DNA of 64,000 nt from Chitinispirillum alkaliphilum (GCA_001045525.1 LDWW01000010.1:62001-126000), one strand, 5' to 3'. Shown: positions 1-64,000, counted from the first letter of the stretch. Notes: generated by a model from the letters alone, not told the origin. Translations and numbers: made by a program.

Positions 1-713
1 TTACCTATATATCGAACGTCTTTGGCCTGTTAAATCCGGTAAAGGAGATCGTTTCAATTGCACACAAGCATAATATCCCGGTTTTTATTGATGGGGCTCA
101 GGCTGTTCCTCATACGCCTATAGATGTAATTGATCTGAATTGTGATTTTTTCGCCTTTTCCGGACATAAACTTTATGCTGAAACCGGGGTTGGCGTGCTT
201 TACGGAAAAGAAGATTGGCTGAACCGGTTGCCTCCTTATCAGACAGGTGGGGGAATGATCGACTCTGTTGATTTGCACACTACGGTTATCTCTGAAATTC
301 CACAAAAGTTTGAAGCCGGTACTCCAAATATCAGTGGGGTATTGAGTCTTGGTGCTGCAATAGAATACATAGAATCTGTTGGGGTTGAGCAGATCTGCAG
401 TTATGAGCAGGAATTGCTTCAGTATATGATACAAAAACTTAAGTCAATTGGTAGTATAAGAATCTTCGGCTCTGTTGAGCAGAGAAATGGAATAGTGTCT
501 TTCAACCTGAAAGACACAAACTCTTACGATGTTGCTTTACTTTTGAATCAGTCTGGCATTGCGGTCCGCTCCGGATCCCATTGTGCACAGCCTTTAATGA
601 AACATTACGGCGTAAGAGGAATGGTGCGTGCCAGTCTGGCCTTTTACAATACAAAAGAGGAAATTGATCGGTTTATACAGTCGATAGCCAGAGCAGAATC
701 AATTCTTTTATGA
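1..713 (+). CDS. sufS: Cysteine desulfurase SufS, C-terminal part (5' end outside window)
   Basis: PLP enzyme that takes sulfur from L-cysteine as an enzyme persulfide and passes it on for Fe-S cluster assembly. The open frame runs in from the left edge (first full codon at position 3) with no start in the window. Visible features are the cofactor-contacting DGAQAVPH, the PLP-lysine segment FSGHKLYA, and the persulfide cysteine in RSGSHCAQPLM near the C-terminus, a group II (SufS/CsdA) arrangement. About 236 residues are present, slightly more than half of a normal protein. sufE follows after 9 bases, which identifies this as SufS with its activating partner rather than IscS. Confidence 0.93.
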   Translation, partial: TYISNVFGLLNPVKEIVSIAHKHNIPVFIDGAQAVPHTPIDVIDLNCDFFAFSGHKLYAETGVGVLYGKEDWLNRLPPYQTGGGMIDSVDLHTTVISEIPQKFEAGTPNISGVLSLGAAIEYIESVGVEQICSYEQELLQYMIQKLKSIGSIRIFGSVEQRNGIVSFNLKDTNSYDVALLLNQSGIAVRSGSHCAQPLMKHYGVRGMVRASLAFYNTKEEIDRFIQSIARAESILL

Positions 714-722
714 GGTAGTTTG

Positions 723-1142
723 ATGACTATAAACGAAAACCAGAACAGGATTATCAAAACGTTTGAATCTTTAAATGATTGGTTTGACCGTTATGAGTAT
801 CTTGTGAAATTGGGTAAGGAGCATGCACCAGAGCATGAAAAAGTAAGAACAGAAGAGAATTTATTGAATGGTTGTCAGTCGGGGGTTTGGATTTATAAAG
901 AGGTCAGGGAAGGGAAAGTTTTTTACAAGGGTGATAGTGATTCTGTTATTATAAGGGGTATACTTGTATTATTAATGGAAATACTCAGCGATAATTATCC
1001 TATTGACATAGTAAATGCTGATCTGTACTTTGTTAAAGAAATTGGGTTAAATAACAGTCTTTCACCTGTAAGAAAGGATGGTATGAGCTCAATAATTAAG
1101 CAGATGAAAACATTGGCCAGAAATTGCATATATCCAAGCTGA
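723..1142 (+). CDS. sufE: SufE family Fe-S assembly sulfur acceptor
   Basis: SufE accepts the persulfide sulfur from SufS and stimulates desulfurase turnover. The 139-residue protein has the family length, and the acceptor cysteine is visible in LNGCQSGVWIY. An in-frame TTG lies one codon earlier at 720, but the ATG at 723 sits behind GAGGTAGTTTG and is preferred. It lies directly downstream of sufS on the same strand, so the two are very likely one transcript. No SufBCD genes are in view. The gene ends tail to tail with the minus-strand SEC-C gene, 3 bases apart. Confidence 0.93.
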   Translation: MTINENQNRIIKTFESLNDWFDRYEYLVKLGKEHAPEHEKVRTEENLLNGCQSGVWIYKEVREGKVFYKGDSDSVIIRGILVLLMEILSDNYPIDIVNADLYFVKEIGLNNSLSPVRKDGMSSIIKQMKTLARNCIYPS

Positions 1143-1145
1143 AAT

Positions 1146-1586
1146 TCATGAAATAAGAGGCAGGCAGCATTTCTTGAATTTTTTGTTGCTTCCACATGGG
1201 CAGAGTGAGTTACGATTGACATCGCTGTATTTTTTTACAAAAGTTTCTCCCTTAAAGGAGCCGTCACTGCGTAAGCGGGATAGAAAGCTATTACTTTGGG
1301 ATTGTATTGAGGATTTCCACTCCCCGGCCTGAGGAAATTTGCCTGTGGTGTTTAGGTATTCACAATACTCTGTAATAAGATATGGAATACTCTTTTTCAC
1401 TTCGGAAGGAACGCTCAGTTTCCCCATAGCCGTCAATGAGTCATGGATATCAGTGCTTGAATTGTTCTCTATTATCCACGACCAGTTAAGAAGTATGGGT
1501 TCTGCGTACTCTTTCACTGAGGGGTCAAGAAATAAGAAGTGTTCAGAGGTGCAGTAATCGGTAACATATTGAGTTAGCTCTGACAT
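1146..1586 (-). CDS. SEC-C motif protein of unknown role
   Basis: A 146-residue protein ending in NSLCPCGSNKKFKKCCL, the CPCGS-x-KKxKxCC zinc-binding SEC-C motif also found at the C-terminus of SecA. The N-terminal 120 residues are helical-looking and I do not recognise a domain there. SEC-C proteins may bind ribosomes or SecB-like partners, but nothing here fixes the role. A TTG three codons upstream (1595) follows AAGGATTTT and could also be the start. The gene stands alone and converges on sufE. Confidence 0.75.
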   Translation of the reverse strand: MSELTQYVTDYCTSEHFLFLDPSVKEYAEPILLNWSWIIENNSSTDIHDSLTAMGKLSVPSEVKKSIPYLITEYCEYLNTTGKFPQAGEWKSSIQSQSNSFLSRLRSDGSFKGETFVKKYSDVNRNSLCPCGSNKKFKKCCLPLIS

Positions 1587-1657
1587 ATGATGCAAAAAAT
1601 CCTTAAGGGAAGTCTGAACAATATATAACTGAAACAGACTTCCGGGTTAGGGGCAAT

Positions 1658-2215
1658 TTACAATTTTTTATCAAAAGAGCGTTCATAAAGAGCAAGAATC
1701 GCTTTTTGACTTCCTTCGGACAGATTGCGGGATCCGGTACCACAGAATGCCTGTCTTGATATAACCGGTTCATCTTCTCTCCACTCAGCCTGCATCCATG
1801 TGAACCATTTGTTTACGGTTTTATCAAAAACATGGACATCGCGATTGAAGAATTTCCCAAGCTCAACCGCCCACCCGGTTCCGCCTTTAACGGTATTGTC
1901 GGCCTGAATTTCACCGATTGCGAAAATCTGTTCACTTTTGTGCACCATGTGGAAAATCGACTGTAAAACACTTTTGATTTTTTCCGAGTTGCTGTATTTT
2001 CTATGCATGTGCATTGATACAATTTCCATACTTATATCACCACGGCAAAGATCTTTTTCGCTGAGCATAACAACATTTTTCTCTCGTTTGATATAATGCC
2101 CGTCAAAGGAAAAGGTGACTTCCTGTACCCCCCATTTTTCAGCACATTCACCAAAAAAGGATTCGGCTCCTACATGGCCACCGCTGTATAAAGTATAATC
2201 TGTTGGTTTTGCCAT
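1658..2215 (-). CDS. SLOG-superfamily (YpsA/LOG-like) Rossmann protein
   Basis: A 185-residue protein. The N-terminal YSGGHVGAESFFGECAEKWG resembles the nucleotide-binding SGG..GAD segment of YpsA/DprA/LOG-like proteins. A second glycine-rich strand turn, KGGTGWAVELGKFF followed by HVFD, matches the second SLOG half. SLOG proteins bind nucleotides or nucleotide-derived ligands; the substrate is unknown. The start is well supported: AAAGGAG lies 7 bases before the ATG. The gene is monocistronic as far as can be seen. The family call rests on motif recognition only. Confidence 0.6.
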   Translation of the reverse strand: MAKPTDYTLYSGGHVGAESFFGECAEKWGVQEVTFSFDGHYIKREKNVVMLSEKDLCRGDISMEIVSMHMHRKYSNSEKIKSVLQSIFHMVHKSEQIFAIGEIQADNTVKGGTGWAVELGKFFNRDVHVFDKTVNKWFTWMQAEWREDEPVISRQAFCGTGSRNLSEGSQKAILALYERSFDKKL

Positions 2216-2535
2216 TCGAAACTCCTTTCAGAAAACTTGTATGAGTTAAGTCACCTGCAGAAAAAAGCAGTTCACTTATCTGGCTGTATGTAATTACGTG
2301 AGTTTTGGTAAAAATAACATCTTAAAGGACAAAATAGCTAAAAAAATTAAAAAGAGAGCCAGTATTTAGTTCTGGTGGTTATGATATTGCTTATGTCCGG
2401 GATTATAATCTCTTGCAATACCTTTCCTGCATGTCCGCAACTCATTTACAACCAGCTGACCGGGGCTTGATTGGCGATACGAAAAGGTCTGCATTGAAAG
2501 ATACTTTCTTAAAATCTGATGTTAATATTAAGATA
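2216..2535. other. Intergenic region without a recognised gene
   Basis: About 320 bases between two minus-strand genes. It must hold the promoter of the SLOG-like gene, but I could not pick a convincing box pair. The long plus-strand frame that enters from here is antisense to the GH130 gene and shows no family features. Confidence 0.5.
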
Positions 2536-3471
2536 TTAAATGGGGGATCTGTTGTTGTTCAGACATATTTCTACCAGATCAGAAATGTTTGCCGTTCCTG
2601 CGCACATAACGGTATCGGCTCCACCCCAGTATATTTTAACTTCTCCGTTTTCTTCCTCAACAGCTCCGCAGCAAAACACGACATTGTGCACATAACCGGT
2701 TATTTCCCATGGATCTTCAGGTTGAAGGATCCACTCGTCTGCTACACCAAGAATGACAGAAGGATCCTGCAGGTCATGCAGGGCAGCTCCGAGTCGATAC
2801 ACCGCTCCGTCCATGGTGTGGAAAACACCGTGGAAGATATTGAGCCACCCTTTTTCCGTTTTTATAGGTGTTGCTCCCGGACCCACTTTCATCTCATCCC
2901 AGTGATAAGTCATGGGTTTTATTACCACTTTGGAATCCCCCCAGTGGATAAGGTCGGGTGAATATGATATCCAGATTGACCAGGGTGAGATTTCTGAGTG
3001 CGGCCGGTCGAGGCGGACATAGCGGTTGTCGATTTTTTGAGGAAAGAGCACTACGTTGCGGTAATCGGCCTGAGTTATTAAAGATATGCGTTGAAGGGAA
3101 GAGAAATCGGAAGTTTTGGCCAGAACTATTCTCACTCCATGCCTGGAGTAGGCGCTATAGGTAATGTAGTGTTCATTTTCTATGGTGCAGATCCGTGGAT
3201 CTTCAACCCCGTACTCCTCATAGGCGGAGAAGGTTGGATCGGATGCTGGAGTAATAAAGGGTTGAGGTGATACTTCAAATGAGAATCCATCCTCACTTTT
3301 GGCCATTCCGATTATTGAACGGCCGTTTTGAAGATGTGATCTGAAAAGCATCACATAGCTGTTTTCATGTTTTACCACACCAGCGTTGTGTACCGTGTGA
3401 ACAGGGTAGGGGATATCTTTTTTTGTGAGTATGGGGTTATTCCCGTATCGTAGTACAATTGGGTTTTTCAT
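2536..3471 (-). CDS. GH130-family glycoside phosphorylase/hydrolase
   Basis: A 311-residue five-bladed beta-propeller enzyme of glycoside hydrolase family 130. Members phosphorolyse or hydrolyse beta-mannosidic links such as mannosyl-glucose or mannobiose. Visible family features are VHNAGVVK near the N-terminus, GVEDPRI (the propeller segment carrying the general-acid Asp), RPH and the WIS-SPDLIHWG blade, KVGPGATPI, and IYWGGADTVMCAGTA at the C-terminus. The exact substrate cannot be read from sequence. No sugar transporter or mannose gene lies beside it. No good ribosome binding site precedes the ATG, so the start is less certain than the family. Confidence 0.88.
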   Translation of the reverse strand: MKNPIVLRYGNNPILTKKDIPYPVHTVHNAGVVKHENSYVMLFRSHLQNGRSIIGMAKSEDGFSFEVSPQPFITPASDPTFSAYEEYGVEDPRICTIENEHYITYSAYSRHGVRIVLAKTSDFSSLQRISLITQADYRNVVLFPQKIDNRYVRLDRPHSEISPWSIWISYSPDLIHWGDSKVVIKPMTYHWDEMKVGPGATPIKTEKGWLNIFHGVFHTMDGAVYRLGAALHDLQDPSVILGVADEWILQPEDPWEITGYVHNVVFCCGAVEEENGEVKIYWGGADTVMCAGTANISDLVEICLNNNRSPI

Positions 3472-3635
3472 AAATTTTTTGTATTTGTAGGAGGTTAATT
3501 ATTTTTGCCCTCACTCGAAGAGGTGCAAGGATTATCGAGCAACTATTACAGGCCGGATAACGAAGCTGGTTTTGCAGGTAAGCTGTTTGGGTTAACACAT
3601 AGTACCACTTCGCCATCCGGGGTTGTCTGCTATAC

Positions 3636-4271
3636 TTATTGCAGGTCAATATTGTACTGTGCAAATTCCCAGTTGATCATGTTGTTTACGATTGCATTGA
3701 CATGGTCGTTTCGCCTGTTCTGGTAGTCAAGATAGTAGGCATGTTCCCACACATCGATGGCAAGAATTGGTTTAAGATTCTGTGCGATTGGGTTCTCTGC
3801 ATTGGGGGTTTTCATAACTCTCAATTTTTGACCATCCTGAACGAGCCATGCATATCCGCTTCCAAACTGATCAATAGCAGCCGATACAAACTCATTTTTG
3901 AACTGCTCATAACTGCCAAAGGATGACTCTATCATCTTCATAGTGTTTCCCTGGGGATCTTTCATCCCTCTGGGATCAAAGCAGTTCCAGTAAAACCAGT
4001 GATTCCATACCTGTGCGGCATTATTGAACAGCTTTGAGAATTCCTGATTGCCAAAGGTGGCTTTGATTATCCCCTCAAGGTCGGCATTTTCAAATTGGGA
4101 TCCTTTTATCAGCTGATTGGCAGTATTGACATATTTCTGGTGATGTTTTTCATGGTGAAAGGAGAGGGTTTTTTCTGAAATATGGGGCTCCAGCGCTTCT
4201 TTTGAGAATGGAAGGGGTGGAAGCTTAAAGGGGGCTTTTGACTTGATATCGTTTAATCCTACTGGCTCCAT
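3636..4271 (-). CDS. sodB: Superoxide dismutase, iron type
   Basis: Converts superoxide to hydrogen peroxide and oxygen. The 211 residues cover both Fe/Mn-SOD domains. Metal ligands are visible as the His in LSFHHEKHH, the His in NNAAQVWNHWFYWN, and Asp and His in DVWEHAYYLDYQ. The Gln in AAQVWNH, supplied by the N-terminal half near the second ligand, is typical of Fe-type rather than Mn-type enzymes. Compared with E. coli SodB there is a 12-residue N-terminal extension without a signal peptide, so it is predicted to be cytoplasmic. The start follows AAGGAGG with 6-base spacing. Confidence 0.95.
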   Translation of the reverse strand: MEPVGLNDIKSKAPFKLPPLPFSKEALEPHISEKTLSFHHEKHHQKYVNTANQLIKGSQFENADLEGIIKATFGNQEFSKLFNNAAQVWNHWFYWNCFDPRGMKDPQGNTMKMIESSFGSYEQFKNEFVSAAIDQFGSGYAWLVQDGQKLRVMKTPNAENPIAQNLKPILAIDVWEHAYYLDYQNRRNDHVNAIVNNMINWEFAQYNIDLQ

Positions 4272-4443
4272 CTACATCCTCCTTGTGGGTGTATAGTGGG
4301 AAAAGTTTGTGGAATCACAGAATTATGCTGCAAAAAACATACCGCTTAAAAACTGCGGTAAATAAAGCGGATGATGTACTATGGATCAGGTTTAACAGCG
4401 CAAAAAAAAATGGAGAGTTGATTTGTTAGATATGCCCTTGCTG

Positions 4444-5238
4444 TCAGGAAAAGAAAAGCATTGAGATTGTCAGGTTTGCAACAAGGATGAAAAGGCTGGA
4501 CGAGACTACTGCATTTCGGGTGGCTTTACCAACATACTGAGCTCCTCCAGAGACATTCATACCGTACAGACATCCTACAAAAACATTTATGGTGGTAAAA
4601 ATTATCACTTTAACCATGCCAGTGACAATGTCCATGTGGGAAAAACCATATCTCATACCGTTGTAAAAGGTCAGCGGTGTAAGACCGTATATAAAGGTGG
4701 AGAGCATTTGTGCAGAAATTATTGCCAAAAGGGAGCTGAACACAAAGAAAACAGGGGACATGAGGACGCTTGCAATTATTCGTGGCTGTATTATGTACTC
4801 AAAGGGATTTAATGAGAGGCATACCATTGCATCAAGCTGCTCGGTGATTTTCATTGTGCCGATTTGTGCTGTTATTCTTGCTGCCAGTCTGGCTGAGAGA
4901 ATCAGGCCTACAATTGCCGGACCTATCTCTATGAATATTGTAGTTCCGACCATTCTGCCCATGAGAATCGGAGCAGCATGAAGATTATTTGTTACTTCAA
5001 GATAGGTCAGTATAGAAATGAAGCCTGAAAAAATGCTTACAAAAAGGATTAAAGGAAAGGAGCACACACCAAGTTCATACATCTGCCTGACGGTGAGATC
5101 GAAATGAAACTTGCAGGAAAAAGTCTTTGTCAGGAAAATAAAACTTTTTCCGATACTTTGGAGGGATTCACGAACCGATGCTCCCGTCTGAATGGCTAAT
5201 CTATCTAAAGTATTCAAATGAAAATCCTGTAAACGCAC
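4444..5238 (-). CDS. mlaE: MlaE/YrbE-type ABC transporter permease
   Basis: Integral membrane permease of the Mla/Mce-type systems that move phospholipids between the outer and inner membranes. The 264 residues show 5-6 hydrophobic segments and the MlaE family core (FSGFISILTY, GPAIVGLILSARLAARITAQIGTMKITEQLDAM, LYGMNVSGGAQYVGKATRNAVV). The listed start is GTG; an in-frame TTG seven codons later (5217) lies behind AGGA and is an alternative. The partner ATPase (MlaF) and MCE protein (MlaD) are not adjacent, so the gene is an orphan within this window. Confidence 0.88.
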   Translation of the reverse strand: MRLQDFHLNTLDRLAIQTGASVRESLQSIGKSFIFLTKTFSCKFHFDLTVRQMYELGVCSFPLILFVSIFSGFISILTYLEVTNNLHAAPILMGRMVGTTIFIEIGPAIVGLILSARLAARITAQIGTMKITEQLDAMVCLSLNPFEYIIQPRIIASVLMSPVFFVFSSLLAIISAQMLSTFIYGLTPLTFYNGMRYGFSHMDIVTGMVKVIIFTTINVFVGCLYGMNVSGGAQYVGKATRNAVVSSSLFILVANLTISMLFFS

Positions 5239-5317
5239 GTTTTGATCTGTTTAACGTGTTGTAGTAACCCACATTAAAAATAGTTTCAGTTAATAGCAGT
5301 ATGTTGGTAATATCCCT

Positions 5318-6340
5318 CTACTCTGAAATCATCTGTGTTTTTTTGCTTTCTTCAGAAGTGTTCTGAGCGAGTATATATGCCATGAAGTACTCCTCAAATG
5401 TTCTTCGCGGACCGTTGCTTTTAGCGTGCCATCTTGAAATCGCCCTTTTTCTTCTGTGATTAAAAAAGCGATACAGCTCCAGGGGATCGTCATTTTTTAT
5501 GCTGAGGTAAATCGATTCCTTACCGAGGATACTGGCAACCTCCTCCCTTTTTACACATCCCTTCGAGGAGTTTGAAAGTGCCTTTTTCACAATGCCCAGT
5601 TCCTCAAAAGACAATCCAAACAGAAATTCTTCCAATGCAGAGGCTTCGTTTGGATAAGTTGATGCGTGAAGAACGTAGTTGCGACAGATCTCATCTGCGT
5701 TCTTATAGAGAGAGATATACTCGTGTGTTCCAAGCAGAGTACCAAACACCGGCATCGACTCTCTTCTTATCAGCCACATCTTTCGAAGCTCCGGAAATGA
5801 ATTGCTGACCTGAGTATCTCTGCTTTCCCATATCTCAGCAAGTTTCTTTGCCGCCTTTTCTTTCAATTCGGTCCGAATCGGCTCCCCTAACAGTTCAAGC
5901 AGTACATCTTCGGTCATTATTGAGAGCATACGGTTCATTATAAACCCGAAAATCTCCTCCTGTAATGAACAATCATCAGATACCGCTTCCGCAAGGCGAT
6001 TTACCAGATACAAGAGATTAATTTTTCCTATTTCGATGCTTTTCCCTAATACCGCCTTTGTGGGCATCACAAAAACATCTTCATCACGATATTTCTCACT
6101 CAACACTTTTACCAGTGTTTCAACGGTTCTTTTTACATCACCTAAATGGTTGGATTTTAGAATTGAAGGGTAAAGAGATAGTGCTTCTGCCTGATATTTG
6201 ACAGCAGTGAGGTTTTTATGTAACTGAGCATGTTCTGTTTCCTTGCCAGAATTGATCAGTTGTTTAGAAACTGAATCTATGACACTCTTTTCTTCAGAAC
6301 TCCAGATATCAGCTTTTTCCATATTCATTCCTGTTTTCAC
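5318..6340 (-). CDS. Conserved-looking protein of unknown function
   Basis: About 335-340 residues, highly charged and helical, with no signal peptide, membrane segment or motif I recognise. The C-terminal third is basic (FFNHRRKRAISRWHAKSNGPRRTFEEY), which could suit nucleic acid or ribosome contact, but that is a guess. The first possible codon is GTG at 6340; ATG at 6322, behind AGGA with 6-base spacing, is the more likely start. The gene diverges from polA and has a plausible promoter. Confidence 0.6.
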   Translation of the reverse strand: MKTGMNMEKADIWSSEEKSVIDSVSKQLINSGKETEHAQLHKNLTAVKYQAEALSLYPSILKSNHLGDVKRTVETLVKVLSEKYRDEDVFVMPTKAVLGKSIEIGKINLLYLVNRLAEAVSDDCSLQEEIFGFIMNRMLSIMTEDVLLELLGEPIRTELKEKAAKKLAEIWESRDTQVSNSFPELRKMWLIRRESMPVFGTLLGTHEYISLYKNADEICRNYVLHASTYPNEASALEEFLFGLSFEELGIVKKALSNSSKGCVKREEVASILGKESIYLSIKNDDPLELYRFFNHRRKRAISRWHAKSNGPRRTFEEYFMAYILAQNTSEESKKTQMISE

Positions 6341-6413
6341 CGAAAACCCGCATTTAATCGTTAAAGCAGGTGTGAGCCTGTCTGTTTTCGGTTTTGATAA
6401 AGTTCTATATTAT

Positions 6414-6442
6414 ATAATACAATATATCCTGGTAACTGGCAA
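6414..6442 (-). promoter_or_regulatory. Sigma-70-like promoter for the unknown gene at 5318-6340
   Basis: On the minus strand TTGCCA (6442-6437) and TATTAT (6419-6414) are separated by 17 bases, in an AT-rich stretch about 90 bases upstream of the likely start codon. Identified by eye from consensus match only. Confidence 0.4.
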
Positions 6443-6626
6443 GTTTTCAACTTTTCTCGTAATCGATTGGCAGTAAAAAAAATAGTCGGATTTTGATTAA
6501 ATTGAAGATAAAGGAAAATTGAGCGCTGAGAAAAACGTATTTTATAGATCCGGTTGATAATCCTTCAATTTATTTCCAATACCCAGCAGCTGTTATTTGT
6601 TGCCATCGGGTAGATGAGTTTGATTA

Positions 6627-9302
6627 ATGAGTGAAAAATGTCTTTACCTTATTGATGGGCATGCGCTGATATATCGTGCATATTATGCTCTGATCAGAAA
6701 TCCTCTTACAAATTCCAGGGGACAGCCCACCGGGGCACTTTTCGGCTTCGCCAACTACCTGCTCCGTTTAATCGAAACATACACCTGCCCCTACATGGCT
6801 GTGGTTATGGACAGCAGCAAACCCACCTTTCGTCACGAGGCCTATGAGCTTTACAAAGCCAATAGATCCGAGATGCCCGATGACTTAAAAACCCAGATGC
6901 CCATGATACTGGAGCTGATTGAAGCCTTTAATTTACCCGTTGTAAAACAGGACGGGCTTGAGGCTGATGACCTGATTGCGGTGCTTACCAATAAAGCCAC
7001 AGCTCTGGGCTTTGAAGTGTTTCTTGTGACAAAAGATAAGGATCTGATGCAGCTTGTTGGACCTGATGTAAAGATGCTTGCGCCTGAAGGAACCGGGATT
7101 TTCCAGGTATTCGGACCCCAGGAAGTGGAAAATAAGCTGGGAGTCAAACCCCATCAGATTGTTGATTACCTTGCTCTCATCGGAGACTCATCAGACAATA
7201 TCCCCGGTGTGCCGGGAATAGGTCCTAAAAACGCTGTGAAAATTCTGGAAAAGGCCGGCTCCGTGGAAAAATTGCTAGAGAGCCCCGATATACTTGAATC
7301 TCCCAGGCTTACAGGTAAAATTGAGGAGCACAGGGAACGGTTAACAATTTCAAAAATGCTTGCAACGCTGAAAACTGATATCGAAGCCGGGTTTGAACTT
7401 GAACAGCTGAAGCGTAAAGATGTAAACAGAGAAAAATGTATTGCACTGTTCAAAGAGCTTGAGTTTACATCGTTAATAAAAAATCCGGTATTTGGAGGTG
7501 CTGCCAAACTAAAGCCAACTGTCACAGTGGTAAGCTCGGTCGAACAGTTAAAAAAAATAAAATCAGAAATCAGAAAGAAAGCCTTTGTTTCAATAGACAC
7601 TCAGACAACCTCACTTCTTCCAAGAGCAGCTCAGCTTGCAGGTATCAGTCTGGCAGTTGAAGAAGAAAATGGGATCTATATACCCCTGGGTCATAAGAGC
7701 GGTTCTAATCTTGACATCCAGTCAGTTTTGGATGAACTGCGGGATATTATTGAAGATCGAGAAATTTTAAAGATCGGACAGAATCTCAAATACGAAATGC
7801 AGGTGTTTAGAAATTACGGTATCCACATGAGAGGGGCTGGTTTTGACACCATGATCGCAGCTTACCTTATCGATCCAGGAAAACGGCAGTATGATCTTGA
7901 TCTGCTTGTACCTGAGTGGCTTGAACTCGAGGTTACCCCATTTGTGAGTATTGTTGGTAAAGATAAAAGTCGGACTGTTGCCGATGTGGAGATTGACAAA
8001 GTCGCACAGTATGCGGCAGAGATTGTTTGTCTGCCTCTGCTGCTCAGAGAAAAACTCAAACCGCTCCTGATAGAAAGGAACTGCCTTGGGTTGTTTGAAG
8101 ACATAGAGCTTCCCCTGATCCAGGTACTTGCAGATGTCGAGTGGCAGGGGATTAAAATTGACACAGAGCTTCTCTCATCCTTATCCAAACAGTTTTCAGA
8201 AGAGATAGAGACAATTTCAGGTGAGATTTTTTCACTTGCCGGGGAGGAGTTCAATCTCAATTCACCAAAACAGATTGCTGATTTGTTTTTCGGCAAGATG
8301 GGTTTGCCCGGAGGTAAAAAAACAAAGAGCGGTGCATTTTCCACAAACGTGGAAGTGCTGGAGAAACTGTCTGAGAGATATTCTATAGTTCAGAAGTTGC
8401 TTGATTACAGAGAGAAAAAGAAACTTCTGTCAACATACATAGATTCCCTGCCTGCGCAGATCTATCCTCAGAGCAGTCGCGTACACACCTCATTCAATCA
8501 GGCGGTAACTGCCACCGGCAGACTCTCAAGTACCAATCCCAATCTGCAGAACATTCCTATCCGTACCGAGAATGGCAGAAAGATAAGAGATGCCTTTGTT
8601 GCCGAGCAGGGAAAGCTCCTTGTGGCAGCAGATTACTCACAAATTGAGTTGCGCATTCTTGCCCATCTTTCAGATGACACTTTTCTTGTGGAAGCATTTA
8701 AAAATGATCAGGATATCCACACTCAGACAGCTGCCGCAATTTACAGCGTTCATCCTGAACTTGTGACTTCACAAATGAGGAGAGTTGCAAAGACCATCAA
8801 CTTTGGATTGATGTATGGGATGGGGCCTGTAAATCTCTCAAAACAACTGAAGATCTCTTTTGGTGAGGCCAGGAAGTTTATCGAAACGTATTTTCATCAG
8901 TTCCCTGCTATTCGGAATTATATGGATACAGCAATAGAAAATGCACGCTTGACAGGTTATACCGAAACACTTTTGGGCAGAAGGAGGTATCTTCCCGAGA
9001 TCAGTGCATCCAACCGCAATGTGAGGGAGGCTGCAGAACGTACCGCGATTAATACTCCTGTTCAGGGTACCGCGGCCGATATAATAAAAATTGCAATGAT
9101 AAGGATAGCTGAGAATATTTGTCAGTGGCCCGGCGCACACATGCTGCTTCAGGTACATGATGAACTGATTTTTGAGATACCTGAAAACAGAGCCAGAGAA
9201 TTTGCGCTCTGGATATCAGAAGTTATGGCCAATGCATTCACACTTAAAGTTCCTCTAAAAGTTGATACCGGTACAGGTAAACACTGGGGAGATGCTCATT
9301 AA
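6627..9302 (+). CDS. polA: DNA polymerase I, proofreading site apparently degenerate
   Basis: An 891-residue repair and Okazaki-fragment polymerase with three regions: a 5' nuclease (about 1-290, YLIDGHALIYRAYYA, EADDLIA, GDSSDNIPGVPGIGPK), a 3'-5' exonuclease-like domain (about 310-500) and a polymerase domain (about 540-891, DYSQIELRILAHLS, RRVAKTINFGLMYGMG, LQVHDELIFEIP). The exonuclease domain keeps only the first carboxylate. Where E. coli has D355/E357, D424 and Y497/D501, this protein shows DTQ, NLKYE and YAAEI. It therefore probably polymerises without proofreading. No strong ribosome binding site precedes the ATG. A THUMP methyltransferase follows 26 bases downstream and may be co-transcribed. 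Confidence 0.96.
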   Translation: MSEKCLYLIDGHALIYRAYYALIRNPLTNSRGQPTGALFGFANYLLRLIETYTCPYMAVVMDSSKPTFRHEAYELYKANRSEMPDDLKTQMPMILELIEAFNLPVVKQDGLEADDLIAVLTNKATALGFEVFLVTKDKDLMQLVGPDVKMLAPEGTGIFQVFGPQEVENKLGVKPHQIVDYLALIGDSSDNIPGVPGIGPKNAVKILEKAGSVEKLLESPDILESPRLTGKIEEHRERLTISKMLATLKTDIEAGFELEQLKRKDVNREKCIALFKELEFTSLIKNPVFGGAAKLKPTVTVVSSVEQLKKIKSEIRKKAFVSIDTQTTSLLPRAAQLAGISLAVEEENGIYIPLGHKSGSNLDIQSVLDELRDIIEDREILKIGQNLKYEMQVFRNYGIHMRGAGFDTMIAAYLIDPGKRQYDLDLLVPEWLELEVTPFVSIVGKDKSRTVADVEIDKVAQYAAEIVCLPLLLREKLKPLLIERNCLGLFEDIELPLIQVLADVEWQGIKIDTELLSSLSKQFSEEIETISGEIFSLAGEEFNLNSPKQIADLFFGKMGLPGGKKTKSGAFSTNVEVLEKLSERYSIVQKLLDYREKKKLLSTYIDSLPAQIYPQSSRVHTSFNQAVTATGRLSSTNPNLQNIPIRTENGRKIRDAFVAEQGKLLVAADYSQIELRILAHLSDDTFLVEAFKNDQDIHTQTAAAIYSVHPELVTSQMRRVAKTINFGLMYGMGPVNLSKQLKISFGEARKFIETYFHQFPAIRNYMDTAIENARLTGYTETLLGRRRYLPEISASNRNVREAAERTAINTPVQGTAADIIKIAMIRIAENICQWPGAHMLLQVHDELIFEIPENRAREFALWISEVMANAFTLKVPLKVDTGTGKHWGDAH

Positions 9303-9328
9303 AGTCCGGAATTTTTATCACCTTAACA

Positions 9329-10474
9329 ATGAATCATAACACTATGCAAAAGTCGAGTATACTTATTACTGTTCCCAAAGGGCTCTGTGGTTTTCTGCGC
9401 ACGGAGGTAGAATCTTTAGGTTATGCAGTTCGTTCTGTTTCGTCTACAAGTCTTGAAACAGAGGGTAGTCGTGATGATGCGATGCGTCTTAATCTTCACA
9501 TTAGAACAGGGCACCATGTACTGTTTGAAATTGCAAGGTTTAGATGCAGCAATGCTGATGAACTTTACGAAAAAGTCAACTCCATCCCGTGGGAAACCAT
9601 GCTGTCAGCTGATGGATATTTTAGCGTTGTTTCAAATGTGGTAAATCCCACCATTCGTGATAACCGTTATGTTAATGTTAGATGTAAAGATGCAGTGGTG
9701 GACAGGATAAATGTAAGAAAGGGCAGACGCCCCGATTCCGGACCCGACAGAAGCAGGGCAGTGATAAGTGTATTCTGGAGAGAGGATCGTTGCAGGGTAT
9801 ATTTAGACACCTCCGGAGAATCATTATCCAAACGTGGCTACCGGAAAATCCCCTTAACCGCACCTATGCAGGAAACTCTGGCATCGGGGGTCGTTTATGC
9901 CTCACAGTGTAAGGACGGAGAACATTTTGTAAACCCCATGTGTGGCAGTGGAACCATATCTATTGAGGCTGCGCTGATAAAAAGTGGCAGGGTACCTGGT
10001 TTGACAAGAAGTAATTTTGGTTTTTATCATTTTCTGGGTTTTGATATGAGATCCTGGGACAGAATGAAACAGGAAGCCCGGATGTCAGTGAGAAAAAATA
10101 TCGACAAAAAAATAATCGCTTCAGATATAAATGAAAAAGCTGTTGATGCTGCTTTCAGGAATGCATCGACTGCCGGTGTTTCTAATCTCATAGAGTTTGA
10201 AACCGGGGATTTATCCCAAACTACAGTACCGCAATCTCCCGGTGTCATTGTGGTAAATCCCGAATACGGGATAAGAATGGGAGAGGAAGCTCGCCTGGCT
10301 CAATCCTACAGAGATATCGGGAATTTCTTCAAGCGTAACTGTAAGGGCTACAGAGGCTACATTTTCACTGCTAACTCAAAGCTTGCCGGACAGGTTGGGC
10401 TTAAATCAAAAAGAAAAATAGTGTTCTACACAGGTAAAGTAGAAGCACGTCTTTACCAATATGATCTTTATTGA
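9329..10474 (+). CDS. THUMP-domain RNA N2-guanine methyltransferase (RlmL N-half/YpsC-like)
   Basis: A 381-residue SAM-dependent methyltransferase related to the N-terminal half of RlmL, which makes m2G in 23S rRNA. The N-terminal 170 residues fit a ferredoxin-like plus THUMP RNA-binding unit. The catalytic domain shows motif I NPMCGSGTISIEAAL, the acidic turn ASDINEKAVDAAFRNA, and motif IV as VVNPEYGIRMGEE. Family members normally have NPPY at that last position, so the second proline is replaced by Glu here. Its placement 26 bases after polA suggests a shared transcript. The precise RNA target is not determined. Confidence 0.85.
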   Translation: MNHNTMQKSSILITVPKGLCGFLRTEVESLGYAVRSVSSTSLETEGSRDDAMRLNLHIRTGHHVLFEIARFRCSNADELYEKVNSIPWETMLSADGYFSVVSNVVNPTIRDNRYVNVRCKDAVVDRINVRKGRRPDSGPDRSRAVISVFWREDRCRVYLDTSGESLSKRGYRKIPLTAPMQETLASGVVYASQCKDGEHFVNPMCGSGTISIEAALIKSGRVPGLTRSNFGFYHFLGFDMRSWDRMKQEARMSVRKNIDKKIIASDINEKAVDAAFRNASTAGVSNLIEFETGDLSQTTVPQSPGVIVVNPEYGIRMGEEARLAQSYRDIGNFFKRNCKGYRGYIFTANSKLAGQVGLKSKRKIVFYTGKVEARLYQYDLY

Positions 10475-10502
10475 ACATGGCTTTTTTCAGTTCTGAAAAT
10501 TC

Positions 10503-10535
10503 TTTACAAGGGTGGGCTGTTAACACCCTTGTAAA
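10503..10535. terminator. Hairpin between convergent genes
   Basis: A perfect 12-base inverted repeat (TTTACAAGGGTG / CACCCTTGTAAA) with a 9-base loop lies between the plus-strand methyltransferase and the minus-strand esterase-like gene. T-rich tails are weak on both sides, so it could act in either direction as a terminator or mRNA end stabiliser. Confidence 0.6.
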
Positions 10536-10560
10536 TCAACAGGCGTAGCAATGCTGCCCT

Positions 10561-11859
10561 TTACTGAAGCGCCTTCAGAGCTGATGTTTCCTTTATAAAA
10601 AAGAACGCATCATACCGTCTGGGAAGAATTGTTGGAACATAATTGCCATGCTCCTGAGCCGGGTTATACACAACCCCTTTTGCGCGGTGGCCTATTCCGT
10701 TAAATAAAGGCTCTGGTGTGTTTTCGTCAAACAGGAACAGAGCCTTTTCAAAACCGCTTTCGAGAAACAAATCTTCTGCGCTACCCTCCGCGCCCTGTGG
10801 AATCTGCATTATCTGCATTGGTGAACCCCATTGAGTTCCTGCTACAACCTCTCCTCTGTTAGTTGAAAAGCCCACTATGAAAACATTTTCTTCCTCATGT
10901 TTTTCTCGCAGCATTTTACCTATGTTCTCCATCCCCTGATGAATCATTGATGTCGCCCTTGCATCACCAACATGAGTGTTGTGAGCCCATACAATCCCCC
11001 TGCTTTCAGCACCGTAGTACTGCATCAGTTTTTCAACTGTTTGTTTGAAATTGTCAACCCGATGATTCCATGAAGTCTGATCTCTTGAAGCCATCGCACG
11101 GAAATGTCTTTCTGCATTTCGAACCACCAAGGCATTTTGCAGCGCATTGAAATGGTATTGGCATCTGTCTTCCGGTGCGAGTGAATGCAGAAGTTCAACA
11201 ACCGATTCAGCTCTCTGTGCGCAATCATCCATTCCGCTAAAAACCGCTCTGACGTAATCATGCATATTCTCTCTGAATGGGGAGAGGCATGAGTATGCCT
11301 GAGTTGCCAATTGCGCCTTTTCCACATCAATATTTTGCAGATAGGATATTACCTCATCCATCGATTCATCGAACGCATAAAGATCGATTCCATAAAACCC
11401 TACCTTCTGATCTTCTGGTTTGTCTGAGTTGTATTCCCTTAACCATTCAACAAGAGCGATGGTTTCTTCATTTGCCCACATCCACTGAGGCCATCGTTTG
11501 AAAGCATGTACAGCTTCTCTTGCATTCGCAGCAGCTCCGGGCTGGTTTTTTACATATTTGTTAAGCTCGTATGCAGAACTCCAGTCTCCTTCAACTGCAA
11601 TGAATGAGAAATTCTTCTCTTCGATCAGGCGTTTGCTGATCCGTTTACGCCAAATATAGTATTCATGTGTCCCGTGGGATGATTCTCCAAGAAGTACATA
11701 GCGAGATTCACCAATCCTCTCAATAAGCGGGGTAAGGTCGGTGGCACTGCTGACAGGAATAGCCGAGTTCTGCAGATAGGTTACAACTTTGCCATCGTTT
11801 GCCTCAAGAAAGCTAAGTGCGCTTACGACAAATACTGAGAGTGTTGTGAGAAATTTCAT
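10561..11859 (-). CDS. Erythromycin esterase-like protein with signal peptide
   Basis: A 432-residue member of the erythromycin esterase (EreA/EreB) superfamily. Family segments are ERIGESRYVLLGESSHGTHEYY near residue 50, FIAVEGDWSSAYELNKYV, and GIVWAHNTHVGDARAT with the active-site histidine neighbourhood. A hydrophobic N-terminus (KFLTTLSVFVVSALSFLEAN) suggests export, unlike the cytoplasmic resistance enzymes. Chromosomal, housekeeping-type surroundings argue against a mobile resistance gene, and most family members have unknown substrates, so macrolide hydrolysis should not be assumed. AAAGGA lies upstream of the ATG. Confidence 0.85.
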   Translation of the reverse strand: MKFLTTLSVFVVSALSFLEANDGKVVTYLQNSAIPVSSATDLTPLIERIGESRYVLLGESSHGTHEYYIWRKRISKRLIEEKNFSFIAVEGDWSSAYELNKYVKNQPGAAANAREAVHAFKRWPQWMWANEETIALVEWLREYNSDKPEDQKVGFYGIDLYAFDESMDEVISYLQNIDVEKAQLATQAYSCLSPFRENMHDYVRAVFSGMDDCAQRAESVVELLHSLAPEDRCQYHFNALQNALVVRNAERHFRAMASRDQTSWNHRVDNFKQTVEKLMQYYGAESRGIVWAHNTHVGDARATSMIHQGMENIGKMLREKHEEENVFIVGFSTNRGEVVAGTQWGSPMQIMQIPQGAEGSAEDLFLESGFEKALFLFDENTPEPLFNGIGHRAKGVVYNPAQEHGNYVPTILPRRYDAFFFIKETSALKALQ

Positions 11860-12176
11860 GCAAAAAATCCTTTGATCCGGTGTTTAAAAATTACTGATAC
11901 AGAATAATAAATATAGGAGATTAGTCTGTGATGGTTCAAATTTAAGTGTGTACAACATATTTCGTGCATTTGGATATGTGCTATTGTATATTGTAAACCA
12001 GAGCCCTGTTTAGAAGAAAAAATACGCCCCTCATGTTGATAAGGTCCTGACCATGTAATTATAATGTAATAAAAAGATAGTTATCTCTTGCTTTTGGAGT
12101 AGGCGCCATTTATGTTTTTGTGCTACAAATAATAAGGTAACACAATTGTAATGTTCCACTAATAAAAGGAGTTGTG
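11860..12176. other. Divergent promoter region
   Basis: About 317 AT-rich bases between the divergent esterase-like and outer-membrane protein genes. It holds the plus-strand promoter at 12036-12065 and presumably an unidentified minus-strand one. I see no gene in it. Confidence 0.6.
12036..12065 (+). promoter_or_regulatory. Sigma-70-like promoter of the barrel protein gene
   Basis: TTGATA (12036-12041), an 18-base spacer, then a perfect TATAAT (12060-12065). The predicted transcript would have an untranslated leader of about 105 bases ending in AAAAGGAG before the ATG at 12177. Confidence 0.55.
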
Positions 12177-13580
12177 ATGTACAGAAAGTTAATTGCGACA
12201 GTGATGTCGGTAGCGGTTTTAGCTGGAATCTCAAATGCCCAGAACGCCAGAGTGGATGCCATGGGTGGGTACAGTCTCATGGAAGATCACGCAAGAATTC
12301 TCTATAACCCGGTTTACACAAATAATTTTTCCAATACTGTGCAGCTTACCTACGACCGTGGTAGTGCAACCGATAGTCGTGTAGGACCTCTTTTCGCCAT
12401 CAAGAGCTTTGGATTTCTCAATTTTGGGTTGAGCTATACCGGAGACAGAATTCTTGGGGAGCATGTTTATGATCATTTCATCAATGATGTCCTTGGGAGT
12501 GCTTCAAATCTGGGAAATTTGGAAGTAGCCCACATTGACCCTATCCCCAATATTTTATTCGGCATGGATTTGAACTTTCTTCAGATTGGAGCCAGAGCTT
12601 ATTACGAAAGAGCTTCTCTGAAATATTATGAGCGGGATCAGGTGGGTACCGATGTGACCGAAATAAATTTGAAAGAGAAATTTGTCAATATGGGGATAGT
12701 GGGTGGTATGAGACTTGATCTTCATCCCTTGGTCGTAACTGCAAAGCTTGGTATGGGTGTACCCGGGCTTAATGCATCATATGAGATGCAGACTTCAGCA
12801 GGGACCCACAGAGTATCAGCTTCAACAAGCCAGGGAATTAATCTTGAGCTTGGTGGAGAAGCCCGTATCTCTGTAGCTCAAACCGATCTTATAGGTGGAC
12901 TGGACATGTCAACAACTGGTTATAGTGGCAAATGGGAAGAAACACCTGTGGGTGGCCCTACTACAGTTCATGACAATTTTAACAGCTATAGCATAACTTC
13001 AACTTATGTTTATGGTGGTGCAGAGAGAAACCTTGCAGCACATAACATGCTTTTGGGGGCTGTGCTTTACGCTGGTATGACCTCTACAACTTCGGAACCT
13101 GACGAAGTCACTTACCAAAACACCAAAAATACAATACGTGAATTATCTTATGGTGTAAATGCAGGACTTGAAAAAACCTGGGACGATCTTAACCGTCTTG
13201 ACGCAATTATCGGGCGAATGGGGCTTCGTACTCGTACCTCAATGACAGTAGACAGAGATAAGGGTGAGTCGGGAGCCGACAGTTATGAAGATCGTTATAG
13301 CTCACCTGCATCCCGTACCGGCTTTGACCTTAGCCTCGGTCTTGGTGTAAGAAAAAACATGATGCAGTTTGATGCGGTAATTTCTCCTTTTGCCTTGCAG
13401 AATCCTTTCAAACTGGCATTAGGACAGCTCCCATCCAATGACTTTGCAAAATTCACAATGACTTTGGATTTCGGTGCAACACGTTCAGCTCAGAGAACTA
13501 CTCAATCAACAACTACATCAACTCCAAGCTCAACTCCATCAGAGCGTCCAACTTTTACCCCCGGAGAACGCTCCTGGTAA
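12177..13580 (+). CDS. Outer-membrane beta-barrel-like protein
   Basis: A 467-residue exported protein. A signal peptide (YRKLIATVMSVAVLAGISNA-Q) is followed by alternating short amphipathic strands rich in Gly, Tyr and Thr. The start resembles PorV/FadL-type barrels: NARVDAMGGYSLMEDHARILYNP is the 'long-range' AMGGA-like turn seen in such proteins. The last 30 residues are a low-complexity Ser/Thr/Pro tail (TTQSTTTSTPSSTPSERPTF). The ATG at 12177 follows AAAAGGAG with 7-base spacing; a GTG one codon earlier is less likely. It is a single-gene unit between a clear promoter and terminator, as expected for an abundant envelope protein. The ligand or role is unknown. Confidence 0.75.
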   Translation: MYRKLIATVMSVAVLAGISNAQNARVDAMGGYSLMEDHARILYNPVYTNNFSNTVQLTYDRGSATDSRVGPLFAIKSFGFLNFGLSYTGDRILGEHVYDHFINDVLGSASNLGNLEVAHIDPIPNILFGMDLNFLQIGARAYYERASLKYYERDQVGTDVTEINLKEKFVNMGIVGGMRLDLHPLVVTAKLGMGVPGLNASYEMQTSAGTHRVSASTSQGINLELGGEARISVAQTDLIGGLDMSTTGYSGKWEETPVGGPTTVHDNFNSYSITSTYVYGGAERNLAAHNMLLGAVLYAGMTSTTSEPDEVTYQNTKNTIRELSYGVNAGLEKTWDDLNRLDAIIGRMGLRTRTSMTVDRDKGESGADSYEDRYSSPASRTGFDLSLGLGVRKNMMQFDAVISPFALQNPFKLALGQLPSNDFAKFTMTLDFGATRSAQRTTQSTTTSTPSSTPSERPTFTPGERSW

Positions 13581-13606
13581 GCTGATTAGACGCTGTGTGT
13601 AAAAAA

Positions 13607-13644
13607 AAAAGGGCATACAACCACCAAAGGTTGTATGCCCTTTT
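13607..13644 (+). terminator. Strong intrinsic terminator of the barrel protein gene
   Basis: A perfect 16-base stem (AAAAGGGCATACAACC / GGTTGTATGCCCTTTT) with a 6-base loop, preceded by a run of A and ending in T4. The A-run gives it a T tail on the other strand too, so it may work both ways. Confidence 0.9.
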
Positions 13645-13744
13645 ATGTAGCATCAGAAATGATATGGTGCGGTTTTGCTTTAATTGTGAAGCTTCAATTT
13701 TTTACACAACAGATCTTTGAATGAACGGATATGTAAGAGTATAC

Positions 13745-13772
13745 AAAAAAAGGGAGAGGTAGAACCTCTCCC
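13745..13772 (-). terminator. Intrinsic terminator of the thrS-to-ispA block
   Basis: On the minus strand a perfect 9-base GC-rich stem (GGGAGAGGT / ACCTCTCCC, 13752-13772, 3-base loop) is followed at once by seven T residues (13751-13745). It lies 33 bases beyond the ispA stop codon. Confidence 0.9.
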
Positions 13773-13805
13773 ATATTTGACTGCGATTTCTGGAAATAAG
13801 ATAAC

Positions 13806-14681
13806 TCAGAATATCCTTATTCTGATATATTCGGCAAGTTCTCTGAGGTGCTTTCCCTTTTCTCCCAGAAATTCAATATCTTTCCATGCATTATCTATGA
13901 GTTCTTTAGCGTAGAGTTTTGAATTTTCAATTCCAATTACAGCAGGAAAGGTTGCTTTGCCTCTTGCTCTGTCGCTTCCTGCATCTTTTCCAAGCTGCTC
14001 GGTTGTGCTCTCCTCATCCAGAATATCATCCACAACCTGGAAGGCAAGTCCGACATGTGTACCGTATGATGAGAGTCTCTTCAACTCTTCAGCATTAGCT
14101 CCTGCAATAAGGGCCCCTGAAGTAATAGAGGCTCTGATCAGTGCCGCAGTCTTATTGTTATGGATATATTCCACAATCTCTTTGTCAACGGTTTTGCCTT
14201 CAGACTCTATATCTACGACCTGTCCTCCGATCATCCCCTTGGTTCCGAGAGCTGTGGCTATTTCCCGAATAAGGTCGACTCTTCCGATTTGTGCCAGGAT
14301 TTCAAAAGCCAGTATGCAGAGTGCATCCCCTCCAAGTACAGCAAGTGCTTCGTTGAATGCTTTGTGAGCAGTTTTTTTTCCCCGTCTGAAATCATCATCA
14401 TCCATACAGGGAAGGTCATCATGGATCAGAGAGAAGGTGTGAAGCATTTCTATAGCTGCAGCAGCCTTATACGCACTCTCTTCATTCTCTGTGCTTCCAC
14501 CACAAGCTTCGTAGGCTGCAATGACCAGACATGGGCGCACACGCTTGCCCCCGGCAAAACAGCTGTAGCGCATCAGCTCATGAATTGACTGTGGATACAA
14601 TGTATCGCCGGGCAGTAGTTGTCCGAGTGTTGCATCAGTTTTCTCACTTATCGACTTAATGTACTGCTTGAGTTCATCCAT
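13806..14681 (-). CDS. ispA: Polyprenyl (farnesyl) diphosphate synthase
   Basis: Condenses isopentenyl diphosphate with allylic diphosphates to make geranyl/farnesyl diphosphate for quinones and undecaprenyl carriers. The roughly 291-residue protein shows FAGGKRVRPCL, the first aspartate-rich motif in HDDLPCMDDDDFRRG and the second in QVVDDILDE. The ATG at 14681 overlaps the end of xseB (ATGGATGA), so translation is probably coupled. An in-frame ATG at 14687 is equally possible. Bacterial xseB-ispA adjacency is common and supports the C15 assignment over longer-chain synthases. Last gene before the terminator at 13745-13772. Confidence 0.92.
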   Translation of the reverse strand: MDELKQYIKSISEKTDATLGQLLPGDTLYPQSIHELMRYSCFAGGKRVRPCLVIAAYEACGGSTENEESAYKAAAAIEMLHTFSLIHDDLPCMDDDDFRRGKKTAHKAFNEALAVLGGDALCILAFEILAQIGRVDLIREIATALGTKGMIGGQVVDIESEGKTVDKEIVEYIHNNKTAALIRASITSGALIAGANAEELKRLSSYGTHVGLAFQVVDDILDEESTTEQLGKDAGSDRARGKATFPAVIGIENSKLYAKELIDNAWKDIEFLGEKGKHLRELAEYIRIRIF

Positions 14682-14949
14682 CTGCATTTTCCTTATCAAT
14701 GAAAGATTCCAGGGTTTCACCCAGAATTTTAGTGACTATATCGCCGTTCTCACCTTTAAGAAGCTCTTTAAGTTTCCCTCGGGCACTTTTGAGGTGAGAA
14801 TCGCAATGACGCATCAGCCCGATTCCCTTCTCAAAATGTCCAAGCGCTCTATCAAGAGTCAAGTCATCCTTCTCTAATTCATCGATAATATTTTCAAGCT
14901 CGTAAAGAGATTCTTCAAATGATTTTTTTGTTTTTGTGCTTTTGGGCAT
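14674..14949 (-). CDS. xseB: Exodeoxyribonuclease VII small subunit
   Basis: A 91-residue helical protein with the family signature SFEESLYELENIIDELEKDDLTLDRALGHFEKGIGLMRHC. Several XseB copies bind one XseA to form the exonuclease VII complex, which digests single-stranded DNA. It lies 86 bases downstream of xseA, overlaps ispA by 8 bases and is the usual XseB length. Confidence 0.95.
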   Translation of the reverse strand: MPKSTKTKKSFEESLYELENIIDELEKDDLTLDRALGHFEKGIGLMRHCDSHLKSARGKLKELLKGENGDIVTKILGETLESFIDKENADG

Positions 14950-15035
14950 AATTCTTACCTGTTATATTTTGTTCTGAAAAATCAGAAACTATGTTCAAAA
15001 AGTAATATTAACTCCGTTATTTGTCAAAAATTTGC

Positions 15036-16274
15036 TCACTGTTCAGGGGGTAAAACTTGATTTATAATTGCATCCGCAGATCCCTGACTGAAACGTATCT
15101 GTACTTTTTCTCCGCTCTTTAATTCTTTGCTGTTCCTGACAGTTTTACCTTTGCTGTTGACTGTTACACTGTATCCGCGCTGTAGAACAGAGAGCGGACT
15201 TAGTGACTGAAGCCGGCCACCAGCATACTCAAGACGGTTACGCATTATGTGGAGGTTGGCATGAAGTGCCTTATAGCATTTCTCCTGTGCTTCATCATAG
15301 CTCTGAGCTGCTTCTTCAACAATGCGCAGTGGTGTCCTAAGTGAACGGGATGAGCATGCTCTGTTGTATCTTTGAACCGAAGAGGCGAAAAAGCTTGTAA
15401 AGCTGTTGACAAATCTTTGTGAGCACACTTCAAAATACCGCAAATCCTCTTTACAGTCAGACACTGCGATTTCTGCAGCAGCGGAAGGGGTGGCTGCCCT
15501 GTAATCGGCAACGAAATCTGAAATGGTAAAATCCGTTTCATGTCCAACGGCGCTTATTACCGGTATGCTTGAGTTGAAAATCGCACGGGCTACATTTTCA
15601 TCATTGAAAGCCCAGAGATCCTCAATCGATCCGCCTCCTCTTCCTACAATAATGCAGTCGGTTTGCGTGTGATCGTTCATCATCTCTATCGCATTGACTA
15701 TGTCCGCCGGTGCCTTCGCACCCTGAACCGCTACATCGGTGAGGATTATATCTGTTTGCGGGGATCGGTCTGCTATCACTCTTACGATATCTCTTATCGC
15801 TGCACCCTGCTTGCTGGTGATAACTCCCACTGAAGAAATGGAGTCGGGGAGTGGTTTCTTTTTGCTGTGATCAAAAAGCCCCTCTGCAGCCAGTTTTTCT
15901 TTAAGCTGCTCAAAGGCCTGGAACAAAGCCCCTTTACCTGCAGGAATCAGCTTGTGAATCGTGAGCTGATAATATCCCCCTTTTTGATAAACCTTTATGG
16001 ATCCGATTGCAAATACCGCCACCCCGTCTTTGGGGTTAAAATCCAATTGCGAAGCAGTTTCGCGCCAGATAACCGCAGGAATCTGGCTCTGTTCATCCTT
16101 AAGCCTCAGGTAACAGTGTCCGCTTGATGCCTTTTTCCAGTTTGAAATCTCACCCTCCACCCACACCAGATTAGATGCAGATTCAATCAGGTTAGCGATA
16201 CCGGCGTTTATCTCGGAAACTGTATAAGGTTGGTTTGCTTCAGAAGGGGGGAGAAATCCGAAATCTGAAATCAT
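15036..16274 (-). CDS. xseA: Exodeoxyribonuclease VII large subunit
   Basis: The 412-residue catalytic subunit of exonuclease VII. An N-terminal OB-fold (about 15-115, YTVSEINAGIANLIES, VWVEGEISNWK, SGHCYLRLKD) binds single-stranded DNA. The catalytic core carries VGVITSKQGAAIRDI, DCIIVGRGGGSIEDLWAFNDENVARAI and SAVGHETDFTISDFVADYRAATPSAAAEI. The C-terminus ends with the family GYSVTVNSKGK segment. Its ATG overlaps the ymdB stop codon by 4 bases (ATGA), indicating translational coupling. Confidence 0.96.
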   Translation of the reverse strand: MISDFGFLPPSEANQPYTVSEINAGIANLIESASNLVWVEGEISNWKKASSGHCYLRLKDEQSQIPAVIWRETASQLDFNPKDGVAVFAIGSIKVYQKGGYYQLTIHKLIPAGKGALFQAFEQLKEKLAAEGLFDHSKKKPLPDSISSVGVITSKQGAAIRDIVRVIADRSPQTDIILTDVAVQGAKAPADIVNAIEMMNDHTQTDCIIVGRGGGSIEDLWAFNDENVARAIFNSSIPVISAVGHETDFTISDFVADYRAATPSAAAEIAVSDCKEDLRYFEVCSQRFVNSFTSFFASSVQRYNRACSSRSLRTPLRIVEEAAQSYDEAQEKCYKALHANLHIMRNRLEYAGGRLQSLSPLSVLQRGYSVTVNSKGKTVRNSKELKSGEKVQIRFSQGSADAIINQVLPPEQ

Positions 16275-17062
16275 GAAAGTTTAACCCGCTCAAATATTCT
16301 GTAAATAGATTTAGCTTTACCAGTGACATCATCTGCTTCTATCACAACGCCATTGATCATGGGAGATTCTTCAGAAGGCTCAAATCTCACATGTGTCTGG
16401 AGGAGAAATCTCTTTATCACTCCTTTGGGTTTCATCCCTATGCAGGAGTTTTCAGGCCCGGTCATTCCCACATCCGTGATAAATGCGGTTCCGTCTGGAA
16501 GTACACGCTCATCGGCTGTCTGAACATGGGTGTGAGTTCCCACCACAGCACTTGCCAGACCATCAACATAGAAGGCAAATGCAATTTTTTCACTTGATGC
16601 CTCGCCGTGAAAATCCACAAATACCACCGGAGTTTCTTTTTTGAGTTCTCTTATAGCCTCTATTCCAGTACGAAATGGACAATCAAGTGTTTCATGAAAA
16701 AATGTGCGTCCCTGAAGATTCACCACACCAATTTTTCTACCATCATTAAGGGTGAAAACGGTGGATCCTCTCCCTACATTACCGGGCGGATAATTGAGTG
16801 GCCTCAGGACAGATGGATGATCCATAAAGGAAGTGTCGTTGTCGGCAATCGAGAAGGAGTGGTTCCCGCCGGTCACCACCTGTAACCCATATTTTCTAAG
16901 TTTTTTGAAAAGATTCCCGGTCATCCCGCGTCCGCCCGCGGAGTTTTCGCCATTACCGATACACACATCCGCTTTGTGTTCATCAACAAGCGAGGAGAGC
17001 TTCTCAGCCAAAGCTCTCCTTCCGGGATTTCCAAAAATGTCACCAATAAAAAGTATTTTCAT
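16271..17062 (-). CDS. ymdB: YmdB-family metallophosphoesterase
   Basis: A 263-residue calcineurin-like phosphoesterase; the B. subtilis member hydrolyses 2',3'-cyclic nucleotides and affects biofilm and sporulation decisions. Metal-ligand motifs are GDIFGNPGRRAL, NGENSAGGRGM, GGNHSFSI, VDFHGEASSEK and VGTHTHVQTADERVLP. The fourth position reads GNHSFS where many members have GNHTWD. The gene follows rny by 2 bases, the conserved rny-ymdB pairing, and overlaps xseA. Confidence 0.92.
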   Translation of the reverse strand: MKILFIGDIFGNPGRRALAEKLSSLVDEHKADVCIGNGENSAGGRGMTGNLFKKLRKYGLQVVTGGNHSFSIADNDTSFMDHPSVLRPLNYPPGNVGRGSTVFTLNDGRKIGVVNLQGRTFFHETLDCPFRTGIEAIRELKKETPVVFVDFHGEASSEKIAFAFYVDGLASAVVGTHTHVQTADERVLPDGTAFITDVGMTGPENSCIGMKPKGVIKRFLLQTHVRFEPSEESPMINGVVIEADDVTGKAKSIYRIFERVKLS

Positions 17063-17064
17063 TT

Positions 17065-18648
17065 CTATCTTGCGTATTCAGTGTATCTGCTTTCGCGAAC
17101 GATTGTAACTTTTATCTGTCCTGGGTATTCCATCTCTTCCTGAATTTTCTGTGCAATCTGTCCTGCCAGCTCTTCAGACTGTGCGTCGTTAATTACCTCA
17201 GGTTCAACCATGACCCTTATTTCCCTGCCAGCCTGAATCACAAAAGCCTTCTGAACTCCACGGAATGAATCAGCGATTTCTTCCAGTTTTGTAAGTCTGT
17301 TGATGTAGTTTGAGAGAGTCTCTCTGCGTACACCAGGCCTTGTGCTTGAGATTGTATCGGCAGCCTGTATCAAAACCGGATACATTGAAATGGGTGTAAC
17401 ATCCTCGTGGTGTGCTGCGATAGCATTGGTGATAATATTGTTCTCACCGTTTTTGGCTGCAAGTTCAGCGCCAAGTTCAGAGTGAGTACCTTCTGTTTCC
17501 CTGTCAATGGCTTTTCCAATATCATGGAGCAATCCGGCGCGGGTTGCGATTTTGGGATCGAGTCCCAGTTCAGTTGCCATAAGGCCCGCCAGAACTGCAA
17601 CTTCCATGCTGTGCTGGAGTACATTCTGCCCATACGATGTTCTGTATTTTAGCCTGCCAAGCATATCAACCAGCTTTGGCTTAAGTCCATGGACATCCAG
17701 CTCAAAAATCACCTCTTCTGCAGCTTCTTTCATGATTTTTTGGAGCTCTTTTTCACTCTTTTTGATCAGCTCTTCTATGCGTCCGGGGTGAATACGCCCA
17801 TCGGTGATAAGCTTCTCCAGAGCCAGTCTTGCAACTTCTCTTCTTATCGGATCAAAGCCGGAAAGGATCACCGCTTCAGGTGTATCATCCACAATCACAT
17901 CGATGCCGGTAGCTTCTTCAAAGGAGCGGATATTTCTACCTTCACGACCAATGATTCTGCCTTTCATTTCATCACTTGGCAGGTGAACGACTGAAACTGT
18001 AGATTCAACAGTGGTATCGGCAGCGCAGCGCTGAATAGACTGAATAACGACCTCTTTGGCCTCTTTTTCGGCTTCAGCTTTGGCCTGATCCTTAATTTCC
18101 TTAATCATCTGTGCACATTCATATCGCACCTGACCCTCAAGGTTTTCCAGAAGAAGTTTCTTGGCATCTTCCTGGGTCATATGAGAGATTTTTTCCAGTT
18201 TTTCGTTTTCAAGTGAAATAAGGCGGGACAATTCGTTGTCTTTTGTCCGGAGAGTCTTCTCTTTGGAGTTGAGAAAACTTTCTCTGGCAGTGAACTCACT
18301 TTCCCTTTTGACTATCAGGTCTTCGCGCCCCGATACCTCAAGCTCCCTTTCCTTTATACTCTGCTGGTTCTGACGAATCGATTCCCGTATTTTGGATGAT
18401 TCCTTTTCAAATTCAGACTTTGCTTTGAACCACTCATCTTTGGCTTCCAGTATTGCTGATTTTTTCAGTATTTCAGCTTCGTTTTTTGCTTCTTTAAGTA
18501 TCCTCTCGGCTTCGCGTTTTGCCTCTTCTTCCTGAAGTCTTTTGTATTTACGATCTGCTAAATTACGCCAGAAAAAGCCCCCGATAAAGCCTAAGGGGAA
18601 AGCAACCGCTCCGATAATAATTATAAAAACCAAGTATTGTTGGGCCAT
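17065..18648 (-). CDS. rny: Ribonuclease Y
   Basis: Membrane-anchored endoribonuclease that initiates mRNA decay. The 527 residues comprise an N-terminal transmembrane helix ([22 protein letters not shown]), a long coiled coil (about 30-200), a KH RNA-binding domain ([29 protein letters not shown]) and an HD hydrolase domain ([10 protein letters not shown]...[13 protein letters not shown]...THSELGAEL). The frame is open 15 codons further upstream, but GGAGG sits 5 bases before the ATG at 18648 and the membrane helix begins there, which decides the start. It lies between zapA and ymdB. Confidence 0.96.
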
Positions 18649-18721
18649 TAAATCCTCCTGCTGTATGTGAAATTTATGTATACAGTCCGGCATAGTACCG
18701 AATCTGGTTTTCTGAAAAATT

Positions 18722-18842
18722 CTATTTTTAATTTAAGCACATTAAGGAATGGGTCGGCCCGGGAACCAGGGCCTGAAGAGATATGATTTTAAGAAATAAA
18801 TCATATCCCCGGGGAAGGATTTTCAGGGAAGAGCTCTGTCAG
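18722..18842 (-). ncRNA. Structured intergenic region; 6S RNA candidate by position
   Basis: The 207 bases between zapA and rny contain no frame but are rich in paired sequence. There is a 10-base stem (18780-18789 with 18798-18807, 8-base loop), an enclosing 6-base helix (18772-18777 with 18822-18827), and a competing GC hairpin (18756-18760 with 18769-18773). From memory, 6S RNA (ssrS) lies between zapA and rny in some other bacterial groups, which is why I propose it. I could not confirm the 6S central bubble by eye. It could instead be a processed leader or attenuator of rny. Ends are approximate. Confidence 0.33.
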
Positions 18843-18855
18843 CAATGATGAAGTT

Positions 18856-19155
18856 TCATGTCTCAAGAATCGATTCAATTTTACGTGTTAAATACGCTAC
18901 TTTTTCCTCACACTCCCTGAGTCTTTTAAGATCTTCTTCATGTCTGGCTTTAACCTCAAACAGCTCTCCGGCAATATTCATCGCAGAAAGAACCGTTAAT
19001 CTCATATTATCCCTTGAAGCGGTATTGCTATGAATTTCCGCTATTTTGGAATTAACATATTCAGCAACTTTTTTGGTTGTCTCTTTATCTACATCCCCGA
19101 TTATGGAGTACTCGACACCTGAAATCACTACACGAACATTGTTTATCGAGTCCAT
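18856..19155 (-). CDS. zapA: Cell division protein ZapA
   Basis: A 99-residue FtsZ-ring stabiliser. The N-terminal half fits the ZapA fold (VRVVISGVEYSIIGDVDKETTKKVAEYVNSKIAEIH, then RLTVLSAMNIAGELFEVK), and the C-terminal 35 residues form a coiled coil. ZapA bundles FtsZ filaments at midcell. It is 46 bases downstream of the ZapB-like coiled-coil gene, the expected pair. Confidence 0.9.
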   Translation of the reverse strand: MDSINNVRVVISGVEYSIIGDVDKETTKKVAEYVNSKIAEIHSNTASRDNMRLTVLSAMNIAGELFEVKARHEEDLKRLRECEEKVAYLTRKIESILET

Positions 19156-19201
19156 AAATCACTCCCAACTATTCCTTGACGGTGTGCCTGAAAAACTATA
19201 A

Positions 19202-19462
19202 TTATACCGTCTCCAATTTCGATATCAGTTCCTGTATTCGTTGTGACGCGGAATTAATTTTATCCTGCTGTTGATCTGCATCACTGCGTACTGACTCTAA
19301 CTGCTGTTTAAGGTCCTGATTCTCAGATTCTAATTCGTATATCCTGTTTCTTGAATGCTCAATCTCATTGGTGAGATTGTTTATCTGCTCTCTGTTTTGA
19401 GCAAGCGATTCAACAAGAACATCAATTTTATTTTCTAATTCTGAAAGAAATTCAATGGACAA
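19202..19462 (-). CDS. zapB: ZapB-like coiled-coil cell division protein
   Basis: An 86-residue protein that is almost entirely coiled coil (ELENKIDVLVESLAQNREQINNLTNEIEHSRN... heptads throughout). Cell-division ZapB proteins look like this, and the adjacent zapA supports the role, but coiled coils carry little family signal. The start is TTG: AAAGGAG lies 5 bases before it and no ATG is suitably placed. A promoter is suggested just upstream. Confidence 0.75.
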   Translation of the reverse strand: MSIEFLSELENKIDVLVESLAQNREQINNLTNEIEHSRNRIYELESENQDLKQQLESVRSDADQQQDKINSASQRIQELISKLETV

Positions 19463-19528
19463 AATAACTCCTTTTGTGAATCTATATGGAAAGTCTGACT
19501 AAAGAATTAAAATAATTTCTCTTATACT

Positions 19529-19558
19529 AATATATACTAAGTACTATAATGATGACAA
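19529..19558 (-). promoter_or_regulatory. Possible promoter of zapB-zapA-rny
   Basis: On the minus strand TTGTCA (19558-19553) and TATATT (19534-19529) are separated by 18 bases in the AT-rich gap between pheT and zapB. If real, the division and RNA-decay genes can be transcribed separately from the upstream translation genes. Confidence 0.4.
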
Positions 19559-19608
19559 CGTAGATGTATCAATTATAGAATTATGGGGCATTTTTTTGGA
19601 AATAATTT

Positions 19609-21999
19609 TTAAATTCTTAGAGTTGCCCCATATTTCATCTTCATATTGGAGATGATCTTTTTGCATATCCGCTCCACTTCCTTATCTGTGAGAGTTTTCT
19701 CTGGTGAACGAAAACTAACTGAAAATGTTACGCTTTTGCGGTCCTCGCCGAGTTTTTCACCCCGGAACAGATCAAAAGGTGTAACATCCTCAACCAGAGG
19801 AGAAACCGAACGTATCTCTTCCTCAACAACAGAAGAGGAAAGTTCCTCGGGCATCACAAAGCTGAAATCCCGCTGAAGTGAAGGGTATTTAGGCAGGGGC
19901 TTATAGCAGGTCAGATGCGCTTTGGCTCTGAGCCATTCTGTTATATCAAGCTCAGCATAGAAAAGCGACGATTTTATATCGAAAAAACTGCAAATTTCCT
20001 TGGAAACTTTCCCTGCAGAACCACTTATTTTAAAGTCTGCTGAAATGAATGATGCATTTTCTCCATAAATTTTCACCGGTGATTCAGCCTTTTGAAAGCT
20101 AAGAGCGCCTATTCTGCAATGAGCTGCAAAAGCTTCAAGTATTCCCTTCAAAATGAAAAAATCACAGGGGCGGGGAGTGTTGTTCCATGATTGTTTCCAG
20201 AAATTGCCCTCAATAACCACAGCCAAAATGTCCCGTTCAACAGGTAGTGATGCAGGGTTTTCTTCTGCTTGATATACCTTACCGATTTCGAAAAGGCAGT
20301 TGTTTTGGTTTTTTCTGTTCAGGTTGTAAGCAACCGTTTCAACCAAACTTGCCACCATAGAGGTGCGCAGCTGAGACATTTCCGGATTCAGTGGGTTTAG
20401 CAGTTTCACAGGGCGCATATCAGGTGCAGTAAGAGCATTTTTCTTTTCGCTGATCATACTGTTAGTGATAATCTCATTAAACCCGTGATAGCTTAATGCA
20501 AAACGCGCCATATCCCGTTTGGATTCTATTACAGATTCTTCCTTTAGAAGGGAAACTGGTGCAGTTTCAGAAACCGGTATATTATCATAACCATACAACC
20601 GGCCAACTTCTTCAATCAAATCGATCTCTTCAACTATATCATGCCTGAAAAGGGGAATGGTACAGAGAATGGAATCATCCTGCTTTGAGCAACTGAACTG
20701 CAGGGATGTGAAATAGGAGATTATCTGATCGGCCGAGATCTCAACACCAAGGATCTGTTTTGCTCTCTTTGGCCTGATTGCGATCTGTTTTTGCTTCAGT
20801 GGCTGAGGGTAGATATCGATTTTTCCTGAATCAACCTTTCCTCCGGAAATTTCCTGAATCAGTGCAGCAGCCGTGTCAAGCGCATCAACAAGACCCTGGT
20901 CAGGATCAACACCCCGTTCGAAACGATAGGAGGAATCCGTTGAGAGTCCCAGACGTTTTGAAGTTTTTCTGACTCCCACAGGATCAAAAAAAGCACACTC
21001 AAGGAACACATTTCGTGTATCGGCACTTATCTCAGAACCGGCTCCACCCATGATTCCGGCAAGGGCGACAGGTCTTTTGCCATCACAGATAAGAAGATCA
21101 CTGTCAAGAAGCTGTCTCTCTATGCCATCGAGTGTGGTGAAAGCAGTGCTTGAACCTGCTGTTGTGATTGTAATTTTCTGATCTTCAATTTTATTGTAAT
21201 CAAAGGCATGCATAGGCTGCCCGTATTCAATCAAAATGTAATTGGTTACATCAACGATGTTGTTTATCGGCCTGATTCCAGCCTGTGTGAGTCTGCGCTG
21301 CATCCAGTCGGGTGAAGGAGCAATTGTCACATCCCTTACAAGTCGTCCCATGTATCTGGGGTTTTTGGAAGGATCTTCAATTTGAACCGAAATTGCCGAA
21401 CCTATGTTAACGGTAGTATCCTCTTTGGGTTTTTTTGCCGTGTTTTTTACCTGTAAACCAAATGATGCTGCTACTTCCCGTGCCACACCCCTTATACTCA
21501 GGCAATCTCCCCGGTCTGGGGTGATCTCGATTTCTATCAACGCATCATCTTCAATATATTTTGAAAGCTCATCGCCAACCTGATAATGCTCAGGCAAAGA
21601 GATGATCCCTTCGCTTTCGTCTGCAAGGCTCAACTCCTCTTCAGAGCAAAGCATTCCGTTTGATTCAATTCCCCGGATTTTTGTTTTCTTGATTGTGAAA
21701 TCACCCAGATTTGTTCCTTCGGTAGCCAGTGCGCCCAACATACCCTCTTTAACGTTGGGAGCTCCGCATACGATCTGATACTGTTTTTCTTCTCCGGCAT
21801 CGACAAGGCATAATGAGAGCTTATCGGCGTTTGGATGTCGAGATACAGAGAGGACCCTTGCTACCTTTACCCCTTGGGGTATAGTGATTGGTGTAACTGA
21901 ATCTACTTCGATTCCTGCACGGGTAAGAGCCTCAGCCACTTCGTTGGGAGAAGCGCTTACATCGACAAAATCTTTAAGCCAACTGTATACTATTTTCAT
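19609..21999 (-). CDS. pheT: Phenylalanyl-tRNA synthetase beta subunit
   Basis: A 796-residue subunit of the heterotetrameric PheRS that charges tRNA-Phe. Domains in order: EMAP-like tRNA-binding OB fold (about 40-150, VARVLSVSRHPNADKLSLCLVDAG), B3/B4 editing domain (about 205-380), B5 domain, catalytic-like core, and a C-terminal anticodon-binding ferredoxin fold (about 700-796, YPSLQRDFSFVMPEELSS). It is full length and follows pheS by 40 bases. Confidence 0.97.
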   Translation of the reverse strand: MKIVYSWLKDFVDVSASPNEVAEALTRAGIEVDSVTPITIPQGVKVARVLSVSRHPNADKLSLCLVDAGEEKQYQIVCGAPNVKEGMLGALATEGTNLGDFTIKKTKIRGIESNGMLCSEEELSLADESEGIISLPEHYQVGDELSKYIEDDALIEIEITPDRGDCLSIRGVAREVAASFGLQVKNTAKKPKEDTTVNIGSAISVQIEDPSKNPRYMGRLVRDVTIAPSPDWMQRRLTQAGIRPINNIVDVTNYILIEYGQPMHAFDYNKIEDQKITITTAGSSTAFTTLDGIERQLLDSDLLICDGKRPVALAGIMGGAGSEISADTRNVFLECAFFDPVGVRKTSKRLGLSTDSSYRFERGVDPDQGLVDALDTAAALIQEISGGKVDSGKIDIYPQPLKQKQIAIRPKRAKQILGVEISADQIISYFTSLQFSCSKQDDSILCTIPLFRHDIVEEIDLIEEVGRLYGYDNIPVSETAPVSLLKEESVIESKRDMARFALSYHGFNEIITNSMISEKKNALTAPDMRPVKLLNPLNPEMSQLRTSMVASLVETVAYNLNRKNQNNCLFEIGKVYQAEENPASLPVERDILAVVIEGNFWKQSWNNTPRPCDFFILKGILEAFAAHCRIGALSFQKAESPVKIYGENASFISADFKISGSAGKVSKEICSFFDIKSSLFYAELDITEWLRAKAHLTCYKPLPKYPSLQRDFSFVMPEELSSSVVEEEIRSVSPLVEDVTPFDLFRGEKLGEDRKSVTFSVSFRSPEKTLTDKEVERICKKIISNMKMKYGATLRI

Positions 22000-22039
22000 G
22001 CTGTACCAGAATTGTTTTGGGTGATTAAAAAGCTGATTA

Positions 22040-23071
22040 TCAGAATTGCTGAAGAAATCTCACATCATTTTCGAAAAACAGGCGGATATCATCAATACCG
22101 AATTTAAGCAGTGCTATGCGCTCTATTCCCATACCGAAAGCGAATCCTGTGTATTTTTCAGGGTCGATCCCTACACTTTTGAAAACATTGGGATGCACCA
22201 TTCCGGCGCCAAGCACCTCAAGCCATCCGCTTTGTTTACAGATACTGCAGCCCTTTCCCTTGCACAGGAAGCACTTTACGTCAATTTCGACGCTTGGTTC
22301 TGTAAAGGGGAAAAAGCTGGGGCGGATTTTGATCTCTGTTTTCTCGTCGAAAAATCTTTTTGAGAAAGCCAGAAGAGTACCTTTAAGATCAGCGAAACTT
22401 ACATCCTTGTCTACATAGAGCCCCTCGACCTGATGAAACAGGCAATAACTGCGTGAGCTGATCTCTTCGTTTCTGTACACTCTGCCGGGCATAATGGAGC
22501 GAATAGGAGGGCTCTGCTGCTCCATAACCCTGATTTGAACAGGTGAAGTATGTGTTCTGAGCAAAACTGATTCATTTACATAGAACGTATCCTGCATGTC
22601 CCGTGCGGGGTGATGCGGGGGAGTGTTGAGTGCTTCGAAGTTATAGTAATCGGTCTCCACCTCCGGTCCATAAGAGATAGAGAATCCCATACTGAGAAAA
22701 ATATCCCTTATCTCATCCCTTATCTGCATCAATGGATGGAGACTGCCATGATGAAACGGGAATCCGGGCAGTCCCGGATCAAAGGATTTATCTGCGGTGG
22801 TTTCAGTTTTGCTCTGCCATGGGGCCTCATCGAATTTGGTTTCGATTTCCGCTCGTAACTGATTGGCTTTAGCGCCCATGAGCTTGCGTTCTTCAGGAGC
22901 CATGCTGCCAAGAGATTTGAGGAGCTGTCTCAAAATACCTTTTTTGCCCAGATATTTGATCCTGAAGTTTTCAGCTGCAGCATCATCCTTTACTGCTTGA
23001 AGGTCCTGAAGAGCGTTCTCCCGTAATGTATCAAGTGATTGCGGTGTATTCAGATTTATCTCCTGGCTCAT
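22040..23071 (-). CDS. pheS: Phenylalanyl-tRNA synthetase alpha subunit
   Basis: The 343-residue catalytic subunit of PheRS. An N-terminal coiled coil (about 1-90) is followed by the class II core with HPLMQIRDEIRDIFLSMGF, FYVNESVLLRTHTSPVQIR, motif 2 RVYRNEEISSRSYCLFHQVEGL, and motif 3 GFAFGMGIERIALLKFGIDDIR. A cysteine-rich insert CFLCKGKGCSICKQSGW before motif 3 is common in bacterial PheS. It lies 10 bases downstream of rplT. Confidence 0.97.
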   Translation of the reverse strand: MSQEINLNTPQSLDTLRENALQDLQAVKDDAAAENFRIKYLGKKGILRQLLKSLGSMAPEERKLMGAKANQLRAEIETKFDEAPWQSKTETTADKSFDPGLPGFPFHHGSLHPLMQIRDEIRDIFLSMGFSISYGPEVETDYYNFEALNTPPHHPARDMQDTFYVNESVLLRTHTSPVQIRVMEQQSPPIRSIMPGRVYRNEEISSRSYCLFHQVEGLYVDKDVSFADLKGTLLAFSKRFFDEKTEIKIRPSFFPFTEPSVEIDVKCFLCKGKGCSICKQSGWLEVLGAGMVHPNVFKSVGIDPEKYTGFAFGMGIERIALLKFGIDDIRLFFENDVRFLQQF

Positions 23072-23081
23072 GACTTTATCC

Positions 23082-23429
23082 TTAGGCCTTTACAGTTTCA
23101 ACGATCTTTGCGAAAGCTTCTGGTTCGTGAAGGGCAAGATGAGCAAGACTTTTACGATTCAGCTCAATCCCTTTTGTCTTCAAATCGTTTATCAGTCTTC
23201 CATAGGTGGTGCCGTTTATCCTAGCAGCGGCGTTTATACGCATAATCCATAGTGCACGGAAGTTGCGTTTCTTTTGTCTTCTGTCTCTGTATGCGTAAAC
23301 ACCAGATCTGTAAACTGCATCTTTTGCTATGGTAATAGAATTTTTCCGCTTTCCAAAATAACCGGAAGCCTGGCTAATAATTTTTTTGCGTCGTGCGCGG
23401 GATGCTACACGGTTTTTAACCCTGGGCAT
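23082..23429 (-). CDS. rplT: Ribosomal protein L20
   Basis: A 115-residue basic 50S protein with the L20 pattern ([63 protein letters not shown]). It binds 23S rRNA during early assembly and, in several bacteria, represses its own operon. Neighbours rpmI and pheS give the universal infC-rpmI-rplT order. Confidence 0.98.
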
Positions 23430-23459
23430 TAGAATTCTCCTTTATTTGTAATTACTGTT

Positions 23460-23654
23460 TTATACACTGATCATTGAACGTACTTTTTTCTCCACATCTT
23501 TTGAAACCAGTGCTGGCTGGCGGAGGTTACGTTTGCGTTTTGTGCTTTTTTTATTGAGAATATGACTCTTAAAAGCCTTTTTTCTCTTAACGTGACCGTT
23601 TGCAGTAAGACTGAAACGTTTTTTCGCCGCTGAGCGACTTTTCATCTTAGGCAT
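23460..23654 (-). CDS. rpmI: Ribosomal protein L35
   Basis: A 64-residue, very basic 50S protein ([31 protein letters not shown]) of the usual length. It sits between infC and rplT, 14 bases after infC. Confidence 0.98.
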
Positions 23655-23668
23655 AATGACTCCCCGTT

Positions 23669-24271
23669 TTATTGGTTGTTTTCCTGTGATTTCTTTTTCT
23701 CAATCTCTATTTTCCGTTTGTACTCTTTTACCTTGGCTTTATCAGGAACATATATGGAGATCATGTTCCGCCCTTCCATTTTTGCCACTGTTTCAAGCTG
23801 TGCGATATCCGAAAGACAGCCGTCCAGACGATCCAGAACCTGCCTTCCAAAATCAAGATGGGCAATTTCTCTGCCTCTGAACACTACTGTGGCCTTAACT
23901 CTGTCACCTTTAAGAATAAATTTCCTGGCATGTTCCATTTTAAAATTGAAATCGTGTTCATCAGTTTTTGGGTGAAATTTCACCTCCTTAAGATGAACTA
24001 CGTGCTGCTTCTTTTTGGCCTCTTTGGCCTTTTTTGATTTTTCATACTTAAATTTCCCGTAATCCATTATACGGCATACAGGGGGAGAAGCAGTAGGTGC
24101 AACTTCGACAAGATCAAGACCAAAGTCCTCTGCTCTGGACAGTGCATCTTCAATGGGCAGTATCCCAAGCGCTTCTCCGTCCGGTGAAATCACCCTGACG
24201 TTTGGCACCCGAATTTCTGTGTTGATACGTGTAGTTTCCTCTCGTCGTTGTGGCATACGAAATCTGTTAAT
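23669..24271 (-). CDS. infC: Translation initiation factor IF-3, AUU start
   Basis: IF-3 binds the 30S subunit and rejects non-canonical start codons. The N-terminal domain ([23 protein letters not shown]) and C-terminal domain ([43 protein letters not shown]) are complete. An ATG at 24256 lies 20 bases from the only ribosome binding site. AGGAGG is followed after 5 bases by ATT at 24271, in frame and five codons upstream (ATT AAC AGA TTT CGT ATG). A rare AUU start is the known self-regulation device of infC: IF-3 discriminates against its own message. That makes the protein about 200 residues. Confidence 0.95.
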
Positions 24272-24295
24272 ACAAACCTCCTGGTTTACTGTTTA

Positions 24296-26200
24296 TTATT
24301 CCTGAAAACCGATTTCAGACTGCCGGATGAGTTCAGAGATGAATTCATCTGCACTAATGGTGCCCAAATCACCTTTAGTGTGGCGTCGAAGTGATACTGT
24401 TCCGGTTTCCTGTTCTTTTTCTCCTGCAATTGCCATGAAAGGGATTTTCTTCAGTTCCGCATCTCGTATCTTATAACCGATCTTCTCATTCCTGTTGTCA
24501 AGCTCAATTCTTATCCCCGCTTTTCTGCCCTTCTCCTTGAGCTCAGTTGCGTAATCCAGATATTTATCTGAAATGGGGAGTACCCTGCACTGGACAGGAG
24601 ATAGCCATACAGGCATATCACCACCGAAGTGCTCAAGCAGTATTCCGATAAATCTCTCCATAGAACCGAGCAGTGCACGGTGTATCATTACCGGCCTTTT
24701 CTTCTCTCCGTCTGCATCTGTGTACTCAAGATCAAATCTCTCAGGCATGCTGAAGTCAAGCTGTATGGTCCCGCACTGCCAGCTGCGCCTGAGTACGTCC
24801 CGTATGTGGAAATCAATTTTGGGCCCGTAAAAAGCTCCGTCTCCGGGATTGAGCTGATAGTCGATATCGCCATCTTCCAGTACATTTTTAAGTGCATTTT
24901 CCGCTTTTTCCCAGATATCCAGTGATCCGATGTAGTTTTCGGGCCTGGTTGAAAGCTCGATTCTGTATTCACTAAAACTAAATGTCTTATAGATCATCAT
25001 TATAAAACCGATAACTTCAGCTATCTGTTCCTCAATCTGATCGGGAAGACAAAATATATGAGCATCATCCTGAGTGAACTGCCTTGCTCTGAAGAGTCCG
25101 TGGAGAACTCCCGCTTTCTCATGGCGGTGAACTAATCCAAACTCGCAATACTTTAGGGGAAATTCCCTGTATGAGTGTGCGGCATTTTTGTATATCAAAA
25201 GTCCACCCGGACAGTTCATCGGCTTAACCGCATGCATCGTCTCATCTATCTGAGTGAAATACATATTTTCTCTGTATTTGTCCCAGTGTCCGCTTCTCCT
25301 CCACAATTCCTCATTTAGTATAACTGGAGTTTTAATCTCCTGATAACCTGCTTTGATATGCTCTTTTCTGACAAAGTCGAGGATGGCGTTATAGATGACC
25401 ATTCCGTTTGGATGCCAGAAAGGAAAACCTACACCCTCCTGATGAAAGGAAAACAGATCCAGTTCCTTGCCTAATTTACGGTGATCCCGTTTTTGAGCTT
25501 CCTCAAGAAGTCTAAGATGCTCATCAAGCATCGATTGTTTAGGAAAGGAGATACCGTAGATGCGCTGAAGCATCGGATTCTTCTCATTTCCACGCCAGTA
25601 AGCCCCTGCTACATTAAGCAATTTGAATGCCTTTATGTAGCCGGTATTGGGAATATGGGGACCACGACACAGATCTGCCCAGTCATTTTGTATATATAAT
25701 GAAACCTCACCTTCAATATCTTCAAGCAACTCAAGCTTATAAGGTTCGTTTTTACTGCGGAACGTCTCACGTGCCTCCTGAATAGAGATCTCTTTGCGCT
25801 TAAGAGGGACTTTCTGGCTGATTATCTCTTTTGCCCTCTTTTCTATCTTCGCAAGGTCCTCAGGAGTGAAGGGGTTTTCCATCTCAAAATCGTAATAAAA
25901 CCCGTTTTCAATAGCCGGACCGATAGCGATTTTTGCATCCGGGAAGAGCTCCTGTACCGCCTGGGCGAGAATATGGGACGAGGAGTGCCAGAATATCTCT
26001 TTTCCCTCAGGGGAATCGAAGGTGATTATCGAAACACGATCATCTTCTTTTAGCGGCGTGGAGAGATCTTTGAGTTCATCATTGATTTTGCAGGCAATAG
26101 CTGCTTTGGCAAGCCGGGGACTGATAGCTTTAGCAATATCCAAGGCTGTACAGTTTTCCTCTGCTTGAAAACTTTTTCCATCAGGTAGTATAATATTCAT
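24296..26200 (-). CDS. thrS: Threonyl-tRNA synthetase
   Basis: A 634-residue class II synthetase. An N-terminal TGS domain (1-60) is followed by the editing domain with the HSSSHILAQAVQELFP zinc/His motif and LCRGPHI, the catalytic core (motif 2 GLVHRHEKAGVLHGLFRARQFTQDDAHIFC, motif 3 PVMIHRALLGSMERFIGILLEHFGG with zinc ligands MNCPGG and HRAL), and an anticodon-binding domain (PVQCRVLPISDKYLDYA). It lies upstream of infC by 24 bases, the standard gene order. Confidence 0.97.
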   Translation of the reverse strand: MNIILPDGKSFQAEENCTALDIAKAISPRLAKAAIACKINDELKDLSTPLKEDDRVSIITFDSPEGKEIFWHSSSHILAQAVQELFPDAKIAIGPAIENGFYYDFEMENPFTPEDLAKIEKRAKEIISQKVPLKRKEISIQEARETFRSKNEPYKLELLEDIEGEVSLYIQNDWADLCRGPHIPNTGYIKAFKLLNVAGAYWRGNEKNPMLQRIYGISFPKQSMLDEHLRLLEEAQKRDHRKLGKELDLFSFHQEGVGFPFWHPNGMVIYNAILDFVRKEHIKAGYQEIKTPVILNEELWRRSGHWDKYRENMYFTQIDETMHAVKPMNCPGGLLIYKNAAHSYREFPLKYCEFGLVHRHEKAGVLHGLFRARQFTQDDAHIFCLPDQIEEQIAEVIGFIMMIYKTFSFSEYRIELSTRPENYIGSLDIWEKAENALKNVLEDGDIDYQLNPGDGAFYGPKIDFHIRDVLRRSWQCGTIQLDFSMPERFDLEYTDADGEKKRPVMIHRALLGSMERFIGILLEHFGGDMPVWLSPVQCRVLPISDKYLDYATELKEKGRKAGIRIELDNRNEKIGYKIRDAELKKIPFMAIAGEKEQETGTVSLRRHTKGDLGTISADEFISELIRQSEIGFQE

Positions 26201-26283
26201 CTTTTACTCTCAAAAGCAAGGGCATTACCCAACATATACTGAGTAAAGCTGTGCTGAAACATTGTTCCTCTGTTTCATTATAT

Positions 26284-26308
26284 ACCACCAGTATTCATAC
26301 TGAGTGGT
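26284..26308 (-). promoter_or_regulatory. Hairpin in the thrS leader
   Basis: Between the tRNA gene and thrS the minus-strand transcript forms an 11-base stem with one bulged base and a 2-base loop (26284-26294 with 26297-26308). It lacks a T-run, so it is not a classical terminator. It may be a processing signal separating tRNA-Val from the thrS mRNA or part of a thrS leader control element. Confidence 0.35.
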
Positions 26309-26352
26309 GCCCCGGGGTAAGAGGTGAACCGAGGAGCATGTCGGAGGATAAA

Positions 26353-26426
26353 TGGGCGTTACTGGATTTGAACCAGTGACCCCTACCATGTCAAGGTAGT
26401 ACTCTAACCAACTGAGCTAAACGCCC
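26353..26426 (-). tRNA. tRNA-Val (GAC)
   Basis: A 74-base cloverleaf on the minus strand. The acceptor stem GGGCGTT pairs with AACGCCC, and A is the discriminator base. The D arm holds AGCTCAGTTGGTTAGAG. The anticodon arm CTACC-TTGACAT-GGTAG gives anticodon GAC. The T arm is CTGGTTCAAATCCAG. The CCA end is not encoded. It lies 150 bases upstream of thrS in the same direction. Confidence 0.95.
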
Positions 26427-26965
26427 TTAATCCTTATTTGTCTCTGATACTAGCAGAAAGGCCACATTAAAACAGATGTTTAATGCAGGTAATGCAATAT
26501 AATTAAATGCGGAAAGGGTGTCAAAATGTTTAAATCATGTGGCATAATATTTCTGAGCTTTGAAAATTTCGCATTGAACCCCAACTAAACCACCAGAGAT
26601 GGTGTAGATACTACAGCCGCAAACAATACCAGTTTGCCATGGCACGTTTTGTTGTATGCAGGAGCGGAGTAAATGAGGGCCCGTGAGTACAACTTCTAAC
26701 AATATAAACTCATGGTCTGTGGAATGTGTAAAACTCAGATGGATGCAATTTGTTCCAGGTACTTCATCCTTCATGATAGATCATCACCCGGATATTTCGT
26801 TTGGAAATATGAACAGATGACCTTAAAACAAGTAAAGTTGAGGAAGCCAATGAAATACACAAGATGCAAATAAGTGAGAAATGTGTCTATGGTGTTAAAA
26901 CGACAAAACCCCGGAGATATCTCCGGGGTTTGTTGGAAATGGGAGATATTCCGGAATAGTTAATA
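26427..26965. other. Gap between the core block and the surface island
   Basis: About 540 bases. They hold the terminator at 26906-26931 and presumably the promoter of tRNA-Val/thrS. A 79-codon minus-strand frame (26535-26774) contains scattered cysteines and hydrophobic stretches but no ribosome binding site or family resemblance that I can see. I do not call it a gene. Confidence 0.5.
26906..26931 (-). terminator. Intrinsic terminator after the Wzc-like gene
   Basis: A perfect palindrome of two 12-base arms (AAACCCCGGAGA / TCTCCGGGGTTT) is followed on the minus strand by TTGTCGTTTTAAC. It lies 35 bases past the stop codon of the tyrosine kinase gene. Confidence 0.88.
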
Positions 26966-29410
26966 TTACTCCAGATATTTATAATACTTGCGTAAAGAGC
27001 CGATATAGCCACAGTTTAAGACCACACCCGCAATTTTCTCCTCCAAAGCCGGATACTCTCCTATTTTGTTTTTCAAGTGTACAATGTTTGTTTCTCCCGC
27101 TTTAACAACAAACAGATATTTTGGAAAACACTCATTAATCACAGCTGCATCGCATACTGCCCCGAGGGGCGGAGAATCAAAAATTATAACTTCATACATT
27201 GAAGAGAGAATCTCCTTTGTTTTTTTGAAGCGCATAGAGCTAAGAAGTTCAGAGGAGTTCTTTGAGTGATCTCCACAGGGGATTATATGTAAATTGTTTA
27301 TGTGTGTGGATCTGATTGCGGACATTACAGTTTTTTTTGTAACCTGCTCTTCAGTTAAGTTCGAAATTTCAAGCGTATTTTCATCTTCACAGTTTAAATT
27401 ATCTGGATTGTGAGGTTTAAGAATATGATAAAATCCTGGAGACTTTTCTACTCCAAAGAGCTGATGACATACCCCCTTTCGCAAATCCCCATCAATAAGC
27501 AGTGTTTTTTTGCCCTGCAGTGCGATAAACATGGCCAGATTAGCAGCTATTATCGATTTCCCCGCTTCGGCATCAAGACTGCTTACCACCATACTTTTAT
27601 CACTCTCAGGTTCTAACATCATCAATACTTTACTGCGTAAGGATCTCAAAAGCTCCTTTGTGCAGTCATTGCGATAATCAGAGGTAAGAAGCATATCAGC
27701 TCTTTCCGTTTGATAACTTCCGTTAGCAGATTTGCCTTTTTGTTTTTTAACTTCTTCTCCCCCCTCTTTATTTCGCCTGGATGATTTTGCTGGACCAACT
27801 TTTGGAATGGTTTCAAGTACTGTGTAAGGCGCCATTTTCCGCAATTCAAATTCGGTGCGTACTGTTTTATTTGTCATGTCAAAGACAACCGGGGGACCAA
27901 ATGCACCAAGCAGACCAACTGCAAGACAAATGGCCAGCATTTTCATATAATCTGGTGGAGGTGGAATCGGGGGAACTGCATAGTCCAATATATAGACATC
28001 TGCCATTTCAATAGTCTGGGATATTTTTGCCTGGTTATACCTGTCCAATACCACAGTATAGATTTCTGAACTGATTCTGTGCTGACGTTCCAGCTCTGCA
28101 AGCTCCATCTCAGTTCCCGGAAGGTTCTGGAGTTTTGAGGAGAGATTTCTCATGTTTGCTGTTTTCTGATTTATTTCACTTTCAGATTTTGATATAAATG
28201 ACTGCAGTTCTCTGATGACCTTAAGAAGGGTGTGCTCTATGTTTGCTTGCTTTTCCTGAATAATAGGATGGCTGCTGCTGTAGTTTACTTTCAGAGTTCT
28301 AAGTTCAGCCCGTAGTCTGTGAAGTTCCATCTGTAAAACAGCTCCGGAGGTGCTTCTCTGCTGGTTAAGGAAAACAAGTATCTCTTCACCTGACTGTATT
28401 CTGTTCAAACCTGAGGCCTGACTGATTTTTGCCAAAAGCTCCCTGGCATTTTCCACAATATCTCTTGTAGAGGAAACCGATGTTTCCATTGCAATCAGAT
28501 TGTCTACTGTCTGCTGAGTGCTCCGTGTAAGCCCAACAGTTGGATTGTTTGTTCTGAAATTTTTCAGCTGAATATCTGCTTCCGAAAGGTTTTGCCACGC
28601 TTTGTCGTGTTGAACCTGCAGGGTTTGGAGCATTCTTTCGGTTTTCCTAATTTGAAACTGCTGTCTTCTTTCTACATATGCATCGGCAACAGTGTTCAGA
28701 ATTTCAGCTATAAGCGGGTAATCCTTCCCCTTCAGAGATACTTCAATATGAAATATCTGCCTCCGGGCATCTGGGGGAGATATTTTCAGGCCGTAATAAA
28801 GCCACTCTATGGCGTCTGACATGCTGGAGATCGCAAAGGAGAAGGAGTGTGGGTTGCGCAGAAATTCTTCACTGTAGATCAGTTTTATCCCTGGAAGCAT
28901 CTGCTCTTCAAGAGTTGAGAGCCTTCCACTGGCAAGCACACTGTGAGGCCCAAACCGACCCTGCCTGTAGCTTAGTGTGTAGGTGTCACTGTTGTAATTA
29001 TCTATTGAGAAAAAGTATCGTCCAGGTTTTGCAGTCGAATCTACCTTTAGGTGTTGGAAAATTTTTTTTCGAGAATAATCAGATAACCATAATTGCAACG
29101 ATAGCTCTTCAACAACTCTTCTTAGAAATGTTCTGGTCCTCATCAGTTCTGAATTACTATGATCAATATCTACCAAATCTATTAAAGTAACTACTGAAGG
29201 TGCTTTTTGCACCCCTATTAATACACTTGCACTGAGTTCAGGATCTGTCGAAGCGAATTTGAACATATATATTACCGCAACAGCGGTTAAAATGGGACCA
29301 CTGGCTGCGATCCAAAATTTCCATCTCCAAACCAGCCTCAGGTAGTGCATGGCATAATGGGTGAAATCAGTTTCCCGGAGTGGTGTTGTTGTCTGTTGTT
29401 GAGGGGTCAC
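26966..29410 (-). CDS. Wzz/Wzc-type polysaccharide copolymerase with BY-kinase domain
   Basis: An 814-residue inner-membrane protein controlling export and chain length of exopolysaccharide. An N-terminal Wzz region has a first membrane helix (WKFWIAASGPILTAVAVIYMF, about 32-52). A long periplasmic coiled-coil part ends in a second helix (KMLAICLAVGLLGAFGPPVVF). The C-terminal BY-kinase has a Walker A variant (SLDAEAGKSIIAANLA), Walker A' (TLLIDGDLRKG) and Walker B (YEVIIFDSPPLG). The tail YIGSLRKYYKYLE is a short autophosphorylation tyrosine cluster. Walker A reads DAEAGKS rather than the more usual PGEGKS/T. The start is GTG behind GAGGT. It marks the left end of the surface island. Confidence 0.9.
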   Translation of the reverse strand: MTPQQQTTTPLRETDFTHYAMHYLRLVWRWKFWIAASGPILTAVAVIYMFKFASTDPELSASVLIGVQKAPSVVTLIDLVDIDHSNSELMRTRTFLRRVVEELSLQLWLSDYSRKKIFQHLKVDSTAKPGRYFFSIDNYNSDTYTLSYRQGRFGPHSVLASGRLSTLEEQMLPGIKLIYSEEFLRNPHSFSFAISSMSDAIEWLYYGLKISPPDARRQIFHIEVSLKGKDYPLIAEILNTVADAYVERRQQFQIRKTERMLQTLQVQHDKAWQNLSEADIQLKNFRTNNPTVGLTRSTQQTVDNLIAMETSVSSTRDIVENARELLAKISQASGLNRIQSGEEILVFLNQQRSTSGAVLQMELHRLRAELRTLKVNYSSSHPIIQEKQANIEHTLLKVIRELQSFISKSESEINQKTANMRNLSSKLQNLPGTEMELAELERQHRISSEIYTVVLDRYNQAKISQTIEMADVYILDYAVPPIPPPPDYMKMLAICLAVGLLGAFGPPVVFDMTNKTVRTEFELRKMAPYTVLETIPKVGPAKSSRRNKEGGEEVKKQKGKSANGSYQTERADMLLTSDYRNDCTKELLRSLRSKVLMMLEPESDKSMVVSSLDAEAGKSIIAANLAMFIALQGKKTLLIDGDLRKGVCHQLFGVEKSPGFYHILKPHNPDNLNCEDENTLEISNLTEEQVTKKTVMSAIRSTHINNLHIIPCGDHSKNSSELLSSMRFKKTKEILSSMYEVIIFDSPPLGAVCDAAVINECFPKYLFVVKAGETNIVHLKNKIGEYPALEEKIAGVVLNCGYIGSLRKYYKYLE

Positions 29411-29450
29411 AATACATTACCTCTTTGTGAAGGTTTCAAATCCAAAAGGA

Positions 29451-29473
29451 TCAGTGGCTTTTGAAGCCACTGA
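29451..29473 (-). terminator. Hairpin after the PEP-CTERM gene
   Basis: A perfect 10-base stem (TCAGTGGCTT / AAGCCACTGA) with a 3-base loop is followed on the minus strand by TCCTTTTGG. It lies between the PEP-CTERM gene and the kinase gene, so it probably ends or attenuates transcription there. Confidence 0.65.
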
Positions 29474-29510
29474 GCTTAACCTGAATACTTTCTAACCACG
29501 TTACGCTGGT

Positions 29511-30143
29511 CTAATTAAACTTTTTGATTTTTTTGTAGTTAGCCAAAATGAGAATAATTAATCCGGGTGTTAACAAAGCGAAAGTCGAAGGTTCCGGAAC
29601 CGGGACAGAGAGTGAAAACTGCTCGCTTCCACCATCAGAAAAGGACTGAGCATGGAGCAAAATATCAAACTGCCCGTTATTGATTGAGTTAATAAGGGAA
29701 TTGAATGTATTGTCATCGGTAAAAGTAAACAACATTCCAAGTGACTCTCCGGTAGTTATACCATTTAGGGGTTTGTTGGGTGTTGTTGATAAAGCTCTGG
29801 ATGTAGCTCCGAAACTAAACTGGGGGTGTGGATCGTCAATGTAATCAAAAGACAGTCCGTCCACAACGGTGATATACTCAAAGTTATCAAAGTCCAGAGT
29901 TTTAAAATCATCTTTAAAGAGAATTCTTGTGATTATTGCCTCTTGATCACCAGAATTTGAAAAGATAAACCTGACCTGATTATCATCAAGCTCCTCTACT
30001 CCCATTGTAAACTGATTTATACCTGTGGCAATATTTTCTGGGTTATGACCTGAATAACCATCAAAGCGGTATTCGATGATATCGGAATAGCCAGCTGCGG
30101 AAATGATCAGAGTGATCAGCAATGCAAATCTTGAGGCTTTCAT
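29511..30143 (-). CDS. PEP-CTERM sorting domain protein
   Basis: A 210-residue secreted protein. An N-terminal signal peptide (KASRFALLITLIISAAGYS) is followed by a beta-rich body of unknown fold and a C-terminal VPVPEPSTFALLTPGLIILILANYKKIKKFN. That tail has the Pro-Glu-Pro motif, a single membrane helix and a basic end, the exosortase recognition signal. Exosortase is expected to cut near PEP and release or link the body to the surface. The open frame extends upstream to 30188, but AAGGAGA lies 6 bases before the ATG at 30143. The substrate sits directly downstream of the exosortase gene and has its own sigma-54-like promoter. Confidence 0.92.
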   Translation of the reverse strand: MKASRFALLITLIISAAGYSDIIEYRFDGYSGHNPENIATGINQFTMGVEELDDNQVRFIFSNSGDQEAIITRILFKDDFKTLDFDNFEYITVVDGLSFDYIDDPHPQFSFGATSRALSTTPNKPLNGITTGESLGMLFTFTDDNTFNSLINSINNGQFDILLHAQSFSDGGSEQFSLSVPVPEPSTFALLTPGLIILILANYKKIKKFN

Positions 30144-30183
30144 AAGTTTCTCCTTGTAAAGTTTATTCTGCCTACTCTCAACA

Positions 30184-30200
30184 GACAAATTTTATGCCAA
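30184..30200 (-). promoter_or_regulatory. Sigma-54-like promoter P1 of the PEP-CTERM gene
   Basis: Minus strand TTGGCATAAAATTTGTC: GG and GT are 10 bases apart, close to the -24/-12 consensus TGGCAC-N5-TTGC (GC replaced by GT). It is about 40 bases upstream of the start codon. PEP-CTERM genes in other organisms are often under sigma-54 and PrsR control, which makes this plausible. Confidence 0.5.
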
Positions 30201-30205
30201 GATAA

Positions 30206-30375
30206 AGAACAGAGCAGTAAGTCAGAGAGATTGCGATTACACAGGAATGGAAAGCGGGAATTTGCCGGAAACAATTACAAAACTAAAGTTCTCATTTGTA
30301 CCTCCTTGCCTAATTTGTCTCACATCCTTTCAATAGATTAACTTCTGTTCCAAAACGGAGAACGGAGCAGCAAGT
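30206..30375. repeat. Imperfect 17-base direct repeat upstream of the PEP-CTERM gene
   Basis: AGAACAGAGCAGTAAGT at 30206-30222 and AGAACGGAGCAGCAAGT at 30359-30375 match at 15 of 17 bases, about 150 bases apart. They could be enhancer sites for a sigma-54 activator or traces of a duplicated leader. Confidence 0.5.
30275..30295 (-). other. Six-codon mini-frame with a perfect ribosome binding site
   Basis: AAGGAGG, five bases, then ATG AGA ACT TTA GTT TTG TAA (MRTLVL). It lies between the two sigma-54-like promoters, far too short for a PEP-CTERM protein. It may be a leader peptide or the start of a gene whose body was deleted. Confidence 0.35.
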
Positions 30376-30400
30376 TTCAAAGTAACCACATTTACAAAAA

Positions 30401-30415
30401 GCAAGACTTATGCCG
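30401..30415 (-). promoter_or_regulatory. Sigma-54-like promoter P2, upstream of the mini-frame
   Basis: Minus strand CGGCATAAGTCTTGC, with GG and GC exactly 10 bases apart as in -24/-12 promoters. It lies 106 bases upstream of the mini-frame and about 260 bases upstream of the PEP-CTERM start codon. Confidence 0.5.
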
Positions 30416-30506
30416 CAATTTCCTCATTGCGCTGGGCCTGCCATTCTCTTTCCCTGGAGCTGTTTTTCGCGACCCCGGACCAAATATACCGGCTCTCCTT
30501 TCCTCC

Positions 30507-31412
30507 CTATTTTCCTGCAACCTCCACTTTTTCAATCACTCCCTTTTGTCTGATCACAATCACATTTTTCCGGCTTTTCTCGATTCTCATCAGGGCAAAC
30601 AACACACCCCCAAGGAGTATTAGAGCAAAGACAAATATTGGTTTACCGCCCTGGGTGTGAAGGGGTCCGAAAAGAAAAGATGGATCCACATGTATGGAAA
30701 GCAAAGTGAGAGCAACAATGCGCACCGCATTCTTGAAAACCGTAATCGGTACAATTGACATCAAAAGAAGAAGCCTATACCTCTTTTTCCTTAGGAAAAG
30801 CTCTGCAGCGATGATTCCTGCAAGGAAAAGTGACAAGCTGGAACGAATTCCACTGCACTCAGGCGCAATATGTATGCTTAAATCCTGAAGGTGAAACACC
30901 GATCCCGTTCTGATAAATTCAGTACCTGTCAGATGGAAAAGCAGATTAACGGTTTCTGCACTGCTTATCTGAAGAAAAAAAATCACACGGTTCAGCACAG
31001 CCTCTGGTAAAGGAGCTGCAAAGAGAAGAAATACAAATGGAAACGGTGCTTTACGCAGCATCTCTGTGCCAAAGAATAGTACAATAAGGCCTACAATAAA
31101 GAAAACAAGTGTTAGAGCGGAAAAAAACATCTGGTCATTGCTGCTTAAGGAATCGATAAAAAACCATCTGTGGAGAAATAAAAGCAACGACAGCACAATC
31201 AGAGCTGCTCCCACTCTGTAACCAGGTAATGGGGAGGGCAGAAGACAATTTCTGTAGAAGTAAAAGAACATCAGGCTTACACCAGGAACCAAAAGGATAT
31301 ATGAAAAGGTACCACTTTTGCGGGCAAAAGAGATTAGTTCCAGAACAAGAGGTGAGGCCAGGAGCAGCCCGCCAAACAGAATCTTAAAAAAAAGTAAAAC
31401 TCTGATTTTCAT
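30507..31412 (-). CDS. Exosortase (PEP-CTERM transpeptidase-like membrane protease)
   Basis: A 301-residue integral membrane protein with about eight hydrophobic segments and the exosortase catalytic set: Cys186 in APECSGIRSS, Arg231 in FKNAVRIVAL and His252 in GPLHTQGG. The spacing and order match the family. It processes proteins bearing PEP-CTERM tails, and such a protein is encoded immediately downstream. It is not fused to an EpsI domain. The C-terminal 25 residues (EKSRKNVIVIRQKGVIEKVEVAGK) are a cytoplasmic basic tail. Which exosortase subtype it belongs to cannot be decided by eye. A YdcF-like gene diverges from it with 60 bases between starts. Confidence 0.93.
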   Translation of the reverse strand: MKIRVLLFFKILFGGLLLASPLVLELISFARKSGTFSYILLVPGVSLMFFYFYRNCLLPSPLPGYRVGAALIVLSLLLFLHRWFFIDSLSSNDQMFFSALTLVFFIVGLIVLFFGTEMLRKAPFPFVFLLFAAPLPEAVLNRVIFFLQISSAETVNLLFHLTGTEFIRTGSVFHLQDLSIHIAPECSGIRSSLSLFLAGIIAAELFLRKKRYRLLLLMSIVPITVFKNAVRIVALTLLSIHVDPSFLFGPLHTQGGKPIFVFALILLGGVLFALMRIEKSRKNVIVIRQKGVIEKVEVAGK

Positions 31413-31472
31413 AATAAAACTTTTTTCCGGTTAATGTTAAAAGGTTACACACAAACAGCTTAAAATTGATAT

Positions 31473-32084
31473 ATGTTTAAACGAAAACCACTTGTAATAT
31501 TTGTATCACTGCTTTGTTTACTCCTTACCATTTCGGTATTCCACAAAAGCATACTTACCGAAACTGCACGGTATTTAAGTGTGTCAAAGCCAGTCGATGG
31601 TGAAATCCTGATCGTTGAGGCCTGGATAAATCACGGTGCGATAATCGAAGCTGTTGAGGTGTTTAAAAGAGGCGCTTATAAATACCTTCTCGTTACAGGA
31701 AATCGCGATTACCTACCTTCTGCAATTCAAACAATAAAGCATACCGGATTGCAGGATGAGTTTATCAGGATATCAGAAATACCGAACGACTCCACCGGTC
31801 ACAACACTTTTGACATGGCCTATGCGGCAAAAAACTGGCTCAGAACCAATGATCCATCAATTGAAGTTTTTGACGTATTTACAGAATCTGTGCACGGGAG
31901 AAAATCTTGGGTCGTATTCAGACGTGTATTTGGTGAAGAATTTGAGGTTGGAATCAAATCATCCCTTTATTGGCACTATGGCATTGAGGGATGGTGGAAA
32001 TCCAGAGCAGGTATAAGGTGTTACTTAAAAAGCTACTTAGGCTATGTCTATGCCTTGATTTGGCCATTTAGCCTCTATACTTAA
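31473..32084 (+). CDS. YdcF/DUF218-like membrane-anchored protein
   Basis: A 203-residue protein with one N-terminal membrane anchor (PLVIFVSLLCLLLTISVF). The YdcF/SanA/ElyC-type core follows: GEILIVEAWINHGAIIEAVEVFKRGAYKYLLVTGN, then NTFDMAYAAKNWL, then VFTESVHGRKSWVVFRRVFG. The core lies outside the membrane. Members act on envelope polymers or lipid carriers, but mechanisms are poorly known. The gene faces away from the exosortase and shares its 60-base intergenic region. Confidence 0.7.
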   Translation: MFKRKPLVIFVSLLCLLLTISVFHKSILTETARYLSVSKPVDGEILIVEAWINHGAIIEAVEVFKRGAYKYLLVTGNRDYLPSAIQTIKHTGLQDEFIRISEIPNDSTGHNTFDMAYAAKNWLRTNDPSIEVFDVFTESVHGRKSWVVFRRVFGEEFEVGIKSSLYWHYGIEGWWKSRAGIRCYLKSYLGYVYALIWPFSLYT

Positions 32085-32221
32085 CTCGCTGTTATTTCTG
32101 GTCAATTCGGTAAAAAGTGAACAGACCTTTTGTTCAGATAAAATCTACTTCTTTCTCGAAATGAATTGATCTCATTTATTTCTGTTGGTGTTTGAACTGC
32201 TATTTTCGTGACCAATCATCT

Positions 32222-33622
32222 TTACTCAGACTCATTAATCACCATCTGATACTTTCCTGAGAGCTGTGGTGGTATATCATCCACGTAATCAAATGTTAGT
32301 TTTGTGCGTTTACCGAAATTCTTTTCAACAATCTGCTTTAGTGCTTTTTCTGCAACTGTTCTGAATTGAGAATTCAGAATAAGCCTAACCTTTATATCTT
32401 TATTTTTTGTATAAACGATCTGAAATCTCTTAACTTTAAGTGCAAGATCTGCGTCCATAAAGGCACGGCCCCAGAAGTTTGTTGAGATCATCTTTCCTTC
32501 CTTTGTATAAAAAGCTTCCCCGGTCCTGCCACTTAAATTTTTTATAATCTGCAAATGTCGTCCGCAAGGGCACCTTTCATTCACCACTTCACCAAGGTCC
32601 CCGGTTCTGTATCTTATAAAAGGCATAGGGGAGGGGTTCAGGCTTGTTACCAAAAGCTCTCCATTGTCATCAGTTTCCAGATAATGGCTCTCCTGGAACA
32701 GATGAAGTGCTCCTGCTGGACAAAATCCCCCAATATGACCCACTTCACGCATCCCATACATATTTGTTACATTGGTTTTGAAAGTTTCCTCAATTATTGC
32801 TTTTTCGTGACCATGTAAAGGAGCCGCCCAGGTGATTATCAGCTTGGGTCTGCACACAGGTGCGGCTGAGTTTTCTCTTATATAGCGGGCCAAACCTGCA
32901 GCCGCAGAGGTTATTCCCCACACAACCCGGGGGTTGAATAGATTCAGCTGCTCTGTGATTAACTGGAATTCTTCTTCAGTCAGATTTATTCCTGGTAAAA
33001 CCTGTTGATTCCAGAGTTTTTTTCTCCACATGTTAACTTTGCTTTTTCGCACATAATCCGGCGATACACGAACGAGACGGGATTCTCTGTTCCCTGGTTT
33101 TAACCCAAACCAACTCTTTAAACGTAACTCATTAGCCCAACTGGTAGCAGAAATGGTACCGTTTTCATAAAACACAACTGGTGCACCCGTAGATCCACTT
33201 GACATATTGCGAACCAGTGGATACGGTCTGCAACATGAAAATAGGAGCGGTTCCCCAGGGCCACCCGCAGACCGGTCTGCTCTGGAAATGCTTCTTGTGT
33301 ACCTCCTGTCTATAAGATCCAGTCTTTGCCCTATAACGTTATCTCTTGACAGTGGAGGAAGCAGATGAGTTAACTGATCAATGGTGTCCAAATTTGGTTT
33401 GAACCTTCCAAGGATTTTGCTGTAATAGGGTACCCACTTTGCGGCATGGCTTAGGACCCGACAAATCCTTTCATTCTGTAATGACTTAAGGGTCTCCTCT
33501 GAACTAAATTCAGTTAAAAGATAACGATTATATTCAGAAATTATACCCCGTCTGTTGTAGAGATTCTGGGACAACGGAAAAAGAAGTCTTGCTATCATAG
33601 CCTCATGCATTTTCTGTAACAT
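32222..33622 (-). CDS. CapK/PaaK-like adenylate-forming enzyme
   Basis: A 466-residue member of the phenylacetate-CoA ligase-like branch of adenylate-forming enzymes. It shows the P-loop NMSSGSTGAPVVFYENG, a YGMREVGHIGGFCPAGALHLFQE segment and IRYRTGDLGEVV. CapK-type members sit in capsule and exopolysaccharide loci. They are presumed to activate a carboxylic acid for transfer, without a proven substrate here. The ATG overlaps the end of the GNAT gene by 20 bases; an ATG at 33610 is also possible. Last gene of the assembly-line cluster. Confidence 0.85.
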   Translation of the reverse strand: MLQKMHEAMIARLLFPLSQNLYNRRGIISEYNRYLLTEFSSEETLKSLQNERICRVLSHAAKWVPYYSKILGRFKPNLDTIDQLTHLLPPLSRDNVIGQRLDLIDRRYTRSISRADRSAGGPGEPLLFSCCRPYPLVRNMSSGSTGAPVVFYENGTISATSWANELRLKSWFGLKPGNRESRLVRVSPDYVRKSKVNMWRKKLWNQQVLPGINLTEEEFQLITEQLNLFNPRVVWGITSAAAGLARYIRENSAAPVCRPKLIITWAAPLHGHEKAIIEETFKTNVTNMYGMREVGHIGGFCPAGALHLFQESHYLETDDNGELLVTSLNPSPMPFIRYRTGDLGEVVNERCPCGRHLQIIKNLSGRTGEAFYTKEGKMISTNFWGRAFMDADLALKVKRFQIVYTKNKDIKVRLILNSQFRTVAEKALKQIVEKNFGKRTKLTFDYVDDIPPQLSGKYQMVINESE

Positions 33623-34262
33623 TTTTTATCCTTGTTATTTTATGCCGTGCAAATCCTAAAAAATACTGATATTTGATAAATGCAAATTCTCTCAGTCCAA
33701 CTTTTTGGGATAGTCGTCTGTTTGATTTATTACTCAGTTGTGTTCCGCCATAAAGTCTTGTATACCCCATAGTTTTCATTCTCGAAAAGAGTTCTCTTCG
33801 AAGACTGGTGCCTATTCCACATGATCTGTGCTCCGGATGAACAGATATCTGAATGGAGAAACACTGCCCACCTCTTAATTTCTTCTTGAACCTGATGAGT
33901 GGAATGTCCATGGTATCTAACGCTATAAGATTAAACCCGGTTACTGCACCATCTCTTAAGCATACAAGGCATTTATTACCCTGCTTCAATTTAGAACGGA
34001 TTCCGATCCACTCTTCCATATTGTCTACTTGATCCATAAGGTCTGTTTCGTGTGTTTCAACGAAACGATAAACGAAATCCTTTGATTGGGATGTTATTTT
34101 ATTGTTATTGAACTGCGTAAGGTCGACAGAATAAATTACATAGGTCTTATTGCGGTAGACCGGATAACACATGTAAAGGATGAGTTTTTTTAGAAAGATA
34201 GCAATCCCGTAATCACGGTAATTGCGCAGACCCTTTTTCCACAAATAGCAAATAAGGTTCAT
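33603..34262 (-). CDS. GNAT-family N-acyltransferase
   Basis: A 219-residue acetyltransferase-like protein. The acetyl-CoA-binding segment is ISVHPEHRSCGIGTSLRRELFSRMKTMGYTRLYGGT, which matches the R/Q-x-x-G-x-G/A loop as RSCGIG. The start is set by AAGGGG 7 bases before the ATG at 34262, which leaves a 14-base gap after the DUF362 gene. The substrate could be an amino sugar or an amine on the product of the neighbouring assembly line; this is inference from position only. Confidence 0.75.
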   Translation of the reverse strand: MNLICYLWKKGLRNYRDYGIAIFLKKLILYMCYPVYRNKTYVIYSVDLTQFNNNKITSQSKDFVYRFVETHETDLMDQVDNMEEWIGIRSKLKQGNKCLVCLRDGAVTGFNLIALDTMDIPLIRFKKKLRGGQCFSIQISVHPEHRSCGIGTSLRRELFSRMKTMGYTRLYGGTQLSNKSNRRLSQKVGLREFAFIKYQYFLGFARHKITRIKNVTENA

Positions 34263-34276
34263 CAGTTTTCCCCTTT

Positions 34277-35734
34277 TTACACATGACCTTCCCATTGAGG
34301 GTGTGCTTTAAAGTTCAGATTGAAATTTGTTCCAAACTGTTTCAGATCCATTTTTAATCCATTATGAAAGAGATGCAGATCTTCTGATTTACCTCTGAAG
34401 AGTGGAATGTCAGAACAACTTATATCAAATGATTTTGAGATCAGGGGGATTTTTGTGCAATCAAAACCCATCGCCGTTGCAGCAACGGTATCCACAGCCA
34501 CCGGGGAAAATCCCGCAATCATTGTACCGGATTTAACCGGGTCACACACCAGAGGTCCGTTTCCTTCCCCCCCTACAATGCCATCAACGATCACCAACTG
34601 CTTTCGCTGAACAGTATCCCTGATCCTGCCCTCTTTATCCGCATACATTACTATACGGTTTAAATCTGCCAAAGTCCTCCATAACGTGTCATTGCCATAC
34701 CACATGGCTTCGTAAACCTTGTCCTTGAATGGTATGATACGATGGGTGTTCCACAGCAACTTTTTAGTCACGGCACACACCAGTTTTACGGGCATATATC
34801 TGCTCGATTGTATTGTGTCGTGAAGAAAGGTAGCTATTCTCTTCCGAAAAGATGGATAAATATACTGATCACCTCCCTCTATTGATGAACCGGTAATATA
34901 ATGAGGCACACAGGCTTTACAGGCTGGTATTCCCATATAATTTTTCAATCCAAGGGTGATAGCTGTTCGACGATGTGTTTTGAGTTTTGCAATGTTTATC
35001 ACAGCATCCGCCTTAAGAAAGGAACGTGGAATCACATATTCATGCCTTCCGTCTGAATGGTATTTAACGGTCTTCTTGTAACTGGCAACTGCAATGCGAA
35101 GACGTGAAGAGTCCATGCCAACAAAACGACTATACTCACCAACATCCACATTCTGATACCCTAATGGATCGTGCTCGATCTTCTCCCGATCCCATCTGCC
35201 ATACAGATAACTCCTTTTGGCTCTGTCTAAACGAAGATCAAAGCAGGTAATCGGTATTGTAGTTTGGTTTTTATACCAGTTCAGCAGTTCACCAAGACCG
35301 GAGTTAAGGAGCATCTTGTCGAAATCACTGTAATAAATCTGACTATCTCCAATTGTAATCGTACCTTTACCTCTGAGCGCAAGACAAACATAATCAAGTA
35401 CTGGTCTTACCACTGATGGGTGAACAATAATGGAAAACAAATCTTTTTTTCCAGGGTGCTCATGAGCAACGGTGTTAGGTTTGATAAATACATTCATACC
35501 CGGATTTATAAATTCTGCGAAAGGATTCCATTTTGACGTGTTAATGTTTTTGCTATCGAGTCGTAAATCTATCAACAGATCTCTTAACATTCCGTAAACT
35601 TTATTTGAAGAGTCAGTTTCATTTACAGTTAATTCCGGATACTTTTTATCGGGATGGAATCGGTTATTTACTGGATAGGATATCGCTTTGTCATTGCGAA
35701 TAACTACGATGGATTCACTTTGATTTAGCATCAT
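34277..35734 (-). CDS. DUF362 domain protein
   Basis: A 485-residue protein of the DUF362 type. Family segments are INPGMNVFIKPNTVAHEHPG, DAVINIAKLKTHRRTAITLGLKNYMG, LVIVDGIVGGEGNGP and MIAGFSPVAVDTVAATAMGFD. DUF362 proteins are often linked to iron-sulfur proteins. Here only one CxxC pair (PACKACVPH) is visible and no ferredoxin domain follows, so a cluster is not assured. The frame is open 18 codons upstream, but the ATG at 35734 follows AGAGG. Its job in the cluster is unknown. Confidence 0.8.
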   Translation of the reverse strand: MMLNQSESIVVIRNDKAISYPVNNRFHPDKKYPELTVNETDSSNKVYGMLRDLLIDLRLDSKNINTSKWNPFAEFINPGMNVFIKPNTVAHEHPGKKDLFSIIVHPSVVRPVLDYVCLALRGKGTITIGDSQIYYSDFDKMLLNSGLGELLNWYKNQTTIPITCFDLRLDRAKRSYLYGRWDREKIEHDPLGYQNVDVGEYSRFVGMDSSRLRIAVASYKKTVKYHSDGRHEYVIPRSFLKADAVINIAKLKTHRRTAITLGLKNYMGIPACKACVPHYITGSSIEGGDQYIYPSFRKRIATFLHDTIQSSRYMPVKLVCAVTKKLLWNTHRIIPFKDKVYEAMWYGNDTLWRTLADLNRIVMYADKEGRIRDTVQRKQLVIVDGIVGGEGNGPLVCDPVKSGTMIAGFSPVAVDTVAATAMGFDCTKIPLISKSFDISCSDIPLFRGKSEDLHLFHNGLKMDLKQFGTNFNLNFKAHPQWEGHV

Positions 35735-35822
35735 GTCAAAAACCTCTTTTTTGTTTACCCTTAGAACAGAATGAGTTATTTGGGCCATTCATACTTTAGC
35801 CTGGAGGATGTGAACTGGCCAG

Positions 35823-36008
35823 CTATTCCTGTCCAGAGGCCCTTCTTATAAAACTTCTGATATTAGGTTTGCACGAGGTGCATAGTAGTGAGTCGATTGT
35901 TGTTCCAGAGTAACGATATTGCATAGCAAGGATCCCCGAAATCTGATACCACAAAGAGAAGAAAAAAGGAAGCGCTACCAAGACCATACCTGACATCCCT
36001 CCTGCCAT
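35823..36008 (-). CDS. Possible small membrane protein
   Basis: A 61-codon frame between the PKS-NRPS and DUF362 genes, on the same strand. It has one hydrophobic segment (VLVALPFFFSLWYQISGILAM), a CTSC pair and a basic tail. AGGAGG is present nearby, but its spacing fits no start codon well. No family is recognised. The rest of the 450-base gap around it shows nothing else. Confidence 0.25.
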   Translation of the reverse strand: MAGGMSGMVLVALPFFFSLWYQISGILAMQYRYSGTTIDSLLCTSCKPNIRSFIRRASGQE

Positions 36009-36188
36009 CTGTTATGCTGACTTCTGGCCTCTGTATGCACTTGGGGTCCGGAAAACTGGCCTAACTTAATGCCCTGCATTTATGTGTCCGAGAGCAGAGC
36101 TGGCGTTAGGCTGTAGTACAGACCTATCCAAATGATCTTTGTATTTAACTTATAATAAATGAAGGTGTGTGGATTGGTGAATTTGACT

Positions 36189-39100
36189 CTACTCCCCAGC
36201 CCTGTCCATTACAAAACACTCCTGGTTCGTATCGATTTGATCAATCAGGTCATCTGCTTGCTCTGTAATCTGCCTGGCTTCCATAACCTCCTTTTTAAGT
36301 GCCCTACCCAGTTCTTTTACAAATGGCTCTGTCAGCATGCCCCGGGGATTTACATTGAGCTTATGTACGGCGAGCTTACCCTCAACAAGGTCACCCCAGC
36401 CAAATGACTGGTCGTTTGCCCCGGCAAAATTCTTTTTAGGTATGAATAGTGCGACATTAAGGGGCAAGGGTTTGGGCTGGTAAAGTTCCTGGGCTCTATC
36501 ATTGACCTTTGCTATCTGGACATGATAATATCTGCCCGACCATTCTTTAGCCTTCGCCCTTTTAAGATTTGAAGTTACAATACTCATTCTGACTTTAAGC
36601 CTGCTGAACTCGGTTTTCAGTTTATCGGAAAAAAATCTATAACCCGAATAAATTCCCGCAGACATGAGGTTTTCAAGGTGGTACACAACATTCTGAATGG
36701 GATGAAAGCACTTAAGAATGCGGGGCAACTCCAGACCTTGCAGATTATATGTTTCAAACATGGAGACAAGCGCTACTTTGTGTCCATTTGCGTTTAACTG
36801 TTGCGCCATTTCGTAAGCTATGGCACCGCCAAGACAATACCCGCCCAAATAGTAAGGACCGTTCGGTTGAACTGAGATAATTTCATTAATGTAATCACGT
36901 GCCATTTCCTCAAATGTGGTGTACGGTTCCTCCTTGCCATCTAATCCACGGCACTGAAGTGCATACACAGGCTGCTCTTCGCCTAAATACCGTGCAAGAT
37001 CTCTGTATAACAGAACATTTCCTTCAGCTCCATGCACCAGAAAGAATGGAGGGAGTGATCCTGAAGAATTTAATCTGACCAACCGTGACCATTTTGACCC
37101 GGACCCTCTGTTACGCACAAGCTCAGCAATAGCTTTGATCGTCTGTGCTTCAAAAAGAACAGAAAGAGGCAGTGCAACCCCAAACTCCTCTTCAAGCAGA
37201 ACAAACATCTGAGCAGCAATGAGGGAATGGCCGCCAAGCGAGAAAAAATTCTCATTGATTCCAACTGCCTGCAATCCAAGACACTTTTCCCATATTTTTG
37301 CAATACGAAGCTCTGTTTCATCATTTGGCTGTTCAGCACAGCCTGAGACAGATGAGGTATCGAAAGAAGGCACCGGAAGAGCTTTTTTGTCAATTTTACC
37401 GTTTGGTGTAAGTATAAAACGATCTACAAACTCAAAGTGGGAGGGAACCATAAAATCGGGAAGGGTCTTTTTAAGAAAAGCACGCAGATCATCCGTCGAC
37501 GGTTTAACAGGGTTATTACAAATCATATATGCAACGATTCGAATATCAGAAGAAGTTGGCTGATATGTGGATACAACACACTGCTGTATTGATCCGTAGT
37601 GTGCAAGTGTGTCCTCGATCTCACCAAGCTCTATCCTGTAACCCCGTATTTTTACCTGGTGATCAAGTCTCCCAAGGAAATCCATTAATCCATCGTTTCT
37701 AAGCTTTACAAGATCACCCGTCTTGTAAAGACGTTTACTTTTACCCCAGAGCGAAACCGTTACAAACCGCTCTTCTGTTAATTCAGGACGGTTCAGGTAT
37801 CCTCTCGCCAAACCGTCTCCTCCAATATGTAATTCCCCGGAAGCCCCGATGGGAACCGGGTTATTAAACTGATCCAACACGAAAAATTCTGTGTTTGCGA
37901 TGGGGCGTCCAAGAAAAATTTTCTCACCCACAGCTGTGATCTTATTAACAGAAGACCATATTGTAGTCTCGGTGGGTCCATACATATTCCAGAAACAGCC
38001 CTCCCGATGGATCAACTGATCTGCCAGATCCAAAGGGATCGCTTCTCCACCACAAAGAATTTTAACTCCCAACGGTCTTTTCCAACCTGCTGCAATCATC
38101 AACCGATATGTAACCGGTGTCGCCTGCATGATCGTGACATCATGCCTCGAAACGAGATTGATTATTTCTTTACCATCCATAGTTTGAAATTTACCTGAAA
38201 TGACGATTCTTGCCCCGTAAATCAGGGGTAGGAAAAGCTCCAGCCCGGCTATATCAAAAGACAAAGTAGTTACTGACAGGAGAACATCATCTCTCTCTAT
38301 TCCAGGCTCTTTTGCCATAGAGCAAAGGAAATTAACCAACGCCCGCTGCTCTATTTGTACTCCTTTGGGTTTTCCTGTTGAGCCCGAAGTGTAAATGATA
38401 TACGCCAGGTTGTCGGGTGAAAGTGGATACGAAGTATCGGACTGCTCACATGTCCTTACCTCTTCAGCATCTATGCAGATTTCCTTCCCCCTGAATTCCG
38501 GAAATGCACCCGCCATCTCAGATGTGGTAAGAATAAAGGATGCAGCAGAATCATCGAGCATATAGACAAGACGATCTTTGGGGAATGATGGATCAAGAGG
38601 AAGATAGGCGGCTCCAGACTTCATAATTCCTAATACCGCCACCAACATTTCGATGGACCTTTCAATGTATACTCCCACTACGGTTTGGCCTACTACTCCA
38701 CTGTTTTTGAGAAATTGTGCTACCCGGTCAGCCCTTCCGTTGAGCTCTGCATAGGTGAGACTCTCATTTTCAAAACACACTGCCACTCTCCCCGAATTCT
38801 TTTGAACTGTTTCTTCGAAAAGTTCTGTAAAACAGCTTTGTTTTGGATAGTGAGAATCTGTCGCATTCAACTCTGCGATCATTTTCTGTGTGTATCCTGA
38901 ACAAACCTCAATTTCCGAAACAGGGGCCAGAGGATTTTGAATAAGCTCTTCGATAAGGGTTGTGAAATCACAAAACATTCGCTCTATGGTCTGCTCTTCG
39001 AAAAGATCTGTATTGTATTCCCATAATCCTCCATATTTATCTCCAGAACCCCACATCCACAAAGTGCAGTCAAACTTGGACGTTGCTGTTTTGACTTCAA

Positions 39101-42100
39101 GCTGTCTGCATTCCAGATCAGCCAATGATAGATTTATAGATGAGTCCTGAAACATAAAGCAGGTCTGAAACAGAGGGTTTGATTTCCCATCTCTGGGGGG
39201 GTGAACTGCCTCCACAATCTGCTGAAAGGAAACATTCTGGGTCTCGTGTGCAGCGAACGTCAATTCCTGCACCTTTTTTAACAGATGAGCAAAACTTTCC
39301 CCGGAAGAAAATCTGGTGCGCAAAGGTAATGTGTTCATGCAGCAACCGATAATTGATTCCATATCAGGATGAGTTCTGTTTTCAAACGGGCAACCCACAG
39401 TTATGTCTGTTTTACCTGTATACTTGTGAAGTAGAAGTTTAAAGGCCGTAAGAAAGAATGTAAAAGGTGAGATCCTGTTTTCTTTGCAATATGCACTGAT
39501 CAGGTTTCCAAGACATGGGGTAAGATTTAGTTTTATCGAGGAACCGCGAAAACTCTGGTGAGATGGGCGAGGAAAATCGGAGGGCAGCTCAAGTGGTGGA
39601 GGTTCTGCTGAGAACTGTTCTTTCCAGAACTGAATTTTTCCATTCAGCACAGAAAGCTGCTTTTTTTCCTTAAACCACATCACAAGATCTGCATATTGCA
39701 GCCGGGACCCTTTAGGAACAGGGGCCGGGTTGCCGGCGGCAATCTGTGTGTAATAATTTGACAGCTCCCTGGCAAACAGAACAACCGATGCGTGGTCCAT
39801 AATGCTGTGATGGAAACTGAGCAAAAATATGTGATCGCTGATTGTGAGCTTAACTAATCCAAAACGAACCAGCGGACCTTTATCGAGGATGAAAGGTTTA
39901 GTGCAAAACTGATTTATAACGTTAGTCAGCTTTCGGTCCTGATCAGCAATTGCAGAGAGATCAACATATTCTTGCTTAATTTGGAGATCCGATGAGATGT
40001 TCTGTCTAAGACCTTTGCTGTCAAGAACGAAAACAGTACGTAAACTCTCATGTTGACGGATGAGCTGGGCGATGCTTTTTTCCAAAGCAGCATAGTCCAG
40101 TGGACCCTTAATACGAAAAGCGAGGGGGATATTGTAAACCGCGGTGTCGGGAGCAAGATTGCAGAGAAACCACAACTGTCGTTGCTGGTCCGAAACGGGA
40201 AAAGAATAGCAGTTTCCTGAACTGAATTCAGCCTTGCTTAATTCAGCTTCGAACTCACGTGACACCGGTTTGATCGGTAAGGCTGTTTCGGCCGACGGTT
40301 TTTTCCGCAGCTTCTCTATTTCCAGAGCAAAAGCTGCAATTGTTGGCTTCCGGAAAAGAGCTTTCAATGACAGTTCCACATTAAATTTTTTTCCAAGTCG
40401 CACAGCAATTTGTGTTAAAAGCAGGGAGTGTCCGCCTAACTCCATAAAATTGTCATCAATTCCTACTGAAGAGAATCCCAGAACTTCCTCCCAGATTTCT
40501 GCGATCTCTTTTTGAACCTCCGTTGATGGTTCTATATAGGGAGTGGAGAGGTTGGGGCGTGAGGCGCCGTTGTATTGCACTGAGCACCTTTTTTGATCCG
40601 TTTGGTTACTTGCTGTACCAGGCTCTATCCAGAAAGACTTTCGTGTGAAGGCGTAAGTGGGCAAGGGAATACGGCGGGGATTTCTCCCGGTCCATAAATC
40701 AGACCATTCGGGATTGCATCCTGACAACCAGAGTTTACCAACCAGATGCAGAAAGGATTTTTGATAGTCTGCCATTGTATCGGAACAGGGAAATGATGCA
40801 ATAATTTCATGGCATTCGCCTAAATCAGGCTTTTTCCTAAGAAATGAACACAATTTTTCCCCGGGACCAAGCTCAACGGACACTCTGTTTGAGACCTTTG
40901 CCAAGTTATTTAAACCGGTTGTTATCTGGCTTGGTTCGCCAAATTGCCTTATCCAATAGTTAGGGTCCAAAGCTTCATTTTTTGTTATCTCAGAACCACT
41001 CAGGCTTGAAATAAATGGCACTTCAGGAGCATTGAATTTGACCTTTAGAAGTTCACACAAGAAGCTTTCAGAAGAGAGCTTTCCTGATATCTGGTCCTGA
41101 TGCAAAACACCTCGTGCAGCTACAATCCTGAGTGCATCTTCCAAATTAAAAACTCCACTCACGCATGCAGCGACATATTCACCAACACCCTCCCCAGCCA
41201 TCACAGATGGCTCTATTTTAAGCCTGATTAAACGCATTGCCATTGCATAGGAGATAATAAAAAGAGCCGGTTCAGTCCATGATTTCTGATTGATTTCGGG
41301 TAAGTCTGAAACTGAAAATCTGGAATCTGGTAAAAAGAACTTTTTATAATCGATATTAATAAGAGAATCTAAAATATTAATGGATTTATCAATAATTTCG
41401 CGGAAAAAAGAATCCTGCTGATACAGTGCTCTGCAAGCGTCTGGATTTGGCATTCCTTGGCCGGGAAACATAAAGACCACTGATGGATCTTCGCCTTTAT
41501 GAACTGCTCTTGATACCTGGGTAGAAGCGGTCGCATTCAAGGCTTCTGCGAGCTCATCGGTTCCAACCCCTACATAGAATTGACGGTGAGTAAATGTGTT
41601 TCTTCCTATTTGTAATGTATACGCAATATCGGACGAATTAATGTCGGGTTTTTCGGTGCAAAAACGTACAAATTTTTCAGATAGACTTTTAAGTGAAGAA
41701 TCGTTTTTTGCAGACCAGATAAAAAGGGAGGGCTTTCTGTCTGGTTCTGCAGATGGTAACCGGGGTGGTTCTTCCAGAATAACATAAGCATTCGATCCAC
41801 CAACTCCCATTGCACCTACACCCGCACGCCGTGGATGATCTGTTCCGTTCCAGTCTGTTAATTGGGTGTTAACAATAAATGGACTGCTTTCAAAGCTGAT
41901 TGCAGGATTTGGTTTTTCATAGTTGATAGATGGAGGGATCTTTTTTTCTTTAAGTGCCATAACAGTTTTTATCAATCCTGCTATACCCGCAGCAGTGTCG
42001 AGATGTCCGATATTTGATTTTACCGAACCAGCCCTGCAAAATCCTTTTTTGTTCGTAAATTTCCTGAAAGCCTGGGTAAGCGCTGAAATTTCTATCGGGT

Positions 42101-43076
42101 CACCGATAGGTGTTCCTGTGCCAGCTTCCACGAGTGAAATGGTCTCAGGATCGATCTGTCCCACTGTTATGGCCTCTGTGATTGCCCTGATCTGTCCATC
42201 AACTCCCGGAGCGAAATACCCTGCCTTCATCGACCCATCATTATTTATTGCAGTTCCCTTTATTATTGCATGTATTGTATCTCTGTCATCAAAAGCATCT
42301 GCTATTCTTCGCAGCACCACAACTCCCGCACCGCTTCCCAGTACTGTTCCATCAGCTTTGTGATCGAACACCCGGCATTGACCACCTCTTGATAATATTT
42401 CTCCCTCTTTATAGATGTAGCCCCTGTTATGATCTGGATTGATGGTGACAGCACCGGCCAGTGCAATGTCACATTCACCATTAAGCAGACTCTGAACAGC
42501 GCCATGAACCGCTGTTAACGATGTTGAGCAGGCTGTTTGTATGCTCATACTCGGGCCTGTCAGATTCATGCAATAGGAAACTCGTGTTGCAAGGAAATCT
42601 TTGTCATTTCCCGTGTGTCTCAAAAAGAAGAGGCCTGCAGAGTTAACCAAATCAGGATTCGACATGATGTTATAGATGAAGTAATTATTCATACCGCATC
42701 CGGCAAAAACACCTATCGATCCATTAAACTGCTCCTGAGAGTGCCCGGCATCCTCAAGGGCCTCCCATGCGACTTCAAGGAAATGTCGATGCTGAGGGTC
42801 CATCACCATAGCCTCTTTGGGGTTAAGTCCAAAAAATTCTGCATCAAACAAATCGATCTCTTTAAAAGGAATGCCGGCTTTTATGAAACTGGAATTTTTC
42901 AAAAGGGAATCACCGACCCCAGCTTTGCTCAAATGTTCATCAGAATAAAAGCGTACAGATTCCCTGGCGCTTATGAGATTATTCCAGAAATCATTGTAAT
43001 TCTTTGCGTCCGGGAAATGACAAGCCATACCCGTGACTGCGATATCCAATTCAGAATAGCCAGATGGTACACTCAT
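36189..43076 (-). CDS. PKS-NRPS with degenerate KS and AT domains
   Basis: A 2295-residue assembly-line protein. Domains: ketosynthase (8-435), acyltransferase remnant (533-770), carrier (850-925, Ser884 in LGGHSL), condensation (955-1390, HHSIMDH at 1089-1095), adenylation (1430-1900, YTSGSTGKPKG, NGKIDKK), carrier (1920-1990, Ser1951) and thioesterase (2010-2270). The KS keeps Cys183 (TACSTS) and His358 (KSNIGH), but the usual VEAHGTGT reads VEAGTGT (316-322): the catalytic His is absent. The AT reads GEGVG (628-632) instead of GHSxG and is about 80 residues short. The TE has Cys2081 (GYCLGG) in place of Ser. The A-domain code reads DILQLGMIWK, close to glycine codes as I remember them. AAGGG precedes the ATG. 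Confidence 0.93.
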   Translation of the reverse strand: MSVPSGYSELDIAVTGMACHFPDAKNYNDFWNNLISARESVRFYSDEHLSKAGVGDSLLKNSSFIKAGIPFKEIDLFDAEFFGLNPKEAMVMDPQHRHFLEVAWEALEDAGHSQEQFNGSIGVFAGCGMNNYFIYNIMSNPDLVNSAGLFFLRHTGNDKDFLATRVSYCMNLTGPSMSIQTACSTSLTAVHGAVQSLLNGECDIALAGAVTINPDHNRGYIYKEGEILSRGGQCRVFDHKADGTVLGSGAGVVVLRRIADAFDDRDTIHAIIKGTAINNDGSMKAGYFAPGVDGQIRAITEAITVGQIDPETISLVEAGTGTPIGDPIEISALTQAFRKFTNKKGFCRAGSVKSNIGHLDTAAGIAGLIKTVMALKEKKIPPSINYEKPNPAISFESSPFIVNTQLTDWNGTDHPRRAGVGAMGVGGSNAYVILEEPPRLPSAEPDRKPSLFIWSAKNDSSLKSLSEKFVRFCTEKPDINSSDIAYTLQIGRNTFTHRQFYVGVGTDELAEALNATASTQVSRAVHKGEDPSVVFMFPGQGMPNPDACRALYQQDSFFREIIDKSINILDSLINIDYKKFFLPDSRFSVSDLPEINQKSWTEPALFIISYAMAMRLIRLKIEPSVMAGEGVGEYVAACVSGVFNLEDALRIVAARGVLHQDQISGKLSSESFLCELLKVKFNAPEVPFISSLSGSEITKNEALDPNYWIRQFGEPSQITTGLNNLAKVSNRVSVELGPGEKLCSFLRKKPDLGECHEIIASFPCSDTMADYQKSFLHLVGKLWLSGCNPEWSDLWTGRNPRRIPLPTYAFTRKSFWIEPGTASNQTDQKRCSVQYNGASRPNLSTPYIEPSTEVQKEIAEIWEEVLGFSSVGIDDNFMELGGHSLLLTQIAVRLGKKFNVELSLKALFRKPTIAAFALEIEKLRKKPSAETALPIKPVSREFEAELSKAEFSSGNCYSFPVSDQQRQLWFLCNLAPDTAVYNIPLAFRIKGPLDYAALEKSIAQLIRQHESLRTVFVLDSKGLRQNISSDLQIKQEYVDLSAIADQDRKLTNVINQFCTKPFILDKGPLVRFGLVKLTISDHIFLLSFHHSIMDHASVVLFARELSNYYTQIAAGNPAPVPKGSRLQYADLVMWFKEKKQLSVLNGKIQFWKEQFSAEPPPLELPSDFPRPSHQSFRGSSIKLNLTPCLGNLISAYCKENRISPFTFFLTAFKLLLHKYTGKTDITVGCPFENRTHPDMESIIGCCMNTLPLRTRFSSGESFAHLLKKVQELTFAAHETQNVSFQQIVEAVHPPRDGKSNPLFQTCFMFQDSSINLSLADLECRQLEVKTATSKFDCTLWMWGSGDKYGGLWEYNTDLFEEQTIERMFCDFTTLIEELIQNPLAPVSEIEVCSGYTQKMIAELNATDSHYPKQSCFTELFEETVQKNSGRVAVCFENESLTYAELNGRADRVAQFLKNSGVVGQTVVGVYIERSIEMLVAVLGIMKSGAAYLPLDPSFPKDRLVYMLDDSAASFILTTSEMAGAFPEFRGKEICIDAEEVRTCEQSDTSYPLSPDNLAYIIYTSGSTGKPKGVQIEQRALVNFLCSMAKEPGIERDDVLLSVTTLSFDIAGLELFLPLIYGARIVISGKFQTMDGKEIINLVSRHDVTIMQATPVTYRLMIAAGWKRPLGVKILCGGEAIPLDLADQLIHREGCFWNMYGPTETTIWSSVNKITAVGEKIFLGRPIANTEFFVLDQFNNPVPIGASGELHIGGDGLARGYLNRPELTEERFVTVSLWGKSKRLYKTGDLVKLRNDGLMDFLGRLDHQVKIRGYRIELGEIEDTLAHYGSIQQCVVSTYQPTSSDIRIVAYMICNNPVKPSTDDLRAFLKKTLPDFMVPSHFEFVDRFILTPNGKIDKKALPVPSFDTSSVSGCAEQPNDETELRIAKIWEKCLGLQAVGINENFFSLGGHSLIAAQMFVLLEEEFGVALPLSVLFEAQTIKAIAELVRNRGSGSKWSRLVRLNSSGSLPPFFLVHGAEGNVLLYRDLARYLGEEQPVYALQCRGLDGKEEPYTTFEEMARDYINEIISVQPNGPYYLGGYCLGGAIAYEMAQQLNANGHKVALVSMFETYNLQGLELPRILKCFHPIQNVVYHLENLMSAGIYSGYRFFSDKLKTEFSRLKVRMSIVTSNLKRAKAKEWSGRYYHVQIAKVNDRAQELYQPKPLPLNVALFIPKKNFAGANDQSFGWGDLVEGKLAVHKLNVNPRGMLTEPFVKELGRALKKEVMEARQITEQADDLIDQIDTNQECFVMDRAGE

Positions 43077-43464
43077 ATTCTCATCCCTTTTTAAGGTTCA
43101 TTATTGTACTTGCCAGTGTAAGGAACAACTACACTACTGCATTCTTTTTTTGACAAGGAAAATCAGCTGCAACAGATACTGCACATATTAGCTTTCTCCT
43201 TCAGTGCGTGGCGAGAATTGTAGGGGATATTTGAATCCATCCCTTAGGTGTGGAATATGGGAGATTTTGAACCGGATAAAAATCTTTTGTAAGGGTTCGA
43301 GAACCCTGTTACTCCTTAAACAATGTCTTTGCCTTGCTGACTCCGTGCTCTTAAACATGCCCATCAGAGGGCGAATAATTCAATACACAAATGGTTTTTC
43401 AAAGGGGCAATGTTTCAGGTGTCAAACAACACGTTGCTGAGCATAAATCTGGAGTAGGGCACCC
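43077..43464. other. Gap upstream of the PKS-NRPS gene, with a hairpin
   Basis: About 390 bases with no gene. A palindrome, AGGGTTCGAGAACCCT (43292-43307), is followed on the minus strand by TACAAAAGATTTTTA. It may terminate the upstream acyltransferase-carrier transcript or attenuate the PKS-NRPS. A 14-base word, GTGTCAAACAACAC (43419-43432), recurs just upstream of the NRPS gene. Confidence 0.5.
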
Positions 43465-44472
43465 CTAAGTTTGCATTCTGGCCTGACGGCGCCTTTGAAA
43501 TAAGTCTCCTGAAAGCTGAGGTGTCGTTACTGTTTTTTGTTTACCATTTGAGATGTTTTTATTTAAAACTGTTTCGGCAAGGCAACGGGCTGTTGGGAAT
43601 TGAAAAATTTCGATGAGTGTCAGTTCGCTGCAGCCAGAACCCACGAGTGCAGAATGTGCCTGAACAGCAAGTTGAGATGTTCCTCCTGAGTCGAAAAAAT
43701 TATCATCAATACCTATCTTATCCAGTTTCAGTACATCACACCAGATATCCAGGATCAGGCGTTCAAGGCTTTCCTTGCTCTGCGTTTCTTCTTTATCGGT
43801 GCTCTTCTCCATCTTAGCAACCTCCCGGTTGCTGCCGGAACAGATTATCTGTGCCGGTACTCCAATAGCTGTAGCGTTTGGGGGGACATTTTCCATAACC
43901 CCGGTATTTAATCCTATGGTAGCCCACTCTCCGATTTCAAGATCCGGAAGGATCGAGGCATTTGTTCCGACATATACACCATCGCCAAGCCTTACACGTG
44001 CATTCAGAACCGCTCCGGGTGCAACCACACAAAACGAACCTATCGAACAGCCATGCCCAACAATTCCCCCAGTGAAAACAACCGATCCCTGATCAAGAAA
44101 TGCACCGGCAGAGAACACCACATTTTGATATACCATGACATCTCCACGCCATTCCACTCCCCGTGTGTCAACGCTCGTATCAATCAGAGGTGCGAAAGGG
44201 ATGCCATACTTTCCTATCTTTTCGTAAGCATCTTTTCGCCTGGCTGTAGTTCTGGCTATCAGATTGGCCACTTCATCCTCTTGCGGGCAAGCCGTTTTTA
44301 ACAATTCAAAGGGACCAGCTACTTCAAGCCCCATGATCTTTTTACCCTTTTTTGATGTGTCATCATCGAGTATGACAATTTGTTTCCAACGCTTTTCTCT
44401 TTCATTTATTCTTAAAGCCAGCCGAACGCCTTCAGGATTTCCCGCACCGCAAAGATACAGTGTAGAATTCAT
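43465..44472 (-). CDS. Left-handed beta-helix acyltransferase fused to a carrier domain
   Basis: A 335-residue fusion. Residues 1-210 resemble NeuD/PglD sugar O- or N-acetyltransferases: an N-terminal Rossmann half (YLCGAGNPEGVRLAL), then hexapeptide repeats with His140 in IVGHGCSIG and the closing AIGVPAQII. Residues 235-310 are a phosphopantetheine carrier (IDDNFFDSGGTSQLAV, Ser266). A tethered acyl group could thus be handed to the transferase in the same chain. The start follows GGAGG with 5-base spacing. It lies between the radical SAM and PKS-NRPS genes, with a carrier type matching the assembly line. Confidence 0.85.
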   Translation of the reverse strand: MNSTLYLCGAGNPEGVRLALRINEREKRWKQIVILDDDTSKKGKKIMGLEVAGPFELLKTACPQEDEVANLIARTTARRKDAYEKIGKYGIPFAPLIDTSVDTRGVEWRGDVMVYQNVVFSAGAFLDQGSVVFTGGIVGHGCSIGSFCVVAPGAVLNARVRLGDGVYVGTNASILPDLEIGEWATIGLNTGVMENVPPNATAIGVPAQIICSGSNREVAKMEKSTDKEETQSKESLERLILDIWCDVLKLDKIGIDDNFFDSGGTSQLAVQAHSALVGSGCSELTLIEIFQFPTARCLAETVLNKNISNGKQKTVTTPQLSGDLFQRRRQARMQT

Positions 44473-44638
44473 CTAACCTCCATTTTTCAAATGTGCAATT
44501 AATCGGGGATAATATGCTATCCTAATATTGACAAAAAAAACTTCTGAGAAATTTTTGGAATCTGAATTCTTTTGGTATCTGTGTCGGCAACATAACGAAA
44601 CCATGCTGAACCGGAATGGTGATAAAAATTTGAGACCG

Positions 44639-45586
44639 TTAAACTGATATTGCTGAATCCTTTATGTCGGGTTGTATCCGCTCGGCAGAACCGGTCATCC
44701 AGTCGGTACATTCTTTACATCTCTGCGGAAGGTCATCAAATTTTTTTTCCATGTGCATTCGCCGGTATACACCCAGTTTTCCCCATAGCTGCTCAAGAGG
44801 TTCATCCCATGCATTGCCGGCACTCTCTTCTCCTTCAATATCACCGGGACAACGCGGCACTCTTCCGTCCCAAAATACATGCATCATAGTGCATGCCCAT
44901 GGACATGCGATACGATGCTCTTGGGGGATATCGACCGGTACATCAAATGCCCCCCCCCAGCTTAGCATTCTGCGTACTTTTGCAGTTGCACCACGAGAAA
45001 GCCAATACTCTTTAAAAGTACTAAGCTCATGGGCATTTTCCTCCATTTCAATAAACTGAACCTGTACTTCAGGCTTATTGTTTCTGGCCTGAACTGTTTT
45101 AAGGAATTTTTCCACGTTTCCATACACTACATCACGCCTTGCTTCCACCCGGATTTTCTCCAGAGTTTCTGCCGAAAAGGCATCGATTCCAAAAACAACA
45201 AGGTCTACACCAGAATCTGCAACGGGCTCAGCCCATTCAGGAGTAAGCAACATACCGTTTGTATTGATGTTTAATGACAAAAGACCTGCCCTTTTCCCGT
45301 ATTGTATCATTTTAATCAGCTGTTGGGGTTCAAGCAGGGGCTCACCACAAAAAGAAAACCAGCACTGCGTCTGGGGAGAAACTGCAGCAATCTGATCTGC
45401 ACACCTCTTCCATAACTCAAAAGGCATTCTGCCTTTGGGCCTTTTCATGCCGGGGTGATGACACATGCTGCATTTAAGGTTACACTCAGCAGTTACTTCC
45501 ACTGCAAATCTGGTCGGAAACATAAGGTCCTGTAATGTTGATTCTATGCTCCTGAGGTAAGTAAAATCTGTTTCACTTTTTCTCAT
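44639..45586 (-). CDS. Radical SAM/SPASM-like enzyme
   Basis: A 315-residue radical SAM protein. The cluster-binding CNLKCSMC (Cys35, Cys39, Cys42) follows FAVEVTAE, and FCGEPLLEP is the GGEP-like SAM contact. A C-terminal cysteine set (IACPWACTMMH, VPRCPGD, QRCKECTDW) suits a SPASM/twitch auxiliary cluster. Such enzymes modify peptides, sugars or carrier-bound substrates. Its position between the NRPS and the carrier-fused acyltransferase suggests action on the assembly-line intermediate or product. A good site (AAAGGA) precedes the ATG. Confidence 0.88.
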   Translation of the reverse strand: MRKSETDFTYLRSIESTLQDLMFPTRFAVEVTAECNLKCSMCHHPGMKRPKGRMPFELWKRCADQIAAVSPQTQCWFSFCGEPLLEPQQLIKMIQYGKRAGLLSLNINTNGMLLTPEWAEPVADSGVDLVVFGIDAFSAETLEKIRVEARRDVVYGNVEKFLKTVQARNNKPEVQVQFIEMEENAHELSTFKEYWLSRGATAKVRRMLSWGGAFDVPVDIPQEHRIACPWACTMMHVFWDGRVPRCPGDIEGEESAGNAWDEPLEQLWGKLGVYRRMHMEKKFDDLPQRCKECTDWMTGSAERIQPDIKDSAISV

Positions 45587-45682
45587 GCCATTTTCCTTTT
45601 TGAATTAAGCGTTCGAAGCGGAAATATAAACTGACAGGCAATTCTGGGCCGTTTTTTTCTTTCGTTACCAGGAGCAAAGCGC

Positions 45683-48600
45683 TCACGGATTTTTTCTGGC
45701 GCTGAGTCTGGAATGTCTACGCTTACTCAGAACCGGGATGTCACATTTTTTTTTCAGAGCTTTTTTCACATTTTTACCATTTAGATAGCAGATAAATGAA
45801 CGGATAGTAGGATACTGAAAAATATCGGTTAGTGTAAGATTCTCAAAGAGCTCTTTTTTAAGGCGATTATGAAGCTGCATGGCCAAAAGAGAATGTCCTC
45901 CAAGATCGAAAAAGTTGTCACTTGTACATACGTCTTCAATTTTCAGTATTGATTTCCAAATATCAGCAACTGCCTTTTCCATCTCACTGCCGGATTCGGC
46001 TATTGAAGCGTCTGGTTTCATTTTTTCTGGTGTCGGCAGTGCTTTGCGGTCAACCTTTTTATTGGGCGTAAGTGGAAAGGATTTTAACTGTATATAACGA
46101 GCCGGAACCATATATTCGGGCAGTAGTTCCCTTAAATAATGGCTCACATCCTTACCCGAGAGATCAAGCCCTTCTTTGCATATATAGTATGCATTCATTC
46201 GTATGTCATCAGGATCGTCTGTGGTCACAGTGAGAGCGGCTTCGATTATATCCGGGTGTCTCATTAAGAGCTCTTCAATTTCTCCCAGCTCTATTCTGTG
46301 CCCACGGATTTTAACCTGATAATCTGTACGCCCATAGAAATTCAAAATACCATTTTCGCTGATACCTGCCAGATCTCCGGTTTTGTAAAGCTTCTCATTT
46401 GAGAACAGTTCTGAACTTTTGGTTACGAATTTATCACTTGTAAGTTCAGGGCGATTATGATACCCTGCGGCTACTCCTTCACCACCAATAAACAGCTCAC
46501 CAACGACATTTGGAGGAACAAGCTGACCATTATTATTAAAGATGTATACCGATGTATTTGCAATTGGGCTTCCTATTGCCACACCATGCTCCAGGTCCCC
46601 TGACACATTATGGGCAGTCGACCATATCGTGGTCTCAGTAGGACCATACATGTTGAGAAGTTCCCCTCCGAGCACCTTCTTTAGATCAGAGGCAAGTGCC
46701 AGAGGCAGTGCTTCACCCCCAACCAGCATTGTTCTCAATCGTTTTAACGCAAAAGCTGACTCAGGATCTGTTATCAGCATTCTGGCCATTGATGGTGTAC
46801 ACTGAAAGTGAGTAACAGAATGTTTATGGACCAATGATGAAAATGAACCGCTATTGTCAATTTCAGAGTCTGAGCCGATCCGTTCAGTTTTTTTGTCAGA
46901 TTTTTTATACTTCCGTCTTCCGATATTGGATAACAGTACAATTTGAATACCCCGTGTGAGGGTCCAGAGTATCTCCAGAACAGATATGTCAAAAGAAAGC
47001 GTTGTTGCGGCAAGCCAGACAGATGATTTATCATATTTAATAATGTCATCCATTCCGGAAAAGAAGTTCATCACATTTCTGTGTGATATAATGACTCCCT
47101 TTGGCTGACCGGTTGATCCGGAAGTATAGATAACATAGGCAGCAGAATCTGAAGAGACCTCCAGTGGTGGGTTGTCTTCTTTTACGGTCTTTGAATTATC
47201 CATGTAATCACTGACATCGATTATTACTGTGTCAGACATTGGTAAGGAATCTGAACCGTCTGTGAGCAGGATATTGATATTTGCATCACTGGCCATAAAC
47301 TGGATCCGGGATTCGGGAAATTCCGGATCAATTGGTACATACGCACCACCCGCTTTAAAAGTGGCAAGGATTGCCGCAACCGTAGCGATCGATTGATCCG
47401 CATTAACTCCAATAAAACTGCCTCTCTTCACTCCAAGTGAAAGAAGTTTGTATGCCACCCGGTTTGCAAGTTTGTTAAGAGCACCAAAGGAAATCGAACT
47501 CTCACCATGAACAACAGCCGTTCTCTCTGGATAGAGCAGTGCAGCCTCTTCAAACAAACGGTGAATACAAGTATCTGACAAAAACGGCTTTACTGTTTTT
47601 TTGCACATCTCACGTATAAGCCCTCTTTCCTCGGGAACAAGAAGTGACAGATCCCTGAGTTTCTTTTCCCTGCACTGCACTATCTCTGCAATCAGTGCTG
47701 TAATTCGTTTACACAATACACTGGCAGTTTTTTTTGAATACCTGCTGCAATCATATTCCAGCTTAAAGTGCATGGAAGTATCCTGATAGGCAAACAGAGA
47801 CAGGGGATAGCCGGTTTGTTCATGCACTGAAAAATTTCTTTTATGCCAGGTCTTTGAAAGAGAACGCATTCTTGTGTCAAGAGAGTACTTTTCAAAGATC
47901 AGTATTGTCTCAAAAAGGGTTTGGCCCCCATGAATTTCTGAAACCTTCTGGATGTCGATCAATGAAGCATGGCAGTGTTGTCTAATGGTAATCTGATCCT
48001 TCCGGATTGAGCGCAACCATTCCAAAACATCCATGTCGCCATCTATTTTTGTCCGCACTGGCACGGTGTTCATCAACAGACCCAACATATCAGAAGATCC
48101 TGAAACATTTTTGCTTCTACAGGAACGAACCGTTCCGAAAAGGATTTCGCTTTCTCCTGAATAGGCATATAGCAAAACCGACCACATTCCATGCAGAATT
48201 GTATAGGGTGTAATATCCAGTTCTTTGGCAAAACGAACCATATCGTGGGTAAGAGCCGGGCTAAGATCAAAGCAGATTACACTATGTCCGGTTTTCTGAT
48301 CTCCCTCAGTGTACTTATGCGTGTTTGCCGGAATAGGTGTGATACTGGTAATTCCCTTCAGGTATTTTTCCCAGAATGCAACTGCGGCCTGATGATCATA
48401 GCGTTTTAACCATTCTAAATAGTTTTCAAACGGGGGTAATTCCGGCAATTGTATAGTACGGTTTTCTATTATTGCAGCATAAATGGAGAAAAGCCTTTCA
48501 AGAATGACAGGAATAGATCTGCCGTCAAGGATTATGTGGTGAAAAGTCCATATTTGAATGTATGATTCTTTATCCAGACAAAACAGGGTGACTCTCATGA

Positions 48601-49024
48601 GAGGTGGTTCATCCAGTTTGAATTCCCGTTTCCTGTCTTCAAACAGAAATTTCCTTATCGCCTCTTCCCTTTGAACTTCGGGAAAAGAGGAAATATCATG
48701 AACAGAAAAATAAGCATGTTTACAATCGCATTTGAATTGAGCGATCCCTTCATTCCCTTTCCACAAAAAGCCGCTGTGAAGTACTGAATGCATGGAGAGA
48801 AGTGTATCCCATGAGCTTTTTAGATGCCCCACATCAATTGCTTCTCTAATCCTACATTCAATCTGAAGGATATGGTCACCGGAACCTTCTTTATACCCGG
48901 CATTGAAAAACATACCCTGCTGCATTGGTGTCAGTGAGAGAGTATTAGTGTTGCTGGAATACTCTTCATTCTTTATCAGGTTTGAACGCCCAGGATAAAA
49001 AGGGCCTTTGTTGAGGGAATTCAC
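45683..49024 (-). CDS. Nonribosomal peptide synthetase module (C-A-PCP)
   Basis: A 1113-residue single module. The condensation domain (about 28-460) has an intact HHIILDG at 162-168. The adenylation domain (about 490-1000) has YTSGSTGQPKG, YGPTETTIW, GRTDYQVKIRGHRIELGEIE and NKKVDRK. The PCP has DNFFDLGGHSLLAMQ. It has no thioesterase, so the product must pass to another protein. The specificity code read by alignment to GrsA is DILQLGMIWK, identical to that of the PKS-NRPS. A lysine- and glutamate-rich insert (about 46840-46930) lies in the A core. The start is GTG behind GGAG. A starting C domain implies an acyl donor from elsewhere. Confidence 0.93.
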   Translation of the reverse strand: MNSLNKGPFYPGRSNLIKNEEYSSNTNTLSLTPMQQGMFFNAGYKEGSGDHILQIECRIREAIDVGHLKSSWDTLLSMHSVLHSGFLWKGNEGIAQFKCDCKHAYFSVHDISSFPEVQREEAIRKFLFEDRKREFKLDEPPLMRVTLFCLDKESYIQIWTFHHIILDGRSIPVILERLFSIYAAIIENRTIQLPELPPFENYLEWLKRYDHQAAVAFWEKYLKGITSITPIPANTHKYTEGDQKTGHSVICFDLSPALTHDMVRFAKELDITPYTILHGMWSVLLYAYSGESEILFGTVRSCRSKNVSGSSDMLGLLMNTVPVRTKIDGDMDVLEWLRSIRKDQITIRQHCHASLIDIQKVSEIHGGQTLFETILIFEKYSLDTRMRSLSKTWHKRNFSVHEQTGYPLSLFAYQDTSMHFKLEYDCSRYSKKTASVLCKRITALIAEIVQCREKKLRDLSLLVPEERGLIREMCKKTVKPFLSDTCIHRLFEEAALLYPERTAVVHGESSISFGALNKLANRVAYKLLSLGVKRGSFIGVNADQSIATVAAILATFKAGGAYVPIDPEFPESRIQFMASDANINILLTDGSDSLPMSDTVIIDVSDYMDNSKTVKEDNPPLEVSSDSAAYVIYTSGSTGQPKGVIISHRNVMNFFSGMDDIIKYDKSSVWLAATTLSFDISVLEILWTLTRGIQIVLLSNIGRRKYKKSDKKTERIGSDSEIDNSGSFSSLVHKHSVTHFQCTPSMARMLITDPESAFALKRLRTMLVGGEALPLALASDLKKVLGGELLNMYGPTETTIWSTAHNVSGDLEHGVAIGSPIANTSVYIFNNNGQLVPPNVVGELFIGGEGVAAGYHNRPELTSDKFVTKSSELFSNEKLYKTGDLAGISENGILNFYGRTDYQVKIRGHRIELGEIEELLMRHPDIIEAALTVTTDDPDDIRMNAYYICKEGLDLSGKDVSHYLRELLPEYMVPARYIQLKSFPLTPNKKVDRKALPTPEKMKPDASIAESGSEMEKAVADIWKSILKIEDVCTSDNFFDLGGHSLLAMQLHNRLKKELFENLTLTDIFQYPTIRSFICYLNGKNVKKALKKKCDIPVLSKRRHSRLSARKNP

Positions 49025-49125
49025 GTGTTTTTACTCCATTTTAAGTGTCAAACAACACAAACAGGAGATTGTAAACAGTACTGCGTTAGTAGTTAATCTG
49101 CAATTTCAGTACCGGATTGTTTTTG

Positions 49126-49992
49126 TTAAAATTCCTGATAATTCCTTAAAAATTTGTTCAATGAAATTTGCCACTCCGGGATCTCTATTTGGAAAACCTG
49201 CTTAGCCTTATGTTTTGTAAGGAAACTGTTTACCGGTCTCTTTGCCCTGGTGGGAAACTCTTTGGTGCTGATCGGGACAATATGGCAGCTGTTTTGTATG
49301 TGACCATACTTTTTACCCAGCTCATAAATACTGCAGGCAAATTCATACCAGCTGGTCCTTCCCTCGTTGGAGAAGTGGTATATTCCCCATTGCTCAGAAC
49401 GGTGTGTGATTATGTGTGTTATGAATTGTGATAAGTCCCGTGTCCAGGTTGGGCTGCCCCACTGATCCGATACTACTCCCACACGATCCCGCTCGTTCAT
49501 AAGCTTTATCATTGTAGAAACAAAATTCGTTCCATGCTTACCATACAACCAGGAGGTGCGGATAATGAAGTGATGCTCTGTAGTCTGCCGGACCTTAATC
49601 TCTCCTGCCAATTTACTCTGACCATAAACTCCAATTGGCTTTGTCTTCATATCTTCGGTTAATCCATTGACCTGTGTGCCATCAAACACATAGTCAGTAG
49701 AGATGTGCAGCAAAGGTATGCTCAAAAGTCTTGCTATACCGGCCAGGTTTCCCGGCCCCTTCTCATTAACACAGAAAGCCTTTTCTCTTTCATCCTCCGC
49801 ATTGTCCACTGCAGTGTATGCAGAGCAATTTACAATTGCCTTAATTGCTTTGTCTTCGACAAACGAAAAAATCTGTGAGCGGTTGGTTATATCAACTTCA
49901 ATGTCGGATGCAATAACCTCCTGTCCGCTTTTTTCGAGACTCTTTATCAAATCACTGCCAAGCATACCCTTGCTGCCTGTCACCCAGATCAT
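49126..49992 (-). CDS. rfbD: dTDP-4-dehydrorhamnose reductase
   Basis: Reduces dTDP-4-keto-L-rhamnose to dTDP-L-rhamnose. The roughly 288-residue extended short-chain dehydrogenase has the nucleotide motif WVTGSKGMLGSDL, the STDYVFDG strand and the catalytic YGQSK. The frame is open 19 codons upstream, but AAGGGG precedes the ATG at 49992 and the fold begins there. rfbC is encoded upstream on the same strand; rfbA and rfbB are not in the window. Confidence 0.92.
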   Translation of the reverse strand: MIWVTGSKGMLGSDLIKSLEKSGQEVIASDIEVDITNRSQIFSFVEDKAIKAIVNCSAYTAVDNAEDEREKAFCVNEKGPGNLAGIARLLSIPLLHISTDYVFDGTQVNGLTEDMKTKPIGVYGQSKLAGEIKVRQTTEHHFIIRTSWLYGKHGTNFVSTMIKLMNERDRVGVVSDQWGSPTWTRDLSQFITHIITHRSEQWGIYHFSNEGRTSWYEFACSIYELGKKYGHIQNSCHIVPISTKEFPTRAKRPVNSFLTKHKAKQVFQIEIPEWQISLNKFLRNYQEF

Positions 49993-50309
49993 ACTTTCCC
50001 CTTTTGATTGTAGTGAGAGTTGGCGATTCTGGTCTAACATCTGATGCACTTGGGAAATTTTGTTTCGAAGGTAAATCTGATTTAACTTGGAAAGCAGTCA
50101 GAAAATTGTGTCTTGTACTATCAAGAATAGAACAACCCGTAAAGTATAAATTCACTCATCTTCGTCTGACAATACTTGAGGATCAGAAGATGTGTATAAA
50201 AACAGCCGCTTGGGTAAGCGCACCGGGGAGACCAAGGGCCAATTGCCGGATGCAATAGATCAACTAAAGGCGGAATCACCGCAAATCGACTGCGAGGCCG
50301 ATGGAGGAT
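49993..50309. other. Gap between rfbC and rfbD
   Basis: About 317 bases with no gene I can support. It separates two genes that are usually adjacent. A plus-strand frame across it shows no family features. Confidence 0.45.
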
Positions 50310-50852
50310 TCAGACCATTGTCTCCTCAAAGTAGGGGAGTTTATTATCCTTCTCTGAGATAACAACATCACTTAAAGGCCATTTTATATTCAGAATCGGA
50401 TCATTCCACCGTATTCCGCATTCGTGTTCAGGAGAATAGCAGTTCGTACATTTATAAAAGAAATGGGTATTGTCTTCCAAGGTAACAAAGCCATGCCCGA
50501 ACCCAGCAGGTATATAAATACCCAAACAGTTTTTCCCGGAAAGTGCAGTTCCATACCACTTACCAAAGGTTGGAGAATCCTGTCTTAAATACACAGCCAC
50601 ATCCCAAACGGCCCCGCTAATCACCTGAACAAGTTTTCCCTGCTCCATCGGTGCAGCCTGAAAGTGTATTCCCCTCAAAACTCCCTTGTTTGAAAAAGAG
50701 TGGTTGTCCTGAACGAAATCTTCAGTTATCCCACAAGTCAGAAAATCTGCTTTTTTATATCTCTCAATAAAGAAGCCACGATGGTCTCCAAACTTCTGCA
50801 ACTCGATAATCAGAAGATCTTTAATTGTTGTTTTTTTGAAGTTAAAAGGCAT
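50310..50852 (-). CDS. rfbC: dTDP-4-dehydrorhamnose 3,5-epimerase
   Basis: A 180-residue cupin epimerase of L-rhamnose synthesis. Signatures are GVLRGIHFQ with the base His, VWDVAVYLRQDSPTFGKW, IPAGFGHGFVTLED and the tyrosine in FFYKCTNCYSPEHE. Normal length. Together with rfbD it indicates that rhamnose or a related 6-deoxyhexose enters the surface polymer. Confidence 0.94.
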   Translation of the reverse strand: MPFNFKKTTIKDLLIIELQKFGDHRGFFIERYKKADFLTCGITEDFVQDNHSFSNKGVLRGIHFQAAPMEQGKLVQVISGAVWDVAVYLRQDSPTFGKWYGTALSGKNCLGIYIPAGFGHGFVTLEDNTHFFYKCTNCYSPEHECGIRWNDPILNIKWPLSDVVISEKDNKLPYFEETMV

Positions 50853-51022
50853 TTGATTACCCCGACTGTTTAAGAGTTAAGTGCTTTTGATGCCATCATT
50901 TACACCATTTTCAATTGTGGAGGGATATGTATGAAAAAGATTTCAAAATAGTGTTGAAATCTTTTTGGACAGGTTTTTATAATATCAGAGAATCATTACA
51001 TTTTCTCAGTAAGAGCAGGACT

Positions 51023-52090
51023 ATGAAGTACAAAAAAATTCTCTTCACTCTTTTGTTTTGTATCGGTTTTTCCACTAACAGCTCAGCAGTAAACTCAGGA
51101 GATTCAATAGCCGTTTTTTTCTGGACAATGAACCAACCCGCAACTAAGGCACAGGGGTACTCCGGGAGTATCGCAATCAATAATAAAACCTCCTCAGGTG
51201 ATGACACCTTCTTTGAAGGCAACCTGGAGCTCAGAGAGTATTCTCTGTGGCAGTCATTGTTCAACAGTGGCGGGTATGAGCTCTCTTTCAGTTTTACCGG
51301 CAGCAAACCCGGGCTTGTCAAGCGCAGTGCCGAAAGATTTCAAAACACCCAGTGGATAACATCTGTACAAAGTGAAAACGACAGTGTCAGATTCATTTTT
51401 CCCGTGTTGCCCCAGGGCCAGGAGTATGGGCTTTATGATCACTTTGTAGTTGCAGTAAATGATACCATGTCCCTGGAGTTTCAGGTTATTGCCGATAGTA
51501 CGATCTTAGGAACATTCAGAAACAACAGATCAGAGGGCAACAGAAAAACCACCATTTATGCAAGAGATGCCATTGCCATAAGAACCACCGGAGGAAACTC
51601 AATGCGCATCAGGTCGATACAGATAAATGGTGATCACAGGGAAATGGTTTCTAAGTATCTGGGCTATGATCTTGCCCAACTCAGCCAGACAGTTTCCTAT
51701 TATGGTGTGGACTTTTCGGGCACAGAAGAGAGGAATGATACCTCAGTCACAGATCCGGATGTACCCGACGACGACACGGTATCAGTCATGAATGATTCCA
51801 CACAACCGCTGACGGCAACGGAGTTTAAGTTCCGGACTGCCATGCAGCCTTTCGCAAACGGCATGCGGGTACACTATTCACTTCCGCATTCTACCAGATA
51901 TGCCGAGTTTACCGTATTCAACATCGAGGGGCGTATCGTGGAAAGAGTCACCAATATTCCAAAGGGCAATGGTTCCTTTGTGTTAAGGGATAACCTTAGT
52001 GCGGGGCTGTATATCGTTGAAGCACGTGCTTATACAACGGATTCGGCAAAACCCCTTGTACATAGACAAAGGGTGGTGTATGGCAGATGA
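51023..52090 (+). CDS. Secreted protein with type IX-like C-terminal sorting domain
   Basis: About 355 residues. A signal peptide (KYKKILFTLLFCIGFSTNSSA) is followed by a beta-rich central domain of unknown fold, an acidic linker (TDPDVPDDDTVSVMNDS) and a C-terminal beta-sandwich (about 280-355: GMRVHYSLPHSTRYAEFTVFNIEGRIVERV... LSAGLYIVEARAY). That end matches the general look of Por/type IX secretion sorting domains. The open frame extends upstream to 50915, but the signal peptide begins at the ATG at 51023. First of three plus-strand secreted proteins. Confidence 0.7.
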   Translation: MKYKKILFTLLFCIGFSTNSSAVNSGDSIAVFFWTMNQPATKAQGYSGSIAINNKTSSGDDTFFEGNLELREYSLWQSLFNSGGYELSFSFTGSKPGLVKRSAERFQNTQWITSVQSENDSVRFIFPVLPQGQEYGLYDHFVVAVNDTMSLEFQVIADSTILGTFRNNRSEGNRKTTIYARDAIAIRTTGGNSMRIRSIQINGDHREMVSKYLGYDLAQLSQTVSYYGVDFSGTEERNDTSVTDPDVPDDDTVSVMNDSTQPLTATEFKFRTAMQPFANGMRVHYSLPHSTRYAEFTVFNIEGRIVERVTNIPKGNGSFVLRDNLSAGLYIVEARAYTTDSAKPLVHRQRVVYGR

Positions 52091-52133
52091 TATTCAGATT
52101 AATGATGGGTTTACTTATGGGGGAAGGTTTAAA

Positions 52134-52589
52134 ATGGTATTCAATAATAGAATTACAATGAGATATTTTGCAGGATTTAGCATCTTTGCTATCATACTGT
52201 TTCTCTGCTCCTGTGATGCAGCACGGGAGGAGCATTCTGTTTCACTGATAGAGGATCACACAAATCTGTACAGAGAAATCGTAACGGAAGATTCTGTATC
52301 AATTTGCTGGCATTGCGATCCTGCTTTGGAAGGTTCCGTTAATCACTTTGAACTCTACTACCAACCCAAAAGCGGTAATGAACCTGTGGTTCTGGAAAGC
52401 TACATACCCTTTTCATCAACACCCTGTGCAATGATCCGTAGAGCAGATTTAAAACATATAGATTCTGCCTACTACTTTGCTGTGCGGGCCGTGGGTTTCG
52501 ATGGTGTGAGATCAGATTTCCACTTCAGCTCAGATTCCAAAGCGAATCTGGAGGGTTGGTACATTATTTGGAAAAATAATTATAGGTAG
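52134..52589 (+). CDS. Small lipoprotein, possibly with a fibronectin III-like domain
   Basis: A 151-residue protein. The N-terminal FAGFSIFAIILFLCSC ends in a lipobox-like L-C-S-C. The body (SVSICWHCDPALEGSVNHFELYYQPK...YYFAVRAVGFDGVRSDF) has the strand pattern of a fibronectin type III domain. GGGGGAAGG lies 5 bases before the ATG at 52134, which decides the start within a longer open frame. It lies 43 bases after the preceding secreted protein gene. Confidence 0.65.
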   Translation: MVFNNRITMRYFAGFSIFAIILFLCSCDAAREEHSVSLIEDHTNLYREIVTEDSVSICWHCDPALEGSVNHFELYYQPKSGNEPVVLESYIPFSSTPCAMIRRADLKHIDSAYYFAVRAVGFDGVRSDFHFSSDSKANLEGWYIIWKNNYR

Positions 52590-52637
52590 TCAAACATTTC
52601 TGACAATTCTTTTTTTTATAATTTTATGAGGGAAAAA

Positions 52638-54167
52638 ATGGTATCAAGAATTTTTACACTACTGGCCTTTCTTGCAATAAGCGGAATATGCCAACATGTT
52701 GAATGGGACCAGCACATTTCAGATATCTACGTTGGAAAAAATTTAGCAGATTCAGTAACCCAATATGGCATAACGTGGTATTTCGACCAGGAATATCCTG
52801 TCGGGACTTTTGTAAATGGTGATTTCTGGGTAGCAGGAAATCCCGTGGTAATCACCAGAATTACTCCCGATTTCGATGGTGAGAATAACGGATGGGAAGT
52901 GAATCCGGTCGTTGCAGGGAAGCATGGGTTTCAGAGTGGTTGTTATGGAGGTGATAATTTCGATCCAGCTCTTGTACCGGCACTACCCTATACGTCACCA
53001 ACTGACAAAATTGTATCTGTTGTAAAAACAAAGCGGGCCGATCCGTGGCCAAACAGGGGGAGACCGTGTATCAACATTGCAGCTGTTTTAACTGTTATGC
53101 CAGAACCACCTCCAAATTTGGGTAATAATGTTTTCAGGCCACCATATGTTGGCAAGGAGAAACCATTATATCGGGTAGATGATTTGAGAACCGACCTTCT
53201 CCCTTCATTGGAGCCCGTAGGTAATCCTCCAGAAATAGAAGACATAGTAAACAGCTTCAGAAAACTCCGTTTGGATCATAAGAGTGGTGGGATCGGAAGA
53301 GCATTGCGTCCACAAGAGAGCATGGCTGATTATCAATTAAATAACACTTCAGCTATTTTTAATGGAGCACTCAGATTTATGCTTGACGATCCTATTCATT
53401 TGATTATGCCCGCAATGATTCAGTATGTGCAAGCAGGTTTAGACAAGGTTTATACCTTACTGGATGGTCAAACCTGGCCTGGTGGCGGTGGCCACCAACC
53501 AGGGCACGTAACAGCTTTGTCTTTCACCACAACACTTTTAGATATAGAGGCAGCAAGGAGTTTATTAAACAATGCAGACTTTTTCCACGCCTCAGAGTGG
53601 CTTTCAACTACTTCGCACTGTGGCTTGCAGTTGTGGGGTAGTCAAGTGTGGAACCAGGAAGATGCTTATTGGAATCGTATCGTACGTGGCACAGGTAGTA
53701 ATTCTATTGCTGATCCTTATGGGTTCATTGATGGTGGACCTGGTCCAAGTCCATATCAACTATTAACAGCACAATCTCATAAAAGCGAAAGATTAATACA
53801 AGTGTTGATGCCAGAGCTACAGAATGCGTGGCCGAAGCATGAAATACCAATAGTAAAGAACTATGCTGAACGGTGGATTACTGAAGGGCTTTGGTTCAGG
53901 CCAGACCCTTGTGCTCCTTTTGACGGAAATGTCAACAACAGAGGGATTACTTATGGGCCAGATCCGGAAAATCCAGGTATGTGCATATTAGATACGAGAC
54001 TCTTATACTATAACAGCCCCACAGATTTTGCTTATCCCGAAGGTGTTCACGGTGGCCGTTTCCCTGAACGGCATAACACTGAAATAGATAGAGGTGCGTA
54101 TAGAAACGATTTTGTTGCTGCAATGTGGGATGCCTACTATGAAAGGTATAACTCATTAGAGCAATAA
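52638..54167 (+). CDS. Secreted protein of unknown function
   Basis: A 509-residue exported protein with signal peptide VSRIFTLLAFLAISGICQ. It is rich in aromatic residues and Gly/Pro, with segments such as TWPGGGGHQPGHVTALSFTTTLLDIEAARSLL and GGPGPSPYQLL that suggest a helical or (alpha/alpha)-type barrel. I cannot name a family. A role in polysaccharide binding or cleavage would suit the neighbourhood, but no catalytic motif is recognised. GAGGG lies 5 bases before the ATG at 52638; an ATG at 52626 is too early. Confidence 0.6.
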   Translation: MVSRIFTLLAFLAISGICQHVEWDQHISDIYVGKNLADSVTQYGITWYFDQEYPVGTFVNGDFWVAGNPVVITRITPDFDGENNGWEVNPVVAGKHGFQSGCYGGDNFDPALVPALPYTSPTDKIVSVVKTKRADPWPNRGRPCINIAAVLTVMPEPPPNLGNNVFRPPYVGKEKPLYRVDDLRTDLLPSLEPVGNPPEIEDIVNSFRKLRLDHKSGGIGRALRPQESMADYQLNNTSAIFNGALRFMLDDPIHLIMPAMIQYVQAGLDKVYTLLDGQTWPGGGGHQPGHVTALSFTTTLLDIEAARSLLNNADFFHASEWLSTTSHCGLQLWGSQVWNQEDAYWNRIVRGTGSNSIADPYGFIDGGPGPSPYQLLTAQSHKSERLIQVLMPELQNAWPKHEIPIVKNYAERWITEGLWFRPDPCAPFDGNVNNRGITYGPDPENPGMCILDTRLLYYNSPTDFAYPEGVHGGRFPERHNTEIDRGAYRNDFVAAMWDAYYERYNSLEQ

Positions 54168-54305
54168 TGCATGGTCCGAAAAAATAAATTCAAAAAATAT
54201 CTGCGAAAGGATATAAACAATAAGGTAGGTTTGCACTGATTATGGCCTTATCATATATCATCATGAAACGGACCTATAGCCAGTTCCGTTTCTGGTGCCT
54301 AAAAG

Positions 54306-55478
54306 TTAACTTTTTTTTGAAGAGAGGATCATTTGTACTGCTCCCTTAAATTCGTCATTACACATTCCAGAAAAACTTTCCAAATCAGAACGGGGAAAAG
54401 TGGTTAGCAATTTTAATGTCATTTCTGGTGATAATCTTTTTAATTCTCTGTAGTGGATACAGTACGAAGCAATCTTTGCTTGTTTTAGAAGTGAGTATAC
54501 TTTGCTAGTAGCTGGAAAATTGATGAAAGTGAACTTATTCTTTAGGCCCTCTTTTCTATAGTGATCAATGCTGACAAGAGGTACATTGTTTGCAATGGCA
54601 GATACTGCTAAGTGGAAACGCTCTCCAACTACACCTGCAGCATTAGCTATCCAGGAATACCATTCCGCAGGTGATAATGGATGGCCGATATTTTTATCGA
54701 ACCCATTGTATTCGACTATTGATTCAGGCAAGCAAAGGCCAAAGACTTTGTATCCTTTATTATGGCATAGGGATACGAATTTTCTAAGCCAATCATTGGA
54801 AACCCTTCCATTTCTTGCACTATAGAGAATGTAAGAACCCTTCATACCATGTGCTTCGCTTGTATATATTTCCGGAAATGAAACTGATTCATTTAGGATG
54901 AAAACTGGATCAGGAGTTACCCGTGGTCTTATTCTTCCATTTGAAATAAATGCAAACATCATTCTTGTCCACTTATCCCGCACACTGATATAATCTGCTT
55001 TCTCCAGCTCATTTACTATTGATTCCTTAAGGTGACGTGGAAAACTATAGTAAGATGATCCTGTTGCACTACCTGATATGAAACCTGTTATGGGTTGATA
55101 ATCTTTCCTTTTCTTTGCCCAATTAAGCCAGTAAGGATTTGGAAAACCCCCTTCATGGGTGTTTAGTTCTTTTGTCAGCCTGAAAATCGAATCACTTCCA
55201 GATATTATGCAGTCAATCTTTTCGCTCTTACAATAACTATAAATGTCATCTTCGTTCCGTAGGATGGGTGATAGATGTAAAAACTCTTCAGCAAATTGAA
55301 GGTGTGCCTGAATTTGTTTGTCGTTACAAATCTGCTGATATCGCAACTCAAGTTTTTCGGGGGCGTAGTTGAGAACTACAGTATCTGAACTTTGACGAAG
55401 TAGTGAATGAGTAGCTAAAGCCTGGAGATTGGCACCAAAGTTTGGGATCCTGTGGTGTGTAATCAGAGCTGTTTTCAT
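54306..55478 (-). CDS. Polysaccharide pyruvyl transferase family protein
   Basis: About 390 residues of the CsaB/WcaK-like fold that transfers pyruvate from phosphoenolpyruvate to sugars. It shows PNFGANLQALATHSLL at the N-terminus, DCIISGSDSIF, EKADYISVRDKWTRMM, TPDPVFIL and GVVGERFHLAVSAIANNVPLVSIDH near the C-terminus. The ATG overlaps the stop of the upstream glycosyltransferase by 4 bases (ATGA). Last gene of the exopolysaccharide operon. Some relatives carry out other reactions, so pyruvylation is likely but not proven. Confidence 0.85.
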   Translation of the reverse strand: MKTALITHHRIPNFGANLQALATHSLLRQSSDTVVLNYAPEKLELRYQQICNDKQIQAHLQFAEEFLHLSPILRNEDDIYSYCKSEKIDCIISGSDSIFRLTKELNTHEGGFPNPYWLNWAKKRKDYQPITGFISGSATGSSYYSFPRHLKESIVNELEKADYISVRDKWTRMMFAFISNGRIRPRVTPDPVFILNESVSFPEIYTSEAHGMKGSYILYSARNGRVSNDWLRKFVSLCHNKGYKVFGLCLPESIVEYNGFDKNIGHPLSPAEWYSWIANAAGVVGERFHLAVSAIANNVPLVSIDHYRKEGLKNKFTFINFPATSKVYSLLKQAKIASYCIHYRELKRLSPEMTLKLLTTFPRSDLESFSGMCNDEFKGAVQMILSSKKS

Positions 55479-56425
55479 AATAAACACACTTTTTTAAATG
55501 TATGACCAATACTCTTCGAAGTAGCATACAAAAGGAAAAGTATTGATTTTATGTCTAAATTGGTATCGATGTTTTTTTTTAATACTTCCTTAGCTCGCGT
55601 AAGATCATTATTTTGAATAAGGTTCTTGGCCAGTTCCCTTCTATAAGCAAAGATCATCTTATCTATTGTCCGTGATTCGGTTTTGGTGATTTTTTCTAAG
55701 GAGTTTAACTTTTCTAGAATACCAAGCATTCCATTCAAGGACTGTTCTGGGTAACGGGTTCTGGCGTTTGATAGATTTTCCGTTGCGGTTGTTCTCCTCA
55801 TTACTCTCACTTGGATTTCTTTTGATACAAACCACGGACCTTTCAGGGCTAATCTACAGAAAAAATCAAAGTCTTCAAAGATATTTTGCCCTTTTAAGAA
55901 CAGTGCAGAACAATCTAAGTACTTTTTTCTGATCATTGTATTTTGTACCCATGCAAATTGATATTTCAGTTGGCTGCATAACGGGCGCTTAATGTATAAC
56001 TCACCATCTCCAGAGAATTGTAAGTTTCGGAAAGAAAAGAAATCAGATTCATACCTGTTGTTTCTTTCCATTTGCATATTTAAAATGTACGCACATGCAT
56101 TTGGATAGCGTTTTAATGAATTAACATGTACCTTGAGCTTTTCTGGTAGCCATATATCATCTGAATCCAAAAATGTTAAAAATTCACCTGTCGACTGCAT
56201 GATCCCCATGTTACGGGCACTTGATACACCCTGATTATTTTGGAAGATATAAATTAAATTTGATCTGTATTTTGATAAGACTTGTGCGGTATTATCTGTT
56301 GATCCATCATCAACTACAATAATTTCTTTTGGTTTGTACTCTTGATTCAGAACACTCTCAACCGCTTCTGAGATGAACTTTTCGCAGTTGTAAGTTGGTA
56401 TTATTACCGAAATGTCAATTGCCAT
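55475..56425 (-). CDS. Glycosyltransferase family 2
   Basis: A 316-residue GT-A enzyme. ISVIIPTYNCEKFISEAVESVLNQ, EIIVVDDGSTDNT and GEFLTFLDSDDIW (the nucleotide-sugar DxD) are all present. No membrane helix, so it is cytoplasmic or membrane-associated. It adds one sugar to the lipid-linked repeat unit; donor unknown. Confidence 0.92.
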   Translation of the reverse strand: MAIDISVIIPTYNCEKFISEAVESVLNQEYKPKEIIVVDDGSTDNTAQVLSKYRSNLIYIFQNNQGVSSARNMGIMQSTGEFLTFLDSDDIWLPEKLKVHVNSLKRYPNACAYILNMQMERNNRYESDFFSFRNLQFSGDGELYIKRPLCSQLKYQFAWVQNTMIRKKYLDCSALFLKGQNIFEDFDFFCRLALKGPWFVSKEIQVRVMRRTTATENLSNARTRYPEQSLNGMLGILEKLNSLEKITKTESRTIDKMIFAYRRELAKNLIQNNDLTRAKEVLKKNIDTNLDIKSILFLLYATSKSIGHTFKKVCLL

Positions 56426-56501
56426 AGTTATCCCATTAAATAATTTTTCTATTCAGAAAAAAGAGTATCTGTATAGATTGGATAGTTAATTAATCGATTA
56501 T

Positions 56502-57698
56502 CTAAAAGGAAAGTGACATACAAGTCTCTACAGCCCTGGAGATACACTTTTCAACTGCCTCTAAAGAGTATTTTTCTTGAAAGAGTTTCAATCCAGCCAT
56601 TGATATAGAATTCCACAAGGTAAGATCACTAATCAGGATACTACATGCCTCTGCAAAACGAATGCCGGTATTAGCGATCAACCCATTCTCTCCATTAATT
56701 ATTGGCAAACCTCGAAACCCATGCGAAGTAGCAACAATAGGTAAACCATATGAAAGTCCTTCTACCACTTTGAGAGAGGTTCCGCCTCCAATTCTGGTAG
56801 GTGCAATCATTATTAACCATGTGAGCAATTCAGGGGTTAGATCTTCAATATAACCCAGTCCTTCAATTGCGTGATCTCCTGTCTGTTTTGAGAACTCGAA
56901 GCTATGATTGCCTATCAGGCGGAGGCGAATATTTGGATGCTTCTTTTTAAGAAAAGGCCACGCATTCTTTAGGAACCAGTTAATACCATCAAGGTTTGCA
57001 ATATATTTGAAATCCCCTATCATGCCGATTCGTTTTGTGTTAGACTTGATACAATCCGATTTGAAGGATTTAACTTCTTCTAATCCATTAGGAACAACGA
57101 ATACTCTATCACTGTTTCCAAAATGAGCCTTATCTGAATCCTTACAAACACACATGCAATTAAAACGTTCCTTCCAAAGAGCTTCATGACGACTCCAGAT
57201 TACGGAATTAAACTTTCGCCGGAATTGTTCTTTTCTGGATTTGGCAAATTGAGCAATGTTAGCATTAAAGCCACTTGGGAAATCGTCAATATCAATGATT
57301 GTTCTTGGCCAATTGTAAATGCGAAAGGCATTTGCTGGTTTTAGAGTATGTATCCAGATAACATCGGAATTTTTTATTAATTCTTTGATTCTTTTACCAT
57401 CCTCAAATGTTGATATTATGCCATGTGTGTTCAGAAATCTAGGGTTAACAGTCTTTAATATTCGTTCTTTGCAATTCAGGATTGGCAATGAGGAAAACCA
57501 AATCATTTCAGCATTGTGAAATGCTTCTTTAGTTTTTTTGATCTGTGTTTTGGACCATTTTCGATCTGTTGCGAACACGATTTTTAATTTGCCTATATTT
57601 GCAAGTGCTTTAGCTGTCTGTATAGTCCTTTTACCAGCGCCACTCGTTTCAAAAGGACATGCTGTAGCAATGAAAAGAATTTCTGGCTTGTTTAGCAT
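56502..57698 (-). CDS. Glycosyltransferase family 4
   Basis: A 398-residue GT-B enzyme. The C-terminal donor-binding motif reads APTRIGGGTSLKVVEGLSYGLPIVATSHGFRGL. The N-terminal half starts LFIATACPFETSGAGKRT. The ATG at 57698 follows GGGGAA; the frame opens nine codons earlier. Likely a transferase of the repeat unit. Confidence 0.88.
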   Translation of the reverse strand: MLNKPEILFIATACPFETSGAGKRTIQTAKALANIGKLKIVFATDRKWSKTQIKKTKEAFHNAEMIWFSSLPILNCKERILKTVNPRFLNTHGIISTFEDGKRIKELIKNSDVIWIHTLKPANAFRIYNWPRTIIDIDDFPSGFNANIAQFAKSRKEQFRRKFNSVIWSRHEALWKERFNCMCVCKDSDKAHFGNSDRVFVVPNGLEEVKSFKSDCIKSNTKRIGMIGDFKYIANLDGINWFLKNAWPFLKKKHPNIRLRLIGNHSFEFSKQTGDHAIEGLGYIEDLTPELLTWLIMIAPTRIGGGTSLKVVEGLSYGLPIVATSHGFRGLPIINGENGLIANTGIRFAEACSILISDLTLWNSISMAGLKLFQEKYSLEAVEKCISRAVETCMSLSF

Positions 57699-57747
57699 AG
57701 TTCCCCAAGTATTGTGATCATACAATCACAGAAAAAATGGTTTTTAT

Positions 57748-58779
57748 TTAGTTAATTGTTTCTAAAAACTCTTGCATCTTATTGGCTGCTTCGGACCAGG
57801 AAAACGACCTTACTGTTTCAAGCTGATTTTTTTTGATTACACTGAGTAATTGTTCATCATTATACGTTTTTTCGATCGTCTTTACAAAACGCTCGACATT
57901 TCCCTTTGGACAAATGAAGCCGTTATATCCGTCTCTAATGATTTCCAAGCTCCCTTCGTTATCACTTGATACTACAACACATCCACAGGCCATTGCTTCC
58001 AGGACCGTTCCAGGTAAGCCTTCATTATAGCTTGGAAGAATAAACATCCTTGATCGGTTATATAATTCTCGAGTTTTGCTGAGAGAAGGTAGCCGGTGAT
58101 AGAATGCATGAGTAAGTTCTGCTGGACGGGAATTTTCACTGAAAACATACTGCTTAATGTCAGAATTATTTTTGTGAAATGTCTGCAGTATTTTGATGAG
58201 GTCTTTGGGTGCTTTATTTGGATGCGGGCTATAAACTGCACATATCCCGTTGCGAACACGGTTTTCTGGGAAATAGTCTGATGTGTAAATGCCATTCGGA
58301 ACCACCATGTCAACGGGTCTTTTTGTCAATTTTTTCAGTTTGGGGACAAGAGAGTTAGAAACAGTGATAGTTCTCATAGGCACAGTCCAGCATTTTAGAT
58401 AAGTCCAATCTGAATTTATTCTTACATTCAAATCAACTGGCAGGCCATGGTTATATCGAACCTTGATAATATATTTATTATCTATTTGGTATACAAAAGG
58501 AACCATATAGGTACCAACAGCCAGGACTATTTCACCAGGTTGAAAATGCAAATCATTTATGTTGAAGAAAGTTTCAATTTTACCTTTGAATGTGTGTAGC
58601 CAGCCACTGTTGCTCTTGCTGTACACACAGGTTTTTATCATTCTTGTTAGGGTGACTTTTCTTCTCGGGTATATGATTCTGACAATATGTCCTTTATCGA
58701 GTAGTAAATTACCCATAATTGCAGTAACTCTTACACCACCTGAGCGATTATCGGCGGGTAATGCAAATGTTATTCTCAT
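57748..58779 (-). CDS. Glycosyltransferase family 4
   Basis: A 343-residue GT-B enzyme with the motif LPSYNEGLPGTVLEAMACGCVVVSSDNEGSLEII near the C-terminus, holding both conserved glutamates. The N-terminal FALPADNRSGGVRVTAIMGNLL is the acceptor-side start. It follows the polymerase gene. Confidence 0.9.
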   Translation of the reverse strand: MRITFALPADNRSGGVRVTAIMGNLLLDKGHIVRIIYPRRKVTLTRMIKTCVYSKSNSGWLHTFKGKIETFFNINDLHFQPGEIVLAVGTYMVPFVYQIDNKYIIKVRYNHGLPVDLNVRINSDWTYLKCWTVPMRTITVSNSLVPKLKKLTKRPVDMVVPNGIYTSDYFPENRVRNGICAVYSPHPNKAPKDLIKILQTFHKNNSDIKQYVFSENSRPAELTHAFYHRLPSLSKTRELYNRSRMFILPSYNEGLPGTVLEAMACGCVVVSSDNEGSLEIIRDGYNGFICPKGNVERFVKTIEKTYNDEQLLSVIKKNQLETVRSFSWSEAANKMQEFLETIN

Positions 58780-58820
58780 AATTCTATATCCTGATTTATA
58801 TGTAAATATGAGTCAATTTG

Positions 58821-60101
58821 TCAAGTGCTTGTGGGGTGTTCCTTATTGTAACTAATTAGAATGTCTCCAGAGGCAATAAGGGCGACATTTAAAATGAAAA
58901 ACAGGTTACTTTGATCGAAATAACCTACTGAGAAAAATGTAACTATATGTGAAAATAGAACTGCCCCAAGGCACCACATCGAGAACTTTTCTGATTTGTT
59001 TTCAGTGCATAGTGATTTGATTATGTATCCAACATATCTAAATGCACGTATGATTATCACCAGAAATGCAGTAAGTTGGAGTAATCCACCTTGAACAGCC
59101 TGTCTGATGTAGTTGTTGGTAATGTCGGAATGACGGGGGCTCCATGAAACTCCGGTTGCCATCCAGTGCCTGGTATAATCGGTGCCAACTAACCACCACT
59201 CATCAAAATATTTTATTGCGCTGGTAATTAATTCAGAACGATGAAATCCAGTACTTGAACCTGTGATATCTATTCGCCCAATTAGATACCAAATAGGTGC
59301 TTTCATGAAAACATCCAATAAAATTAGAGAAAAAACTATTCCCCAACGAACTATTGACATTTTATTTCTTGCATACCAGGTAACAATACCTATTAAAAGA
59401 AAAACAGCCGACATGAATGGCCCGGAAGAAGCACTCGCCCATACAATAGTTAAACTTGCTAAAATCCCCAAAAAGTAAAGCCACCTTCGCCCACTTCGTT
59501 CAAACCATGCCCCTATAAAGATTCCTGAAGTTGTTGCCCCTATAGTACCAGCAAGGATTGCATGTGCGAAGGCACCCTGTGCCCTAACTTTTCCTTCTCT
59601 TATTTGGGGATAAAGTGGCCCACCAAAATACCCCAGCAAATTGTGTGTGTGTCTATGTTCATACATCATAAACAAAGCTAATATTATCATAAATACAGCA
59701 AGGCCGCTCATCGTAGTTAATAGTATCTCTTTAGATCTAACGAGTATCCGAAAAACAAAATAGAATCCCGCAAGATCATATATCTGACCTAAACGATATA
59801 TTAAAGTCAGATCTTCGCGTGGTACAAACCCCATTATGAATACAACTGCTGCATATAAAAAAACAGCCTTGTCTACCATATTAAACCTAAACCCGGTTGC
59901 TTCATGCTTTGTAATAATCCGGATTGTATAAAACAACAAGAGGATTCTTACTACGTTAAAAGAAAAGGAACCTATTTCAAGAACTGCACTGCCAGGAATA
60001 ATAGATGCAGCAAGCAACAAAGGGAGGGCTGCAACTTTTGCAGAAACAAAAATAATAACAACCCCTAAAATCAGGGTGAAACCAATTGTTAATGAATTCA
60101 C
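58821..60101 (-). CDS. Wzy/O-antigen ligase-like polymerase
   Basis: A 426-residue integral membrane protein with about eleven hydrophobic segments and a large loop holding RHTHNLLGYFGGPLYPQIREGKVRAQGAFAHAILAG. The RxxGxFxHP/A-like element is typical of O-antigen ligase/Wzy families, which polymerise lipid-linked repeat units in the periplasm. The GTG start overlaps the upstream stop codon by 4 bases (GTGA). Confidence 0.82.
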   Translation of the reverse strand: MNSLTIGFTLILGVVIIFVSAKVAALPLLLAASIIPGSAVLEIGSFSFNVVRILLLFYTIRIITKHEATGFRFNMVDKAVFLYAAVVFIMGFVPREDLTLIYRLGQIYDLAGFYFVFRILVRSKEILLTTMSGLAVFMIILALFMMYEHRHTHNLLGYFGGPLYPQIREGKVRAQGAFAHAILAGTIGATTSGIFIGAWFERSGRRWLYFLGILASLTIVWASASSGPFMSAVFLLIGIVTWYARNKMSIVRWGIVFSLILLDVFMKAPIWYLIGRIDITGSSTGFHRSELITSAIKYFDEWWLVGTDYTRHWMATGVSWSPRHSDITNNYIRQAVQGGLLQLTAFLVIIIRAFRYVGYIIKSLCTENKSEKFSMWCLGAVLFSHIVTFFSVGYFDQSNLFFILNVALIASGDILISYNKEHPTST

Positions 60102-61402
60102 AGTAACTCTGCCATGTTGTTTGTGTAGGGATCATTAAAAACAGACTTGTGGGTCTTTGGTATTCTCTGTAAGTGTTGCTTAAGTTTGCAAGCATAGATT
60201 CTTCGATTTTCATACCTATTCGTAATTATACTTACAATTGTATCGAAATCATCAAAACATGCATCAGCAACGAGGCTTTCAACGCCAATGGTTTGGTATA
60301 AGCCAAGAAATTTCTTACTATAGGCTATCCCAATTGCTGGAATATTTTGGGAAAGAGCGGCTATACATGCATGCATTCTGGATCCGATAAAGAAATCACA
60401 CATGCCTATGAGGTACTTTATTTCAAAGGCATCAAAATTCCCTTCAACCATCTGTATGCGATCACCAAACTGTAAGGAGTACTTTTCTAATACTTCCCGG
60501 CAGGCAGTGATATCACTTTCAAAATGATTTACCCCACCAAACACATGTGGGACAAGCAAGATGTTGCATTCTGGTTTCACTAGCAGATTTTCAATGATCC
60601 CGTTCACTATTTCCTGATAACTGCTCTTCAAACCAAACATGTTATTTTTTGAATATCCTCCCCGATATAAAAGCCCGCTTACATTAAAACCAACACAAAT
60701 CTTTTTGTTATTGATATTTGGCAATCTTAAATTGTTGCTATGCGGGGGGCTTTTAGGGTTTATAGCGAAAGCCACATCATAACAAAAACGATATTTTTCT
60801 GGTGAGTAATCTTTCTTCATATATGATTGAAGTTCATTCAGGCTTGTATAATCACGTGCATATACCCTTTCTGCCCGGTTAAGGATATGCTTAGACAAGA
60901 GTTTAGGAACACTGTGTTTAAACGGACCATACGTTTGTGGCATCAGAACCAGCTTTTTCTTACATATAACCGGCAGCATTAAAGGAAGTATTACGCAAAA
61001 ATAACGGTGCATACCATAGATATCACTAAAACTGTCTCCACCAGAAATGGATAAGAACAGATCACTTTTAGCAATATCATCTATAATTTGGTTTTTTCGA
61101 AATAATTTCAATTTAAATCCAGCATTGTTGAGCAAACTCCATACAAGTGCCAGTAATAGGATGAAAAAAATGTTGTTTCTAAAAAAGGTTTTAGAAAAGT
61201 TCATTCGAACAGACTTCAGCGCAACCATATGAACCACATCATCTAAAACGATTCTTTTTGTCTGATCAGTCTTGGCAAAATCAATTATTGAAAATTTTGC
61301 ATCCGGATAACGCTGCAATGCCAATTTCATGCAACCTGCAGTTAAAGCATTTACCCCGTTATTGGCGCTGTTGTACTGCGCACCCACCATACAGATTTTC
61401 AT
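60098..61402 (-). CDS. Polysaccharide pyruvyl transferase family protein
   Basis: A 434-residue second member of the CsaB/WcaK-like family. Visible are GAQYNSANNGVNALTAG, DLFLSISGGDSFSDIYG, LMPQTYGPFKH, RAERVYARDYTSLNEL, LLVPHVFGG and CDFFIGSRMHACIAALSQNIPAIGIAYSKKFLG. It is clearly diverged from the copy at 54306, so the two probably act on different positions or one has another donor. It overlaps the polymerase gene. Confidence 0.88.
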   Translation of the reverse strand: MKICMVGAQYNSANNGVNALTAGCMKLALQRYPDAKFSIIDFAKTDQTKRIVLDDVVHMVALKSVRMNFSKTFFRNNIFFILLLALVWSLLNNAGFKLKLFRKNQIIDDIAKSDLFLSISGGDSFSDIYGMHRYFCVILPLMLPVICKKKLVLMPQTYGPFKHSVPKLLSKHILNRAERVYARDYTSLNELQSYMKKDYSPEKYRFCYDVAFAINPKSPPHSNNLRLPNINNKKICVGFNVSGLLYRGGYSKNNMFGLKSSYQEIVNGIIENLLVKPECNILLVPHVFGGVNHFESDITACREVLEKYSLQFGDRIQMVEGNFDAFEIKYLIGMCDFFIGSRMHACIAALSQNIPAIGIAYSKKFLGLYQTIGVESLVADACFDDFDTIVSIITNRYENRRIYACKLKQHLQRIPKTHKSVFNDPYTNNMAELL

Positions 61403-61486
61403 AATAAGTTTCCTGTTTCATATCAGAAGTTCGTAAATGACCATTTTTTTCCTAACAAATTGTGTGTAATGAATAAAGCTAACAAG

Positions 61487-63379
61487 TCAACTCGCAATGC
61501 TTACAAAATCCGATTGCTTTGAACGCAGGAATGTTTCAAGTGCAACAATGCAGTATAAGGGTTTATGATAATCCTGTTTTCCGAGTGTGTGTTTTTCATA
61601 CAAGTTCATTACTGATTTTTGGTTGAGATACTGATACACCAAAGAATTTGAATCCTTCACTGTATCTATAAGCCGTTTTGAAAGCGAGCTGCGAAACCAA
61701 TCGTTAATAGTCTCAACTCCAAAGCCTAATTTCGGGCGTTGAATTATTTTCTTTGGCAAATAAGAAGCACATACCTTTTTATGAAGCCATTTGCGTGTTA
61801 AACCTTTTACTTTGTAGTTTGAATCGAGCCGCTCAACAAATTCCACTACCTCCTTATCGATATAGGGCACTCTCATTTCAAGACCGTGGCACATGGATAA
61901 TTTGTCTCCAAAAAGAAACAACTCGTCGGGGAGGGAAGATCTTACTTCCAGAAACTGTATGGCACTCAGTTCGTCAGCATCCGGTATATACTTCATCAAT
62001 TCAACCCAAAGGGAGGGAGGGGAGACCGTGTTGTTAGAAGGCAGGATATCTGGTTTAAAAAGACCTGCAATTTCATTACCCGGCAATAAGGAAAATGCGT
62101 TTTGATATCTGTCCAATTTTTCTTTGTTGTCGAGAGAATATGAAGCCCTTTGGAGCACTTCTGTTCTGGGTACGTGCTGCAAAATGCTGTTAAGAAATTT
62201 CCTTGCAGGTGAAGGCATCATCCGCCAGTATTTCCCAAGTTTAATTCCAAGATGGCGTTTGTACCCACCCAATAATTCATCTGGGCCCTGACCGCAGATC
62301 ACTACTTTCAAATCTTTACTTGCCGCCTTGCAGACACAGTATACAGGAACAATTGACGAAGAGGCAATGGGTTCTTCAAGATAAGAAATCGCTATTGGTA
62401 AATATGCTTCAAAATCTTCGATACTTAGTTTTATATCGGTGTGTTGGGATCCAAAAAGGGATGCGGTTTCGATGGCATCTTTCAATTCATTGTATTTTGT
62501 TCCTTCATATCCCACTGTGTAGGTCTTCCAGGAACTTCTGTGCTCATTCATAAGACCTAAAAGAAGGGCCGAATCAACTCCACCGCTCAGAAGTAATCCT
62601 ATTTCGACATCGCTTAACAACTGCCTCTTTACAGCTGCCCTGTATTGCTCCAACAGAAGCTCTTCTGCCTCCCTGGGTTTTGGCATAGGTGCAAACGGCA
62701 CAGGGTAGTTCTCATACCAGCGAAACACAGTAGGATCAGATGTGCTACTCACTGTCAGGGCTGTGCCCGGAGCTAATTTGTTAATATTTTCATAAATGGT
62801 AACTGGGGATGGAGTGTATCGGTATCTTAAGAATGCATTCATTCCCTCAACAGACAGCGATGGTTGTATCGGGTTGGCTGCTAAGATGGCACGAATTTCA
62901 GAGCCAAATACTAAACTCCCATCCTTAATCTGGTAATAAACCAGCTTTACTCCCATTGCATCCCGGGCAATTGTAAGAGAGCGTTTCTCGGAATCCCAAA
63001 TTGCAAGGCCAAAAATACCGTTTAGCCGGCCCAGTATATCGAGTCCCCATTGTTCATAACCATGCAGGATGACTTCGGTATCAGAGTTTGTCTGAAAAAC
63101 ATGCCCTTTCTGTTCGAGGATTTTGCGCAATTCAGGGAAATTGTAAATTTCCCCATTACACATAATAGTGACTTTCTCGTCAATGGATGTAACTGGCTGA
63201 TACCCGGTAGCTAAATCAATTATTGAGAGCCGGCGAAATCCAAAGCCAAGTGACTTATCTAAAAATGTCCCGTAATCGTCTGGTCCTCTGTGAGCAATGG
63301 AATCAGTTTGTTTTGTCAAAACTGATAACTCTACGGGTTCATTTGATCTATAATTATAGATCCCGCTAATCCCACACAT
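61487..63379 (-). CDS. asnB: Asparagine synthase-like amidotransferase
   Basis: A 630-residue glutamine-dependent enzyme. Cys2 of MCGISGIYNY starts the class II glutaminase domain (about 1-210, HRGPDD, CNGEIYNF). The synthase domain (about 235-600) has the pyrophosphatase loop LLSGGVDSALLLGLM. Inside a polysaccharide operon such paralogues are thought to amidate uronic acids or other carboxyl groups of the polymer rather than make free asparagine. Similar proteins are recurrent in exosortase-linked loci. Confidence 0.9.
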   Translation of the reverse strand: MCGISGIYNYRSNEPVELSVLTKQTDSIAHRGPDDYGTFLDKSLGFGFRRLSIIDLATGYQPVTSIDEKVTIMCNGEIYNFPELRKILEQKGHVFQTNSDTEVILHGYEQWGLDILGRLNGIFGLAIWDSEKRSLTIARDAMGVKLVYYQIKDGSLVFGSEIRAILAANPIQPSLSVEGMNAFLRYRYTPSPVTIYENINKLAPGTALTVSSTSDPTVFRWYENYPVPFAPMPKPREAEELLLEQYRAAVKRQLLSDVEIGLLLSGGVDSALLLGLMNEHRSSWKTYTVGYEGTKYNELKDAIETASLFGSQHTDIKLSIEDFEAYLPIAISYLEEPIASSSIVPVYCVCKAASKDLKVVICGQGPDELLGGYKRHLGIKLGKYWRMMPSPARKFLNSILQHVPRTEVLQRASYSLDNKEKLDRYQNAFSLLPGNEIAGLFKPDILPSNNTVSPPSLWVELMKYIPDADELSAIQFLEVRSSLPDELFLFGDKLSMCHGLEMRVPYIDKEVVEFVERLDSNYKVKGLTRKWLHKKVCASYLPKKIIQRPKLGFGVETINDWFRSSLSKRLIDTVKDSNSLVYQYLNQKSVMNLYEKHTLGKQDYHKPLYCIVALETFLRSKQSDFVSIAS

Positions 63380-63423
63380 AATTACCTCTTCTTTTTGTGT
63401 TTGTTGATTTGAGAGATGAATAT

Positions 63424-64000
63424 TCAGCCGATAAGTCGTCGTAATTGCTCGTTGCGAAGAAACGTAATCGCATCTTCTGGTAATACTTTTGGAGCTTTTT
63501 TTATGACAAACATGAAATAACCAGCTAAATAGGCAAGTGCACCAATCAGTAGCGGTTTGCTTTTGATTCTTTTCAACGAACTTGCCAATTGGAAGAGGGG
63601 ATGGTAGCCCAACCTGTAGTTGTTATTACCCTGCATGAATAATCTTGCAGTTGGGGATAAGCTTCCGGTTAAAACTGGACCGTGGTGAATGACCTGTAAA
63701 TCAAAGATAGTTTTAACTTTCCATCCTTTTGATCGTGCCAAAATCTCAGCTGCGGAATCAATGCCACCTGTACTAAGTGGGAGATATCCGCCAATCTGCT
63801 CAAAACAATCCCGTCTGAACAATTGTACAGCACCGGCAACGCTGTTTGAGCTTATTGCTTGAGGTGTATAACGTTGATTATAAAATTCACATATGTGTCC
63901 GCCTGCAATTCCTAAGTTGCGATCTGAATTGAAATGATTCAGAATACGATGAAAATAGTCACACTCAAATGAAATATCCGCATCAAGGTTCCCTATAAAG
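63424..64000 (-). CDS. Glycosyltransferase family 2, C-terminal part (5' end outside window)
   Basis: About 192 residues of a GT-A transferase running off the right edge. FIGNLDADISFECDYF carries the DxD motif, followed by GAVQLFRRDCFEQIGGYLPLSTGGIDSAAEILARSKGWKVKTI and a C-terminal membrane segment (LLIGALAYLAGYFMFVI). It is probably the first or an early gene of the exopolysaccharide operon, 44 bases upstream of asnB. Confidence 0.88.
   Translation of the reverse strand, partial: FIGNLDADISFECDYFHRILNHFNSDRNLGIAGGHICEFYNQRYTPQAISSNSVAGAVQLFRRDCFEQIGGYLPLSTGGIDSAAEILARSKGWKVKTIFDLQVIHHGPVLTGSLSPTARLFMQGNNNYRLGYHPLFQLASSLKRIKSKPLLIGALAYLAGYFMFVIKKAPKVLPEDAITFLRNEQLRRLIG

Follow-up and report, generated by a model that had tools for sequence, protein, structure and literature searches.

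Nonribosomal peptide synthetase modules between exosortase and exopolysaccharide genes in Chitinispirillum alkaliphilum: a possible source of surface polymer substituents

The window analyzed here is a stretch of 64,000 nucleotides from Chitinispirillum alkaliphilum, a member of the Fibrobacterota (LDWW01000010.1:62001-126000), in which a cluster of genes built around nonribosomal peptide synthetase (NRPS) modules lies on the minus strand (32222–49024) among genes for surface-polysaccharide synthesis. The arrangement is confirmed here and found again in further genomes of the order, which makes it likely that such assembly lines are functionally linked to surface polymers. What the assembly line makes can be said more tentatively. 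The best of the explanations weighed here—to which we give somewhat less than an even chance—is that it provides a substituent for the surface polymer, or for the lipid carrier of that polymer.

The main genes of the cluster have clear Pfam or NCBIfam matches. In order of transcription, it begins with an NRPS gene of one C-A-PCP module (45683–49024; PF00668, PF00501, PF00550), followed by a radical SAM/SPASM protein (44639–45586; PF04055, PF13186), whose best NCBIfam match, spiroSPASM, reaches 102 of 250 bits, and by a NeuD/PglD-type left-handed β-helix acyltransferase fused to a PCP (NeuD-PCP; 43465–44472; PF00132, PF00550). The fourth gene (36189–43076) encodes the domain series KS-AT-ACP-C-A-PCP-TE, as assigned by Pfam, alignments, and the specificity code. 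Then come a DUF362 protein (34277–35788; PF04015), a GNAT acyltransferase (33603–34295; PF00583 at 38.7 bits), and a PaaK/CapK-like adenylate-forming ligase (32222–33622) with partial matches to NF045666, NF053551, and TIGR02155. These last three genes overlap each other by about 20 bp, and the remaining gaps measure about 100, 100, 170, 390, and 400 bp. Scans for promoters and terminators gave counts not above chance (42 versus 38.6 and 20 versus 17.6, respectively). A possible small protein, counted by the initial annotation as an eighth gene, finds no support: the 61-residue open reading frame at 35823–36008 lies in a gap without conservation, in which 109 of 247 aligned bases are identical in the sister species. 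No exporter, regulator, or PPTase gene was found within the cluster, as annotated before. A missing PPTase is nevertheless ruled out, as the genome encodes one of Sfp type elsewhere (best matches AusB/HetI, below cut-offs) and another of AcpS type.

The neighbors on both sides largely confirm the initial annotation. Downstream of the cluster lie, on the plus strand, a YdcF-like gene (31473–32084)—without a Pfam match and named by the similarity of a relative and our own reading—and, on the minus strand, an exosortase (30507–31412; PF09721 at 145.9 bits), a PEP-CTERM-type protein recognized from its translation, which ends in VPEPSTFALL...KKIKKF (29511–30188), and a Wzc-like chain-length determinant/tyrosine autokinase (26966–29410; PF13614, PF13807, and TIGR01007 above its cut-off). 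The exosortase scores under every XrtA–W cut-off, with XrtC as the closest NCBIfam model (153.8 of 300 bits). Since the YdcF-like gene, which runs in the opposite direction, comes between the CapK-like gene and the exosortase, the latter stands outside the transcription unit of the cluster. Directly upstream, all on the minus strand, are the dTDP-4-dehydrorhamnose reductase RmlD (49126–50049; PF04321) and the 3,5-epimerase RmlC (50310–50852; PF00908), followed by an exopolysaccharide (EPS) block (54306–63379) in which Pfam and NCBIfam identify two pyruvyl transferases, three glycosyltransferases, and an AsnB-type amidotransferase. A 426-residue protein within this block (58821–60101), without a Pfam match, is a candidate Wzy. 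Beyond the end of the window, the block also encodes FrhB and a Wzx-type flippase, as well as one glycosyltransferase and a pyruvyl transferase, the third of its kind. The locus resembles XrtA-type EPS/PEP-CTERM loci in having an exosortase and a PEP-CTERM protein near EPS genes with Wzc, although the exosortase itself falls to none of the XrtA–W subtypes.

A sister Chitinispirillum genome (G005) separates the conserved part of the cluster from the variable one. Its layout is rmlC-rmlD-[C-A-PCP-TE]-DUF362-GNAT-CapK, after which a FemAB-like gene (103 of 260 bits on TIGR03019) is truncated where the contig ends. The cluster proteins of the two species are 61–81% identical (GNAT 60%), and the synteny with rmlCD is kept at 84–88% identity. 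For C, A, PCP, TE, DUF362, GNAT, and CapK, a simple Nei–Gojobori count yields dN/dS values of 0.09–0.28 (TE 0.275), where dS is high for CapK and GNAT; this conserved core evolves under purifying selection. The corresponding stretch of the sister contains neither the first NRPS gene nor the radical SAM, NeuD-PCP, and KS-AT-ACP parts. Also, no exosortase match was found in the sister genome—a MAG of 97% completeness—and, hence, the exosortase is probably dispensable for the core, a neighbor rather than a required partner. The cluster does lie between exosortase and EPS genes as first described, but that it was inserted there is doubtful: the core adjoins rmlCD also in the sister, whose genome gave no exosortase match.

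A search for co-occurrence with EPS and exosortase genes, suggested by the initial annotation, showed that assembly lines are linked to genes for surface polymers in further members of the order as well. Such NRPS or hybrid genes stand beside exosortase, hydrolases 1 and 2, glycosyltransferases, and Wzy in G030 (contig C34), beside Wzc and a FemAB gene above cut-off in G014 (C476), beside hydrolases 1 and 2 and a GT4-family gene in G017 (C162), and beside glycosyltransferases, polysaccharide deacetylase, and WecG in G018 (C279 and C310). A further G014 contig that ends in hydrolase 2 (C12) may continue C476. A strong XrtA marker lies within 20 kb of 4 of the 20 NRPS loci of the order, compared with 0.40 expected by random placement (P 0.0005), and of 3 of 19 when the window locus is left aside (P 0.006); these P values are optimistic, as the FemAB and hydrolase markers and their score limits were picked after they had been sighted at some of these loci. 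Contig breaks bias the count the opposite way. With exosortase as sole marker, the pattern is repeated only in G030, and TIGR03019 is exceeded only in relatives, not in the genome of the window. For 13 of the 20 loci, the stretches read show no polysaccharide link. Unrelated NRPS genes also occur in the phylum.

The catalytic state of the domains narrows down what the assembly line might do. The C, A, and PCP domains are all present with intact core motifs, and the frames of the two NRPS-bearing genes are open over 2295 and 1113 codons. Both A domains share the code DILQLGMIW, which we take to be glycine-like under the established specificity codes. In the conserved module, the C domain is nearest to ordinary elongation domains (DhbF-type and TycC entries) and not to starter entries, as judged by a ranking of the closest PDB chains rather than by phylogeny. 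The polyketide half, on the contrary, looks catalytically dead when aligned with six intact homologues of the same order. In the KS, the histidine of the HGTGT motif is precisely deleted, with the active Cys183 and His358 being kept; in the AT, GEGVG replaces GHSxG, and the subdomain bearing the AFHS histidine is deleted. The window protein therefore lacks the full KS Cys-His-His and AT Ser-His sets of an elongating type I polyketide synthase (PKS), and, on account of these losses, a working polyketide extension is rejected. The TE bears Cys2081, Glu2108, and Pro2244 at the sites of the Ser-Asp-His triad, which four relatives retain. The same Cys-Glu-Pro combination is common to both Chitinispirillum species—neither has the triad of a canonical chain-releasing thioesterase—and, therefore, ordinary release is unlikely.

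The NeuD-PCP fusion would offer another way for the chain to leave its carrier. The NeuD-type domain is nearest to enzymes acylating amino sugars, with PglD, VioB, and PerB as its closest PDB relatives, and here it carries its own peptidyl carrier. The left-handed β-helix domain and the aligned, catalytic-type histidine (His140) are shared with these N-acetyltransferases, and the carrier serine (Ser266) is present as well. The window protein differs from them in its C-terminal PCP, in a glycine in place of the acidic residue following the histidine, and in a score below the cut-off of the subfamily model TIGR03570 (127.5 of 160.8 bits). At E ≤ 1e-20, no such fusion was found in the other 167 of the 168 genomes of the phylum, and matches on plasmids extend over no more than 63% of the query. 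Hence—found in the window genome only and absent from the sister cluster—NeuD-PCP stands outside the conserved core.

The DUF362 protein and the ligase tie the core itself to surface polymers. When genome contigs were scanned with a DUF362 alignment, 12 strong loci turned up, distributed over Chitinispirillum, Bacteroidales, PVC bacteria, Geomobilimonas, Spartobacteria, Mitsuokella, Omnitrophota, Lachnospiraceae, Butyrivibrio, Eubacterium, and Chitinivibrionales. Among the neighbors of these loci are glycosyltransferases, an initiating sugar transferase, and Wzx, Wzy, and Wzc. CapK relatives are found in five of these loci outside Chitinispirillum, adjacent or one gene off in three of the five, and the two families co-occur in polysaccharide loci without any NRPS. 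This DUF362 subfamily belongs to polysaccharide loci of many phyla, often together with CapK. The PaaK-like ligase of the window resembles the CapK-type ligases of capsular polysaccharide loci in standing among polysaccharide genes and in having relatives in several such loci, but is only 22–28% identical to its relatives outside the genus.

Taken as an accessory module of the surface-polysaccharide locus, the cluster might work as follows. The NRPS modules would activate small amino acids—glycine is predicted—on carrier domains, and another carboxylic acid would probably be activated by the CapK-like ligase; this acid may be a 2-hydroxy acid, with its stereochemistry set by the LarA-like DUF362 enzyme. 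The PKS domains would not extend the chain and serve as scaffold or relay at most. As the terminal TE bears no hydrolytic triad, the short acyl or aminoacyl chain would most likely be moved by NeuD-PCP and/or the GNAT from its carrier onto an EPS precursor—a nucleotide sugar or lipid-linked sugar—at an amine or hydroxyl group. The substrates, the order of steps, the acceptor, and the final location in this scheme are inferred. Decoration is suggested by the purifying selection on a core that is kept beside rmlCD, by NRPS/PKS loci lying beside XrtA/EPS genes at a rate above that expected for random placement, and by the company that the DUF362 subfamily and CapK keep elsewhere. The kinship of the carrier-fused NeuD-type domain to amino-sugar acyltransferases, the TE changes in both species together with the lack of an exporter in the cluster, and the likeness of DUF362 to LarA in a genome with LarC and LarE point in the same direction. 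Against it count the restriction of NeuD-PCP to a single genome of 168, the 13 unlinked NRPS loci, the modest TM-scores and weak profile match behind the LarA reading of DUF362, and the lack of a DegT-type aminotransferase for an amino-sugar acceptor, for which tblastn found no candidate in the window or its flanks. Of the decoration initially proposed, the link to surface polymers thus stands, whereas dependence on the exosortase, a working polyketide step, and a small protein are weaker or unsupported.

Acyl chemistry at such loci has precedents, with which this reading and its strongest rival must be compared. The curated accessory models of XrtA/PEP-CTERM EPS loci comprise an acyl-CoA ligase (TIGR03098), hydrolases 1 and 2 (TIGR03100 and TIGR03101), FemAB (TIGR03019), and an amidotransferase (TIGR03108). 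The window shares with these loci an adenylate-forming/carrier acyl module in an EPS locus with exosortase, PEP-CTERM protein, Wzc, and AsnB, and its relatives in the order have hydrolase 1/2 or FemAB adjoining NRPS genes. It differs in that complete NRPS/PKS modules take the place of a free ligase. Its A domains reach only 211 of 592 bits on TIGR03098, and its AsnB 460 of 817 bits on TIGR03108; FemAB and hydrolase 2 have no match in the genome. According to what PMC4897644 and PMC7293339 relate of Craig et al. (2011), genes for long-chain N-acyl amino acid synthases adjoin PEP-CTERM/exosortase genes. These systems—stieleriacines included—likewise combine acyl-amino-acid type chemistry with exosortase/EPS neighbors, but use a single GNAT-fold synthase and not NRPS modules. 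A literature search yielded no paper joining exosortase, polyketide synthase, and exopolysaccharide, and neither the 2006 PEP-CTERM paper nor the description of C. alkaliphilum mentions such genes. Given the published acyl-amino-acid enzymes and the curated XrtA-locus ligase and hydrolase families, the cluster is a variant rather than a new category.

That published genetic link also lends itself to a rival reading, in which a small membrane-bound or secreted N-acyl or peptidyl amino acid is made parallel to EPS, with a role like that of the PEP-CTERM-linked long-chain N-acyl amino acids. The single C-A-PCP-TE module of the sister could indeed acylate one amino acid. However, the GNAT matched general GNAT models only and none of the synthase or exosortase-associated acyltransferase models, which speaks against its being an N-acyl amino acid synthase. 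The TE without residues for hydrolytic release, the missing exporter, and the elongation-type ranking of the conserved C domain speak against this reading as well. We rate such a surface-associated small molecule as less probable than decoration.

An ordinary secreted nonribosomal peptide, with EPS genes adjoining by chance, would fit the NRPS loci elsewhere in the order that show no polysaccharide genes and the unrelated NRPS genes of the phylum, but is improbable in view of the rmlCD synteny kept in the sister, the recurrent XrtA/EPS linkage, a cluster without exporter or regulator, and the polysaccharide loci of other phyla to which DUF362 and CapK belong. About as improbable is a decaying cluster without present function: the lost KS and AT residues, the absence of the whole KS-AT-ACP from the sister, and the altered TE could be steps towards loss, but the long open frames, the low dN/dS, the intact A, C, and carrier motifs, and the identical TE changes in both species speak against decay.

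Within the decoration reading, a more specific and rather doubtful version has an NRPS line acting as donor for polysaccharide substituents via NeuD-PCP and/or the GNAT, helped by a new, polysaccharide-linked class of nickel-pincer-nucleotide DUF362 enzymes. If true, NRPS modules would gain a second role, the decoration of structural polymers at the cell surface. Genome miners who take clusters of this sort for makers of secreted natural products would then be after the wrong molecule. DUF362, so far an uncharacterized family, gains a concrete and testable hypothesis from this case: its members may be nickel-pincer enzymes akin to LarA, with one branch active in polysaccharide building.

In a fold search with the AF2 model of the DUF362 protein (pTM 0.86), LarA or LarA-like proteins make up nearly all of the first 19 PDB matches, at modest TM-scores of 0.21–0.35. 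DUF362 and LarA are placed in one Pfam clan, CL0471 (PMC11770544), and an hhalign comparison of the two gives an E value of 0.0033 at low probability. His272 and Lys282 are invariant in the subfamily and His296 nearly so; in that low-probability alignment, the former two match the catalytic His174 and cofactor Lys184 of LarA, and His296 lies one residue off the nickel ligand His200. The protein may, thus, resemble the nickel-pincer 2-hydroxy-acid racemases and epimerases in modeled fold, His-x9-Lys motif, and the spacing of the following histidine. It differs in belonging to DUF362 and not to DUF2088, and in that the first catalytic histidine has no evident counterpart in an alignment read by eye. 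A DUF362 profile search of PDB sequences gave nothing useful, a further hhalign comparison, with a DUF2088 alignment of two sequences, showed no signal, and the literature search found DUF362 joined with LarA only as an outgroup. LarE is present in 13 of 13 DUF362 host genomes compared with 5 of 14 controls and LarC in 11 of 13 compared with 6 of 14, with controls unmatched by lineage; the genome of the window has both and no PF09861 match. This co-occurrence is a lead, not proof, as other DUF362 paralogues may use the cofactor. The His-x9-Lys pattern is also kept in 17 distant DUF362 loci.

The terminal thioesterase domain of the KS-AT-ACP-C-A-PCP-TE protein (window 36189–43076, minus strand) carries Cys-Glu-Pro in place of Ser-Asp-His, and so does that of the reduced core in the sister Chitinispirillum genome (L030:2098–6228). 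This altered thioesterase is common to two species, and purifying selection persists on the domain.

G030, a genome of the same order, illustrates the principle of the window cluster in a form that is both simpler and more complete. Within an EPS locus (C34:26000–45000, L037), an A-PCP-C-A-PCP protein—with one serine-like and one glycine-like A-domain code—is flanked by XrtA-type hydrolases and an exosortase. G014, also of this order, has a PKS-NRPS cluster at one end of contig C476 (L032), and genes for hydrolases 2/1, a glycosyltransferase, a polysaccharide lyase, and CapK at the end of contig C12 (L089); the two ends might be parts of a single, broken EPS locus. The same-family genome G019 bears an NRPS reading frame of ~8715 aa (C182, about 69676–89802).

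In DUF362 proteins near and distant (window 34277–35788, minus strand; L043–L071), a His-x9-Lys motif is conserved together with a further His downstream of it; these resemble the His/Lys residues holding the nickel-pincer cofactor in LarA. The entire family may consist of LarA-like enzymes.

Elsewhere in the window, a gene divergent from the adjoining rmlC (50915–52090, plus strand) is retained in the sister species; its product has no Pfam match, and its end looks, by eye, like a type 9 secretion sorting domain. The protein at 10561–11859 (minus strand) weakly matches EreB-type erythromycin esterases—46 bits against a cut-off of 750—and is probably a distant relative with another function.
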